Source of the DNA: Pagrus major
Taxonomy: Eukaryota; Chordata; Actinopteri; Spariformes; Sparidae
Direction: 5' to 3'
Length of the DNA stretch: 64,000 nt
Assembly: GCF_040436345.1 (NCBI RefSeq)
Contig: NC_133227.1
Coordinates: 18,047,501 to 18,111,500, forward strand
Below the pieces are notes generated by a model. It saw nothing but the letters and a program-made list of their open reading frames with translations. It did not search any database and was not told the DNA's origin. The position numbers and the translations under genes were made by a program. The number at the start of each line of letters is the position of its first letter. The stretch's first letter is position 1. Positions 1-64,000 of this stretch are shown here, piece after piece.

Positions 1-230
1 CAGCTATAGTAAAGCCACTCCTAAAGAAACCCACCCTTGACTCAGCTGACATCCAAAACTACAGACCTGTATCTCTTCTTTCATTCCTCTCTAAAACCCT
101 GGAATGTGCCATCTGCAACTAACTGTCCTCCTACCTTTCACAAAACGACCTCCTTGACCGTAATCAGTCAGGCTTCAGGACTGCTCACTCCAGTGAGACG
201 GCCCTCCTCACAGTGAAGGCCGTCCCCGGC
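1..230 (+). mobile_element. L2-like LINE, reverse transcriptase fragment
   Basis: Translating the plus strand from the window edge gives a non-LTR reverse transcriptase stretch containing KPLLKKPTLDSAD, NYRPVSLLSFLSKTLE and NQSGFRTAHSSETALL, typical of L2/CR1-type fish LINEs. A TAA stop interrupts it after CAICN (near 119-121). The fragment stops matching at about 230 and nothing LINE-like follows. It matches the minus-strand copy near 8640-8850, so both belong to one family. Clade assignment is from memory; the LINE identity is secure. Confidence 0.85.
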
Positions 231-2780
231 AGCTGTGTCTCTGTTGGACAGGTAATGAGCCAGTTTGTTTTGTTGGGGGAATGTATTATTACCCTGCATT
301 ATATAGTCAACATAGCTAACGTTAGCTCCTTATGTTGCTGTCGTATGTATTAGCCCAATACTAACATCATTAGCATTGTTAGCTTGTAGCTAACGTTAGC
401 AAGCTAGCTATGATAGACTACTGCTGTATGAAACACATTTATGTGTAACATCACGTACTGTGGATCTGATTCATATAGCAGTGTTCACACATGCACTGTT
501 ACCCTGGGCTGTTTGGGCATTAGCCAGACGAGCTGTGTGTGAGAGGTCGACTAATTCTTGTGTGCTACACGTGTGAAAGGCCAAGTCCACTGTTCAGAGG
601 TCCTGGGAAGATTACATATATCTGCGAGTATAGTTTGCATTGTATTTGTGAGCCGCTGTTGTTAGATGATATTTATATGACATTCATTCATATAGCCTTT
701 GAACTAGACGTTTTAAAAATGTGCTGATGTTGCCTATTTCTGTGTCCTATAGTTATGAGAGGGACACATCAACTTCCAGTCTTGAAGCGTCAGTTCACAG
801 CAGAACCATGCCCTGATGTTTCCACTATTTCTGCAGAGTCTCTCTCAGACTTTATCAGACCACTGTTATTCATGTAATATGTGTCTTTGATGGATACATT
901 TCATAGATACATTTGTCCTTCTTTCATATGAAGTTGGTTTGCTTTCTGTGCGTGAATGTGCTCCTTAGCAGGGAAACAATACAAAAATAAATGGCATCAA
1001 CTCATTAGCTGTGCCAGGAAAATGCTTCAAGTACTGGTCCTCGCAGTCACGTGTTAGCCTACTGCTTGAGACTATTGCATATTAGTAAGACATTTTTTAA
1101 AAGAAAATAGACTTTGCATTTCAATTCATGATTTGACTGTCAGCTGACCACAGTAGAATGTGGGAAACACAGAAAGCACCTGACAATCCCTATAAATAAT
1201 CGCTTGCCACCCATCACATAAGCATCCCATCACCCACCTAACTCCAGACATTCTTTTTTTTTTTACATAGCAATAGTCCTGTGTTGTCTTTGACAGAATC
1301 AATCACATTTTTATGCCCCATAAACACATTTAGTTCTCCATCCTTATCCAGTTTTCTGTAAGTATTATAATTTTTGCAGAGATGATGGAACTCCTTTCTC
1401 TTAGGCCAAGTACTCCAAGGTGTACAACAAAAAGTCCAGCAAGTAGAGCTTGTACACACTATTGTCAAAATGCATAGAAAAAAATAATGAGAATGTGAAA
1501 CTATGTAAATTGCTCTGAAAGTGACATTTTGCTAACCCCCCAAAACCTAGAATTGGTAAATATGAAATGACTGTAAATTGCACAATTCTGATGTAACAGA
1601 GGCTATTTCTGGTTGTTTTCAAGAACATTGTCACTGCATAAAATGCAACTCAAGTTGTGGTGTTATAATGAATTAAATAATTTCAAGGTCCTTGAAATGC
1701 TATATTTACTGTCAGATAAGTATAGTATGCGCTATTCTTTCTACAGGACAATCACTGCCAAAACAGTAGAGGATTGAGACAGCACCGACATCAACAGCCT
1801 AATCTGTTGGCCAACACTGATCTGTGTTTATAATTAGTCAAGAAACCTCTGGATGTCCTTCCTCTATATAGTTGTTTATGCTAATTGTACTGTATATTGT
1901 CTAAATGATAAAAGGTCTACTATTTTTGTAGTGTTATTTATTTACATGTGTTCCAAAAAATGGAAAGAACTGTAATGGGATGGTTGTTTATGCTGGAAGT
2001 GTGAAGAAAAGGCGTTTATCATTTTCAAGACGTTATTCAAACAAGTTAGAGATACTGCAAAACAAGGAGTAAATACAGAATGACAAATAAATAGGTGTCA
2101 GGCAGAGTTCCAGCACTTGATGTGATTACTCCACACTAGTCCTTGAATTCTGGCCTGTAAAGCAACAGATGAGCAACATGATTAGATATTTTAATGGAAC
2201 AGAGCTCGACTGTCCACAGCATACTGTAAACATATACATTTTAAATGGTCAATACTTTAGACATTCCTGGACAAAACTGTACAGATGTCCGAATTTATAT
2301 AACATTGTTTTGAAGTACCAGCCCTTTATCTTTCTTTACATTTCTCTACTTACTGTGTTTATTGTTATGTACCAAAACACAAATTCAAATGGTGAAAAAC
2401 TGCTTGGCAAAAAATGAGATTCTGATTAGGGCACTTGTGTGTCCAAGTTATATGCCTGGTCAATATACTGTACAAACACAAATAGTTGTAGGTGGTGTTT
2501 ATCAGGAAAAAAAGCACCAGCAATGTTCTACTTTAGATGCTGACCTGCTCATGTGCTCACTGCTGGTTGCCCTCCCGTCATCCTCTGACAGGATGATGTC
2601 CTTCGCTCTGGTGTGTCTTCGTCATCAGAGTCAACTATGCTCTCATTGTGGAAGCTCTAACATGCAAAACATCATATCCTCATGAGTTCAATACAATATT
2701 CACGTTCGTCTGTGAATCACTGAGGGAAACAAAAAAATAAAACATATAGGCCCACCACTAATCTTGACATTTTAGCTTTG
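231..2780. other. no gene recognised; AT-rich non-coding
   Basis: No open frame here resembles a protein. Two copies of the 12-base palindrome GCTAACGTTAGC lie at 315-326 and 389-400 within a GCTA-rich patch, a simple pattern I associate with fish intergenic DNA. The remainder could be intron or intergenic sequence. Confidence 0.5.
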
Positions 2781-2877
2781 CCACTTCTTCTTTTTTTTTT
2801 TTTTTTGAATATAAATTTTTTTTTCAAGCACAAAGTTACTGAAATGAACTCACAATGACAGGACAATAGAAAGTGGA

Positions 2878-2898
2878 AAAAAAAAAAAAAAAAAAAAA

Positions 2899-2935
<37 letters not shown>

Positions 2936-2936
2936 G
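2878..2936. repeat. A-run plus (TAA)n microsatellite
   Basis: About 23 A are followed by about 12 TAA units on the plus strand, inside the 3' region of the L1-like element. It produces a meaningless tyrosine-rich open frame on the opposite strand. Confidence 0.9.
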
Positions 2937-3050
2937 TAATAAATGAATAAATAAAATACATTATGCAATAATCGAAGATACAGAAAAAAACAAAGGGTAG
3001 CATCACTGCTCATACATCATGCCAAGCCATCTCGAATGCAGGGAAATTAG

Positions 3051-3581
3051 TCAACCTGGTGTGCTGGTAGATTTTCCATATAAATTAAAAATGGTTGCCA
3101 TATTTTGTAAAAAAGTGGTACTTCTTTTCTGCATCCAATAAATTATTTTCTCTACGGGCAAGCTATTGATTTCACAAAGCCACATTTTAATTGGAAGGGG
3201 GGCGTCTGATTTCCACTTTATTGCAATACATTTCTTAGCAATTGTCAAAAGGATTTCTGTAAGTTTCTTAGCATAATTTGTCTCAAGATTGGAATTAGTA
3301 AAGTTCCCTAGTAAACAAATTTCAGGGTCCAGTGGAAACGTAACCCCGTGGATGTTTGATAGAGTTTCACAAACCCCCTGCCAAAACCCCTGCAGTTTAG
3401 AACACTGCCAGGTAGAATGAAGGAATGTTCCTTCCTCCGTGCCACATCTAAAACAAAGAGGTGATATATTGGAGTTGTATTTATGTAATTTATGTGGGGT
3501 AATATACAGCTGATGCAGGAAGTTGAATTGTATCAGCCTATACCTAGCATTTAAAGTAGAGGTGACCCCATCTCTGCACAA
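3051..3581 (-). pseudogene. L1-like ORF2 C-terminal region
   Basis: This 176-codon minus-strand frame is the C-terminal part of the L1-like ORF2. It contains a Cys/His cluster (CFRCG..EGTFLHSTWQC) of the kind found after the RT in L1-group ORF2 proteins, followed by a hydrophobic/basic tail and a stop at 3051. It is separated from the RT by 540 bases in which the frame shifts repeatedly (a related frame runs at 3866-3642). The catalytic YADD/FADD block of the RT was not found between the two segments, so internal sequence has been lost or scrambled. Confidence 0.75.
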
Positions 3582-4122
3582 GTTCCTCCATAACTGCTCC
3601 TCAGTAGTTATTCCCAGGTCCTTCTCCCATTTAATCCTTAATCATTCCATATCTGGTATTGATAAAGTCGACATAAGAGCTGTATACACCCTTGAGATAG
3701 TTCTAAATAATGGTTGGCCAGCATGACACAGATGCTCAACTGGAGACGTGGGAGGTAAATTCCAATCTCCTTTTTGATTGGCTCTAATAAAGTCACATAA
3801 CTGGAGATAACTAAGGAAATCATTAGTTGTCAAACTGTACTTTTCTTTTAACTGTTCTAGAGACATAAAACTTGTCTTGATAGCAGTGTTCTAGGTGGCA
3901 AATACCTTTCTCCTGCCAAGATCTAAAGTTGCCACTCTGAAGGATCATTGGTAGTAATCTATTTCCCCATAATGGAGTTTTAGGAGAAAGAAATCCTTCT
4001 ATCTTAAAGAGTTTATACCAAACTTGGATTGAATGGATGATTAAAGGATAATCAGTTGCAGTTTTGATTGTTTTTTTTATCCCATTTATACAATAAATTT
4101 GTTGGTGTCTCCTCTTTCATCT

Positions 4123-4707
4123 CTATCCTTTCAATATTGAGCCATGAAGGAGGAGGGCCCGTGTCAAACATATATTAGGATTGCTTCTAATGGCCTCCGC
4201 CAGGGGCTCAATGGCAAGCACAAAGAGGGCGGGGCTAGCTGGATCCTCCTGTCTGTTGCCTCTATAAAGCCAGAATGAGCCAGATGTGATCCCGTTTGAA
4301 ATAACCCTAGCCTGGGGGGATCTGTAAAGAGATTTTATCAAATCAATAAACCCAGCACCGAAACCAAATTTCTTCAGAACGCAAAATAGATACGACCATT
4401 CAACCGTATCCAAAGCGTTTTCGGCATCAAGTGAGACAGCCATACTTGGTATCTTATTTTTGTCAGCAAGATGTATTATGTTAAACAAACACCTTAAATT
4501 ATTAGTGGACAGTCTATTTATAATAAACCCTGTTTGATCCAGGTTGACAAGCAGGGGAAGACACATTTCTAATCTTTTAGCTATCATTTTAGTAACTAAT
4601 TTATAATCTGTGTTGAGGAGTGAGATTGGTCTATAAGAGGAACATTTTTGAGGATCTTTCCCTTTTTTGTGGATAACTGTAATAACAGCTTGGAGGTGCT
4701 CGAGCAA
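4123..4707 (-). pseudogene. L1-like ORF2 reverse transcriptase, N-terminal half
   Basis: RT motifs are recognisable in order: VIHKKGKDPQKCSSYRPISLLN, then DQTGFI, then SLDAENALD with the first catalytic Asp (usual form SLDAEKAFD). Next is RGNRQEDPASPALF, which stands where RGxRQGCPLSP is expected and has lost the Gly-Cys pair. The frame ends soon after the AIEPLAEAIR block, before the metal-binding YADD/FADD. Substitutions in the conserved RQG motif and the missing active-site pair make this copy catalytically dead. Confidence 0.85.
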
Positions 4708-6433
4708 AGCAGGACATACGGGTGTCCGTCTTGCTTTGCTCGAGCACCTCCATCAACAGTGGTATAAGAAGGTCTTGGAATTCTTTATAAAATTCAGATG
4801 GAAAGCCATCATCCCCAGGTGATTTATTTACAGGAAGTGATTTAATAGTGTCCAACAATTCAGCACTAGAAAAGGGCTTCTCCACACTCTCCCTGTCTTC
4901 CTCTGATAAACATGGCAAGTCAATGGAGGATAAGAAAGACTCCATTTTAGATAAATCTCCATGAGATTGTGATGTATAAAGGTCCATATAATACTTTTTA
5001 AAGGCCTCATTAATTTCAGTTGGATTATAAATTATAACTTTGGATGGTGTTTCTATAGCATTAATTGTTTGTTTACTTTCCTCAGTTTTAAGTTGCCATG
5101 CTAGCACTTTATGTGCTTTTTCCCCCAAGTTCATAGAATTGTTGTTTTTGGTCCTAGTTATTGCCCTCTCTGCTTGATATGTATTTATAGTGTCGTATTT
5201 TAATTTCAGATTTACCAATTCTCTGCATATGTTCTTATTTGGGGCATTTTGGTATGTTTTCTCAAGTGCATGAATTTGTAGTTCCAGAGTATTAAGCTCA
5301 GCGCTGTGTTTCTTCTTTAACCCTTTTGTATAGGATATAATTTGGCCCCTCAGAAAGGCTTTTAATGTGTCCCAAAAAATGAAAATATTAGGAGCAGATG
5401 ATCTATTTGTTAAAGTGAAAAAGTCAATCTGTTCTCTGATGACAGTGCAGAATTTGGGTTGTTTAAAAAGTGTAGGGTTAAGCCTCCATCTGTACATTTC
5501 AGTTACCCTGTCAGGAATGGATACAGACAGCACCAAAGGAGAGTGATCAGCACTAAGCAGTCTCGGAAGGTATTCAATGTCTATCACTCTATGAAATATT
5601 TGACTAGAAATCAAAAAATTATCTATACGGGTATGACAGTTGTGAGGGTGCGAATACAATGAATAGCCTCTATCCTGTGGATGCATCTGCCTCCAGACAT
5701 CGATTAAGTCTCTCATGAAAGAAATCGTGGTTTTAGCTGATTTGGTGAGAAGACAGGGTCTATCAGAAGATCCATCTAGCACAGTATCTAAACAGAAGTT
5801 TAAATCTCCTCCTACCAAATGAAACCCAGGCACTTGGGAGACCTGAAGAAAGACCTCCTGCATAAATACATGATCGTCAAAATTAGGTGCATAAATGTTC
5901 ATAAAGGTCCAGGATTCTGAATACATCTGCCCTTGTACCATTATATATCTACCTGAAGGGTCAGATACAGTTTTAGTAGCAACAAAGGGGACATTTTTAT
6001 GCAGCAAAATCGTTGTTCCTCTCGACTTTGAACTAAATGATGAAAAGAAAACTTGACCCACCCAATCTCTTCTCAGCTTTTTATGCTCGCTGTCTGTTAG
6101 GTGTGTTTCTTGTAGGTAAACAATGTCAGGTTGTAATTTTTTGAGGCAAGTATAGACTCTTTTTCTTTTGATAGGGCTATTCAATCCTTTGACATTAAAT
6201 GTTACAAATTTCAATGGACTTGAACATGAACTTAAGTTGTACTGAATAGTAACTGAACTATTATCCCTTTTATCTAAGTAACCAACCAATGCTACTATGG
6301 AGAAAAGATGTCTCTCTCTCTGATAGGTAGAAATAAAGATACATTTGACCAAACAAAAAACAAACAAACAAACAAAAACATATAACATATACACCACTCT
6401 TCTCGATTGCCAGTCTACCATCCTGACAACCAA
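4631..6433 (-). pseudogene. L1-like ORF2, endonuclease domain and linker
   Basis: A long minus-strand frame (600 codons) encodes an apurinic-type (EEP) endonuclease. Motifs in order are FNVKGLNSP, IVYLQETHL (metal-binding Glu), MNIYAPN, GGDLNFCLD, HTRIDNFLIS and ADHSPLVLSV (catalytic Asp-His). After this comes a coiled linker and the KSPGDDGFPSEFYK block that precedes the RT in L1 ORF2s. The true start is probably near 6220, because the first 70 residues look unlike ORF2. The frame leaves the RT frame at a 60-bp palindrome (4692-4751), so the protein ends in an unrelated tail. The endonuclease motifs themselves look intact. Confidence 0.85.
4692..4751. repeat. 60-bp palindrome inside L1-like ORF2
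   Basis: GGAGGTGCTCGAGCAAAGCA at 4692-4711 is the exact reverse complement of 4732-4751, with a 20-base centre. It sits between the endonuclease linker and the RT of the minus-strand LINE and coincides with the frameshift between them. It looks like a templated inverted duplication of ORF2 sequence rather than a separate element. Confidence 0.9.
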
Positions 6434-6850
6434 ATGTGAACCTAGTGTGAAGAATCTAAGGTGCTCGCCTTTCCTTCCTCCCTAAACTCAGACATGAACT
6501 GAACCTGCAAGCTCTCATAACATTTCTAAAAGTGTTTAAACAAATGCTATTATATCCCACTTGTGGAAGACATTTCAGCCCATAGAGATACATTCCCTGG
6601 CCGCCCAGATGGATGGATGATTATAGATTATAATAAAATAATAAAATGAACTGTAAGTAATAACATGTTCAATTATTAACTAATCAAATACCTTTATACT
6701 TATAGATGTACTCACCGGCACCCTGGTACAAAACCAAAATAAAAGAGACAAATAAAATATGAAAATGAAATCATAGTTGGTTAGAAGGACCAGTCCGGTT
6801 CACTCTAATGCCAGGGGGCTAGAGACTAATGTCAATCCAATTCACTTGTC

Positions 6851-7733
6851 TCAGGGGCAGTGGCCCTGAGCACTGTCGAAAAAGCGGGTTCCTCCGGCGT
6901 CTGGCTGGACCTTCAGGCGTGCAGGATAGATGAAGTAGCAGGCGATGTTTCTCACTTTAATCGCTTGTAGTGCAGGGACGAGCTGTTTAGGGCGTTTGGC
7001 TAATTCCGGGCACATATCGAGGAAGAAGCTAATTTTCATGTTGTTGTAGCAGATATTCCCCCTCTTCTTGGCTAGGGCCAGTATTTTTTCTCGATCTTGA
7101 AACCGAAGTAGACGGATCAAAACAGGTCTGGGGCTGAGACGAGGAGGCTAACCTGGTCTAGGCTCCGTAATCACGGTCCTGTGTGCTCGTTCGATTTCAA
7201 CCTCCAGCCGCGGCACTGTTGCGTCTGAGTCGTCGGCCCCCAGAACTGCCGGTATCAAGTCTGTGAAGAATTTCACAGGGTCCATGCCCTCAGTGCCTTC
7301 TTTTAGTCCCACAACACAAACATTATTCCTTCTGCTGTGATTTTCGAGCTGGACGATTTTTCTTTTGAGGAATTCGTTGTCCCTTTTTAGCTGCTTTGTC
7401 AGCTGTTTAATCTCACTTACTGCGTCCTCTGTGTCACTGATACGGTTCTCAGCCTCTGTTACCCTCGTTAGCACGTTATCCAAAGTAGCCTTCACTCCAT
7501 TGATCGAAGTTTGGAGTTGTCAATTTTCTCCGAGAGAGACTTCTTTAACTCATGAATTTCCCTGAGCGCAACGTGGATTGAGAATCCTCAAATTTGCACA
7601 GTGTTGAATTCACATTGTCCGCTGCCATGCCTGTCTCACTTCGGCTAGTGTTAGCTTTAGGAGACACAACTCCTTCTTTGCTAGCAACAGTTTTGTCGTC
7701 TTTCTTATCTTTCTTTGTTTCGAAGTCGAGCAT
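6851..7733 (-). pseudogene. L1-like ORF1 (coiled coil plus RRM-like, nucleic-acid binding)
   Basis: Three consecutive minus-strand frames make one broken ORF1. The first (7733-7545) is Lys/Ser-rich. The second (7495-7148) has a heptad coiled coil with ENRISDTEDAVSEIKQL and QLENHSRRNNVCVVGLKEG. The third (7120-6851) has RPVLIRLLRFQDREKIL-type sequence and MKISFFLDMCPELAKR. That pattern is the L1 ORF1p trimerisation coil, RRM-like domain and C-terminal domain. At least two frame breaks (about 7500-7540 and 7120-7150) separate the parts. The product would coat LINE RNA in ribonucleoprotein particles; this copy cannot make it. Confidence 0.8.
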
Positions 7734-7911
7734 CTATTTCACATCAACTGCCCTATATGTTATATTTACCCACTCTAATGTCCATGGTTTAATTTAGCAT
7801 TGTTTTATGTTAAGTTATAGGATAAGCTCAGTTCAGGCATGTCTGCTCAGCTACAAGGCATCCCAGAATCCAGCTTTGCCATTTCTAATGTAACCATAGC
7901 CAGCTTACATC

Positions 7912-9130
7912 GACATTTACATTTACATTTAGCAGACGCTTTTGTCCAAAGCGACTTACAATAAGTACATTTGTCACAAGAAAGAAACCACAACATATCA
8001 GTGTCGATAAAGTAGAAAAGAAAAAAATAGGCTGGGAGTCCAGCCAAGAGCGAGTTGCAGTAGTCCAGGCAGGAGATGACCAGCATTTGGACCAGGAGTT
8101 GCGTTGCATTCTTTGTGAGGAAAGACCGGATCCTGCAGATGTTGTAGAGGGCAAATCTGCAGGATCGGGCCACCGCGGTGATGTTGGGGGTGCAGGATAG
8201 TCCGTTCGCCGAGGATTACGCCCAGGTTCCACGCAATCGATGAAGGCAATACTGTGACTTCCTCGACAGTGACTGACAGGTCCATGTGAGGGCAGTCTTT
8301 CCCAAGGATGAAGAGGAGTTCAGTTTTACTAAGGTTGACCTTGAGGTGATGCGTAGTTGTCCAAGCGGAGATGTCTGCCAGACATTCCGAGATGCGTGTT
8401 GCAACGTGGGTATTGGAGGATGGGGGAAAAGAGAGGAACAGTTGGGTTTCATCTGCATAACAGTAGTAAGAGAATCCATGTGATGTGATTGCAGAGCCTA
8501 GTGATCTAGTGTATAGTGAAAACAGAAGTGGTCCTAGTACTGAGCCTTGAGGGGCACCAGTTTCCGGAAAGCAGGGTTTGGACAAGGAGCCATTCCATGT
8601 GACCTGAAAGGTGCGATTTGTCAGGTATGATGTCTCAGTCACTGTGAGGAGGGCCGTCTCAGTGGAGTGAGCGGTCCTGAAGCCTGACTGATTAGGGTCA
8701 AGGAGGTCATTTTATGAAAGATAGAAGGACAGTTGGTTGTAGACGGCACATTCCAGGGTTTTAGAGAGGAATGAGAGAAGAGATACAGGTCTGTAGTTTC
8801 TGATGTCAGCCGAGTCTAGGGTGGGTTTCTTTAGGAGTGGCTTTACTGTAGCTGTCTTGAAAGGAGCTGGAATAGGAAGAAGAGAGGAGGGAATCGGGTC
8901 AAGGGAACAGGTGGTGGCACGGTTAGACGTCACTAGCGTGTGAACATCTTCAGGGGAGAGAAAGCTGAAGCAGGTAAGGCCGTCATAGGTGAGGGATGGG
9001 GAGGTGCTTTCTGGAAGGGCATAGGAGTAAATGGAGCTGATGTGTTTTACTTTCTTGGTAAAGAAAGTAAAAGGGGGGGGGGGGGGGACAGAAAGTGTTT
9101 AAAGAGGAGGAGAGGGAGGATAACAGAGTG
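7912..9130 (-). mobile_element. L2-like LINE, 5'-truncated, with RT and 3' tail
   Basis: On the minus strand, TSNRATTCSLDPIPSS leads into KPLLKKPTLDSADIRNYRPVSLL (8933-8712), then GAPQGSVLGPLLFSLY and YCYADETQLFLSFPPSS (8642-8000), and finally LDYCNSLLAGLP (about 8050). This is the L2/CR1-type RT order. The 3' end (7965-7914, minus) reads TAAGTCGCTTTGG, AAAAGCGTCTGC and then AAATGT repeats, the usual tail of fish L2 LINEs as I remember it. The RT active site reads YADE rather than YADD, and frames shift near 8700 and 8130. The 5' part is missing. Upstream to about 9230 there are weaker matches and a G run at 9065-9088. Confidence 0.85.
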
Positions 9131-9230
9131 GAGGAGGCTTCCTCAGTGGACATTAGAGAGAATACTTCTGTAGATGGTAGTGAGGAAAGAACAGTTGAGG
9201 AGAGAGTGCAGCTGTTGCTAGCTAACCAGC

Positions 9231-10915
<1,685 letters not shown>

Positions 10916-11152
10916 GGCTCCTTCAATCTCTGAACTACATTATATAATAGCTGCTCTATGAGCAATTCATAAATGGATACAACCTTTGTTAGTTTTATTA
11001 AAGTATTCAAATGTGTAACATTTGGGCCATGCATGCACCTTTTCTGTGGTCTTCATCAGTTTCTGCTTTAAATGATTGGTTTTAACACGTTAACTTTTCA
11101 TACCACTGTTTTTATTTTTATTTTTTTATATATACAGCATGTTTACTGTTGA

Positions 11153-11158
11153 AATAAA
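11153..11158 (+). terminator. AATAAA polyadenylation signal for the ovol transcript
   Basis: AATAAA lies 238 bases past the ovol stop codon, after a T-rich stretch, in an otherwise gene-free region. It is a reasonable 3' end for the short 3' UTR; a more distal signal cannot be excluded. Confidence 0.55.
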
Positions 11159-11159
11159 A

Positions 11160-12063
11160 ATGATGGATCACAATGTATTCTTAATGTTTTGTTGTTTCAT
11201 TTCATATGCATTTTTGCCAAATTCAGCTGATTGTTTTTTTTGTTTGTTTGTTCACAATTGACCACTCATGCACATGTATGTTTGGAGTGGACTGTTGCAC
11301 TGGCCTGGCCATCAAGCTAAATTTTGGGTTTGTTGTCTTGCTCAAGGACAAAATGTGGACAGGAAAATTGAATCACCAATCCTGTAAATATTTAAAGGCA
11401 GCAAAGGTGATAGTCAGGTGATGTGGTATAAAGACCAACAAGAGGAGGTAGGGGTGGATGGATGGGTCACATACATAATGTAACTTAAGTTGTGTACATA
11501 ACGTGTATGTAAGTTAAGTTACATTAGTAACTTATTTTAACCCAAACCATGATGCTTTTCTAAACTTAGACAAGTAGGTAAGGTTTTGTTTTAGGTTAAC
11601 TAAACTGCAACCATACGACAAGGGTCTGGTACGCCTGTTGCTGGTGGAGCTGCAACAGTCATGTTTTGGGAACAATGATATGTACCATTTTGGCAACCAA
11701 TTCACTCAATTAACTTTGACAACAATTAATGTTCACCAGCTAGTCTCTAATTGTGTCTGTCTGCTGTTTGGTGCTAGTTAGTGTACAGTGAGGGCAGGCA
11801 GCCCTGTGGGGAGAAAGATGGAGAGCCTGAGTTTGTTTGCTGGCCGCTGAGTGATAGGAAGGCAAGTATTGTATCTCCACAGCTGTTTCTCCCTCTTTGC
11901 TACGCTCCAAGCGTTAGCTCTCTTTGGCTCTTCTCCACCTCTCTCCCCACTCCATTAGTAGTTTGCTTTGCTACATGGCTAATTTTGACGTTAGTTGAAT
12001 TATACTTCACTAGACTCAGGGTCTTTGCATGTAACTAACCATCTTCTCTAACCTGGCATTACG

Positions 12064-12117
<54 letters not shown>

Positions 12118-13570
12118 CTTTAACCTGGAGCATATCAGACCCACATGTGATATCAGTGAGTACATGATGCAAGCACCACCATCGTTTATTTGTTCTCTCC
12201 TATCAAAGAAACAAGTGGTGATCCACCATCTTGGACCTGAGTCCAACCCTTCAATCAGCCATCATGTAGTACCTTTTGATCAGCCATTTTGTTTGTGGTC
12301 TTGCTTTGTCCATGCCACGCAGTGTGGTACTTTGAACTTTAGCCACCATTTTGCTTTTGTGCTTCCAGACAAACACACACACACACACACACACGCACCT
12401 ATACATAGTACATGTTAGTTAGATTGTGTGTTTTCATTTTGTGTTAAATAAAAGACTTTTGAACCTTCATGCCGTTTATTTAATATTGTACAAGAGTGAA
12501 TGTTGCCACCCTCTACTCTGTCAGGGACTCCAAAATCCTTCAACCATTACTAGCTGTTATGGTAATTTTGGTTGTAGTTATTAAGTTAATTATTATTATT
12601 TTTTCAAATCATTTCATATTTTGAATGCTGTCAGGATGTAATGTTACACAAATATGATAGAAAATGCTTTTGAACATAATAACCTACCCAAGCTTTAATT
12701 ATTAATCAGAGTTACAACCTGACAGTTTAGTACCTTTTTATGAAATTGATTTCTTGAATTGGCTATCTTTTCCCTTCTTCAAGGGTGATGCCCCGAGGTG
12801 ATCTAATGAAAATTGGATCTTATTATTCATCATAATTAATAATTATCCCTGATAATCATGAATTATTATTAACCAAAAGACCCCTATTAATGTTGCATGA
12901 AGCACTACAAATTCCTGATAATAGTAGAGTTTTATTGCACCTTTTAGAGATGTAACCTCTTAAATTCATGACACTGAAATTCTTAAATTTGAGTCTAAAG
13001 AATTTGTAGTCACATTTTAGTGGGGTTAGACACTTGCATGAATGATGATTGGTGTCAATAAGCTGTGCTAAAAGTGGTAAAAGTTGGCATGTGCAAACTT
13101 AAGGTGCATTTAGGAGAGCTCAGTACAACAGTTTCTCTTCAAGGCTTGAAGCTCCCCCCCTTCTGCACACACCAGCAGGTACGACTCACTCTTCACCTGT
13201 GGCAGGCGAACCTGCAGAACAAAAAGAACAGAGCATAAAAAGGTCATGTCTTTGAAATAGATTAAAAACTAACCTGTATGCTGTGTTGATTCATGATTCA
13301 GCCAGGTTGATGATAATTACAATTATCAACTCAGGTTTTTTCAATTCTTTAGACATCTGCTCAGTTGACTGCTGGGTGGAGCCATGCTAAGAATTGCCTT
13401 GTTCTCCAAATTTTCAATTTCTTTTGGTGGCAGAAATATATTCATCAGCATTGGAGAAGAAAGCAGGTCTTTTGGATTAAGAGCAGCAGACTTTCAGACC
13501 AACCACCCCATGGAGGAAGAGCGTTGGAATAAAAACCATGCCAATCCAGCTTGGTTTAAGGCTGCTCCTG
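11160..13570. other. no gene recognised; non-coding
   Basis: Apart from the microsatellites at 12066-12115 and 12370-12392, I see only AT-rich DNA without conserved frames. Short open frames overlapping the CA tracts are repeat artefacts. The segment 13130-13570 lies immediately left of a Tc1 remnant and may include its decayed 5' part. Confidence 0.5.
12066..12115. repeat. (AC)n microsatellite
   Basis: About 25 uninterrupted CA dinucleotides. A shorter CA tract follows at 12370-12392. Confidence 0.97.
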
Positions 13571-13574
13571 GCTA

Positions 13575-14093
13575 ATGTCCAGTTGCAGGAAAAGGAAATG
13601 GACAAATGGGACCCAGGCTGGCGAGTTTTGTCGAGTTCAAACGTTTTTTGACTGGTCCAAGCTTAGGAAAAAAGAACAAGAGGGTAAGCTTGAAAACATG
13701 GAGTGGCCAGCACAGTCTCCAGACTTAAACCCCATTGAGCTGGTTTGGGATGAACTGGACAGAAGAGTGAAAGCAAAGCAACCTACAAGTGCCACACATT
13801 TATGGGAACTTCTGCAACAGGGTTGGGAAGAACTTTCTGAAGAGTATTTGATTTCCATTGTAGAAAGAAGTGTGTTCAGCTGTTATATCTGCCAAAGGTG
13901 GCTACTTTGATGAGTCAAAAGTTTAGAATACATTTTGGTTCATAAATTGATTCCATTATTTCTTTTTAAACTTCAATTGTTTATTTGTTCTATGCTTTCA
14001 TTTCAGAGTACAATGAGACATTAAACTGCATAAATTTCAATAAAAAACAAAAATTTGGGTGTTCTAAAACTTTGGACCGGTAGTGTATACATA
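13575..14093 (+). mobile_element. Tc1-like transposon, 3' part of transposase and right end
   Basis: The plus frame 13575-13910 contains MEWPAQSPDLNPIELVWDEL followed by RRVKA..TSATHLWELLQQ and EEYLISIVERS. This is the C-terminal third of a fish Tc1 transposase with the last catalytic acidic residue in the NPIE motif. Sequence before SPDLNPIE is scrambled and the first two Asp of the DDE triad are absent. The right terminal repeat is visible at about 14060-14093, where a GGGTGTTCTAAAACTTTGGA-type end runs into CCGGTAGTGTATA. The copy is truncated and inactive. Confidence 0.88.
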
Positions 14094-14125
14094 TATGTGT
14101 GCACAAAGGGTAACCTTCACAATAT

Positions 14126-14163
14126 TAGGCAGGTGGTCATTACGTTATGCCTGATCGGTGTAT
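14126..14163. mobile_element. terminal repeat remnant of a Tc1/mariner-type element
   Basis: The sequence around GGTGGTCATTACGTTATGCC and TGATCGGTGTA resembles the end of a Tc1/mariner-type fish element (one base differs from the GTTATGCCTGATCGGTGTA form I remember). No partner end was found nearby, so this is a solo remnant. Confidence 0.55.
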
Positions 14164-14183
14164 ATCTCTATGTATAGAGATAT

Positions 14184-14371
14184 ATAGATCTCTCAAATTC
14201 AAAGGGGGCTTTATTGGCATGAAAGTTTAACAACAATTTGGCCAAAGCATCAAAACACAGCTTGTCCAAACACTCGGACATAACATAACAAATAACACCA
14301 ACACAACACCAAGATTGATTTACATAAATTGTATATACAGTATATACAGTGTGTGTGTGTGTGCGTGTGCC

Positions 14372-14405
<34 letters not shown>

Positions 14406-15480
14406 GGTCATTCACTGTCCCTCAGGTTGTGGCATGTTGACACATATTGGGCAGCAAGGTATGCCCTATCTCCTTCTCCCAGGAGTATTTTTAATTTTGA
14501 TATGTCGTTCAGCTCTTTGAACTCTGAGATTACCAAATTGAATTTATTAAAATAAATGTTCCTGGTTTCGTTGAATGCTTTACATTGTAGGAGAAAGTGC
14601 ATCCCTGTCTCAACCTCACCTGTCGAACAATGACCACATGTTCTGTTTTCTTTTGGTTTTCATCATTTTTTTGTGTCTTCCTGTTTGGATTGTCAGTTTG
14701 TGGTCACTGAGCCTGCACTTGGTGAGGATCTGTCTCTGCTTTCTATCTCTGACAGTAGAGAGATATTCTGCTAATTCATAATCTCTTTTTAGGGCTAGAT
14801 AACATTCTAATCTACTTTGGCTTTTAGTTTCTTCTTTCCAATGTTCCAGATAGGTTTTTTTACATTGTGTTATAATTTGCTTTACTCTGATTGGTGTTTG
14901 GAGAGCAGTGTTGTTGTAAGGCTGGTCAGACTGTGTCTGAGAGGGGGCAGTTAGCCTCAGTACCAACTGACATAGGGGATTCTTTTCTGGGCTCAGCTCT
15001 TGAGTTTGGATGGCTTTGGAGTGGAGGGTGTCTCGGGGGCTGGATTTCAGGTGGTTAAAAAAGTTGAGCGTTCTCTTTTGAATGTTAATTATCAGTGGGT
15101 ATCTGCCTAATTCTGCTCTACATGCATTCGTTGGTGTGTTTCTGTGTACGTGTAAAATGTATCTGCAGAATTCTGCATGTAAAGATTCTGTTGGATGTTT
15201 GTCCCAGTGGGTATAGCTCTGGTGGACCCCATACTTCACTACCGTACAGCGCAATGGGCTGGATGACACTATCAAATATTAAGCCAGATTTTGACTGGAA
15301 TTTGGAAATTATAAAATTTGCTCTTAATTGCATGTAGGGCTCTTCCAGCTTTTTCTTTTAGTGCATTCACTGCCATGTTGAAACTCCCTGATGCTGTAAT
15401 GGTTATACCATGCTGTATGATTATTTATGGTAATTTGGTGTTTGTTCTCCTGACATCTGGGGCATTTTTGAAAGATCATC
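14184..15480 (-). mobile_element. LINE (unassigned APE-type), 3' half, separated from its 5' half by the CACTA insertion
   Basis: Minus-strand frames 15333-15118, 15275-14616 and 14602-14408 encode the C-terminal part of a LINE ORF2. Visible motifs are FDSVIQPIALYGSEVWGP, then YLEHWKEETKSQSRLECYLALKRDYELAEYLST, the zinc-knuckle region and MHFLLQCKAFNETR. It matches the plus-strand copy at 36830-37725 closely. The 3' UTR contains a (GT)n tract (14350-14404) and ends in CCAATAAAGCC-type sequence (about 14205). At 15480 the LINE stops abruptly where the CACTA element begins, and it resumes at 33822. The clade (I/Nimb-like is my guess) is not certain. Confidence 0.88.
14350..14404. repeat. (GT)n microsatellite
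   Basis: GT repeats with a few GCGT interruptions, in the 3' UTR of the minus-strand LINE; the plus-strand LINE copy has a shorter CA-rich counterpart near 37730-37760. Confidence 0.95.
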
Positions 15481-15960
15481 CCTGGTGAAAAAAAAGTGTA
15501 CTTTATTGTATTTCAAGTATATTCGTATTTTAAATAGTATATTGAAAATGTACTTACACAAATTGTACTTTTTTAAATATATAAAAAGTACACTAACATT
15601 ACACTTTCACGCTAACACTTTTAACACACTTGAAAATAATTATACTATATTACACTTTGTAGAAATATATTAAACTATAGTATACTTAAAGTGAAATTTA
15701 TGTGTAATTTCTAAAGTGTACTTATTTGAAATTTGTTTTCACACATACTTTTGATATAATTTAAAATGTATGCTAAAATTGTCATTGTAAAATACAATGA
15801 TAACATATTTTGAAAGTATACATTTTAATATCAACACTGTAATATTAAGTTTGAGTGTATTCAAAGTTACATTTCTGTCTAATTATGAAGTGAGGTTATT
15901 TACGCTTGTAGGCCTACTTCAGGGCATTCTTTTGGAAAGTGCTCTTTGAAAATGCACTTC
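15481..15960. repeat. left subterminal repeat region of the CACTA element
   Basis: This AT-rich stretch has no gene. It repeats short motifs such as AAGTGTACT, AAGTATACT and AAAGTACACT in both orientations (for example near 15495, 15550, 15588, 15685 and 15715). The right end (33430-33821) is built of the same words. In plant CACTA elements such arrays are binding sites for an element-encoded DNA-binding protein. Confidence 0.7.
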
Positions 15961-16110
15961 AACCCATTGATGAAATGTTGTGCTGTGTCAAAAATACACA
16001 GTTAGAAATGATTGCAGTTGTTACATAATGTTTAATCATTCTGGCAAAGAATGTGAATTACATCTTACAAACAAAACTACATTAAACAATTCACTTGATG
16101 TTGATGTCTG

Positions 16111-16314
16111 TAAAGTAGAAACTCCCCTTTTACTCTCTTTAAACAGTGGAAGCGCACAACATACATTTTGTCCTTGGACTTGATCATCACACATTTACGT
16201 TTGAGTGATTGGGTGTGCACGACAAATACATTATGGGTGAGATGCACCTCATTTATGATATATTTAACTGAACATCTCTACAGACCTTTTCTCCACTCTT
16301 GGCAAGCTCTTTTA
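16111..16314 (-). pseudogene. duplicated 3' end of the CACTA transposase gene
   Basis: Positions 16111-16314 repeat 16731-16949, the last coding bases and stop region of the transposase, with roughly ten percent differences by eye and small gaps. Shared words include ACATACATTTTGTCCTT, ACACATTTACGTTTGAGTGA and AAATACATTATGGGTGAGA. The two copies are 620 bases apart in the same orientation. The extra copy is out of frame and has no upstream coding sequence, so it is a duplicated fragment rather than an exon. Confidence 0.8.
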
Positions 16315-16748
16315 GAGACTCTGTGACTGCTGATCAAGTAATAGTGCATCACCATAATATTTTTTTTTCTTATATGAAATTAACTCCTTTCAGAATGTGG
16401 AAACTTTTCGTTTTCAGGTTTTTGTGAAAATCATTAATCATCATCAAGATTTTTTAAAGTGGTCTCACACAATCAGTGAAGTAGAACTACAATAACAGCA
16501 GTGTGGTCCAGGTGAATTTCTTAATTAACTTCCTCTTGTGATGCTTCTTGTTCACTCTTCATTTTAGCACACAGATTGTCACCAAGTCCATTCCCTGTGG
16601 GACGTTAAATCACTGGTTTGAGAATCGCTTGACACAAGTAGGGACAAGCAAGTAGCATTACTGTACCCAATAAGGAACATTGTCTCCTGTTAGCCCTACT
16701 CACTCCCTTCCCACACCCCCAGTCATCTGTTAAGTAGAAGTTCCCCTT

Positions 16749-19700
16749 TTAGTCTCTTTCAACATTGTTTGGAAGTGGAATGACATACATTTTGTCCTTC
16801 TTCTTAACCATTACACATTTACGTTTGAGTGATTGGGGGTGCACGGCAAATACATTATGGGTGAGAGACACCTCATTTATAAATGTGGAAGATATATTCA
16901 ACTGAGTATCTCTACAGACCTTTGCTCCACTCTTGGCCAGCTCTTTTACTAAAATACAGAAGTTGGTGGATGTGGATGAGGCCCCATCATCAGATGTAAA
17001 AGCCACCAGGGTCATAACTTCGCAGAATGTTCCATCATTTAACTCTACAACTGAATTGTTTCTCTTTGTAAGAGTTTTGTTGTCATATGAATGAAAAAAA
17101 ACGCTGCTACAAAAAAAACGGTCATAAAATAAACCTGAGTGAACAGTAATCCCTGAAAAACTTTCAATCGCCATCCTCTGTAACACAGATGTCTTACTTT
17201 TCTTTGGGCAGCCAAAACCTCTGACATGATGTTTAAAATCTTTTGATGTCTTTCTTAGGGTTGAGGCACTTTGGAGTTTATCAAATAATGTTACTATGCT
17301 TTCATTAGCATTTTCCATTGTTGTGGCTGCTTTTTTGGAGAGGCCCCTCCACCGAAGAAATCTTTTGACGATTTGTTTTGGCACATCTGTTGTCCCACTG
17401 AAAAATTTAAGTAACGTCCCATTAAAGGATTCAAATGGGAAGGTGGATGTGCCCCACAGTGGTCCCCAGTTGCGCACGCCTGCTGCTAAGTGCATTAATA
17501 AATGCACATTAAAAGAACAGTTGGCTGCCCCATAAAGTTTTCCAAAGTTCCGCACAAACTTTTGCAGAGCTTGTTCTGCCACATCCACATGCCTCTTTTG
17601 AATGGTATCCTGAAGAAGAGTGTGCATTGCAAAAATGAATAAAAAAAGATGATTCCAATACTTCTTCTTCAGGATGCCATTCAAAAGAGGCAGTGAATAA
17701 AACAGCAAAAATGACCTCCATTCTGACGCCTTCCAAAATTTTCTCTCTTTCAGTGATCTTGGTGCCCTTGTGACCTCCACGGGTGGTTTGATGGCCATCA
17801 GTTCTTGGTCTATTTCATTGACCTTGCCGCCCAAGTACCAGTCTTCATTGTGGTGCTTACTGTCCAGCCACAGAGATGTCATCTGTTTCGTGACACCCAG
17901 GCAGACACTGTGTTGGTACTCAGGAATGAATCCAGTGATCATTTTGAAGCTCTTAAGTTCCATCAAAGGAGATGGGCCTTTCACACCCATTACTGGATTT
18001 GCAGGTGTTGCCAGCATAGCATGCTGAAAATGATCCGTCTCTGTCCTTAAAGGTGGTTCTGGAGTTTCCCAGACATATGGACCACCACCAGGGTGAAGGC
18101 AGAAGTCACACCCATATTTGCCATTGAACTGTTTTGTGTTTCTCAGGAGGGGGCGGGCAACTGAATCTGAGGAGCACAGGAGTAAATGAACTTTGCTTGT
18201 ATGTTCTACTTTTTCAGAATCCCTCCATTTAATTCCAGTCTGTTCCAGTTCCTTGAGCTCTGCCACAAAAGCAGTTAAAAACGTGATCATGTTCGGCTTG
18301 CTTTTACCAAACCATAAGCAGGGCATACATATGTTGGCTTGACGATCTTTTGGTGACAGCTCTATGATTTGGCATTGAATTGGCCATATCTGAAAATTAT
18401 TGCTGTTAAAAACTGGAACGCCATCACAATTCCACATAACTGATATGTCATCAGCCCCCATTTGTCCACTCTGCTTGAGTTCTTCATATTCAGCCCCACA
18501 CTGGATGTCTGAAACACTGCCTGGAATTGATGCTCTTTCATTTAAATGTATCCCTGGTTTTTCCAAGACGTCCACTATTTGTCTTGATAGACTGTGGACA
18601 AGAAAGTAAGACCCAGCCTTTAAGTTTCTCTCAATATCAAACTCACTATTACAAGAAGAACAATTTTTTGGAGCTGTCTCACTGGGTCCCATATATGTTT
18701 CACAGTTCATACAATAAAAATGGGGCACATACTGGCCAAACTGTCCATACGCTTTGTGAAAAAGATATGAGGTTGCTGGCACCAAGCCAGGGAAATGTTC
18801 GTTAAACAATGTAAGAAGATCCTGAAGAGCTACTCCTGTCAAATTGTGTCTCAGTACATATGACATGAGTAAGAGCAGGCTCTGTCCTTTTGTGAGGGGA
18901 GCACCAGGGTATACAGGATCACCATCCTGATGTTTCTGTAATACAAGACAAGATTGCTTACATTCATATCTAAAACATATCAGGAAACATAAGCCAAAAT
19001 TATAATAACAGTGTTGACCTAATAAGAGAGACGTCTCATCATGTAATATAAAATAACAATATAGGCTACAGATTATGTAATTAAATGGTAGTACCTTGAA
19101 TTGGTTTGATTCTTCATTTCCGTCTTGGCTCCTCTCATCTGCTCTGTGTTCTTGTCCACTTTCATCATTTTCCTCTCTGTCATCATGTCCACTTCCGCCA
19201 TCTTCCTCTCTGTCGTCATGTCCACTCCCATCATCTTCCTCTCTGTCGTCATGTCCACTCCCATCATCTTCCTCTCTGTCGTCATGTCCACTCCCATCAT
19301 CTTCCTCTCTGTCCTCCTGTCCACTCCCATCATCTTCCTCTCTGTCCTCCTGTCCACTCCAATCATCTTCCTCTCTGTCCTCCTGTCCACTCCCATCATC
19401 TTCCTCTCTGTCCTCCTGTCCACTCCCATCATCTTCCTCTCTGTCCTCCTGTCCACTCCCATCATCTTCCTCTCTGTCCTCCTGTCCACTCCCATCATCT
19501 TCCTCTCTGTCCTCCTGTCCACTCCCATCATCTTCCTCTCTGTCATCACGTCCACTCCCATCATCTTCCTCTCTGTCCTCGTGTCTCTCTCTATCCACTT
19601 CTTTGTAAGTATCTGCATTACTATGATCTGTAAGACAAATCTGAGACAAATTGTAGAGCAATTAAGTGCAGTTGCAGTGATCTAAAACTAATGGTTGAAC

Positions 19701-22378
19701 ATTGGGACATAAAAATGGGATACATTTGCTATTATAGATAACATTTCTTTCTCCTGAACTTACCTTTTTAGTTACTTTTCTTCTGTAAAGGGATGTTCTT
19801 GGAACTGAAGATGTACCGAGAAATTTCTTGTAGACTAATTTTCTCTGTTTCTGTGGATACAGTAAAAACAAAGATAATAAGCAAACAGAACACAGTCGCT
19901 TTATGCACTAGCTATTACTAATGTTGATGTATGATTACCCTTGAGGACTTGGGCAAACATTTTAGGATGAAGATATAATTTTAGAAATGTGTTAACCATC
20001 AGATAGGCTGATCTTATAGCTGGGATATTATAATATAGAATACCAAAGATATATTGTGGTTTTGTAGCAAGCAGTTAATATCCTATTTTCCCACTGAAAG
20101 TCACAGTAAAAGTCAGAAGATATAGTATGTATTTTTTTTTTTTTTTTTACAATTTATACAAGTCTATAATGAGTGTTTGGGGTCTGTCAGTCTTTGGCGT
20201 ATAGTCAATAACAAGATGATTTTCATGTAAAAACAAGTAGTCCAGTCAATTTAGCTCATTTTGGACCCAAAAATAGAACTAATTTTAACAGAAGGTTTTT
20301 CACCATAAATAATTTATATGAGTTGTCCAGAACAACATACTAAAAGTCCTAAAAAATCCTAGTTGGGGAAATATGTTTAATTCTCATCATTATTTACTGT
20401 ATAAAGTCTATGGTGCCAATAAGCCCAGACAACAATACACCCCGATGGGGCTATTTTTTTTCCTTAACTCACAATCACAACGAAACTTTACACAATTAAA
20501 GTAGACATGAAAAGTAACATTTTTTGTATTACAAGTTTCTTAGAAAATGAATTTTAATATGCAAATGAGCAAAACACTAATGTAATACGCCCAAAATATA
20601 CCCATGCTTATTTTCTTCCTTTACTCTTACCACAATCACACTTCACACAATAAAAGTATACATGAAAAGTAACATTTCTTTATTTCAAGTTTATTGGAAA
20701 ATTAATGTTAAATATGTTAATGAGCTCAACACTAATTGACTTATGGCCAAGAAGCAAAAAAGCAGCAAACAGCAAAAACAGGGGCCAAATAACTTACTAC
20801 TTAGTCCCGCTCATATGTTGTTGAACATAACAGCATATTTAACATAAGATCACACACAGTCGTTGAAACGACTTTAATGTATTCTGACTTTCTTCTGATG
20901 TTCTCTGCAAACTGGGGGGAAAGTCGTTAGGTAAGGCTTGTTCTCTAAAAGAAAATAAGGAGTTTAGAAAGCAACTGGAGACGAGACATATTCTGCTCAT
21001 TTCTGCTTCTTGACATGGTACCTTGATGTCTAAAAGTAATGTTAGTAACATGCTTTGGTCAGAAAAAGCATGGGAGCGTGGGCTTGAATATTCACATCAC
21101 CCGGCTTGTAATAAGTATTATAGTATAAGTAATAATGTAATAAGCAGGGTGAAATTAAAACGGCTTGTAAGAGACACATTTTCTGACTATGGCAGTTTAC
21201 AAAATGTTGACATTGACTCAACCCTTAAACTTACGTTTAAGGGGTGAGAAGGCACTCTGGATATGCAAATACACATACTAAAGCAATGAAAAAGTGAGTT
21301 TTGCATAATATGTCCGTCAATATAAGTATTTTGTGGCAACCAGTGACCCCGGTAAGTGTGGCAAGTGACATCAAATTGTGTGTATGCATAGGTCAAGTGT
21401 GGCAATTGACTTCACTCAGATTGTGTAGGTTAACTTACTGAATGGACATGAATGTGTTAGTTATTTGGCCCCTGTTTTTGCTGCTTGTGGCTTCATGGCC
21501 ATAAGTCAAGTAGTGTTTTGCTCATTTACATATTTTAAATTAATTTTCCAAGAAACTTGAAATACATATGTTACTTTTCATGTACATTTTATTGTGTGAA
21601 GTGTGATTGTGTTAGGTGTGAAGGGGGAAAAAAGCCTATTTGCGTGTATTTTGGGCGTATGCCATTAGTGTTTTGCTCATTTGCATATTCAAATTCATTT
21701 TCAAAGAAACCTGAAATACAAAAAAATGTTAATTTTTATGTATACTTTCATTGTGATAGGAGTAAAGGGGGGGGGGGAAGCCTATTCGGGTGTATTTTGG
21801 GCAGTGTAAGGCTCATTTGCATATTCAAAGTCATTTTCAAAGAAACTTGTTATACAAAAAATGTTACATTTCATGGATACTTTCATTGTGTAAAGTTTCA
21901 TTGTGATACGAGTAAAGTGAAAAAATAGCCCCATTGGGGTGTATTGTTGTCAGGGCTTATCGGCACCATAGACTTTATACAGTAAGCATATTTCCTTAGG
22001 GCTTTTAGTATGTTGTTCTGGACATCTCATAGAAATTATTTATGGTGAAAAACATACAAGCACACAAGGACATAGGCCTACAATACTTAAATATAACACA
22101 GTTGGAGCATGGACAGTATGTGTGTGTGTATGTCTGTGACCCCCCCCCCCCCCCCCCCGCCCCCAACCACGGCTTTTAACCAGGCTACATTGTTGCGAGT
22201 TGGCTCCTACAGTAAGCTACAGTATGTGCATTGTGCACTGTTACTTTTTTTTTGTATGTTGTAGCCCACAGCATTTTACCTGGTTCGTTTGAAGTCTTCT
22301 ATATTTAGTTGTTCTTGGCGTATTTGGTTGAGTCTCGTCAGAATTCAAATGTCTCTTTAAGTTTCGTTTTGCTGGCAT
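16749..22378 (-). CDS. CACTA/EnSpm transposase (tnp2-type), four-exon model
   Basis: Proposed exons on the minus strand are 22378-22280 (start MPAKRNLKRH), 19850-19764, 19640-19095 and 18935-16749, all joined in phase 0 with GT-AG signals; the total is about 972 residues. Exon 3 holds an acidic 11-residue repeat. Exon 4 is the transposase. It has a Cys cluster (CMNC..CSSC, about residues 319-339), WNCDGVPVF (Asp near 415) and LWFGKSKPNM. These are followed by CSSDSVARP (Asp near 501), the zinc-binding FNGKYGCDFCLHPG (about 514-527), EYQHSVCLGV (about 583-592) and FPFESFNGTLLKFF. This succession matches animal EnSpm transposases of the tnp2 group, which cut at the element ends and insert elsewhere in nuclear DNA. 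Exon 4 is uninterrupted, so this gene may be intact. The frame through the intron at 19094-18936 is also open by chance. The start is chosen because exon 1 is the only in-phase donor with an ATG next to the shared promoter. The exon 3 acceptor at 19641 is the least certain point. Confidence 0.82.
19140..19590 (-). repeat. 33-bp coding minisatellite (acidic repeat of the transposase)
   Basis: About thirteen units of 33 bases encode REEDDGSGQED-like 11-mers on the minus strand. Units differ at one variable pair (RD, QE or HD), and the three-proximal units degrade to EDGGSGHD and ENDESGQE. Because the unit is a multiple of three, all three plus-strand frames are also open here; those frames are artefacts. 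Confidence 0.92.
20295..22053. repeat. 1.76 kb fold-back structure in the first transposase introns
   Basis: Two long imperfect inverted arms (about 20295-20794 and 21459-22053) flank a 660-base loop. Outer ends share GTTTTTCACCATAAATAATT. Inner ends share AGTTATTTGGCCCCTGTTTTTGC-type sequence. Inside the arms a roughly 100-base module (GAAACTT, ATGTTACATTTTCATG, GTGATA and similar) repeats about three times. No coding frame is present. It looks like a non-autonomous fold-back or long-TIR MITE inserted in the intron between transposase exons 1 and 2; a perfect target duplication was not identified. Confidence 0.7.
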
Positions 22379-22626
22379 GATGATTTATTTCCCACAAATT
22401 CCCAGCTAAAATTGGTGTAAACACAAGAAGAGAAAAAAAAGAGGCGCCGAGTCTCTGACGTGCCCAACAAGCGCATCTATTTTAGTTTCGTTTTTCAATT
22501 TCAGCCAATCAGAGCTGCGGGCATTGTCATCCGTTGCATCTGAGCGCGAGGTCGAGCGCGAGGTCACTGGCTTCGCTTGAAAGCAGGTTACAGTTTTGCA
22601 GGACAGGTTATAGAGGGTGAAAAATA
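22379..22626. promoter_or_regulatory. candidate bidirectional promoter of the CACTA element
   Basis: The 248 bases between the two divergent start codons are GC-richer than the surroundings. They contain CCAAT (22505-22509) and a perfect tandem of GAGCGCGAGGTC (22542-22553 and 22554-22565). No TATA box is obvious. Head-to-head gene starts this close imply shared control; the tandem is a plausible factor-binding site. Confidence 0.55.
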
Positions 22627-25600
22627 ATGTCATTCAAATTCGCCATCTACTACTTATTTGATAAAACACTTAAAGTGGAAAGTACGTCGCTCATTGTTGA
22701 TAGCGACGACCAGTTCACCCAAGTGGCCGCCCAGCCGGACCTTGATGACGACGCGAACTGGATTGAAATAAAATGGCCCACGAGAAAAGAACCATCGAGG
22801 ACGGTGGCTGCTAAGGTCCTGTTATTTGGAGGCAAGTATACCTATTATTTTGCCAACCTTTTCAGCTAGCTAGCAGCTAACTGTTTATTTTTTGTGAATG
22901 TCTTGGCAGAAATTTTATTTATTCTTATCGTTACGTCAGATTCCTACAGAGACCTCGTGTCGAAGAAGAATTTGTTCATTCTCGGTAAGGATATATGGGC
23001 CGAGGAGGAAAGCAGGGGAGTCCGCATGAAAAAGAAAATGTGTGAGACCGAGGTAGTGAGGCCTAAAACGGCAATGCAGGTGAGTGCAACTTCACATGCT
23101 GACATGCTATCTCCAATACTTTTACTAGCTACACATTCAGGTGCTCTCTTTTTATGGTAGAGGTTAAATTAAAATAGTTTTCCTAAGTAAAAAGCAGTGA
23201 AGCAAAGCAAAAACACTACAAATCATGCATAAAAAATCCCACTCATGTTATGTATAATTATTTCATTATTAATTCATTCATTAACCCTCATTTAACCAGG
23301 CAAAATTGCTAAGAATAAATTATTATTTGGGCAATGGCCTGGTAGCAGGTGAAGGATCTCCTTACAGTAGTTGCTAAACTACATACAGAGTACATTTTTA
23401 CTGATTTGTTCCATCTGACTGATATTGTCACATTTGACAACATTAGATGAGTAATACTGAAACATCATGATGTTGCAGCATTTTTGTTGTTGTAGCTGCC
23501 AGGGCTCCATGTCTATGTTCCCACAGCCCCATGTTCCCACATTTCAGATGCAATGACACCTCAGTGTGAATACGTGTGGAAAGATGTCTATGGGTGTGAT
23601 GTTATGTGTACAAAATGGTAAATGTATGTAGGTGGAAACAATTATCCTTGCAAAGGACGATAAAATCCCAAATCTAATCTATCCACGGTGTAACTTATAG
23701 CCTACCTCTTAAGTATCCAGTACGATCTATATATTGTTATTGTCACCAAGTAATATGTGTGGTGCGCGAAATAAATGAAATATGAAGTCAGAAGTCTTTT
23801 ATTGTTATTACATGTAAACATATTTAGGAATTTGAGTCGGTGGGACAGAGTGTATAGACAGCAAGTGCAAAACAAGACAGTGGATAACAAGGCAGTGGTT
23901 CTTAGAATGTGGGAACATAGGAATGACCCCGCTGCACTGCTAGAGGTATGTCTAGATTCAACTAGCCTACTGTATGCATTTTCACATACAGAGACAACAA
24001 ATAGGCTAAATCTGAAGGGAACATCTAAAAGGTGAACCTGATTGCACAAAGCTTTCGGTAGGATGGCAAAATCCCCCAAACTTTGAAACCACTAGTTCAA
24101 TCAATAACAGTGTGCCAAATCAATTTTTTTTTCCAAAATCTTTGAGCTTTTTTACACCTGTCAGTAGGATGTAGTGAAGCAACACTGGGCAGAAATTAAC
24201 GATGTAAAACTATATAAAAAGAAGCAAAAAGGCATCACTAAACCTTGAATTTTAAAACAGTTTAGGTGTATTTAATCAATGATCAAAGATAGTCAAGAAG
24301 CAAGAATTTTGCAAGATACGCAATATGAGAAATTTTTCCTTTGTGTGCTCTCTATATAATCAATTATCTACAATCATGATTAATGATTATCGAGGCTTTG
24401 TCATTTGCCACTCATGCCCCACCTCTGCTTTCATTGTCTGTCAGGATGCTGATTATATTATTTCTGTTTTCTGTAGTGTAAATTTATCCTGCATTAAATG
24501 AGGCTTAGTATGCTAGTGAGAACTTTACTTTGTGATGACAGTCTTGTCTTTGTTTTAACGTCATAAACAGGCAAAGCAAACTAGGATTAAAGAGGCAGCC
24601 AGGGACCAGGTGTTACAAAACCTAAAGACTTCCCTGTCTCAGAAGAGGGCCCTAGACACACAAGCTCAACACTGCAGTTCTGAGGATGAATCTCAACAAC
24701 GTGTTCATGGGGTGAGGCGTACTTTTTTTCTTGAGCAGGTGTCTAGATTTTTTACAACAGCAAAAGCTGTGGTGTCCTGAGATCACATGAACTGGCCTCT
24801 TATGACAGCAGGTAATGGACTCGTATAATCAATATAATTACTCTAAGAATGCAGAGGTTTGTTAGGCCTATATGAAATAAGTGTTTGCTTGCATTAGGAG
24901 TAGCCTAATGATTTTTAAAACCAACGATAGTAATAACAATAACAAAACTAAATTAAGAAATGTACGGCCTAGTGTCTGATCCACTGGCCTATTAAAAGAG
25001 GAAGTGCAGTTAGGAAATAGGAGGTGTGCAATGGAAATGTACATAGCACAATGTATGCACTAAAAGGAGACCATATAAAGTCACATATTAGCTAAACATG
25101 ATGTAAAGATATCAACATGCAGTGGTGTATTTACATTTTTTTAAAAAGGTGGGGCACCACCATTTGATAGAAGGCATGATGATGAATAGGCTTAGTATGC
25201 TAATGAGAACTTTACTTTGTGATGACAGTCTTGTCTTTGTTTTAATGTCATAAACAGGCAAAGCAAACCAGGATTAAAGAGGCAGCCAGGGACCAGGTGT
25301 TAAACCTCAAGACTTCCCTGTCTCAGAAGAGGGCCCTTGACACACAAGATCAACACTGCAGTTCTGAGGATGAATCTCCACAACGTGTTCATGGGGTGAG
25401 GCGTACTTTTTTTCTTGAGCAGGTGTCTAGATTTTTTACAACAGCAAAAGCTGTGGTGTCCTGAGATCACATGAACTGGCCTCTTATGACAGCAGGTAAT
25501 GGACTCGTATAATCAATATAATTACTCTAAGAATGCAGAGGTTTGTTAGGCCTATATGAAATAAGTGTTTGCTTGCTTTAGGAGTAGCCTAATGATTTTT

Positions 25601-28600
25601 AAAACCAACGATAGTAATAACAATAACAAAACTAAATTAAGAAATGTACAGCCAGGGCGGTGTTTAGCTCAGTTGGTAGAGCACCCGCCCCATGTGTTGA
25701 GGCTACAGTCCTCACTGCAGGCGGCCCCGGTTTGAATCCCACATCGAGCGGCCCTATCCTGCGTGTCATTCCCCCCCTCTCTGCCTCCCATTTCCTGTCA
25801 CTCTCTGAACTGTCCTATCCATTAAAAGCATAAAAGCCCCCAAAATATACTTTAAAAAAAAAAAAAAGAAATGTACGGCCTAGTGTCTGATCCGCTGGCC
25901 TATTAAAAGAGGAAGTGCAGTTAGGAAATAGGAGGTGTGCAATGGAAATGTACATAGCACAATGTATGCACTAAAAGGAGACCATATAAAGTCACATATT
26001 AGCTAAACATGATGTAAACATATCAACATGCAGTGGTGTATTTACATTTTTAAAAAAAGGTGGGGCACCACCATTTGATAGAAGGCATGATGATGAATAG
26101 GCTTAGTATGCTAATGAGAACGTTACTTTGTGATGACAGTCTTGTCTTTGTTTTAATGTCATAAACAGGCAAAGCAAACCAGGATTAAAGAGGCAGCCAG
26201 GGACCAGGTGTTAAACCTCAAGACTTCCCTGTCTCAGAAGAGGGCCCTTGACACACAAGATCAACACTGCAGTTCTGAGGATGAATCTCCACAACGTGTT
26301 CATGGGGTGAGGCGTACTTTTTTTCTTGAGCAGGTGTCTAGATTGTTTACAACAGCAAAATCTGCGGTGTCCTTCAGACACTTGTCAAATTTCATGATAT
26401 AACTAATAATTTTCCTACTTCTATCATATAAACATTTTCCTTCAGGGAAAGCGAGCAAAGATTAACAAGGCAGCAAGACGTGTGCTTTTACCACTGCCAT
26501 CCAGTCCCAGTTCCGATGATGCCACATACATAGGGAGTCCACAACGGCATGACATTGTAAGTCATCCTAGCTTTTGTGTACTCAGACACAAATTCTTTCT
26601 CTGTTGTATTGCTTTCACAGCTATTTCCTCTTTTCAATTTTCAGGACCATGCCTCAGATGAAGAGCTGGTTTTCTCCCCAGCCCAGAGAACGGCAAGTAC
26701 ATTTATACTAAATATTATATGATTGTGATAAAAGTAAATCGTATGGAATGAATAGGTCAGGCAAAGGTCAGAGATCTTACACCCAACTGCATGTAAAACT
26801 TAATCTCATAATAGTTTCATATCAGATTTACACATAAAGTCCTTTTAGCTCTCATGAACATGTCAACTAAGCATTTTTATTTAATATATTCAACAATATA
26901 ATCATTTTCAAAGACCTTTCATTAATGTTTTGTGCCACACGGTAGTGTGCAGTGTTTCCCCTACCGTTCTATTGGCGGGGTGGCCCGCTTTCACTATTTA
27001 ACTCATTTTCAGCTGCGTCAGCTTTACTTTGAAAGTCCAGTGGATCTGGATCAGAACAGAGCGTGTGTACGGAGGGAGAGGTCACACTGATCCGCTGCTG
27101 TTTACTTCTCTGAGCGTCTCCGCTGAGAGTTGTCTGCGCCTCCTCACCCGTTGAGCTGAGCGTCAGGAGCTCATTATATATAGCAGCCTATATTTTATCT
27201 TTTATAAAAGAAATTATAAAAAAATTTAACGGTGGGGGAAACATGTGTTTACATGTGCGTCATGTATCTGCTATTAAAAAGATGCACTTGTCACTTATCA
27301 CTTTAAATAAAGTATATTTTTGGGATAATTGGTATAAAGTTAATAATTTCACACATGTGCCCCCCCCCCCCCCGCCGGACTCATCCACCCGCCGCCCCCC
27401 CAAGACAAAACGGCTAGGGGAAACACTAGTGTGGATGAGAAAAGTGTCCTTTAAACATACAGTATTTCCTTTGAGGTGGGTGGGTGTGTGTGTGTATATT
27501 TTGTCACTAATAACAAAGGGCTAATAATAATAAAAACAGTATTTCCTCACAATTCCTCACATCAGGTTCTGTAAATATCTGTTGTACCTTAATGAGGTTT
27601 AATGTGATTCTAATCTCTTTTTTTCTCCCTTATGCCTGGAATTTCATTCTCTCTTGAAGAAGCTGACAGATGATAGCAGTGGTCATGGCATGGCACCTGG
27701 AATAAACAACATTTTGTCATCCCTTCATGGTTGGTGTTCAGATTGCAATTAGAGGGGTTGACACATCAGAAAACACTATGATTATTAAATAATGATTCAG
27801 GGTGTTTCCACATTATTTTCCTGTACTGAACTTAAGTACCATAATGTTGACCATCTGACAAACCAAATGTTTTCCCACTTATTATTTCATTCACCTAGAC
27901 CTGCCGGAAATGATTAAATTAATGAGGGAGTGTGTGGAGTGTGTCCGGGCATTGAAGTCCTTGTTCGGGGGGACCCCTTCATCTGCGGCATCGTCATCTC
28001 CTGTGGACAGGGACATTGAAATGGTATGTTATAATTGAGGGATGAACGTATTCATTACTTGACAGGTCATTCATAAAGAATTCTATATTTTCACTAGGGA
28101 CCTTTTGTCTTTGGCAGCATCATCTTGTTGGTAATTGGGACAGGAATAAAGTTATGAGATTTAATACTGTAGGTTGTATTTTTCACAAGTCAGTCATATG
28201 AATTATCTTGTTGTCAGTGCGAACCTCAACACCACTGGCCATAGTCATAGCACTCCAGTGTTTCCGCCAGGATTTTTTTAAAGAGTGGCGGCGAGGGTGG
28301 GCTGATCGACGGGGGGAGGGGTGCGCGCGACCGGATCGTCGACTAGTCGCTGATGACATCATTCATATTTTTCCCATCATAACTAAAATCCCAGGAGGAG
28401 GGAAATGCTCTGCAACAATCTGTTTCACTGACTGACAGCTCATGCACAGAAATGAGTCCACAGTACAGCAGCTTTATAAACAACAAGCTGTAAATCAGTT
28501 TGTTTTTTTGTAACATATAGCCTACAGGTGCAAAAGAAAATACTGTAATAAATTTTGTTGTTTAAGATGTTTAGAGTAGCGTCAAGCTGCCACCACCTTT

Positions 28601-31600
28601 GTTAACTCGGTCTGGTCCGGTATTAGAGGTCAGAGAGCACCCACCACAGACAGATATGTATAAAAATAGACAATCTTTATTTCCAATTAATTTTTAAGTT
28701 AGGGACGTTTGCATCCAGCAGGCCAATGAGGGCAGCTCCAGCAGGTCAGGCAGGTAACTCCACCATCCGGCGACACCAACACTGCACACAAGAGAACACA
28801 CCCAAAAAGGGACACTGCACACAAATCACTGCACAGCAACTAGAACAGGTATCACACTACACACAATGGGAGCTCAAAATCACACTGGCTCCTTAGGGAC
28901 CACTACAACATAAAGGGTCGAACCCCACTCTTAACACTAGGGGGAGATAGAGCGCTGCAAGACTAATGAGCTGCCCTTAACGGGGCCGCTGGCACACTGA
29001 CGTCAGTTAATTAAAAACCTTTCTTTAAGAGGGAAATCATATAACACTCGGACATTAACTGACAAGACTACAAGTAAGTTTATATGAGAATCATTAAAAT
29101 AATGGACTTATCCTGCCCCGGTCTGGTGACGAGACCCCCCCGTGGGGCCTAGGCAATGGAACTGGGCTGTGCACCGGAGAAAAGGCTGCTCAGCTGGCAG
29201 GCGTGGAGTCGTTCAGCGTAGTCGGCGTCACTGATGTGGCTGCTGCATGAGAGCACAGGTAAGGCACGGCTACTTCCCGGTCCCTCGCTACCTAAAGGAG
29301 GTTTCTGGCCTCCCCTCTTGATACAGGACTGATCGACACGACGAACTCCCCTACTCAGCTGTCTTCACTGCCGGCAGCACTATAAGCTGCGAACAGCACC
29401 CACCCGCCACAGTGCCACTGGCTCCCAAAAGCTCAGGCCGACGGCTCTCACGTCCTCCCGTCTCTTCCTCCCCGCGCTCTCTCCACCGCCTCTTTTCTTC
29501 CCAGCCGCTGACCCCGGTGGGTCTCCTCCCCCTCCCAGGTGAACTGCATCAGCCCTTGATTGCCCCCCACTCCGGGGAGTTCCTCCGCCCCACGTCACTC
29601 CCTCACTACAATACTGTAGCTACTGTTCATTAAACAATTAGGGAGGAAAACGACACACAGGCCTCGTCACCATCACAGTCCTGCTCAGTCACAGTTTCAC
29701 TCACAGTTTTAGTTTTTCCTGGTTGGTTGCTGCTGTTGTTGTTGTGCGCGACGTAAAGCTGTCGATATGAGCGGAGTTTTTTTTTTGTTTTTTTTAATTG
29801 CCGGCAGCCCGGACACACTGCCCGCGGAAGCGGCAGTTTCTCCTGCTCTCTCTCTCCGCGCCGGTCAAACATCAACCCGTCTGTATCTGCTCGGTTTTCC
29901 AAACACAGGTCTGTCTCTAGCGCTGTATGTAGCCTATGGATGTGTCTTGTGTGCAGACGCAACTGACAAATACTTATAGACGGACAAGCAAACTTAATCA
30001 TCATTTATTTTATTTTGAAAATTGACCGGATTCTCTCGCCTTTTCTGTGCCCGACTTCCTGTCTGGTACGCGCTCGTTCTATCCAGCTTGACTGCGCTCG
30101 TATTTTTTTCATTCAGCGCACTCAGCTGTTGTTTCAAGCCGCTACTCTTGTAGCCTACTGTTACATGATCAGCGACTAGTCGACGTCAAGCTCAAAACGT
30201 CATTGTGGAGCAGGGGACTAGTCTGTGCAACCTCTAGTGGAAAACCTGCTTTACATTGTTTTAACATTAAAAAAAAAAAAAAAAAAATCATCATTCTGAA
30301 GGTGTGGCGGCTTTTATTTTGCCGTGGCGGTGCGCCACGATCAATTACATGTAGCGGAAACCCTGGATGTCTGTTCATTCCTCAAATGATAATAAAAATG
30401 TTAATTTCACTTGATAAATGAAAACTTATTCAGATTAATTTAACTCAAATCACTTCAAAAAGGTTAATAATTAAAGTAACAAAGCTACACCAAAGGTTAT
30501 CATTAAAGTATCATTGACAAAAGCACAAGTACCAAAGTACTTCTATAAAATAATATAACAAATATTCAACCATTGCATCACCAAACATACACAATCAAAA
30601 CATTTGGGAAGCATGCTCTCCAAAATTAAGCTTCTACTATACCAGTGGTGTCTTTAATCATCGATCAGGAGCTGTGAGGTGTCTCCAGGAGTAGGCAAGA
30701 GAACTGGCTGAGCCAGTTCCAAACATTTCAGACCATGCTTCCTGTATGGGTACACACATAGATATATATAAGAACTAGATGACTCACCCGCAGCTGTTTC
30801 CCAATGACAAAGCGTAGCCAGTACGGCGGCCATCTTGGGACGGGCAACTCTCTCCCTCAGAGCATTAAGCCTATGCTGCATGTTCTGATATAATGACTAG
30901 AACTTGCTCAGTTTTTGTCCAATTTCAAAACGGTTTGATTTTTATGAACGTTTATGCAGTTACGATGCAGCATATTTAGAATCACGGATCATTTTAATAA
31001 TGTATTTTTTTTTGTAAAAGTAACATTATAGTGACATTATGCAAATAGTTAAAGTAATAGCTACATACTGATTTATTTTACACAGAGTTATGAATAGTTT
31101 TTTTTAGTGAAGATGACTGGATCACCTATATACTGCACTGTAACTGCAGCCAGAGTCAGAGCAAGTTGCCCGTCCTCATATGGCCGACTGTGAGCTACGC
31201 CTGCGTGTAGTCCGATCTACCCCCTTGGGTACACAGGTGAATGTGCTCCCTCAGGCACTTCCTTCCTCTTACCTGGGGTTTCAACACTGATGTGTTTGCC
31301 CCCTGCAGGTTTGGAGTGTCAGGGATCTGGGATTGTGGCTCTCTCCACAGTGATGCAGGTTTTGACACAACAAGTACTTAGAGATAATTTGTCAATTTTG
31401 CCCTGTCTTTCTCTCCCATATGCAGCACTCATTGGCAGGCAGCACTGTGATGGTGACAAAGAGGGCCTTCCAGCGGCTGAATAGGTCTCGGATGGCCATT
31501 TTTGCCCAGGAGCTGGCTGTCCTCGTATTTACAAAGGAAGGCCTTGCAGAATCAACCCTGACGGGGAAATCTGGGAAGGGGGGGCCGCCCAAAACACAAC

Positions 31601-32662
31601 TTGACATTACAAAAGTGCAGGCCATTACTGGTATGTAATTGTTTCACATGTAGTCTATTTAAAAGGTTCTGTGATTTCTGTAGCAGCTAGACCACAAAGA
31701 AACAGATCACCAGTAATTATTCAATACATGTTGGATTATGTACTGGTAGCAATATTGATATATTATACTGATAACAGTTTCTCAGAGTTTCCAGAGGGGT
31801 ATTCCAGAAAGTAGGTTATGTGAAAATCCTGAGATGATGAAAACTCTGGGTTTTCCATTCCTGAATAAACTGTGACTGTCACCATGGTAACTGACTCTGT
31901 GAACTTAACCTGCTGGCTGGCAGGTTTACATGATGAAACCTTGAGTCTGACAGGGGCTGTGCTTTCCTTCTCAACAGCATCAAGTAAAAATAAATAATTC
32001 TCATAGTTTTACAACAGGGAGATTATTTAGATTTGTTTAGATGAGCTCTCGTTCCCTGAGCTGAATGGAACCGCTTCTCATCAGTCTGAACAATATTCTC
32101 AAACCAGCTCCACATCGAATATCAAGCTACACGTCACAGCTGACGTGCTGCTGTGCTGCTCCCAGAACATCCTTTTTATTTTCATCAGTTTGCAGGTTAA
32201 AGATTGGTTGGAGATCTGGAAATACAGTTATATCAGGTCACATTTTGAAAATACACAAGTCAAAATACACAAGTCAGATGTCCCAGCCCCTTTCCTCAGA
32301 CTGCTCTCCATTCCGCAAACATAGGTGAAGTAGACATGAAGGCATCTGATTGGTTTTTGCTTTGGGAGCAAAAAGCATGGATTGCTCAGAGTTTTGTCAG
32401 TGCAGCTGCCACATACTCAGAGTCGACTTACCTAACCTAACCGGGTAACGCTCAGAGTTTGCTGAACCTCCTTTCTGGAATAGGCCTCTGATGTACTGTT
32501 GCAAAATTACTAAGTATGCTGCATGACTTTACAGTATCTCCTGTCTATTTGGTCAACAGATGCTGTTCTTGAGGAGTTTCCAAATGCATCTGTGTCTGAT
32601 GTGCGTGCGGCCATCAGAAGAAAGTGCAACAATGAGCATTTCAGCCAGAAAAAAGGGAGTGA

Positions 32663-32666
<4 letters not shown>
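22627..32666 (+). CDS. BEN-like domain protein carried by the CACTA element, twelve-exon model
   Basis: Proposed exons: 22627-22831, 22940-23079, 24571-24711, 25258-25395, 26169-26306, 26446-26556, 26645-26692, 27660-27729, 27899-28023, 31323-31358, 31426-31630 and 32560-32666. All phases agree, giving 487 residues ending at TGA 32664-32666. Residues 1-115 form an N-terminal domain (MSFKFAIYYLFD, WIEIKWPTRKEPSRTVAAKV, DSYRDLVSKKNLF). Three near-identical 46-47 residue repeats and a fourth diverged one follow (about 116-291), rich in Lys/Arg and Ser/Glu. After a linker (PEMIKLMRECVECVRALKSL) comes a C-terminal BEN-like domain (about 373-480) with MVTKRAFQRLNRSRMAIFAQ, LAVLVFTKEGLAESTLTGK and DVRAAIRRKCNNEHF. 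BEN domains bind DNA or chromatin factors. Introns 1 and 7 appear to use GC donors (GCAAGT). The 36-base exon at 31323 is the weakest; an alternative acceptor at 31308 breaks the frame. A DNA-binding accessory role for the transposon is inference. Confidence 0.72.
23080..24570. other. intron 2 of the BEN-like gene; nothing else recognised
   Basis: AT-rich sequence between the donor CAG/gtgagt (23079/23080) and the acceptor tcataaacag (24561-24570). A short plus frame at 23775-24035 has no family resemblance. No insertion with clear ends was seen. Confidence 0.5.
24504..26345. repeat. segmental triplication containing one BEN-gene exon
   Basis: A block of about 0.69 kb occurs nearly identically at 24504-25190 and 25188-26098 (the second enlarged by a SINE), with a third partial copy at 26099-26345. 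Each block starts at GCTTAGTATGCTA and carries the acceptor tcataaacag, the exon and the donor GGG/gtgagg. Exons 1 to 3 are 141, 138 and 138 bases, so all keep phase 0. The three encoded peptides differ at only a few residues. Confidence 0.93.
25650..25865 (+). mobile_element. tRNA-derived SINE in a BEN-gene intron
   Basis: It has a Pol III A-box-like TTTAGCTCAGTTGGTAGAGC near 25663-25682 and a B-box-like GGTTTGAATCC near 25730. The unrelated body ends CTCCCATTTCCTGTCACTCT, with TTAAAAGCATAAAAGCCC before an A-rich tail. The target duplication AAGAAATGTAC flanks it at 25639-25649 and 25866-25876. The site is empty in the first copy of the triplicated block (about 24957), so it inserted into the second block only. 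I recognise it as a common percomorph SINE type. Confidence 0.9.
26693..27659. other. intron 7 of the BEN-like gene with a hAT-like insertion
   Basis: The intron starts with the GC donor ACG/GCAAGT and ends at the acceptor before AAGCTGACAG. Most of its middle is the hAT-like element at 26950-27428. A short frame at 27243-27524 overlaps poly-C and is not a gene. Confidence 0.6.
26950..27428. mobile_element. non-autonomous hAT-like element
   Basis: The left end CAGTGTTTCCCCTA and the right end TAGGGGAAACACTA are inverted copies apart from the outermost base, the form usual for hAT ends. The interior has a C run (27361-27373) and no transposase. Flanks share AGTGTG but a clean 8-bp duplication is not visible. 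Confidence 0.7.
28256..30365. mobile_element. hAT-like element, 2.1 kb, no intact transposase
   Basis: The left end CAGTGTTTCCGC and the right end GCGGAAACCCTG are near-inverted. Inside them GTCGACTAGTCGCTGAT (about 28337) is mirrored by ATCAGCGACTAGTCGAC (about 30168). The interior is GC-rich between 29100 and 29900, and its short frames do not resemble a hAT transposase. The flanking 8-mers do not match, so the duplication has decayed or an end is misplaced. It lies in intron 9 of the BEN-like gene. Confidence 0.6.
30366..31322. other. rest of BEN-gene intron 9; nothing recognised
   Basis: AT-rich sequence leading to candidate acceptors at 31308 (ccccctgcag) and 31322 (gagtgtcag). Only the second keeps the reading frame with exon 9, although the first is the stronger signal. 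Confidence 0.45.
31631..32559. other. intron 11 of the BEN-like gene; nothing recognised
   Basis: The intron runs from donor ACTG/gtatgt to acceptor tttggtcaacag. Around 31790-31960 and 32330-32480 there are GGTTCAGCAAACTCTGAG-like and AAACCTGAGTC-like words facing each other, with CCTATTCCAGAAAG-type ends (31797-31812 reads GGGGTATTCCAGAAAG and 32467-32485 reads CCTTTCTGGAATAGGCC). This suggests an unclassified MITE of about 690 bases. Confidence 0.5.
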
Positions 32667-32723
<57 letters not shown>

Positions 32724-32733
32724 TGTGTGTGTG
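32663..32733. repeat. (GT)n microsatellite overlapping the BEN stop codon
   Basis: GAGT units and about 30 GT dinucleotides start at the last codons of the BEN-like reading frame. The TGA stop is part of the GAGTGAGTG lead-in, so expansion or sequencing slippage here could move the stop. Confidence 0.95.
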
Positions 32734-32896
32734 AGTGAGAGTGTGAGTGTGTTAGGAAATGTAAGGAGTGTTGTTTTTGATTGTTCATGATTCCTTACTT
32801 GCCATGCCATACTGTTACCTGTTTTTGTTGATGGAATGTTGGTGTGATGCCACAAATGTTACTCCTGTTTTTTATTGATGGAATGTTGGTGTAATG

Positions 32897-33140
32897 CATA
32901 GATATATACACGTAGATGCCGCCTCTGACGCTGCTGCCCATTGGAACGGATCGTCGCCGCCGCCGCCATCTTGAGGGGGAGGTGAATGGGTTTTGTTATG
33001 TTTTGTTTTACCTCGTACTGCCGTTCGTGACATGCATGACGTCATCTATGGTTTTTACCATAGGAACTCCCCCTCAAGATGGCGGCCGCGACGACATTCC
33101 TGACAAGCCCGAATGCGGCATCTACGTGTATATATCTATG
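32897..33140. mobile_element. 244-bp MITE with 26-bp perfect inverted ends and 9-bp target duplication
   Basis: The first 26 bases (CATAGATATATACACGTAGA...) are the exact reverse complement of the last 26. GGTGTAATG flanks both sides (32888-32896 and 33141-33149). Inner sequences CCGCCATCTTGAGGGGGA and TCCCCCTCAAGATGGCGG are also mirrored. A 9-bp duplication is typical of Mutator-like elements. It sits in a small tandem repeat (units of about 47 bases ending TTGATGGAATGTTGGTGTAA). Confidence 0.88.
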
Positions 33141-33234
33141 GGTGTAATGCCACAGATGTTACTCCTGTTTTTTATTGATGGAATGTTGGTGTAATGCCAC
33201 AAATGTTACACATATTCTTACAGTACAGCATTAT

Positions 33235-33821
33235 TGTATTGTACTGATCTTTGAATATATTAAAAATATATTTTTTTTCACTTGGAAGTAGTCCTACAAG
33301 TCTTTAAGTCTGCAAAGTAGAAAGTAATATAGCAAAGTAATGATAAAGTATATTGACTATTAACTGCAAAGTATGCTTTTTAGTAATTGAAATAAGCCAA
33401 AAGTATAATTGAGCTTATTATTAACACAATAAGAATATATTGCAAATATAAAGCTTATGTATTTGTAAGACACCAACATCTAATTTTTAATGTGCTTGTA
33501 ATACAAACAAAGTACACTTTAATTTAACTAATTAGGCATATATTAGTACATGAAATGTCATGTACTTAAAGTGCACTAAATATACTTTAAGTTGTTCCAC
33601 TTTAGTACACAAAAGTACACTAAATACACTTTAAGTTGAGCTTTTCTACAACTTAATTACAATTTAAATATACTTAACACAAAATTAGTTGTTCCAATTT
33701 AGCACTCTTCAAGTTAACTAATCTTAAACACACTTGAAATAAAATGATGATTAGTGCGGCTTGAAGTACACAAAAGTATGCTAAATTTTAGTACACTTAG
33801 TACATTAATTTTTCACCAGGG
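33235..33821. repeat. right subterminal repeat region and terminus of the CACTA element
   Basis: Repeated words include AAAGTACAC, AAGTGCACT and ACTAAATACACTTTAAGTTG (near 33570-33597 and 33606-33640). ACTTGAAATAAA and AGTACACTTAGTACATTAA lie close to the end. They mirror the motifs of the left end (15481-15960). There is no gene. Confidence 0.75.
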
Positions 33822-34735
33822 ATGACATTAGTTTTCCTCATATTTACTGCCAGGGCCCAGTTCTGACAGTACTTTCCTACTGTGTCCAGCTGTTGCTGTA
33901 GTCCTTGTTCAGTAGGAGACAGTAGAACAAGGTCATCAGCATAAAACAGAGACTTCACCTCTCTATCTAAGAGGGAGAGGCCAGGAGCAGCACATTGATC
34001 CAACTCAACAGCAAGTTCATTTATATCCACGTTAAATAAAGTCGGACTTAAATTGCAACCCTGGCGTACACCTCTTCTCTGGGTGAAGAATTCAGTTTGT
34101 TAGTCTCCAATTTTAACAGCACACATATTTTCCAAATACATTGATTTAACCAGATCATACATTTTGCCCCCTATACCACAGTGTAGAAGCCTGTAATAGA
34201 GCCCTTCATGCCAAACAGAGTCTAAAGCTTTCTTGAAATCAATGAAACAAGTGAGCATTTCACCATTTTTTGTTTGGTGTACATGTTTGTTAATTAAAGT
34301 GTGAAGGGTATATACATGGTCGGTGGTGCGGTGTTTTGGGAGGAAGCCAATTTGACTTTTACTCAAGATGGAGTGTTCCTCAAGGAAATCTAGCATTCTT
34401 TTATTTAGAATACTACAGAATAATTTACCTAGACAGCTGCTGACACAGATGCCACGGTAGTTATTAGGGTCTGATTTGTCCCCACTCTTATGAATGGGGG
34501 AAATGAGCCATTTGCACCAGATGTCAGGAAAACATCCTGACTGTAATACAATATTGAACAGCTTTAACACTGCACCCTGCATCTCTGGAGTGCTGCATTT
34601 GAGCATTTAATTTTTAATGCTGTCTAGACCACAAGCTTTCCTCGGCTGGAGAAATTTTGTCTGCCTGGTCAATTCTTCCCAAGTAATTGGGAAATCAAGG
34701 GGGTTTTGGTTGTTTTTAATTGTTTGTTTGTCAAA
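33822..34735 (-). mobile_element. LINE (unassigned APE-type), RT half of the split minus-strand copy
   Basis: Minus frames 34606-34100 and 34030-33797 give RT motifs: WLISPIHKSGDKSDPNNYRG, SQIGFLPKHRTTDHVYTL, FIDFKKALDSVWHEGLYY, then SLFYADDLVLLSPTE with an intact YADD. The LINE then runs into the CACTA end at 33821 and continues at 15480. A stop follows VKIGD near 34100. The 5' end (34735) is truncated within the EN-RT linker and abuts the 5' end of the plus-strand copy. Confidence 0.9.
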
Positions 34736-35811
34736 ATGATTTGCTTACTCACTGTCCTCCAGGATATAATGAAGTCATGGTGCCCTCTATAAAATTAAAA
34801 AAACATACGCAAGGGCAGAACATCAGGGGGATCTTGGTGTGGTATAAAGGAGATCTTTGCCGTCAGATCTCACCAGTAAAACAGGGTAAATCACACATTT
34901 GGTTGAGATTAGATCAAACCCTAGGCATAACTGATCTATATCTCTGTGCAATTTATATACCCCCAGTAGATTCTCCCTATTTTGAAGAAGACATTTTTGA
35001 CACTCTCCATTCAGAAATTGCCTACTTCCAGACCCAGGGAAATGTGCTTCTAACTGGAGATCTGAATGGACGAACAGGAGTTGAACCTGATGTCATGGAC
35101 TCACAGGGCAACAACCATGTATTTGGTCAGGCCCCCCTGTTTACCACACCAACCATCACCCATCGGAACAACCTTGACTCTGAAATAAATCAAAGTGGCA
35201 GGGAGATAGTGCATCTCTGTCGGGCCTTAGGCCTGTACATAGTTAATGGTAGGTTCAGAGGGGACCCTTTAGGGAGATTCACATACTCCTCAGCTCTTGG
35301 GTCTAGTGTAGTAGACTATGCAATCACTGACATGGACCCCTCCACTATCAGTACATTCACTGTCAGACAGCAATCCCCCCTTTCAGACCAAAACCAAATA
35401 AATGTGTTCTTTAAACTCTCAGATCAAATGAGTGGCACAAAAAGGGAACCCAGTAAGCTGTTTAAATTAAATCCTACTTACAGATGGGCCCCAGACAGTG
35501 GAGACAAATTCATCATGGCCTTGAACTCACCTGATCTGATGAATGACATATCAATATATGACCAAAACCAATATGTCTCTACCAGAGATGGTGTAAACAA
35601 GGCCATTGATGATATCAATATGATATTTCATAAGGCAGCTATTAAAGCTGACCTCATCAAACAAAAACGGAAGCCTGTTAAAAGGCAAAACGCTGACAAA
35701 TGGTTTGATCAAGAATGCAAGACCATCAGAAAAGACCTGAGAAAAATAGCAAATGCAAAACATCGCCAACCAAACAACCAGCCTTACGCATTAGATACAA
35801 TGAAATTTTAA
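34736..35811 (+). pseudogene. LINE endonuclease domain, plus-strand copy
   Basis: The plus frame encodes an EEP endonuclease lacking its N-terminus. It starts inside the domain (PPGYNEVMVPS) and continues through WLRLDQTLGITDLYLCAIYIPP, VLLTGDLNGRTG and SSVVDYAITD to PLSDQNQINVFF. The Asn-Gly and Asp motifs are present. The terminal motif reads SDQN where most LINE endonucleases have SDHxP, so the catalytic His appears replaced by Gln. It is followed by a basic linker and a stop at 35811. Confidence 0.85.
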
Positions 35812-35859
35812 AGAAATATTAATGTACAATTAGGAACAAAAAAACAAAATTATACCCAC

Positions 35860-37725
35860 ATGAAACTTGAAGATATTGAGAATGCCATTAATCAAAATCA
35901 ATTCTGGGATATGTGGAACAAGTTCAACAAAAAGCAACAGACATTACCCATCCAAAATGGTGACATCTGGAGAGCACATTTTGAAAATTTGTACAAAGAC
36001 ATACCAATAAATCAAATCAATTCAGATCAATGTATTATACAAGAAAAACTCCAACCATTAGAAGAAACAATTAAAGACTACCAAAACCCCCTTGATTTCC
36101 CAATTACTAAGAATTGACCACACAGACAACATTTCTCCAGCCGAGGAAAGCTTGTGGTCCAGACAGCATTAAAAACGAAATGCTCAAATGTAGCACCCCA
36201 GAGATGCAGGGTGCAGTGTTAAAGCTGAGTAAAAGTCAAATTGGCTTCCTCCCAAAACACCGCACCACCGACCATGTATATACCCTTCACACTTTAATTA
36301 ACAAAGATGTACACCAAACAAAAAATGGTAAAATATTCACTTATTTCATTGATTTCAAGAAAGCTTTCGACTCTTTTTGACATGAAGGGCTCTATTACAG
36401 GCTTCTACACTTTGGTATAGGGGGCAAAATGTACGATCTGGTTAAATCAATGTATTTGGAAAATATGTGTGCTGTTAAAATTGGAGACAAACAAACTTAA
36501 TTCTTCACCCAGAGAAGAGGTGTACGCCAGGGTTGCAATTTAAGTCCGACTTTATTTAACGTGTTTATAAATGAACTTGCTGTTGAGTTGGATCAATGTG
36601 CTGCTCCTGGCCTTTCCCTCCTAGGTAAAGAGGTGAAGTCTCTTTTCTTTATGCTGATGACCTTGTACTACTGTCTCCTACTGAACAAGGACTACAGCAA
36701 CAGCTGGACATAGTAGAAAAGTACTGTCAGAACTGGGCCCTGGCAGTAAATATGAAGAAAACTAATGTCATGATCTTTCAAAAACGCCCCAGATGTCAGG
36801 AGAACAAACACCAATTTACCATAAATAATCATATCATTGAACATAGCATGAGTTATACCTACCTTGGTATAACCATTACAGCATCAGGGAGTTTCAACAT
36901 TGCAGTGAATGCACTAAAAGAAAAAGCTGGAAGAGCCCTACATGCAATTAAGAGCAAATTTTATAATTTCCAAATTCCAGTCAAAATCTGGCTTAAAATA
37001 TTTGATAGTGTCATCGAGCCCATTGCGCTGTACGGTAGTGAAGTATGGGGTCCACTCAGTCATCAGAGCTATACCCGCTGGGACAAACATCCAACAGAAT
37101 CTTTACATGCAGAATTCTGCAGATACATCAAACAAGAACTGAGCCCAGAAAAGAGTCCCCTATGTCTGTTTGTACTGAGGCTAACTGCCCCCTCTCAGAC
37201 ACAGTCTGACCAGCCTCACAACAACACTGCTCTCCAAACACCAATCAGAGTAAAGCAAATTATAACACAATGTAAAAAAACCTATCTGGAACATTGGAAA
37301 GAAGAAACTAAAAGCCAAAGTAGATTAGAATGTTATCTAGCCCTAAAAGAGATTATGAATTAGCAGAATATCTCTCTACTATCAGAGATAGAAAGCAGAG
37401 ACAGATCATCACCAAGTACAGGCTCAGTGACCACAAACTGACAATCCAAACAGGAAGACACAAAAAATCATGGCAACCAAAAGAAAACAGAACATGTGGT
37501 CACTGCTCGACAGGCGAGGTTGAGACAGAGATGCACTTTCTCCTACAATGTAAAGCATTCAACGAAACGAGGAACATTTATTTTAATAAATTCAATTTGG
37601 TAATCTCAGAGTTCAAAGAGCTGAACGACATATCAAAATTAAAAATACTCCTGGGAGAGGGAGATAGGGCATACCTTGCTGCCCAATATGTGTCAACATG
37701 CCACAACCTGAGGGACAGTGAATGA
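35860..37725 (+). pseudogene. LINE reverse transcriptase and C-terminal region, plus-strand copy
   Basis: Successive plus frames (35860-36117, 36114-36380, 36752-37363, 37330-37725) cover linker, RT and C-terminus. Compared with the minus copy, 195 bases are missing in phase near 36224, between GAVLK and LSKSQIGFLP, which removes the NNYRG RT block. A stop follows FIDFKKAFDSF (first catalytic Asp kept), and the YADD codons near 36650 are out of frame. The C-terminal part repeats YGSEVWGP, YLEHWKEETKSQ and HFLLQCKAFNETR. It is inactive. Confidence 0.87.
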
Positions 37726-38200
37726 CCGATACACACACATGCAGGCACACGCACACACTGTGTATACTGTATATATAATTAATGTAAATCAATCTTGGTG
37801 TTGTGTTTGTGTTGTTATTTGTTATGTTATGTCCGAGTGTGTTACGATTTGTACGGAGTCTGGACCCAAATGCATGACTCAAACAACAGGTTTAACAGTA
37901 AATAATAAGATTTAATGTTCAATGTGCAAAACAAGCGCAAGGGGGAGGGGTGGTGCGTAGTCCCAGGATCCAAAACGTGGCTCGTGAAGTCCCCAGCGAG
38001 GGTGAGAGTGAGAGTGTCTTGATGTGGCGTCCGCCACGGGGTAATGGCTGCGCTGCGCTGCGGCACGGCGCAGTGGGGTCCATCTCTCGAGCGTACTTGC
38101 ACAGAGGGGAAACACAGGAGAGCAGGCAACCGGCACACAGGTCCACAGGCATGCCAATAAAGCCCCTTTGAATTGAATCGAATTGAATTGAATTGAGAGA
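37726..38200 (+). mobile_element. 3' UTR of the plus-strand LINE with an internal replacement
   Basis: The UTR matches the minus copy up to TATGTCCGAGTGT (about 37843) and again from ATGCCAATAAAGCCCCTTTG (about 38151). Between these, 308 bases of unrelated GC-richer sequence replace about 55 bases present in the other copy. The LINE ends in GAATTGAATTGAATT pentamers. The inserted piece has no terminal repeats that I could define and no gene. Confidence 0.75.
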
Positions 38201-38293
38201 TAGAGAGATACATATCTCTAAATATAGAGATATATATAGATTGGTATTAATTAATTAATAATAATAATTAATTTCTATCACTCGCTCTCTCTC

Positions 38294-38335
<42 letters not shown>

Positions 38336-38527
38336 TCTATCTATCAAATGTTGACACAACTCTGATACGATGGGGAGGCAGTGTAGTTTGTGGGCCTCGG
38401 ACTGGAGTGTGTGTGTGCACATGTGTGTTTGAGTGAGACAGAGAGCACGTGTACGCATACAGAGGGGGCCGGGGCCGTAGACTGAATGGGAGTGAAAGCC
38501 ACTTTACATCATGAACCGTTAGAGATA

Positions 38528-38565
<38 letters not shown>

Positions 38566-38660
38566 TCTCTCTATGTGTATACATATGTATATATCTATAT
38601 CTATATATATGTGTGCATATACATATATAGATATATATATCAGAAAACGTCTTTAGTAAT
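38201..38660. repeat. simple-sequence cluster: (AT)n, (CT)n, TATATC tracts
   Basis: (AT)n lies at about 38298-38330, (CT)n with CTAT interruptions at 38527-38575, and ATATCTATAT palindromic tracts at 38590-38640, after GAGATA repeats. There is no coding content. Confidence 0.92.
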
Positions 38661-39117
38661 TGTGTAGTAAAATGCTTAGTGGTGGTGATGTTTAAATTAT
38701 GTGACAGCAATGTAGTGTGTTTATAGCCTAACAATAGCTTTTTACTTCGCTGCGAACACCACAAAAGTGGTGTTCATCTGCAGATTATCTTACTGAACAA
38801 AATGTGCAAGTATCATAATATAATATTGCAAAATCCGATTCAAAAATCTCATAGGCTTTTGCTAACTTCTGGGTTAGCCTAAAAAAAAATACATCATAGC
38901 TACACCACTCTATTGCAGGTAACAGGAGGAACCTGCTCTCTGCATGTTCACAAGCAGACAGGACCGCCTCTTTATGGAGTACTCTGTCCTGATTGGATAA
39001 AGTTGACAGGTATACCAGAAAATTTATTTTCTCTTTTACTGCATGACCATGGGGAGAAAAGACATGCTTTAGTGAATTTAAAGCCATTTGACACTTACTG
39101 TATTTTAATAAGAAAAT
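38661..39117. other. no gene recognised
   Basis: Ordinary AT-rich sequence between the simple-repeat cluster and the GGGCCC-type repeat. The open frame on the minus strand across 38785-39336 has no recognisable motif. Confidence 0.5.
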
Positions 39118-41485
39118 TAAAGCTGCAAGCAGCAATGAACGGGCCCTCGCAGTCCACGCGCGTCGGGGTGTGCTGCTTACCCGGCCCCATTGCCCCATTA
39201 TTGTGCTCGTATGTTTTAACTGACTGTGTTTGGGTGGGCTGCTCCTGCCCGTAGTATATGATGTATGCTGAAGTTGGAAGAACTCCCTGCAATCTACATA
39301 AAGAACAAATAATGAGACAACTACACTGCATGACACTGCAGACTCTTAAAGAGAGGTTTGTATCCATTAGCAAGGCAGCACTGCCATCTGTTGGAGAAAG
39401 CTTGAATTAGCAATCAAAAGTGAAGGCAGTCAAGATGTTCTTTACTCATTTAGCAATAAAAGCGCCACCTATTGGCCGATTTGCACGGAATTTTGCAGAA
39501 ACCATCATCGGGCCATGGAACACAATCAGCAAAAGTTTTGTGTTAATGGGACTGTATTTGGTAAAGATATGGAAGACTGTCTGTTTGACCAAAAACTGCA
39601 GGAAATTGTTGTTTTATATTTTGGGCGTTCTTTAGACTATCACAATTCTTTTAATAACTTTTTGTCAGGAGGGTCCACAGATGCTGTGTGCAAAGTTTGG
39701 TGCAAATCGGAGAAATTGTCTGGGAGGAGTTCGAAAAAGTAGGTTTGCGACATTTTGCAAATTTGCAAATGGAATTCTAGCGTGAAAGTGGGCGTGGCCT
39801 ACATCACACAATTCAGCTGTATGCAGGGAACATGTAGATACAAGGTTTAACAATGTGCACCATTTTATGTGGGAGCCAAAAACGGTTTTGTGTTGATAAT
39901 AGCGCCACCTGCTTGTCATTTTTGGTGTGTGAGTTACAGGGGCCAGTCTATACCACCCCTATGAGTTTCATATCTATAAGTGTTATGGTGTGGGCACAGT
40001 GCCAAATATAAAATGAAACTGCAACCAGAGCGCCACCTAGTGTCAGATCGGTAAAACCTTTGTCAGCTTTCCTCAGGAGGGCATTGGCAATGAGTCTACC
40101 AAGTTTCGTGTTAATCCGACCAACGGATGTGGAGATATAAAATACTTCAATTTAAAGAGCGCCACCTAGTGGTCATCTGCCAAGATTTTGCACAGAGCCT
40201 TAGGGGCTCATGGGGAACGAGTATGGTGACGTTCATGTCATTTGGCCACACCAATGTGGAGATATGCAACACTTCCTGTTTTGATCTGATTTTACAGGAA
40301 GTTGTTATTGAATAACTTGAGTATTGTTTGGAATATCAAAATTCTTTTAATAACTTTTTGTCAGGAGTTTCCACAGATGCTGTGTGCAAAGTTTGGTGCA
40401 AATCGGTGAAATTGCCTGGGAGGAGTTTCGAAAAAGTAGGTTTGCGACATTTAGCAAATTTGTGAAAAAAAAGGTAGGCGGAAATGGGCGTGGCCTATAT
40501 CAGGAGATTCAGCACAATTCACTGAACGCGTGGATATATGGTTTTTGAATGTGCGACAAAGTATGTGGGAGTTATTAGGCAAAACTCACTTTCCTTGATT
40601 ATAGCGCCACCTAGTGGTGAAACTTCACAACAACAACAGATTATAACATTTTTCGCCAGGTCTGATCTATATTCCAAGTTTGGTGAGTTTTGGGGTATGT
40701 TCAGGCAGTGAAAAATGCGATCATTTTTAAAAATAATCACTAGAAAAACAATAGGGACCTTGCAGGTTTCCTGCTCGGGCCCTAATAATAATAATAATAA
40801 TAATCATTACAAAAACAATAGGGACCTCGCAGGTTTCCTGCTCGGACCCTAATAATAAGAATCATTCGAAAAACAATAGGGACCTCGCAGGTTTCCTGCT
40901 CGGGCCCTAATAACAAATAACAAAAAATAATCACTAGAAAAACAATAGGGACCTCGCAGGTTTCCTGCTCGGGCCCTAATAATAATAATAATAATAATCT
41001 TTACAAAAACAATAGGGTCCTTGCAGTTTCACTGCTCGGGCCCTAATAATAATCACTACAATAACAATAGGGACCTCGCAGGTTTCCTGCTTGGGCCCTA
41101 ATAATCATTAGAAAAACATTAGGGACCTCGCAGGTTTCCTGTTCGGGCCCTAATAAATAATCATTACAAAAACAATAGGGACCTCGCAGATTTCCTGCTC
41201 GGGCCCTAATTAGAAAAACAATAGGGACCTCGCAGGTTTCCTGCTCGGGCCCTAATAATCACTACAAAAACAATAGGGACCTCGCAGGTTTCCTGCTCGG
41301 GCCCTAATAAAGAATAATAATAATAATCATTCGAAAAACAATAGGGACCTTGCAGGTTTCCTGCTCGGGCCCTAATAATCACTACAAAAACAATAGGGAC
41401 CTCGCAGGTTTCCTGCTCGGGCCCTAATAATAATAATCACTACAAAAACAATAGGGACCTCGCAGGTTTCCTGCTCGGGCCCTAA
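39118..41485 (+). mobile_element. non-coding dispersed repeat with a tandem hairpin tail
   Basis: It starts TTAAAGCTGCAAGCAGCAAT with ACGGGCCCTCGCAG close behind, a start I recognise from many fish genomes. The body has repeated GCGCCACCTAGTGG words. It also has a direct repeat of about 140 bases (39640-39805 and 40345-40500; shared GATGCTGTGTGCAAAGTTTG), 705 bases apart. It ends in the hairpin array at 40738-41485. No protein is encoded. The CTAA-ending hairpins suggest a Helitron-like end, but this is inference. Confidence 0.65.
40738..41485 (+). repeat. array of thirteen hairpin units separated by (AAT)n spacers
   Basis: Each unit reads ACAATAGGGACCTCGCAGG, TTT, CCTGCTCGGGCCCTAA with few changes, followed by 0-20 bases of TAA/AAT repeats and a TCACTACAAAAA or CGAAAAA lead-in. 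GCAGGTTTCCTGC can form a stem-loop in every unit. Unit starts lie 46-71 bases apart (about 40747 to 41440). Unit 5 (41007) keeps the stem by paired changes (GCAGTTTCACTGC). Confidence 0.93.
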
Positions 41486-44400
41486 AAAGACAGACAGATG
41501 ACCAGGCTAATGTCACACTGAGCAACAAATAATTAAAGGACCTCATGTGCCTCAATTCAGTGCCAGGATAAAATGTTGGCAGTTAACATTTCTGCAAAAC
41601 ACTGCGACATTCAGATTTGTACATGTCATACGTATCATATTGACATTTTTCTCTAATATGTGTCATATCATGTTCGCATTACATGTTTATGAACTGGTTG
41701 GTGGTGGAGTTACAGGTGAGAAGGCTGGCAAGCAAGTGATCACAGTTCAAGACTGTGTTTCAAAATTTGTAAGCCTCACACCAGTAGATATTTTTAAGAC
41801 CTTGGGACAATTTCAAGCCATGATTGTGGCGCCAAAAGCCAGATATTTTTAAATGGGAACTTGAGACATTACCACAGATGCTGACCAAAATTAGTGTTTC
41901 AAGCAAACACATAAACCTTTCCTAACCCTAACTGAGTGGTTTTTGTGCTTAAATCAAACTAGATCATAAACAAAGCATTGTGGCAAAATAAAATAGAAAA
42001 TTGCAGCAGAAGAGTTGCAACATATTCATGGTTTGCAGAAATGTACATTGCCAACATTTATTCTGGTGTTTGGATTGCTCAGTTTGGCTCTAGTCCCATT
42101 TTTCTTCCGTTTCTGCCTACTACATATACAGTAGGAAAAGTGGCCATATTGTTTCTCCTGTGGATGTGAGTGCAGGTTTGTGTTTGTGTGTTTACCTCTC
42201 CTCACCTCAGCATGTCCCACTTATTCATAATCTTTAGAGCATACACTTGTTGTGTGCTTAGTAACCTTGCAACAGCAACCTGCAACAGAAGACAACAAGC
42301 ACAATAACAACATGAAGCATGCATGCATTACTTAAAATATTAGATCCATGTATTTTATTAGTCAGTATAAAATAAGTGTAAATTTGAAAAGTGGCAAAAT
42401 AAATAATTAAATTGTTATGTAAACAATTCAAATCGATATTTGGTCAAATCGTGCTTGCTTAAAATACTTCTAAAGTGTAATTCCTGTTCAAGTCCTGCTC
42501 ACTGCACTGAATGTGCCTCGGCCAATCACCTTTAGGATGTGAAAGTTCTCTTCACTTGCTTCACGAGGGGCTCAGCTGTGATTGGAGGAGAGAAGAAAGA
42601 AATTGTGACCTCCAAAAAGTATTATATGTGTTTAGTAATGTAGCCTTACATGGGAATGGAGGTTTGCTGGTATCAATTTGTGGACCAAAAAAATGAGAGA
42701 TGAGATGGAAGATGGATATTTTCAACCTTATAAGCAACTGAATACCCAAATGCAAGAAATTCGATTTGATTTTTAATATGATTTCTTGGCTTTTAACCCA
42801 TTATTGGCTGGACACCTAAACTAGGACTGAACACACCCTCGATGGCAGGGAATACAGTAATGGTGATGTACAGCAGCTCTGACTAAGACTTGACAAGACA
42901 AGGCAGGCAGGGACATGAGAGGCCTGCAGCCAGAGAGAAGCTGCAGCTACAGAGAGTCAGACATCAGCTACAGGTGAAAACAGTGTGTACAGCCGGAATA
43001 TTTTCACATTTTACCCTGTGAATTGAGGATTTATTCAGACCAAACTAGAAGTGATTGTAGAAAGATGAACCGGGACTGTTTTAGTGAGTTTTATTTAGTT
43101 AATGTCTAGTTTGAATGGAGTGTGTTTTATGATGAGTGAACGAGGCAACTATGCGAGAAAACTTAAATTCATGAGGTGTATGGTTGTATTTTTCTGTTTA
43201 GTAAGGAACATAGATGTAAGAGTATTTCATTTCTGGACACTGTGTTCATTTATTTTGTTTATTAACTGCCAGCTGAAACAGGAGGTGCCAGGGTTAGCTG
43301 GTTATCATGGCGACTTCAGTACACATTAACACAGTTCATAAGCGTCTTTGACAAGACGTCAACATTGTTGTTTCTTCACACTCTGTTGATAAAGCTCCTT
43401 TAAACTCTAGCATTTTATTTCTCTATGTAATGGTGGAGACCCAGGATTAACCATTACTATGACAGTTATTGTTAAGCGTTTTCAAGCTGGAAAGGTAATG
43501 AGGTCAGATGTGCACACATCTGTACAAATTATTTGACCTTCTGGATACACTAATGTGAAATGCCTTGCTGCTCTTTCTTTTTGAGATGTGGTCATTTTAT
43601 GTTGGCTCTCAAATAACAGTAGCCTCGTCTAAACTTTGAACATACATTTGCTGCTGTGGAAGTTCCCTCAGCAGAGTCACTAGATTGGAGTACCTCTGTA
43701 CTGCTAAAAATAGCAGCTATCATTTATGAATCGGAGCGAGTTTTCCAGTCCTTTATTTTCATTTCCCACCTCCTCCCACACTGAGAGAAATGCAAGTGAG
43801 GCAGAGGAACAAAGGCACAGTTCAAACTGCTATTACATAGAAACAGACTGATGAATAGCAGTATGTATTTTGATGTCATACAGACCACTGACTTTTTTAC
43901 AATTACAGCATGTTTCTCTCATATGATGGCTTATTGTAACACCCAGACACACATCGGATTCTGCTCTCAGGCGGAACCATTTACTTTATCTTCACTTCTT
44001 TTTACTGCAGCAGTGATCGGTGAGGTGAACACCAAAAAAATGAGAATGAACTACAGTCTGTGGTGAATGTTGAGTTTAGTGATTGACCTGAATTCAAACA
44101 CACAGACACAAATAATCTTGGTGCATGACATTAATAGCTAATTGGGACTAATATGCACCTTTTAACAACCGTTGCTGATGAAAATCGATTTATGTGAGTA
44201 ATGTTTTGAAGTTTTTATTCATGTTTAGTCTCATTCGCTGACTTCATTCCTCACTCCCTAACTCTCTCCCAGCAGCAGTTATAGCCAGGGCCATAGCCAG
44301 GGTTTAGAAATTAGTAAGGTCCAGATTTTTTTTCTACTGTTTTTCTTTTAAATGGAGTTGTTTGTTTTATGGAGCTGTGTTAAGACTCTGTTGTCTTATA

Positions 44401-47400
44401 CTTTAGTGAAATAAGTTACAGTCATGTTTTCCTCATCTCTGTTATACACAGTCCTCTCCTGCACAGTTAGCTGTCTTATTGAGAGCAGTCAGTTATATAT
44501 GCAGAGACAGGTGAGTGGAGTAGCCAAAAACTGTACTTAAATATCAGTACTGTTACTTTCCAAAAACAAGTAGTGTCATGGCCTCTGAATGCCAAGCTGT
44601 CTAATGCTTACTGCCCCCTGTGGAAGCAAGAGTAAATGCAGACGTGACTCCCATTTAGTTCCAGTAAGTTTCACTTTCGGTTTTGGGAGAAGGAGAGCAC
44701 ATGGCTGTTGCTGGAGACTATTTTCTTTGTCTGTTGAGCTGTGGGATGATTTTAGTTTGGTATTGAAGCCACAGAAGACCATATCTGTAAGTGTTTACAT
44801 TTCATAAGTTTGTAAGTGAAGATTGTGTGTTACAATCGCTTTCATTTTGTACACTGTAATAATTCAGCCATGTATGAACCAGAATTTTGCCATGTAGCTC
44901 AGATGCTGTTCTTGTGCATATCAATGTCTGTACTTACCTCGTTCATTGTGATGAATATTCTGTTTGTGTAACTTAATTTACAAAACTTGTATTTGTGGTT
45001 ATTTTGTATTACAGTTTCACAGTCTGACATCTTCAGTAAAGATCAGTGATAACGCCACAGTCCGGTCTATGAGTCTTTTCTGGGAATGTTCGATTGTTTG
45101 GGCTAGCTGGATAACCACTTTGGCACAAGAGGGAGGCCAGCATAAGTAGGCCTATTCAACTAGAAATAAAGGTAGTGATCAAAATAGCTACTTCAAGTAC
45201 ACTTTTATTACGAAAGTAATAAAAATGACTTGAGTCGTGAGTAATTTCAAAAATACTGTCTTTTATTTGATGTGGATCTGACTGATTTGATTATTTCAAC
45301 CACAGATGCTCTTCTATGGGTAAAGGTGAAGAGGTGATCAGATGTACATCAGGATAATATTCCCAGTTTGTATCTCAAGTGTGAACAAAATATTACATCA
45401 TTATTAAACTCTATTAAGTTAAAATGATATTGTTTGGTTGTTATCTCCTATATTTTATTATGATCCGGAAAATAAATCAGCAAATTGTGCATAATAGATC
45501 GTGTCTGTTATGCCAAAAAAAATTAATATAAAGAGTGTCAAAATGTTACAGTGTCCTTAAACTTTGATGAATCCAGTATGAATGTCCCAAGTCCCAGTGT
45601 GACCCCCCACAACTGGTCTGTCCAATCACATGGAGATGTGACCCACACTGAATGTGTTCACATTTGTTTTAAATTGTATTTTATTTGTAATATAATCCTG
45701 TTTCAGAGCAGTATTAACAGTACTTGTGCACTAGATAATCTCATGCTCTGGCACAGATGGGCCAATAGGTGGCACTAGTAGAATGGTGACTGGCTGGGAA
45801 GTGTCTCTTTTTCTGGGGAGCGGAAGCTCCTCCTCATTCATACGAGAGCTGCCATGGTGAAAGCAACTTCTGCTCTTCGTTTCTTCTGTTACACAGGTTG
45901 GTCCAATGTTAAACAAATCATAACAAACAATAAACGTGATTATTAATATGATGAACATGATTAGAATATCGTGAAATAAGGGTCATAGCCTAAGTGTGTG
46001 TAGGGTGTGGAAACAGTTTCAGTTTTGTTTACATCGGTGCTAGCAACAGTAGGCTAATGGCTGCTGCGCAGTGTAGTGCTAAATTTGAACTCCTGCTGTA
46101 TTTAAGTTAAACAAGACCTCCCGTGCACGGATTATTCTTCTCTTTTGTGTGTTAAAATATTGTCAAGTATATTGCATTTTCTGTGTTTCAGAGTGTATTG
46201 TTTTGAGTTAAACTTTTACTTATAAGCTCTCAAGAAATTACATGTGAGACTCATTGATTGAGATGTTGTGAATAATGTGAAAGAAATGTGAGAGTAATGT
46301 CAGTAATAGGGGTAAAGGATTCATATTCCTCGTTAAAAATGGTTTAATACTGTGTGCTATATGTGCCTTTGAAACACTCTTGTGAAATATTTTGAGTATT
46401 TGTAATGACTAAGAGAGAGATAAAGATAATGTGTTTATCCTGAATAAATTCATACGAGAGCTGCCATGGTGAAAGCAACTTCTGCTCTTCGTTTCTTCTG
46501 TTACACAGTTACACAGTAATCTGCCTGCTTGTCCCTCCACTCGGGACCTACAACAGAGACAATAAAATTAGAGATGTGGCCATACAAGTATGTTATCTTT
46601 CTGTAAATGTCTCATATCAGATGACTCATCTGACTTAATGTCTTCACTTTTACCTGAAGACCCTCTGTGGTTGAAACATTACATCAGTAGTTTGTCTTCG
46701 TTTCGTGTACATAATTTAGTCTCTGCTTTTCTCTTCATCACTACACCACTGAGCGTGACTAATTAAATGCACATGCTAGCTTGAATGTTTTGCTACATTA
46801 CGGCAGAAAACAGGATTAATAGTAGTTTTGAAGCATGTGTGTACATTGAACTTATAAATTTTAACACAACAGACACACTCACTGCTCTCTCTCATCACAG
46901 ATGATCCCATCACAGCCTGTTGAACAGTTGTGTGGGGAAGTGGCTGTGGTAAAATAACAGCGCGCCAGCAGACCTGGGACCAGCTGACCAACTCTTAACA
47001 TATTGTGCATGAATTTATAAAATAACAGATTAATAAACGTAGAGCTGCCATACAGACACTTAAAGGACTGACCAGATGTTTCAACTCCTGATTATACAGT
47101 TATATATATATATTATTTTAATATTGAGGAAATAATTACCGGGGTGTGAAAGAGGTGATGAGTTGAGACCTCTAAATGAAGTTGAGCCGACTCTTTTCAA
47201 TTTCTAACTGCAATCTCCACAGGGTGTCCTGCCAGAACAGTGATGATGGCTGATAATATCAGTCAAGCATCCACACACTTATTCTCATGCCACTCATTTA
47301 TTTGCTGAATCTTGTTGTGGTTTCTACAGAGAATTAAAAGAAATATAAATGAGAATGAATTGTATGATTTAAACATAAAATGTGGCATACAACACATGAA

Positions 47401-47505
47401 TATAATATAAACAATAATAATATTTATAGAGTAAAATTATGCATTCATTTAACACAATGCGATTATTAAACACAAAGGCAATGCACACTTATAAAATATG
47501 TAACA
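41486..47505. other. 6 kb without recognisable gene or complete element
   Basis: I examined both strands and saw no conserved domain. Short frames of 60-100 codons lack family features. The only internal structure noted is a 60-bp direct repeat (45837-45896 and 46449-46508). Intron of an unseen host gene or intergenic DNA are both possible. Confidence 0.5.
45837..46508. repeat. 60-bp direct repeat, 612 bases apart
   Basis: The sequence beginning TTCATACGAGAGCTGCCATG and ending CGTTTCTTCTGTTACACAG occurs at 45837-45896 and 46449-46508, essentially identical. The second copy is preceded by GAATAAA and followed by a further TTACACAG. The arrangement could be short terminal repeats of a small LTR-type or other element; no coding content lies between. 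Confidence 0.7.
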
Positions 47506-47830
47506 ATTGTGCGACGGTCCCTTAATCTCCGTGACGACTTTGACGACGCCGTCACATATTAAGAAATGAACCGGACGGCCGTGAATATGAATAAACCGTC
47601 ACGTTAACATATTCTCAACAATACACAAAATAACACTTACAGTCTCATGGACGCACAAACTGTCCGTATGAAGGATGAATGTTGAGTGAGTCCCGACTCC
47701 GATCATGTACTCCACCGCGACGGCTCCACAGCTGCTCTCCCTCTGCGAGCAACAGCGATTGATCACTCAGCCAGGTGATCAGTGACCTGATTGGCGCAGA
47801 ACACCGCGGCTTCACGTGAACACAACATGC
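47506..47830. promoter_or_regulatory. CpG-richer patch, possible promoter or first exon
   Basis: CpG dinucleotides are much denser here (GCGACGG, GACGACGCCGTCAC, CGTCACG, CACCGCGACGG, ACCGCGG) than in the surrounding AT-rich DNA. No convincing frame or splice donor was fixed. A promoter of a host gene whose coding exons lie elsewhere would explain it. Confidence 0.35.
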
Positions 47831-48097
47831 TGATCATTAGTGGGCTGGGTGACCTTCTGTACACGGGGTCTGGACCTCAGTGACCTCATAGCTGTCTACA
47901 GCCATGGTTATAGCGACAGGTGACCAAATGAAATGCACCGTTACCTTGAGAAAATTTGTGGATTTCTCTGAGTTTGAACATTGTTGGAAACACTTGGGAT
48001 AATGTAAGTACACAACTGAAAAAATATATAACAAAGTTCTAGTCAGTTTTGTTTTTGTGCAGAAAAAGAACATCACTGTCCAACTATGTGCTTCCTG

Positions 48098-48640
48098 CAG
48101 CTATAGTGTATTCAGACCCCTTTTTTCACATTTTGTTATGTTGCAGCCTTATGCTAAACCCTTTTAAAATTATTTTTCATCAATCTACACTCAATACACC
48201 ATAATGACAAAGCTGAAACAGAATTTTAGAATTTTTTGCAAATAGCAATAAGTATTTAGACCCATTACTTGGTACTTAGTTGAAGCACCTTTGGATGGGG
48301 ACCGTCGGTGGACAGCCATTTTCAGGTCTCTCCAGAGAGGTTCATTGGATTCAAGTCAGGGCTCTGGCTGGGCTACTCAAGGACATTCACAGAGTTGTCC
48401 CTAAGCCACTCCTGCGTTGTCTTGGCTGTGTGCTTAGGGTCATTGTCCTGTTGGAAGGTGAACCTTCAGCCCAGTCCGAGGTTCTGAGTGCTCTGGACCA
48501 GGTTGCCATTAAGGATATCTCTGTACTTTGCTCCTTTTAGCATTCCCTCAACCCTGACCAGTCGCCCAGTCCTTGCCGCTGAAAAACACTCCCAAAGCAT
48601 GATGCTGCCACAACCATGCTTCACCATTGGGATGAGGTGC
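48098..48640 (-). mobile_element. Tc1-like transposon fragment (transposase C-terminal half)
   Basis: The left end reads ATAGTGTATTCAGACCCC and CACATTTTGTTATGTTGCAG, a Tc1 family abundant in fishes. The minus strand then carries degenerate transposase code. Plus-strand words such as GGTGGACAGCCATTTTCAGG, AGGTCTCTCCAGAG and TGCTTAGGGTCATTGTCCTG correspond to the DLNPIE-to-PKHTA region read backwards. An internal deletion joins CACCTTTGG to ATGGGGACC near 48295. The match stops at about 48640. The plus frames seen here are antisense artefacts. Confidence 0.88.
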
Positions 48641-49265
48641 TTCTCATTTCACCTGAATTGTTTCCACGTTTCCCTCATTTGCATCCTTAGCTTGCGTCTT
48701 AGTCCCACCCACCGAGGATTCGTGGAGCGATGCAAGGAAACCACGGGAGGAGAAAGGACCAAGGATATCTATTTTAAGACAAATGAAGGACCTCTCATTT
48801 GTCTTAAAACAGATTTCCTCAGTTTCCTCTATGGCGTCACATGAAGCGGCGTCCATCTCTAATGGCGGCTGCAGCTGATCACAACTGCATCAGCTGTCAG
48901 TCAGCTTTAACAGCTGTAGAGACATCAGATGAATTTATGTCAAAAATGCCATTATCTATATATATTTTAATTATAACACAGAACTAAAACTTATCAAGAA
49001 ACTTAAATAATCAATTAAGTTATTCTGATGTGTCGCATGCATAATTGCACAGAGCTCTGTTAACAGAGAGACACAGCTATATTGTTTTGTTATAGCTGCA
49101 GGAAATGTGATGTTTTCCTCATTAAAGACATGTACTATTTCACCCACCAGCAGCTCATCTGACATTAATCACAATGTTTAGTTCTATGACCTGGACTGCC
49201 CAATCCACAGATTTCCAAAATCAAAGATGTGTCTGCAGTTTAATTCAGTTCAGTTCAGACATGCA
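48641..49265. other. no gene; contains a perfect 15-bp-arm hairpin
   Basis: TTTTAAGACAAATGA (48772-48786) and TCATTTGTCTTAAAA (48795-48809) are exact inverted copies eight bases apart. GGATATC and GATTTCC words continue the symmetry weakly, as in a small MITE. The rest is non-coding. Confidence 0.65.
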
Positions 49266-49359
49266 GGGGTGGCTGTAGCTCAGAAGGTAGGTCGTCTAGT
49301 AATCGGAAGGTCACAGTCAGTAGACTGGAAAAGCGCCATAGAAATTCAAGTCCATTTAC
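49266..49359 (+). mobile_element. tRNA-derived SINE, internally deleted
   Basis: GGTGGCTGTAGCTCAGAAGGT and TAATCGGAAGGTCAC are the head of a common fish SINE with its A-box. TAGACTGGAAAAGCGCCATAG and CAAGTCCATTTAC are its 3' end. The B-box and body between them are missing. Confidence 0.8.
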
Positions 49360-50755
49360 GTGATTAAAATTACAGTGAATATAGTTTAGGCATACACTTG
49401 AAACTTAGATTGTGATTAACTTTATTCACAGATGGCATAAAGTAAGATGTTATTTCTTTTGCAGTCAGTACTCTGCATTATTTCAGCTGTTGTCTGTGTC
49501 CTGTCCTGTCCTTCATATCTGTTTAAATATCTTTGAAGCTGACGGCAAACAGTTTCGCTGGATGATCACTTTATTTTTTCAATGGCTGATCTCTGTAGAC
49601 ACACTAACAGTTGGATCTGTATCCCGCTTTGCTGTCTTGTTTTGTGGTTTGTTCAGTTCCTGTTTCATTCTCACAGTTTTATCACTCATTGGACATGTGA
49701 TGTGATGCCGCTGCTGATACCCTAATTATTCATTTTTGTGCAAACAAAGCTTCTGTTATACACATTAAACTTCTTCTGAATTTTTTGTTGTGAACCGACA
49801 ACCTTAAAGGTGCATTAGTCAACTTTTATGTCTTTTAAAACATTTTTTAATCATGTTGGTGGAGGAAAGGTGGAAGAATGGAGATTCTCTCTTTTTGTTT
49901 AATTGTATTTATTTATTTATTTTCCTTTCCTTTCCCTCTCCTCTCTTTATTATTCTTGCACTTTCCCTTTCAGCCATCCCAGTTACTTACAAACACATAC
50001 ACACACACAAACCGCCTTTCAACACCCTCAACATACAACGCAATGTACCCATTTGTTTTTGCCTCATCATTTAATTGTCTAGTTTTGTCTTGTCTTACTT
50101 ACTTACTTGTCTTTTTTATGTCTTTTCGGTGTCTTTCCTATCATGTCTCTCACTTGTCTTGTGTTGCAGGACTTCATAATAATAACATTAAAAAAAAGAA
50201 ATTAGTTTGTTCAGTTCACAGTAGTTTAACACTTCCGTTAAAGAAAGACAAACCCACAATGGTCACTGACATAACTTGAAGGTCCGTGTACCTTCCGTTC
50301 ATTCTATTTCCAATTTTGAAACGAAAATCGAAAAACGAAAAAAACAGGCATTTTTCTTTTTTCAATATATGTAGCAGGTTTTAAAAGACCAACCAGGAGC
50401 CATTTTCTATTAAAATACAGCCATAAAATTGGATTTTGTGTTGTTTTCCTATTATGGATTTTTATATTCCCAGATAAACACGAAGAATCCAATCTATGTT
50501 AATCCAAAATGCAAAAATGCAGGGATTTTTTAACATCTGTATTATTACAAGGTCAACCGGAAGCAGTATACCCGGACCCTGGAAGCAGTATACCCGGACC
50601 CTGGAAGCAGTATTTTAGCCTTTTTCCCACGATTAGCGCGTCTTTAGCAAAACAGTAGCAGATTCGGTTGGCAGGAGTTCGAAGCCTGGACGAGATGGTG
50701 TCTCTTGAGCCCTATGGAAATTTAAGACGCGGACATTTCCACAAATTTATTACAG
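49360..50755. other. no gene recognised
   Basis: Non-coding, T-rich sequence. A 22-bp unit GGAAGCAGTATACCCGGACC.. is tandemly repeated at about 50559-50610. The first recognisable integrase exon starts at the right edge. Confidence 0.5.
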
Positions 50756-52189
50756 TTAGGTGTGCAGAAAGGATGTTCTGAAATGAGTGTCAGGAGATTT
50801 TGTGCACATCACAACATTTCCAGGAGGGGACATGTATCGGACACACAATTGGAGGTTACGATCAACAGGGCAATAAATCAGGTAGGTTATTTTGGTTTTC
50901 TTTGACAAGTCACATTTACATTTACTTGATTAGGTTTTTGGATAAATTGTACGACTAGTTTTACATCATCTCCATACTTTTTACTTACTCAGTATACTTG
51001 TGAAGAAGAATGTACTCTTACTCCTCTACATTCGGCTACACTGAGCTAGTCACTTTTCTTTTTTACCCATTCAGTATTCTAGGCAGCATTATCATCATTA
51101 CACCCCCATCTGTTTTATATTTCATATTTCATGTTGACTAGGTTACATTTCACGGCTTATGTTGATTCATCAGACAGGGTCAACATATGGCCGAAAGATG
51201 ATGACCGGGTACCTGTCTGCAATGGGAGTGGTTGCTGGTGAACGCCAGGTGGGGAAGATTTTGAGAGCAACTCATCGTCCCTATCACGAAATGCGCAAAC
51301 GTGTAAGTATCTTTTGCGAGCCTTTAATGTTGTGGTATATGGTATAATGTATTTTACTAGCTGACTTTTACTTGCTTTTTCCCCCAAAGGGCGCACGTAA
51401 CCTTAACCCCGTCCCCTACAGTGCAGAATACATGGGACACAAAGTCCACATCGACCAGAACGAAAAATTGGTCATGTTCGGAGTAACACACGTTCTCGCA
51501 ATAGATGGGTACAGCAGTAAGGTCGTTGCCCACGCAACCATGCCTGTCAAAAATAACCTCACGATCTATGAAGATGTTTACAGGTTAGTACAGTGCTTCT
51601 CAACCTTTTTTTTTTGTTTGTTTTAATACCCCCTTCCTCTGATTTCTGAATCCAAGTGTCCCATAGGGCAAAAACACATTTTTCAAAACAGTTGTTTGTG
51701 ACTTTTTCTGTCATTTTTGCGACTTTGTTTTCTTTTTTGCAATTTTTTGGACCCCCCCACACCTGAAGCCTACAGATGACTCTAGATGTGATTTATTAGC
51801 TGGAAAATTCATTAGGGACATAGCCTGAAGCCTCACACAGTTCCACTACAAATTTGAGAAAAAAAAATCACATCTAGAGTCATCTGCAGACTTCTGTTGC
51901 ACAATTTATTTAGGTATGTCATCTCATGTAATTGTGGACACAATGCACTCATAGATTGCAATATTCTTGATCTATCCTATATTGCAGACTTAACATTTGA
52001 TGAGTCAACATTTGTTTGAGTCATGTTTCACTATTTTATAGATCAGCAGTTCTTGAATATGGGATGTGGGACCAGGTCAGGGTGGACCATGGCTGAGAAT
52101 TTTACTTGTCCCTCCACATGCAGGAGATGCTGTCTAACCACAGACACAACTTGCAAAGGCAACCATATCTCCAAACACAATCAACAAAG
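50756..52189 (+). pseudogene. DDE integrase-core gene, four in-phase exons with an in-frame TGA
   Basis: Exons 50756-50881, 51174-51302, 51390-51583 and 52042-52189 join in agreeing phases with GT-AG signals, giving 199 codons. Exon 1 is helix-turn-helix-like (SEMSVRRFCAHHNISRRG). Exon 2 has [20 protein letters not shown] and [11 protein letters not shown]. Exon 3 has NPVPYSAEYMGHKVHIDQNE (first Asp, residue 107), then LVMFGVTHVLAIDGYSSKVV. Exon 4 has YGMWDQVRVDHG (second Asp, residue 165), then TGA at 52094-52096, then EFYLSLHMQEMLSNHRHNLQ in the same frame. The Asp spacing and order fit an rve-type integrase core; I recall similar intron-containing integrase-like proteins in fish and invertebrates but cannot name the superfamily (IS3-like or Ginger-like are options). 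The glutamate exon and the start were not found. TGA may be a CpG-decayed CGA. Confidence 0.7.
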
Positions 52190-52539
52190 GTGAGGTAACG
52201 GGTTCCTTAATGTACAAAATGTGCCTTGTTTATGCCTGAAGTGAGACTATGCTTTGGAGATGTTACTCAGATGTTACGTACTGAACAGCAAAATAAACTC
52301 TAGCAGTGATTGTTATTGGAATATATAGCTAACAGAAAATATCACTTAACCTTAACCAGATGCACCCTTGAGTAGGGATGCTTGTAGGCACCCCTACACA
52401 TCAATGGTCCTCCTCCTTGGACTCCCAATCAGCCCTCTTCATATTGTCTGTTAATTTTTTACATCTGATATAATCCTATTTCCTCTCATCATGTTGATTT
52501 TGCAGACTAAATTGAGTGGGGATTTTTTTTTTTTCTGAA
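52190..52539. other. no gene; junction between integrase gene and gag fragment
   Basis: There is no recognisable frame. The last integrase exon ends at 52189 and the truncated retroviral gag match begins near 52540, next to a T run (52525-52537). Confidence 0.5.
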
Positions 52540-54319
52540 AACACAGGCCAGTCCATTTTCATCAGGCCAACCACTTGGTTTAGTTTATTTTGTACTTCTT
52601 TTGGCATGGCATTGTTCACATACAGCTTGAACAGAGCTTTAGATGCTTCATTTGCATTCCAGTCACTTCCAGTTTCTTCTTTCCACTTTCATTGAAACTC
52701 ATGTAAAAACTGTGTTGGATTTTCTCCTTCTTTCAAAGTCTGCCTTTCCAGCTTGGATGGATCCATTTTAGATGGATACTTGTTTCATAATGCCTCCCGT
52801 ATTTTTGTTCAATAGTGTCCAAAGGGTTTAGCATCATGATAGTGATTATGATTTAATGCTCTTGCACTTCCATCTTCAAAGATTTTTGCCGCCATCTGCT
52901 GGCCCACTATCTTCATAAGTATGGCCTTAATATCTCCCAGTGCCAGCTTTACTCCTCCTGTGTTTTCCTCAAAGGCTCTGATCCATTTATCAGCCCCTTC
53001 TGTTAGTGCAGGTAGACAGTTTATTAACCCTGTCATGTCCATGAAACTCCAGGGCACATATCTTTCGGCCTCGCCTTGTCCTTTGGCCAGGAGGGGCAGC
53101 ATTGCTTTGACCCTTCACCTTTTCTTTCCTCTTCTTCAGAGAGTTCCTCTTCCTCCTCTCTCTCTCTAGTGACTGGGTTGACCTTCGTATGATAATCAGG
53201 GATTTGTCGCCCTCGTAGTTGCATGTGATTTAACCCTGTGTCCATATTTCCGGCAACAGCCAAGTTTACCTCATATGTCAGAGGTTGTCGTGTTTTGGCT
53301 CTGTTCCTCTCCTGTGCCTGTTCTTTTAATATCTCCTGTTCCTCTTTTATCATGTCAGCTTCGTATTGTTGACGAAAACTTTTCATTAAGGCATTCCAAT
53401 CAGGTGTGTAGCCCGAGTGTTTTCCTGCGTCTTTCAGGAGCTGTGCTTTACATTCGTGGTACCACTGCTTTTCCTCCCGTGTGGCCTTTCCAGTTTCTAT
53501 TTTTTCTTCTATTTCTCTGCATCTTTGTATTCCGAACTCTATTTCCCATGGTTCAATTTGGCCTCTGTGCAGCTGTGTGTGTGCATGTGGTTTTTGACTT
53601 TCTTCCAGCTTCTCCATCGGCCTGCTGAACTCCTCGAACACTTTAGGGTCTAGTGCATGTTGTGTTGGAGTGGAGTGGCGTGCTGTACCATGTTGTTGTT
53701 GCTCTCTGCTTTTCACCATCTGTGTTTTTGACGGTATTCGTGATACGTCACGGTCAAGATCAGTCACATCACTGTCATGGCCGCTTCCTTCTCTGTCTAA
53801 ATTTTCTGCTAAATACTCAGAGGTTTGGTTGTGGTCTAAATCCTCTGGAATACTACCCTGACTGTGTGTTCTTTTGTGCTGTGCTGAGCGTTGGCTAGTT
53901 TTCAAGGTCTCCACTAATCTTTTGGCTTGTGTGTGTGTTATCTGCTTCTGATGTTCCGTTTTCTCTCTCAAGTCTACGGTAAGTTTTCCCACTATTCTCC
54001 CATCCACTTCTCTCAGTGGAAACTGTCTTATTTCCTCCCCAGACATGTATGGTGGTGGCTGTGTCTGTGCTTCTAAGACCAGAGCAGTGGGCTTTGTTTT
54101 ATTCTGCTCCTTTTTTTGTTGTACTGCCATTAGCCTCTGTGTTTCTTCCATTTTGAAGTACTGCAGCACATCTCTTTGTTCAGCGTGATTCATATTTTTA
54201 TTTTGATGCTTTTTATCATTTTTTAGGTCTTTTCTCCATAATTCAGCCTCTATTCGGTCACAATAATTTAGGTCAAAAGTCCCTGTTATCGGCCACTTGG
54301 TGGCTTCAGAGGATACTCT
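52540..54319 (-). pseudogene. endogenous-retrovirus-like gag, main part, degenerate
   Basis: The minus frame 54193-53033 (386 codons) is a charged, Gln/Glu-rich matrix-like region with proline motif PPPYMSGEE, followed by a long coiled stretch (IQRCREIEEKIETGKATREE). In a shifted frame (53102-52809) a capsid-like part continues with YVPWSFMDMTGLI and KWIRAFEENTGG. A major-homology-region-like block (LKEGENPTQFLHEFQ) follows near 52740-52700, directly before an in-frame TGA. It reads like the gag of a fish retrovirus-like element; the class is uncertain. Its 5' end continues at 63476-63591 beyond the Gypsy insertion. No pol was found downstream, so the copy is 3'-truncated and non-functional. 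Confidence 0.72.
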
Positions 54320-54320
54320 G

Positions 54321-54531
54321 TGTGATGTTATGAGTATAGTAACATAAGAACTTGATTACCCAGCATGCCGCAGTAGTGAGGAGCATGTGCAGGAGCCCCG
54401 CCGGACGTTAGTAGATGTAGCCATGCAGGTAGTAGTGGACTGTTTATGTGCAAAGCTGTTAAGTAAAAATCAAAAACAAAACCAGCTATCACGCCTCGTC
54501 TGCTTATTATAAGTTTGAGCAAGACAACACA
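54321..54531 (+). repeat. 5' LTR of the Gypsy element
   Basis: Begins TGTGATGTTATGAGTATAG and ends CAAGACAACACA; 211 bases. It differs from the 3' LTR by several substitutions and a few short indels (for example AGCCCCGCCG near 54391, absent from the 3' LTR), so the insertion is not brand new. Confidence 0.93.
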
Positions 54532-54543
54532 TGGTGTCAGAAG
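54532..54543 (+). other. primer-binding site, cut by hAT copy 1
   Basis: TGGTGTCAGAAG directly follows the 5' LTR, as expected for a tRNA primer-binding site. The remaining bases (TGGCCG) lie at 56810 onward, beyond the hAT insertion, whose target duplication GTCAGAAG lies inside the site. Confidence 0.75.
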
Positions 54544-54667
54544 CAGGGCTGGACTGGGCCATTTTTTTAGGCCGGGCATTTTTTACTTAGGCCAGGCCAC
54601 CACCTGTTTTTTGTTTTGTTTTGTTTTTTTTTTGGGGGGGGGGGGGGGTATTTATTTATTTATTTAT

Positions 54668-54701
<34 letters not shown>

Positions 54702-54720
54702 TTTATTTATTTATTTTATT

Positions 54721-56457
54721 TCATTCTTCATCTTCTGTCTCTCTCTCTGGCTCTTCTGTCTCTCTCTCTGGCTCTTCTGTCTCTCTCTGCTGACCTTCTG
54801 TATATTGTTCAGTCTCTCTCTCCTGCTCTTCCGTCCCTGTCTCTATGACTTTTTCTACCAACTCTTTCTCCTGCTCTTCTGGTTCTCTCAACTTTTCCCT
54901 CTTCTCACTTGCACACTTCTCTGCGGATGTTGAATCAACCTGATGGACCAACACACCCCAAAGTTCCTTGATTAAAATATTTGAAAACACATCCATAGGA
55001 CTGACATGTGATATGAGTACACTAGGGTATTTACAGTATAGTACTATGGTAGGTATGTACAGTATAGACAGTAGTAATGATATGAGTACACTAGGGTATT
55101 TACAGTATAGTACTATGGTAGGTATGTACAGTATAGACAGTAGTAATGATATGAGTACACTAGGGTATTTACAGTATAGTAGTATGGTAGGTATGTTCAC
55201 TATAGACAGTAGTAATGATATGAGTACACTAGGTTATTTACAGTATAGTACTATGGTAGGTATGTTCACTATAGACAGTAGTAATGATATGAGTACACTG
55301 GGGTATTTACAGTATAGTACTATGGTAGGTATGTACAGTATAGACAGTAGTAATGATATGAGTACACTAGGGTATTTACAGTATAGTACTATGGTAGGTA
55401 TGTACAGTATAGACAGTAGTAATGATATGAGTACACTAGGGTATTTACAGTATAGTACTATGGTAGGTATGTACAGTATAGACAGTAGTAATGATATGAG
55501 TACACTAGGGTATTTACAGTATAGTACTATGGTAGGTATGTTCACTATAGACAGTAGTAATGATATGAGTACACTAGGGTATTTACAGTATAGTACTATG
55601 GTAGGTATGTTCACTATAGACAGTAGTAATGATATGAGTACACTGGGGTATTTACAGTATAGTACTATGGTAGGTATGTACAGTATAGACAGTAGTAATG
55701 ATATGAGTACACTAGGGTATTTACAGTATAGTACTATGGTAGGTATGTACAGTATAGACAGTAGTAATGATATGAGTACACTAGGGTATTTACAGTATAG
55801 TACTATGGTAGGTATGTTCACTATAGACAGTAGTAATGATATGAGTACACAGTACTTCACACCCATAAGTACAAATATTCCAACACCCCCACCTCTGCCA
55901 TCTTAATGACAGATGTATGAGTGACCCCGGTAGATGACACTTCACCCCCTCTTAATGACAGATGTGCGAGAGAACTTAATTTCAGGTCAGAGGCGAAATA
56001 AATCCATCAAACTGCCAGTCCAACTAGCCATGATGAAACAACCTGCCTGCTAGCTAGCATGCACACCATTTGCCCAGGTTGCATTGCTTAATGGCTAGGT
56101 TACATGACTGGCAGAGTTAGCACCAATGAAATTAATATCCAATTATAATACATATCTGAGTGATGACAGAGACAGGTGTGACAGATGTCCATCTCTGTCT
56201 TACACAGATATCTGATTTATGAACCAGTTAGGTTGCAGTTTATCAATTATACTCACAGTGATCATGGCCGTAGTGCTCCCCGGGTCCACCTGTTGACCTT
56301 CTCCGCCACTTGAAGCTGCCGCAGATGTTGAATCTCCGCGTCCAGAAGATGCAAACATATCGAATATTTTTCTACATTTTGCAGAATCCACCTGGAGGGC
56401 CATTCTCTTTTGGTCCCTAGCTCTTTCAGCGCCACCCTTTCTCTTTTTGCCATCCAT
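54721..56457 (-). CDS. small acidic protein gene of hAT copy 1 (two-exon model)
   Basis: Exons 56457-56257 and 54939-54721 (minus) join in phase 0 across an intron that contains the 69-bp minisatellite; the product would be 139 residues. The first exon starts MDGKKRKGGAERARDQKR and resembles the Lys-rich first exon of hAT transposases. The second is Glu-rich (EEQEKELVEKVIE, then REETEEPE-like repeats). BED finger, catalytic RNase H-like fold and dimerisation domain are all missing. It is probably a remnant of a deleted transposase gene rather than a functional protein. Confidence 0.45.
55012..55845. repeat. 69-bp minisatellite, twelve units (hAT copy 1)
   Basis: Twelve tandem 69-base units contain ACTAGGGTATTTACAGTATA and CTATGGTAGGTATGT. 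They differ mainly at one block reading ACAGTATA or TCACTATA, arranged in a fixed order that recurs in copy 2. All multiples of three stay open on both strands, giving a 312-codon plus frame and 210-codon minus frame that I regard as non-genic. Confidence 0.95.
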
Positions 56458-56801
56458 GGTCAGATAAGCTACTATAAACTACTTTTTATCACGCTCGGTC
56501 TTAGCTGTTTTTACAGGCACCTTGTAGCCCGAGAGGGAGGGGACCTGCCGGGCAGACCCTGCCCTCAGCTCATTGGTCCAGCAGCTACATCAGTCATGAA
56601 CAATGGGCCGAGCTACCAGTTTATGCACCAATAGGAGGGCTTATATACCGTCATTCGCCTACAACGGTATGTTAAATTGTTATTATATTTTATGTCGTAA
56701 AATAAATAAAATAAATAAAAATAACGCAGGCCAGTAGGCCAGAAAGCCTCGCAGGCCACCGGGACAATGCCCGGTTTGCCCGTATTCCCAATCCGGCACT
56801 G

Positions 56802-56941
56802 GTCAGAAGTGGCCGTGAGCAGCTACAGACGGAAGATTAGCCACGGGGGAGCCATGGGAAGAAACAAAAAGTCTCCGGTCGCGTGAGTGAGTGTTAAGCA
56901 ACATGCTAACAGAGGTTGCCACGGCGTGTGATGGCTACAAG
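56802..56941 (+). other. Gypsy leader between the two hAT copies, with the native gag ATG
   Basis: The 132-base remnant of the Gypsy leader (plus duplicated targets) contains a ten-codon upstream frame (ATG near 56852, ending TGA). It also contains the native gag start ATG at 56931-56933, followed by GCTACAAG, which is the target duplication of hAT copy 2. Gag resumes in frame at 59206. Confidence 0.8.
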
Positions 56942-57285
56942 CAGTGCCGGATTGGGAATACGGGCAAACCGGGCATTGTCCCGGTGGCCTGCGAGGCTTT
57001 CTGGCCTACTGGCCTGCGTTATTTTTATTTATTTTATTTATTTTACGACATAAAATATAATAACAATTTAACATACCGTTGTAGGCGAATGACGGTATAT
57101 AAGCCCTCCTATTGGTGCATAAACTGGTAGCTCGGCCCATTGTTCATGACTGATGTAGCTGCTGGACCAATGAGCTGAGGGCAGGGTCTGCCCGGCAGGT
57201 CCCCTCCCTCTCGGGCTACAAGGTGCCTGTAAAAACAGCTAAGACCGAGCGTGATAAAAAGTAGTTTATAGTAGCTTATCTGACC

Positions 57286-59022
57286 ATGGATGGCAAAAAG
57301 AGAAAGGGTGGCGCTGAAAGAGCTAGGGACCAAAAGAGAATGGCCCTCCAGGTGGATTCTGCAAAATGTAGAAAAATATTCGATATGTTTGCATCTTCTG
57401 GACGCGGAGATTCAACATCTGCGGCAGCTTCAAGTGGCGGAGAAGGTCAACAGGTGGACCCGGGGAGCACTACGGCCATGATCACTGTGAGTATAATTGA
57501 TAAACTGCAACCTAACTGGTTCATAAATCAGATATCTGTGTAAGACAGAGATGGACATCTGTCACACCTGTCTCTGTCATCACTCAGATATGTATTATAA
57601 TTGGATATTAATTTCATTGGTGCTAACTCTGCCAGTCATGTAACCTAGCCATTAAGCAATGCAACCTGGGCAAATGGTGTGCATGCTAGCTAGCAGGCAG
57701 GTTGTTTCATCATGGCTAGTTGGACTGGCAGTTTGATGGATTTATTTCGCCTCTGACCTGAAATTAAGTTCTCTCGCACATCTGTCATTAAGAGGGGGTG
57801 AAGTGTCATCTACCGGGGTCACTCATACATCTGTCATTAAGATGGCAGAGGTGGGGGTGTTGGAATATTTGTACTTATGGGTGTGAAGTACTGTGTACTC
57901 ATATCATTACTACTGTCTATAGTGAACATACCTACCATAGTACTATACTGTAAATACCCTAGTGTACTCATATCATTACTACTGTCTATACTGTACATAC
58001 CTACCATAGTACTATACTGTAAATACCCTAGTGTACTCATATCATTACTACTGTCTATACTGTACATACCTACCATAGTACTATACTGTAAATACCCCAG
58101 TGTACTCATATCATTACTACTGTCTATAGTGAACATACCTACCATAGTACTATACTGTAAATACCCTAGTGTACTCATATCATTACTACTGTCTATAGTG
58201 AACATACCTACCATAGTACTATACTGTAAATACCATAGTGTACTCATATCATTACTACTGTCTATACTGTACATACCTACCATAGTACTATACTGTAAAT
58301 ACCCTAGTGTACTCATATCATTACTACTGTCTATACTGTACATACCTACCATAGTACTATACTGTAAATACCCTAGTGTACTCATATCATTACTACTGTC
58401 TATACTGTACATACCTACCATAGTACTATACTGTAAATACCCCAGTGTACTCATATCATTACTACTGTCTATAGTGAACATACCTACCATAGTACTATAC
58501 TGTAAATAACCTAGTGTACTCATATCATTACTACTGTCTATAGTGAACATACCTACCATAGTACTATACTGTAAATACCCTAGTGTACTCATATCATTAC
58601 TACTGTCTATACTGTACATACCTACCATAGTACTATACTGTAAATACCCTAGTGTACTCATATCATTACTACTGTCTATACTGTACATACCTACCATAGT
58701 ACTATACTGTAAATACCCTAGTGTACTCATATCACATGTCAGTCCTATGGATGTGTTTTCAAATATTTTAATCAAGGAACTTTGGGGTGTGTTGGTCCAT
58801 CAGGTTGATTCAACATCCGCAGAGAAGTGTGCAAGTGAGAAGAGGGAAAAGTTGAGAGAACCAGAAGAGCAGGAGAAAGAGTTGGTAGAAAAAGTCATAG
58901 AGACAGGGACGGAAGAGCAGGAGAGAGAGACTGAACAATATACAGAAGGTCAGCAGAGAGAGACAGAAGAGCCAGAGAGAGAGACAGAAGAGCCAGAGAG
59001 AGAGACAGAAGATGAAGAATGA
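57286..59022 (+). CDS. small acidic protein gene of hAT copy 2 (two-exon model)
   Basis: Exon 57286-57486 (67 codons, donor ACT/gtgagt) and exon 58804-59022 (after acceptor ccatcag) join in phase 0 to 139 residues, the same product as copy 1. N-terminal Lys-rich segment MDGKKRKGG, Ser/Gly-rich middle, Glu/Arg-rich C-terminal repeats ending EDEE. There are no transposase catalytic motifs. The identical frame in both copies only reflects their recent common origin and is not evidence for function. Confidence 0.45.
57898..58735. repeat. 69-bp minisatellite, twelve units (hAT copy 2)
   Basis: Inverted counterpart of the array in copy 1, with the same number and order of unit variants. One unit carries a single change (CCATAGTG for CCCTAGTG near 58232). 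Confidence 0.95.
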
Positions 59023-59092
59023 AATAAAATAAATAAATAAATAAAAATAAATAAATAAATAAATAAATAATAATATAAATAAATAAATAAAT

Positions 59093-59123
<31 letters not shown>

Positions 59124-59169
59124 AACAAAACAAAACAAAAAACAGGTGGTGGCCTGGCCTAAGTAAAAA

Positions 59170-60148
59170 ATGCCCGGCCTAAAAAAATGGCCCAGTCCAG
59201 CCCTGGCTACAAGCGGCAGTGGAAGTGAAGCGGGGGACGAGGGACAGATCGAACAAGTAGAAGAGGATCTTGTGCCCGTATTGGAGGACAACCAGCAACA
59301 GGAGAGGACTGTGGAAGTCCCGATACCCCGACGTGCAGACATGGATAAGCTAAGTCCGCCAACTTCCATGCAATGGACTGGTAATCTTGCTGATAACTGG
59401 AAGCTTTTTAAGCAAAGATTCAATATATATCTAGCAGCAAGCAAAGCAGGGGGTGATGATGAAAAACTGAAAGCTCACATCTTTTTGCATGTCATAGGAG
59501 AAGATGCTTTGGACATATATAATAGCTTTCAGCTGAATGAAGCTAATCTGACTTTGGCAGAGCTAATGAAAAAGTTTGAAGAGTACTTCGTGCCTAGTCA
59601 GAACGTGACCTTTGAGAAGTTTTTCACCCATGACCGAAAGCAAGGAGTACCTTTTGATCAGTACTTAGCAGAGCTTCACACACTAAGCAAAACGTGTGAA
59701 TTTGACACTCTGAGAGACTCACTAGTGAGAGACAGGATTGTTTGTGGCACAGTGGATAATTCACTTAGAGAAAGACTGCTCAGGGAGACTGGACTTACAC
59801 TAGACAAGTGTGTCAGTATGTGCAGGGCAGCAGAAACCACTCGGGCACAAGCAAAAGAGCTTCGGAGAGGTGAAACAACAGTGCATGCAATACATAAAGA
59901 ACAGAGGAAAAAGAAAACATTTGCCAAACAAAAAGACCAAAAAGAGAAATCTGCAGAGTTCAAATGTGGTTAATGTGGCGGCAGCCACAAGCCGAAATCA
60001 TGTCCTGCATTTGGAAAAACCTGTAACAACTGTGGAAGGAGCAATCACTATGCTAAATGTTGCAAAGCAGCTTCAAAACAGAAAGTTCACGCAGTTGATG
60101 AGGAAGATGAGGATGATGAGCAGTTCATTGTGGATGTGGTACAACTGA
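59170..60148 (+). pseudogene. Gypsy gag with nucleocapsid zinc knuckles; new ATG from hAT end
   Basis: From 59206 the frame continues native codons 2 onward (ATSGSGSEAGDEG). The capsid-like region has PPTSMQWTGNLADNWKLFKQ, FLHVIGEDALDIYNSF and KFFTHDRKQGVPFDQYLAEL. Basic residues follow, then a TAA at 59971-59973 inside the first zinc knuckle (KCG, stop, CGGSHKPKSC). A second knuckle CNNCGRSNHYAKCC follows in frame. The open frame now begins at an ATG (59170) inside the terminal sequence of hAT copy 2, twelve codons upstream of the junction and in frame; the native ATG lies before the hAT at 56931. Gag would form the particle shell and bind RNA. Confidence 0.85.
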
Positions 60149-60386
60149 AAAAGAGGAATGGATTGTGCCAATCGAAGTCAATGAGACAATAATACCATTC
60201 AAGTTAGATACAGGTGCCCACGTAAACCTGCTTTCTTTTGAAGACTACAAAACACTGACTGTGAAGAACAAAATTCATCTTGTAAAAACAAAAGTGACTG
60301 GATACACTGGAGAACGCGTTCCTGTTCAAGTGTGCCTCTTGTGCATCCCTGCAGGAAAGTCCCATTTGCACTGCGGGAAAAACTGA
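60149..60386 (+). pseudogene. Gypsy aspartic protease, truncated
   Basis: The plus frame has PFKLDTGAHVNLLSFEDYKT with the active-site DTGA triplet, then KVTGYTGERVPVQ. After VPVQ the expected second half of protease and the linker to RT are missing; the sequence jumps to RT residues within a few bases, with a frame change near 60330. It would cleave Gag-Pol; this copy cannot. Confidence 0.82.
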
Positions 60387-61517
60387 AAGATGAACTAGAA
60401 CACATGGAAAAACTAGAGGTCATCAAGAAAATAGATGAGCCAACTGATTGGGTCAGCTCCCTGGTTATTGTGCAAAAGAAAACAGGTGCTCTGAGAATGT
60501 GCTTGGACCCAAGGGACTTAAACAAAGCAATCAAAAGAGAACATTTTAAGTTACCAACCAGAGAAGAAATCATGGCACAGTTCACTGGAGCTAAATGGTT
60601 CAGTAAACTAGACGCTTTGTCAGGCTTCTGGCAGCTGAGGCTGGATGAGGAGAGTTTGAGGCTGTGCACATTCAACACGCCTGAGGGCAGGTACAGATTT
60701 CTTCGTCTGCCGTATGGTATCTTGTCAGTGCCTGAAGTCTACCATAAAACTATTCACATGATTTTCGAGCACATACCAGGAGTAGAGACAATGATGGATG
60801 ACATCATAGTCTGGGGGTCTACTCATGAAGAACATGAAACTTAACAAAGACAAATGTGAGTTTGGAGTGAAAACACTTACATTCGTGGGAGATGTTGTCA
60901 GTGAGGAGGGGGTGAAGCCAGACCCGAGAAAAACGTCAGCAATCAACAACATGGAAAGACCAAACAACAAAGATGAGGTCAGACGGTTCCTAGGGATGGT
61001 CACTTATCTCGCCACGTTTGTCCCACAGCTGTCAACACAGTCAGCACCTCTCAGGAGTCTTCTTGAACAAAAGAACGAATGGACCTGGTCCCGTGAGCAG
61101 TAACAATGTTTTCTGAAACTGAAAGAGACTCTGACACAGGAGCCCGTGTTAAAGTTTTACGACCCAGAGAAGAGTACCAGGATCTCAGCAGATGCATCAC
61201 AGTATGGCCTGAGAGCGGTGCTGCTGCAGCAACACAACGAGCAGTGGCTACCTGTCGCCTATGCATCCAGAGCCTTGACAGGCGCCGAGTCCAGATATGC
61301 TCAAATTGAGAAAGAACTGTTAGCGAGCATGTATGCATGTGAGCGTTTCCATCAATATGTCTATGGTCAAGCTTTTGAAGTAGAAACTGACCATAAATCT
61401 TTGGTGTCCATCATGTCCAAACCTCTGAATGACTGTCCTGTACGGATACAGCGCATGCTAATCAGGCTGCAAAAATATGACGTGCACATGATATACACAC
61501 AAGGAAAGTACATGTAA
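60332..61517 (+). pseudogene. Gypsy reverse transcriptase and RNase H
   Basis: RT motifs in the first frame (to 60844) are SSLVIVQKKTGALRMCLDPR, KWFSKLDALSGFWQLRLDE (catalytic Asp), FNTPEGRYRFLRLPYGI and MMDDIIVWGSTHEE (active-site DD). About 20 residues are then lost with a frameshift near 60835. RT continues with LNKDKCEFGVKTLTFVGDVV and EVRRFLGMVTYLATFVPQLS, and RNase H with ISADASQYGLRAVLLQQ and ETDHKSLVSI. In-frame TAA codons at about 61100 (EQ, stop, QCFLKL) and 61515 (KYM, stop, TADTLSRAV) disrupt it. The motif style is that of vertebrate Gypsy families; the clade is not certain. Confidence 0.9.
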
Positions 61518-61529
61518 ACCGCTGACACC

Positions 61530-62807
61530 TTGTCTAGAGCAGTGGATAAGGAGGAACGTGCGGACAGCGAGAAAAGTGCAGAAATACAGGCATATGTGGA
61601 CATGATTGTGACGTCTCTGCCAGTAACTGCTGACAGAACAGAACAAATATGGAGAGAGACTAATGCAGACGAAACAATGAAAGAACTCAAGCGCACAGTA
61701 CAGAAAGGATGGCCTGAAAACAAAAAGGACTGCCCCGTAAAAATACAAGACTACTGGAATTGCAGAGCAGAGCTCACAGTGGTGGATGACATAGTGTTGA
61801 AGGGGAGCAAATGTGTTATTCCATCCTCACTATGTAAACAAATGCTCCAAAAGATAGACGAAGGCCACCTCGGAGAAGTCAAGTGTAAACGCAGGGCGAG
61901 AGAAGTTATGTACTGGCCGAGACTCAATCAAGATATCAGCCAGATAACAGCGTCATGTGAACTTTGCCGCACCCACAGGCCAAAACAGCAAGCTGAACCA
62001 CTGATGACTCATCTGGTGCCCCACAGACCTTACTACAAGGTTGGAACTGACCTATTTGACTGTGATGGAAAGAGTTACACACTGGTCACCGACTACTTTT
62101 CAAACTATCCCGAAGTTGGAGCGCTGCAGTCAACATCGAGCAAAGCAGTCATCAGCTACCTCAAGACTGTCTTCGCCAGACATAGCGTTCCATGTGAACT
62201 GTTTTCGGACAATGGGCCCCAGTTTTCTAGCTGTGAGTTTGCTGCCTTTGCCAAAGAACGGGGGTTTCAACACTCTACATTGAGTCCAACCTATCCAAAG
62301 TCCAACGGCTTGGCAGAAAGCTCTGTGAAAACAGTAAAAAACATGATGAAAAAAGCACAGGACAGAGATGACTTTCAGAAAAGCTTACTGATCTACCGGA
62401 GTGCACCTCTACAGAACGGACTTTCACCAGCCCAAATGCTGATGGGTAGGCGCATTCGCTCCAACCTACTGGTAAATGAGGACTTGCTGACACCTGAAAG
62501 CGCTCACGAAGTCAGAAAGGCAAAGGTGGAACAAAAAGCAACACAAAAACAGCTGTATGATCGAACGGCGAAACACCTGCCTATGCTGAAACCTGGAGAC
62601 GTGGTGTGTCTCAGGGACATCTCTACAGGCACATGGAGACAAAAGGGACAGGTGGAGGAGGAAGTTGCTCCATGCTTCTACAGGATACAGATGGAGAATG
62701 GATTGTTTCTAAGAAGGAACCGCACAGATCTTCAACTACAGCAGACTGAATGGACACTACAGCCCAGGACACGGTTCAGCAGTACACAGCTGAATCTACA
62801 GAGCTAA
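61530..62807 (+). pseudogene. Gypsy integrase
   Basis: This 425-codon plus frame is uninterrupted. The N-terminal zinc-binding region has GHLGEVKCKRRAREVMYWPR with CELCRTHRP; the second His of HHCC is not evident. The DDE core has GTDLFDCDGKSYTLVTDYFS (first Asp), ELFSDNGPQFSS (second Asp) and SNGLAESSVKTVKNMM (Glu). A C-terminal region with LKPGDVVCLRD and a SH3-like tail follows, ending at 62807. It is a continuation of pol after the TAA at 61515, so it would only be made by readthrough. The catalytic triad looks intact. Confidence 0.92.
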
Positions 62808-63279
62808 CTAACAGTGGGCCTGACCACACTGACTGTGGTCTGACGGCAGCGTCTGCGTCACCAGCTGCTGTGAGACTTTCCATACCGTCAAAATCGCCAG
62901 CTGTTGAAAGACTGTCTAGACCTAAGAGACATGTTCTGCCACCAAGGAGGCTGATCGAGAGTTGCTAAAGACTCTTAAGTATTGCAAGTTGCTGAACAAA
63001 GGAGCAACATGGACCTTTAACTTTATGGAGAGAGAAGAAAAAAAAAAATAAAATAAAATAACAAATGTTGATGTAAAGAAAATATGTTGACATGATTCTA
63101 AGTTTGTGTTTGGATGTTTAGAGAGTTTGCACTTTATTATTTTTCTATTGCAGAGAAAAAAAAATGTTTAAATAGAAAAAGTTGTTTCCAAGCAAAGTTA
63201 CAATGCTTATTGGGAAATGCTAAGTAAAAGCATGGCTTTGTTTTAAGGGATAAATATAATTTCTTTATAGGGGGAAAGA
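62808..63279 (+). other. Gypsy 3' untranslated region and polypurine tract
   Basis: No envelope or other gene follows pol. The segment is A-rich. It ends with GGGGGAAAGA (63270-63279), the polypurine tract that primes plus-strand synthesis, immediately before the 3' LTR. Confidence 0.85.
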
Positions 63280-63474
63280 TGTGATGTTATGAGTATAGTA
63301 ACATAAGAACTCGATTACCCAGCATGCCACAGTAGTGAGGAGCATGCGCAGGACGTCAGTAGACGTAGCCATGCAGGTAGTAGTGGACTGTTTATGTGCA
63401 AAGCTGTAAAAATCAAAAACATAACCAGCTATCACGCCTTGTCTGCTTATTATAAGCTTGAGCAAGACAACACA
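63280..63474 (+). repeat. 3' LTR of the Gypsy element
   Basis: Starts TGTGATGTTATGAGTATAG and ends GACAACACA; 195 bases, shorter than the 5' LTR by a 10-base and a few smaller indels. It is followed by C and the ACTCT duplication. Confidence 0.93.
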
Positions 63475-63475
63475 C

Positions 63476-63591
63476 ACTCTGTGCCACTTTTTCATGCACT
63501 CCTGGATTTTTCTCTTTTGTGTTGGATGTTTCAACATTACTAGTTCAACTGGTGTCAATCCCGTCGGCTGCTTACTGTGCGTTATGCCCAT
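63476..63591 (-). pseudogene. endogenous-retrovirus-like gag, start of the gene
   Basis: The minus frame starts at ATG 63591-63589 with MGITHS, a Gly-2 myristoylation-type start usual for retroviral matrix proteins, then PVELVMLKHPTQKRKIQE. It is cut at the ACTCT target duplication by the Gypsy element and resumes in the same frame at 54319. It is a fragment of an old copy and not functional. Confidence 0.72.
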
Positions 63592-64000
63592 TCTGTTAGA
63601 CGCTAACTGGTACAGCAGGCCCCGCGCTGCTTTTATCTTCTATTTTTCTTTCTTGCCGCCGTTATCTTTTTGGATTAGACTTAATCAATTTCAATATTAT
63701 TATATTATTATTATATATTATATATTATTTATTACTTACATATTTTTGTCAAAAAAAGTTTTCTTAATTTCCTTTTTACTGCGTCTTACTGCTTTTATTT
63801 TCTTTATTTCTTAATTTATTTCTTAATATTTCTTAATAATGTATTTCCTAATATTTTTTAATAATTTATTTCTTAATATAATTTTATTTCTTATAACTTG
63901 TTCTGCCTCAATTTTCTCTTTATTATTTACACGGTACTCATACTCCTCTTTTATTTTATGACATATATTAATGCATATTTCAACTTTCACGCTTTTATGT
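63592..64000. other. AT-rich leader region upstream of the gag start; nothing defined
   Basis: This should be the 5' leader of the retrovirus-like element on the minus strand. I could not recognise an LTR or a primer-binding site; it is dominated by TTATTTCTTAATAT-like low-complexity sequence. Confidence 0.4.

Follow-up and report, generated by a model that had tools for sequence, protein, structure and literature searches.

An apparently complete CACTA-like transposon in Pagrus major, assigned to the animal TRC branch, carries a BEN-domain gene divergent from its transposase

Introduction

In a window of 64,000 nucleotides from the genome of Pagrus major (the whole stretch of DNA analysed), a transposon encloses two divergent genes, one coding for a tnp2-type transposase and the other for a BEN-domain protein, and the locus raises the question of whether the second gene is a working part of the transposon or foreign to it. 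The reading favoured here, with a probability of roughly 0.6, is that of an apparently complete CACTA transposon of the TRC branch, whose BEN protein is native to the lineage and would act as an accessory factor binding the ends of the element.

Boundaries and insertion site of the element

The limits of the element (18,342 bp) are set by its ends and by comparison with an empty site in the same window:

15480..33821, no strand: whole element (13-bp inverted ends, AT duplication against the empty LINE site)
15478..15479, no strand: left AT target duplication (empty-site alignment)
33822..33823, no strand: right AT target duplication (empty-site alignment)
15480..15492, + strand: left terminal inverted repeat CCCTGGTGAAAAA (exact match)
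33809..33821, - strand: right terminal inverted repeat CCCTGGTGAAAAA (exact match)

The perfect 13-bp inverted repeat has just these two exact matches in the window, and the ends read CCC..GGG (CCCTGG..CCAGGG). When the flanks are joined with a single copy of the 2-bp AT, 699 of 760 columns are identical in the alignment with an uninterrupted LINE copy (36369-37128, - strand), and none of the 38 gap columns is at the junction. Since a LINE copy without the element is present in the window, the insertion and its AT duplication are established. The matched ends and the duplication had been recognized in the preliminary description, whose span of 15481..33821 is correct on the right and starts one base too late on the left. 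Further apparently nested repeats occur inside the element.

Transposase gene

The open reading frame at 16749-19661 (- strand) is real, and the spliced model of the tnp2-type transposase (4 exons, 972 aa) is open throughout:

22280..22378, - strand: exon 1, start codon at 22378, tentative (open spliced model; shuffle-tested alignment)
19764..19850, - strand: exon 2, tentative (open spliced model; shuffle-tested alignment)
19095..19640, - strand: exon 3, acidic 33-bp repeats, DREEDDGSGQE (spliced model)
16749..18935, - strand: exon 4, predicted catalytic region and stop, with D, D, C(2)C, H(3)H, E (alignment)

When exons 1 and 2 are compared with the N-termini of 12 relatives, the alignment beats at least 499 of 500 shuffles for four, is intermediate for five, and is no better than the shuffles for P0016, P0054, and P0103. 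Acidic repeats of the exon 3 type also occur in P0029 of Siphateles. The Pfam family Transposase_21 (PF02992) scores 19.9 bits with the whole reading frame and 20.6 bits with a 739-aa piece, against a curated cut-off of 28.6, and is detected at E<=1e-3 in 11 of the 21 members of alignment A2, which include the transposase piece of the window (best 1.8e-10). In all 21 rows, D148, D234, C253/C256, H455/H459, and E479 (P0002 numbering) are invariant, and a 77-row alignment keeps the same motif positions invariant except for E513, which is nearly so. The tnp2-type identity proposed earlier is upheld by this pattern, conserved in animal relatives, from which the catalytic D and E residues are predicted.

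BEN gene

The second gene runs opposite to the transposase, as the preliminary description had it, and its model guided by alignment A1 comprises 11 exons and 475 aa, open throughout after splicing, in place of the twelve exons and 487 residues given there:

22379..22626, no strand: inter-start region, 248 bp (rests on tentative transposase exon 1)
22627..22831, + strand: exon 1, GC splice donor (A1 alignment, spliced model)
22940..23079, + strand: exon 2 (A1 alignment, spliced model)
24571..24711, + strand: exon 3, first of three copies (A1 alignment)
25258..25395, + strand: exon 4, second copy of exon 3 (A1 alignment)
26169..26306, + strand: exon 5, third copy of exon 3 (A1 alignment)
26446..26556, + strand: exon 6 (A1 alignment, spliced model)
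26645..26692, + strand: exon 7, GC splice donor (A1 alignment)
27660..27729, + strand: exon 8 (A1 alignment, spliced model)
27899..28023, + strand: exon 9 (A1 alignment, spliced model)
31426..31630, + strand: exon 10, first part of the BEN domain (Pfam, A1 alignment, spliced model)
32560..32666, + strand: exon 11, remainder of the BEN domain and stop (Pfam, A1 alignment, spliced model)

The start codons of the two genes are 248 bp apart, and the interval between them is presumably a shared divergent promoter, provided that transposase exon 1 is correct. The gene of the window has exon 3 in three copies, against a single copy in the 10 other A1 rows. An exon at 23862-23945, part of a first model (12 exons, 501 aa), was dropped, being absent from all 10 other rows, and the exon 1/2 junction of that model was corrected, as most rows reaching that far contradict it; P0124 retains a reading similar to the rejected one. 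A possible exon at 31309-31358 was likewise discarded, since its 50 bases disrupt the frame and a clean join is obtained without it.

The identity of the BEN domain is confirmed by Pfam and by the predicted fold of a modelled relative. PF10523 scores 35.3 bits with the 501-aa first model and 38.7 bits with the C-terminal 103 residues (cut-off 23.2), bearing out the BEN-like C-terminus noticed earlier, and is found at E<=0.01 in 18 of the 31 members of A5, many of which are fragments. Over the rest of the protein, no Pfam family exceeds its cut-off. By sequence, the protein matches PDB 4ix7 (8e-7). The structure predicted for the relative P0123 is weak overall (pLDDT 59.4) and reaches 77-92 at residues 301-380; with this model, the first 16 Foldseek rows are all BEN structures, counting 4x0g (Bsg25A) as one; one of the 16 is at E<=0.001 (1.8e-4), and the rmsd across whole alignments is 7.6-14.9.

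Subterminal repeats

Both ends of the element are AT-rich and contain sites resembling AAGTACACTT, defined as sequences with up to 1 mismatch to it:

15480..15899, no strand: left subterminal region, 22% GC; AAGTACACTT-like sites at 15494, 15546, 15561, 15586, 15714
33402..33821, no strand: right subterminal region, 26% GC; AAGTACACTT-like sites at 33510, 33613, 33622, 33789

The five left and four right sites compare with a shuffle mean of 0.35 and a maximum of 5, a post hoc statistic in that the motif was picked after the ends had been inspected. Repeated 9-mers summed over both ends amount to 80 versus 26.6 in shuffles, a value attained in none of 1000; the commonest 9-mer (five copies) is equalled in 14 of 1000. 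Among six end motifs, five are matched in 0 of 1000 shuffles and ACTTTAAGT in 11 of 1000. The AAGTACACTT-like repeats are plausible candidate binding sites.

Instead of binding the ends, a BEN protein native to the transposon might work through chromatin, either by countering silencing or by repressing the shared promoter in a self-limiting way. The short distance between the start codons and, among the matched solved BEN domains, the complexes of BEND6 and BANP with methylated DNA would suit such a function, as would the TET/JBP genes of fungal transposons, which are thought to aid escape from methylation-based silencing (PMC12730594, in the part available). However, the repeated motifs are located in the ends, the expected binding place of an accessory transposition factor, and no site within 1 mismatch of AAGTACACTT is found in 22379-22626, so that we hold the chromatin function to be possible but distinctly less probable than binding to the ends.

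Linkage of the two genes in other fish

Gene numbering suggests that the transposase and the BEN gene are adjacent in two other fish, corresponding to two of the nine species that have both proteins among the matches listed. In Merluccius polli, the transposase N1851_020460 and the BEN pieces N1851_020461 and N1851_020462 share one contig size (179707), and in Siphateles boraxobius, LOC143714556 and LOC143714557 are consecutive and share the contig size 12127432. Epinephelus coioides and Leuciscus waleckii each have one pair with equal contig size and gene numbers that are not neighbouring; the representatives listed for Gadus morhua, Cyprinodon tularosa, and Triplophysa rosa are on different contigs, and the T. 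rosa transposase (P0034) falls in the window's own clade. Siphateles has an additional BEN protein (P0138), placed on another contig. Contig placement covered seven of the nine species, leaving out Paramormyrops and Misgurnus. Scans for linked copies returned 24 and 120 peptide-pattern stretches in viral contigs and 47 in bacterial and archaeal genomes, with no confirmed relative in either set.

As annotated, the partner genes are split or incomplete: in Merluccius, the BEN gene is split into two pieces and the transposase is without internal stretches, and in Siphateles, P0147 comprises the C-terminal part only and P0029 stops early. In both trees, the window protein falls in a well-supported set that includes Merluccius, with Siphateles outside (support 97/95 and 100/100). 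BEN relatives occur on two or three contigs each in Siphateles, Perca flavescens, and Paramormyrops, and Paramormyrops P0132 is nested among cypriniform rows, as expected of a mobile gene.

The gene numbers, by pointing to adjacency in two other fish, suggest that the BEN gene is a functional component of the transposon. Animals have BEN genes as ordinary members of the host genome, and one of them could have been captured once by an ancestor of the lineage and carried since as passive cargo; consistent with this, some of the species with a transposase among the matches listed have no BEN relative among them. Passive cargo should decay, though, and the frame in the window is open across 11 exons, with identity to the linked partners similar for the BEN protein (71.1-76.5%) and the transposase (71.5-80.2%), which argues against capture as cargo and makes it improbable. 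The chance landing of an unrelated BEN gene or BEN-bearing element inside the transposon would fit the other apparently nested repeats within it, but the same two genes bear neighbouring numbers in two other genomes, and we regard such a coincidence as very improbable indeed.

Proposed mechanism and implications

In the favoured reading, the element would move by cut-and-paste, with a tnp2-type DDE transposase encoded head to head with the gene of a BEN protein that is native to the transposon lineage and not a passenger from the host. The BEN protein would bind the repeated AAGTACACTT-like sites of both ends, would bridge these ends or mark them for the transposase, and may also regulate the shared promoter. 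We infer, by analogy, that it takes the role of TNPA in plant En/Spm through a different fold, a role favoured because of the DNA-binding fold, the divergent pairing with the transposase, and the motif repeats in both ends.

The 2006 description of TRC elements expected a second protein with the DNA-binding job of TNPA and, in the part available, found no conserved one (PMC1636069). A conserved BEN partner, if true, would be a candidate for that protein, would give a system of two proteins open to reconstitution and testing in fish or cultured cells, and would make it worth asking whether some BEN regulators derive from transposons. A broader proposal, in which an animal CACTA branch with a BEN end-binding factor spread its BEN genes horizontally among fish and gave rise to some host BEN regulators, is speculative and rather unlikely.

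Comparison with known systems

PIF/ISL2EU elements also duplicate AT; membership in that group was set aside because of the tnp2-like transposase and its C(2)C/H(3)H pattern. The CMCT clade is described as having C(2)C and H(3-4)H between the second D and the last E, mostly CA..TG ends, and a target duplication of 2-5 bp (excerpts of PMC12730594); here, C(2)C and H(3)H lie between the second D and the E and the duplication is 2 bp, whereas the ends are CCC..GGG. Canonical CACTA/EnSpm elements have CAC..GTG ends and 3-bp duplications (same source), unlike the CCCTGG..CCAGGG ends and 2-bp AT of this element. The CACTA/EnSpm label given earlier is thereby refined: an intact BEN gene does lie within a tnp2-type element, but this element is not a canonical EnSpm. 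TRC elements, in contrast, combine a CCC core at both ends with a 2-bp duplication (PMC1636069, in excerpt), and both are present here. By these two features, the element fits the animal TRC branch of CACTA as a tnp2-type member.

The host factors insensitive, Bsg25A, and BEND6, which are products of host genes, share the BEN domain with the protein of the element. Among the papers listed by the literature searches, with Repbase entries outside their scope, no pairing of a BEN domain with a CACTA element came up, in agreement with the preliminary description, which knew of none; in the available part of PMC5704228, BEN is a reference-list mention and CACTA appears in a separate context. The fungal EnSpm/Plavaka elements with TET/JBP genes likewise join a CMCT-clade transposase to an extra gene, which codes for a dioxygenase and not for a BEN protein (PMC12730594, as far as available).

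The TRC elements (SmTRC1 of Schistosoma and its animal relatives) share the 2-bp duplication and the CCC core (Tribolium CCCTAGTAGC..., here CCCTGGTGAA...) and have a Transposase_21-type transposase, a family for which the window protein scores below the cut-off, but SmTRC1 measures 4.5 kb against 18,342 bp, the available part of the published description includes no BEN gene, and the second proteins SmTRC-PrA/PrB are without detectable relatives there (PMC1636069). In plant En/Spm, TNPA and TNPD arise as splice forms of one transcription unit (PMC1636069, in part), whereas the second gene here is divergent and has its own start. The En/Spm core is CACTA; this element differs in its CCC core, its 2-bp duplication, and its BEN domain. 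In common, both systems couple a tnp2-type transposase with a second protein, DNA-binding in the plant and predicted to be so here. Plant En/Spm has repeated motifs close to both ends, and repeated motifs in both subterminal regions, chosen after inspection, are found here as in a CACTA-like two-component system.

Insertion and termini

Perfect 13-bp inverted ends, CCCTGGTGAAAAA, bound an 18,342-bp insertion at 15480-33821 of the window, with a 2-bp target duplication, AT. The flanks, fused with one AT, align without gaps at the junction to an uninterrupted LINE copy on the minus strand at 36369-37128 (699 of 760 columns identical, the 38 gap columns all away from the junction). Because the joined flanks match an uninterrupted LINE copy, this empty site is direct evidence of a single insertion event with a 2-bp duplication, and the ends and duplication of the preliminary description, which it had checked at an empty LINE site in the window, are borne out.

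The motif AAGTACACTT, selected after inspection of the ends, occurs with at most one mismatch at 5 and 4 sites in the two terminal 420-bp regions (shuffles: mean 0.35, maximum 5) and at 8 sites in all other parts of the 64-kb window. Moreover, the summed excess of repeated 9-mers in the ends (80 versus 26.6) is reached by 0 of 1000 shuffles; the commonest single 9-mer, taken alone, is matched by 14 of 1000. Elsewhere in the window lie a near-perfect palindrome (54608-59135; arms of 2,194 nt, 99%), each arm of which contains 12.2 tandem copies of a 69-bp unit, and overlapping tandem arrays (40728-41485; periods 46-120) about a unit with GGGACCTCGCAGGTTTCCTGCTCGGGCCC.

The transposase gene

The four-exon transposase model is stop-free throughout its 972 residues.

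Exons of the spliced transposase model
22280-22378, minus strand, exon 1 (tentative; spliced model)
19764-19850, minus strand, exon 2 (tentative; spliced model)
19095-19640, minus strand, exon 3 (covered by alignment to relatives)
16749-18935, minus strand, exon 4 (covered by alignment to relatives)

The Siphateles boraxobius transposase, P0029, aligns at 80% across model residues 67-615. Exons 1 and 2 are tentative; aligned as one piece to relatives' N-termini, they beat at least 499 of 500 shuffles for 4 of the 12 tested and did no better than shuffles for 3 of the 12. A protein search with a 739-residue piece (E<=1e-3) found 164 proteins; among the 120 matches listed, the relative P0007 matches at 89%, Carassius gibelio at 79% over 95% of the query, Merluccius polli at 77%, and echinoderms, a hemichordate, an oyster, Hydra and ticks at about 31-44%. 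The window transposase matches the Pfam tnp2 model only below cut-off; of the 21 members of the alignment, a set that counts the window's own piece, 11 match that model at E<=1e-3.

The coding 3' end is duplicated at 90-91% downstream of the stop (16159-16314 and 16783-16948). In the first intron, a 1.76-kb region at 20295-22053 has long inverted arms of up to 105 nt (89%) and is probably a foldback element nested there.

The BEN gene

The second gene, on the plus strand, begins 248 bp away from the start codon of the transposase; its model, patterned on relatives in Gadus, Melanotaenia, Perca, Sparus and others, has 11 exons and 475 residues, with the stop at 32664-32666. One exon is triplicated, in steps of 684 and 911 bp, and is single-copy in the 10 other aligned rows. 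The C-terminal domain is a BEN domain, as the preliminary description had suspected when proposing a profile search: Pfam gives 38.7 bits against a cut-off of 23.2, and PDB 4ix7 (insv BEN domain) matches the sequence at 8e-7. Likewise, the fold model of a relative, P0123, used as a stand-in, is weak overall (pLDDT 59.4) and reaches 77-92 over residues 301-380; the first 16 Foldseek rows are BEN structures (best 1.8e-4).

An intronic segment, 28337-30185, has an inverted match of at least 14 bases and, judged by eye, repeat-like ends just outside, which suggests a further nested repeat enlarging the element. In Triplophysa tibetana, an 875-aa predicted protein (P0136) combines BEN-family sequence with PF24764 in precomputed domains and is perhaps a fused gene model.

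Linkage and phylogeny

Gene numbers indicate that the two genes are adjacent in two other fish. Specifically, among the matches listed (for the transposase, 120 of 164 rows; for BEN, 20 and 40 rows, both searches scoring about 8000 candidates at most; each row a single representative of a 90% cluster), 2 of 9 species with both proteins have neighbouring gene numbers, contigs of equal size being taken as one: Merluccius polli (transposase N1851_020460, BEN pieces N1851_020461 and N1851_020462; contig size 179707 for all three) and S. boraxobius (consecutive LOC143714556 and LOC143714557; 12127432 for both). Neither BEN protein is counted as intact, because the Merluccius annotation is split into two pieces and Siphateles P0147 covers the C-terminal part alone. 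Epinephelus coioides and Leuciscus waleckii each have one pair on an equal-size contig with non-neighbouring numbers; the listed representatives of Gadus morhua, Cyprinodon tularosa and Triplophysa rosa are on separate contigs; Paramormyrops kingsleyae and Misgurnus anguillicaudatus have pairs without contig placement.

In the transposase tree, the window's protein groups with Merluccius and P0007 (97/95), and Siphateles falls in a sister set. The T. rosa transposase lies within the window's own clade, and its separate contigs therefore tell somewhat against strict linkage. In the BEN tree, computed with one copy of the triplicated exon in the window's row and with the two Merluccius fragments joined, the window's protein falls, together with Merluccius and other fish, in a set of 10 rows supported at 100/100, without a firm position inside it, and Siphateles is outside. 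The Paramormyrops BEN relative P0132 is placed among cypriniform rows; against the generally accepted host relationships, this fits horizontal transfer of a mobile gene, paralogy being another possible explanation.

Proposed role and comparison with known elements

The insertion carries two open genes, one encoding a BEN protein. This protein may bind the subterminal repeats of the element and help the transposase; alternatively, it may act in chromatin or promoter control. The literature searched, incomplete in coverage and exclusive of Repbase, yielded no published pairing of BEN with a CACTA-type transposase.

Animal TRC elements are described with a CCC core and 2-bp target duplications (PMC1636069), both shared by the window element. 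CAC..GTG ends together with 3-bp duplications count as consistent with EnSpm, and CA..TG ends as usual in the wider clade (PMC12730594); the window element has neither type of end. Because of this fit, we call the element a TRC-type animal CACTA, placed by ends and duplication size against these descriptions, where the preliminary description had CACTA/EnSpm. Lastly, in plant En/Spm, TNPA is described as acting on the promoter in both its methylated and its unmethylated state, and TNPD as making TNPA's DNA binding more stable (PMC1636069); for the BEN protein this is an analogy, not evidence.
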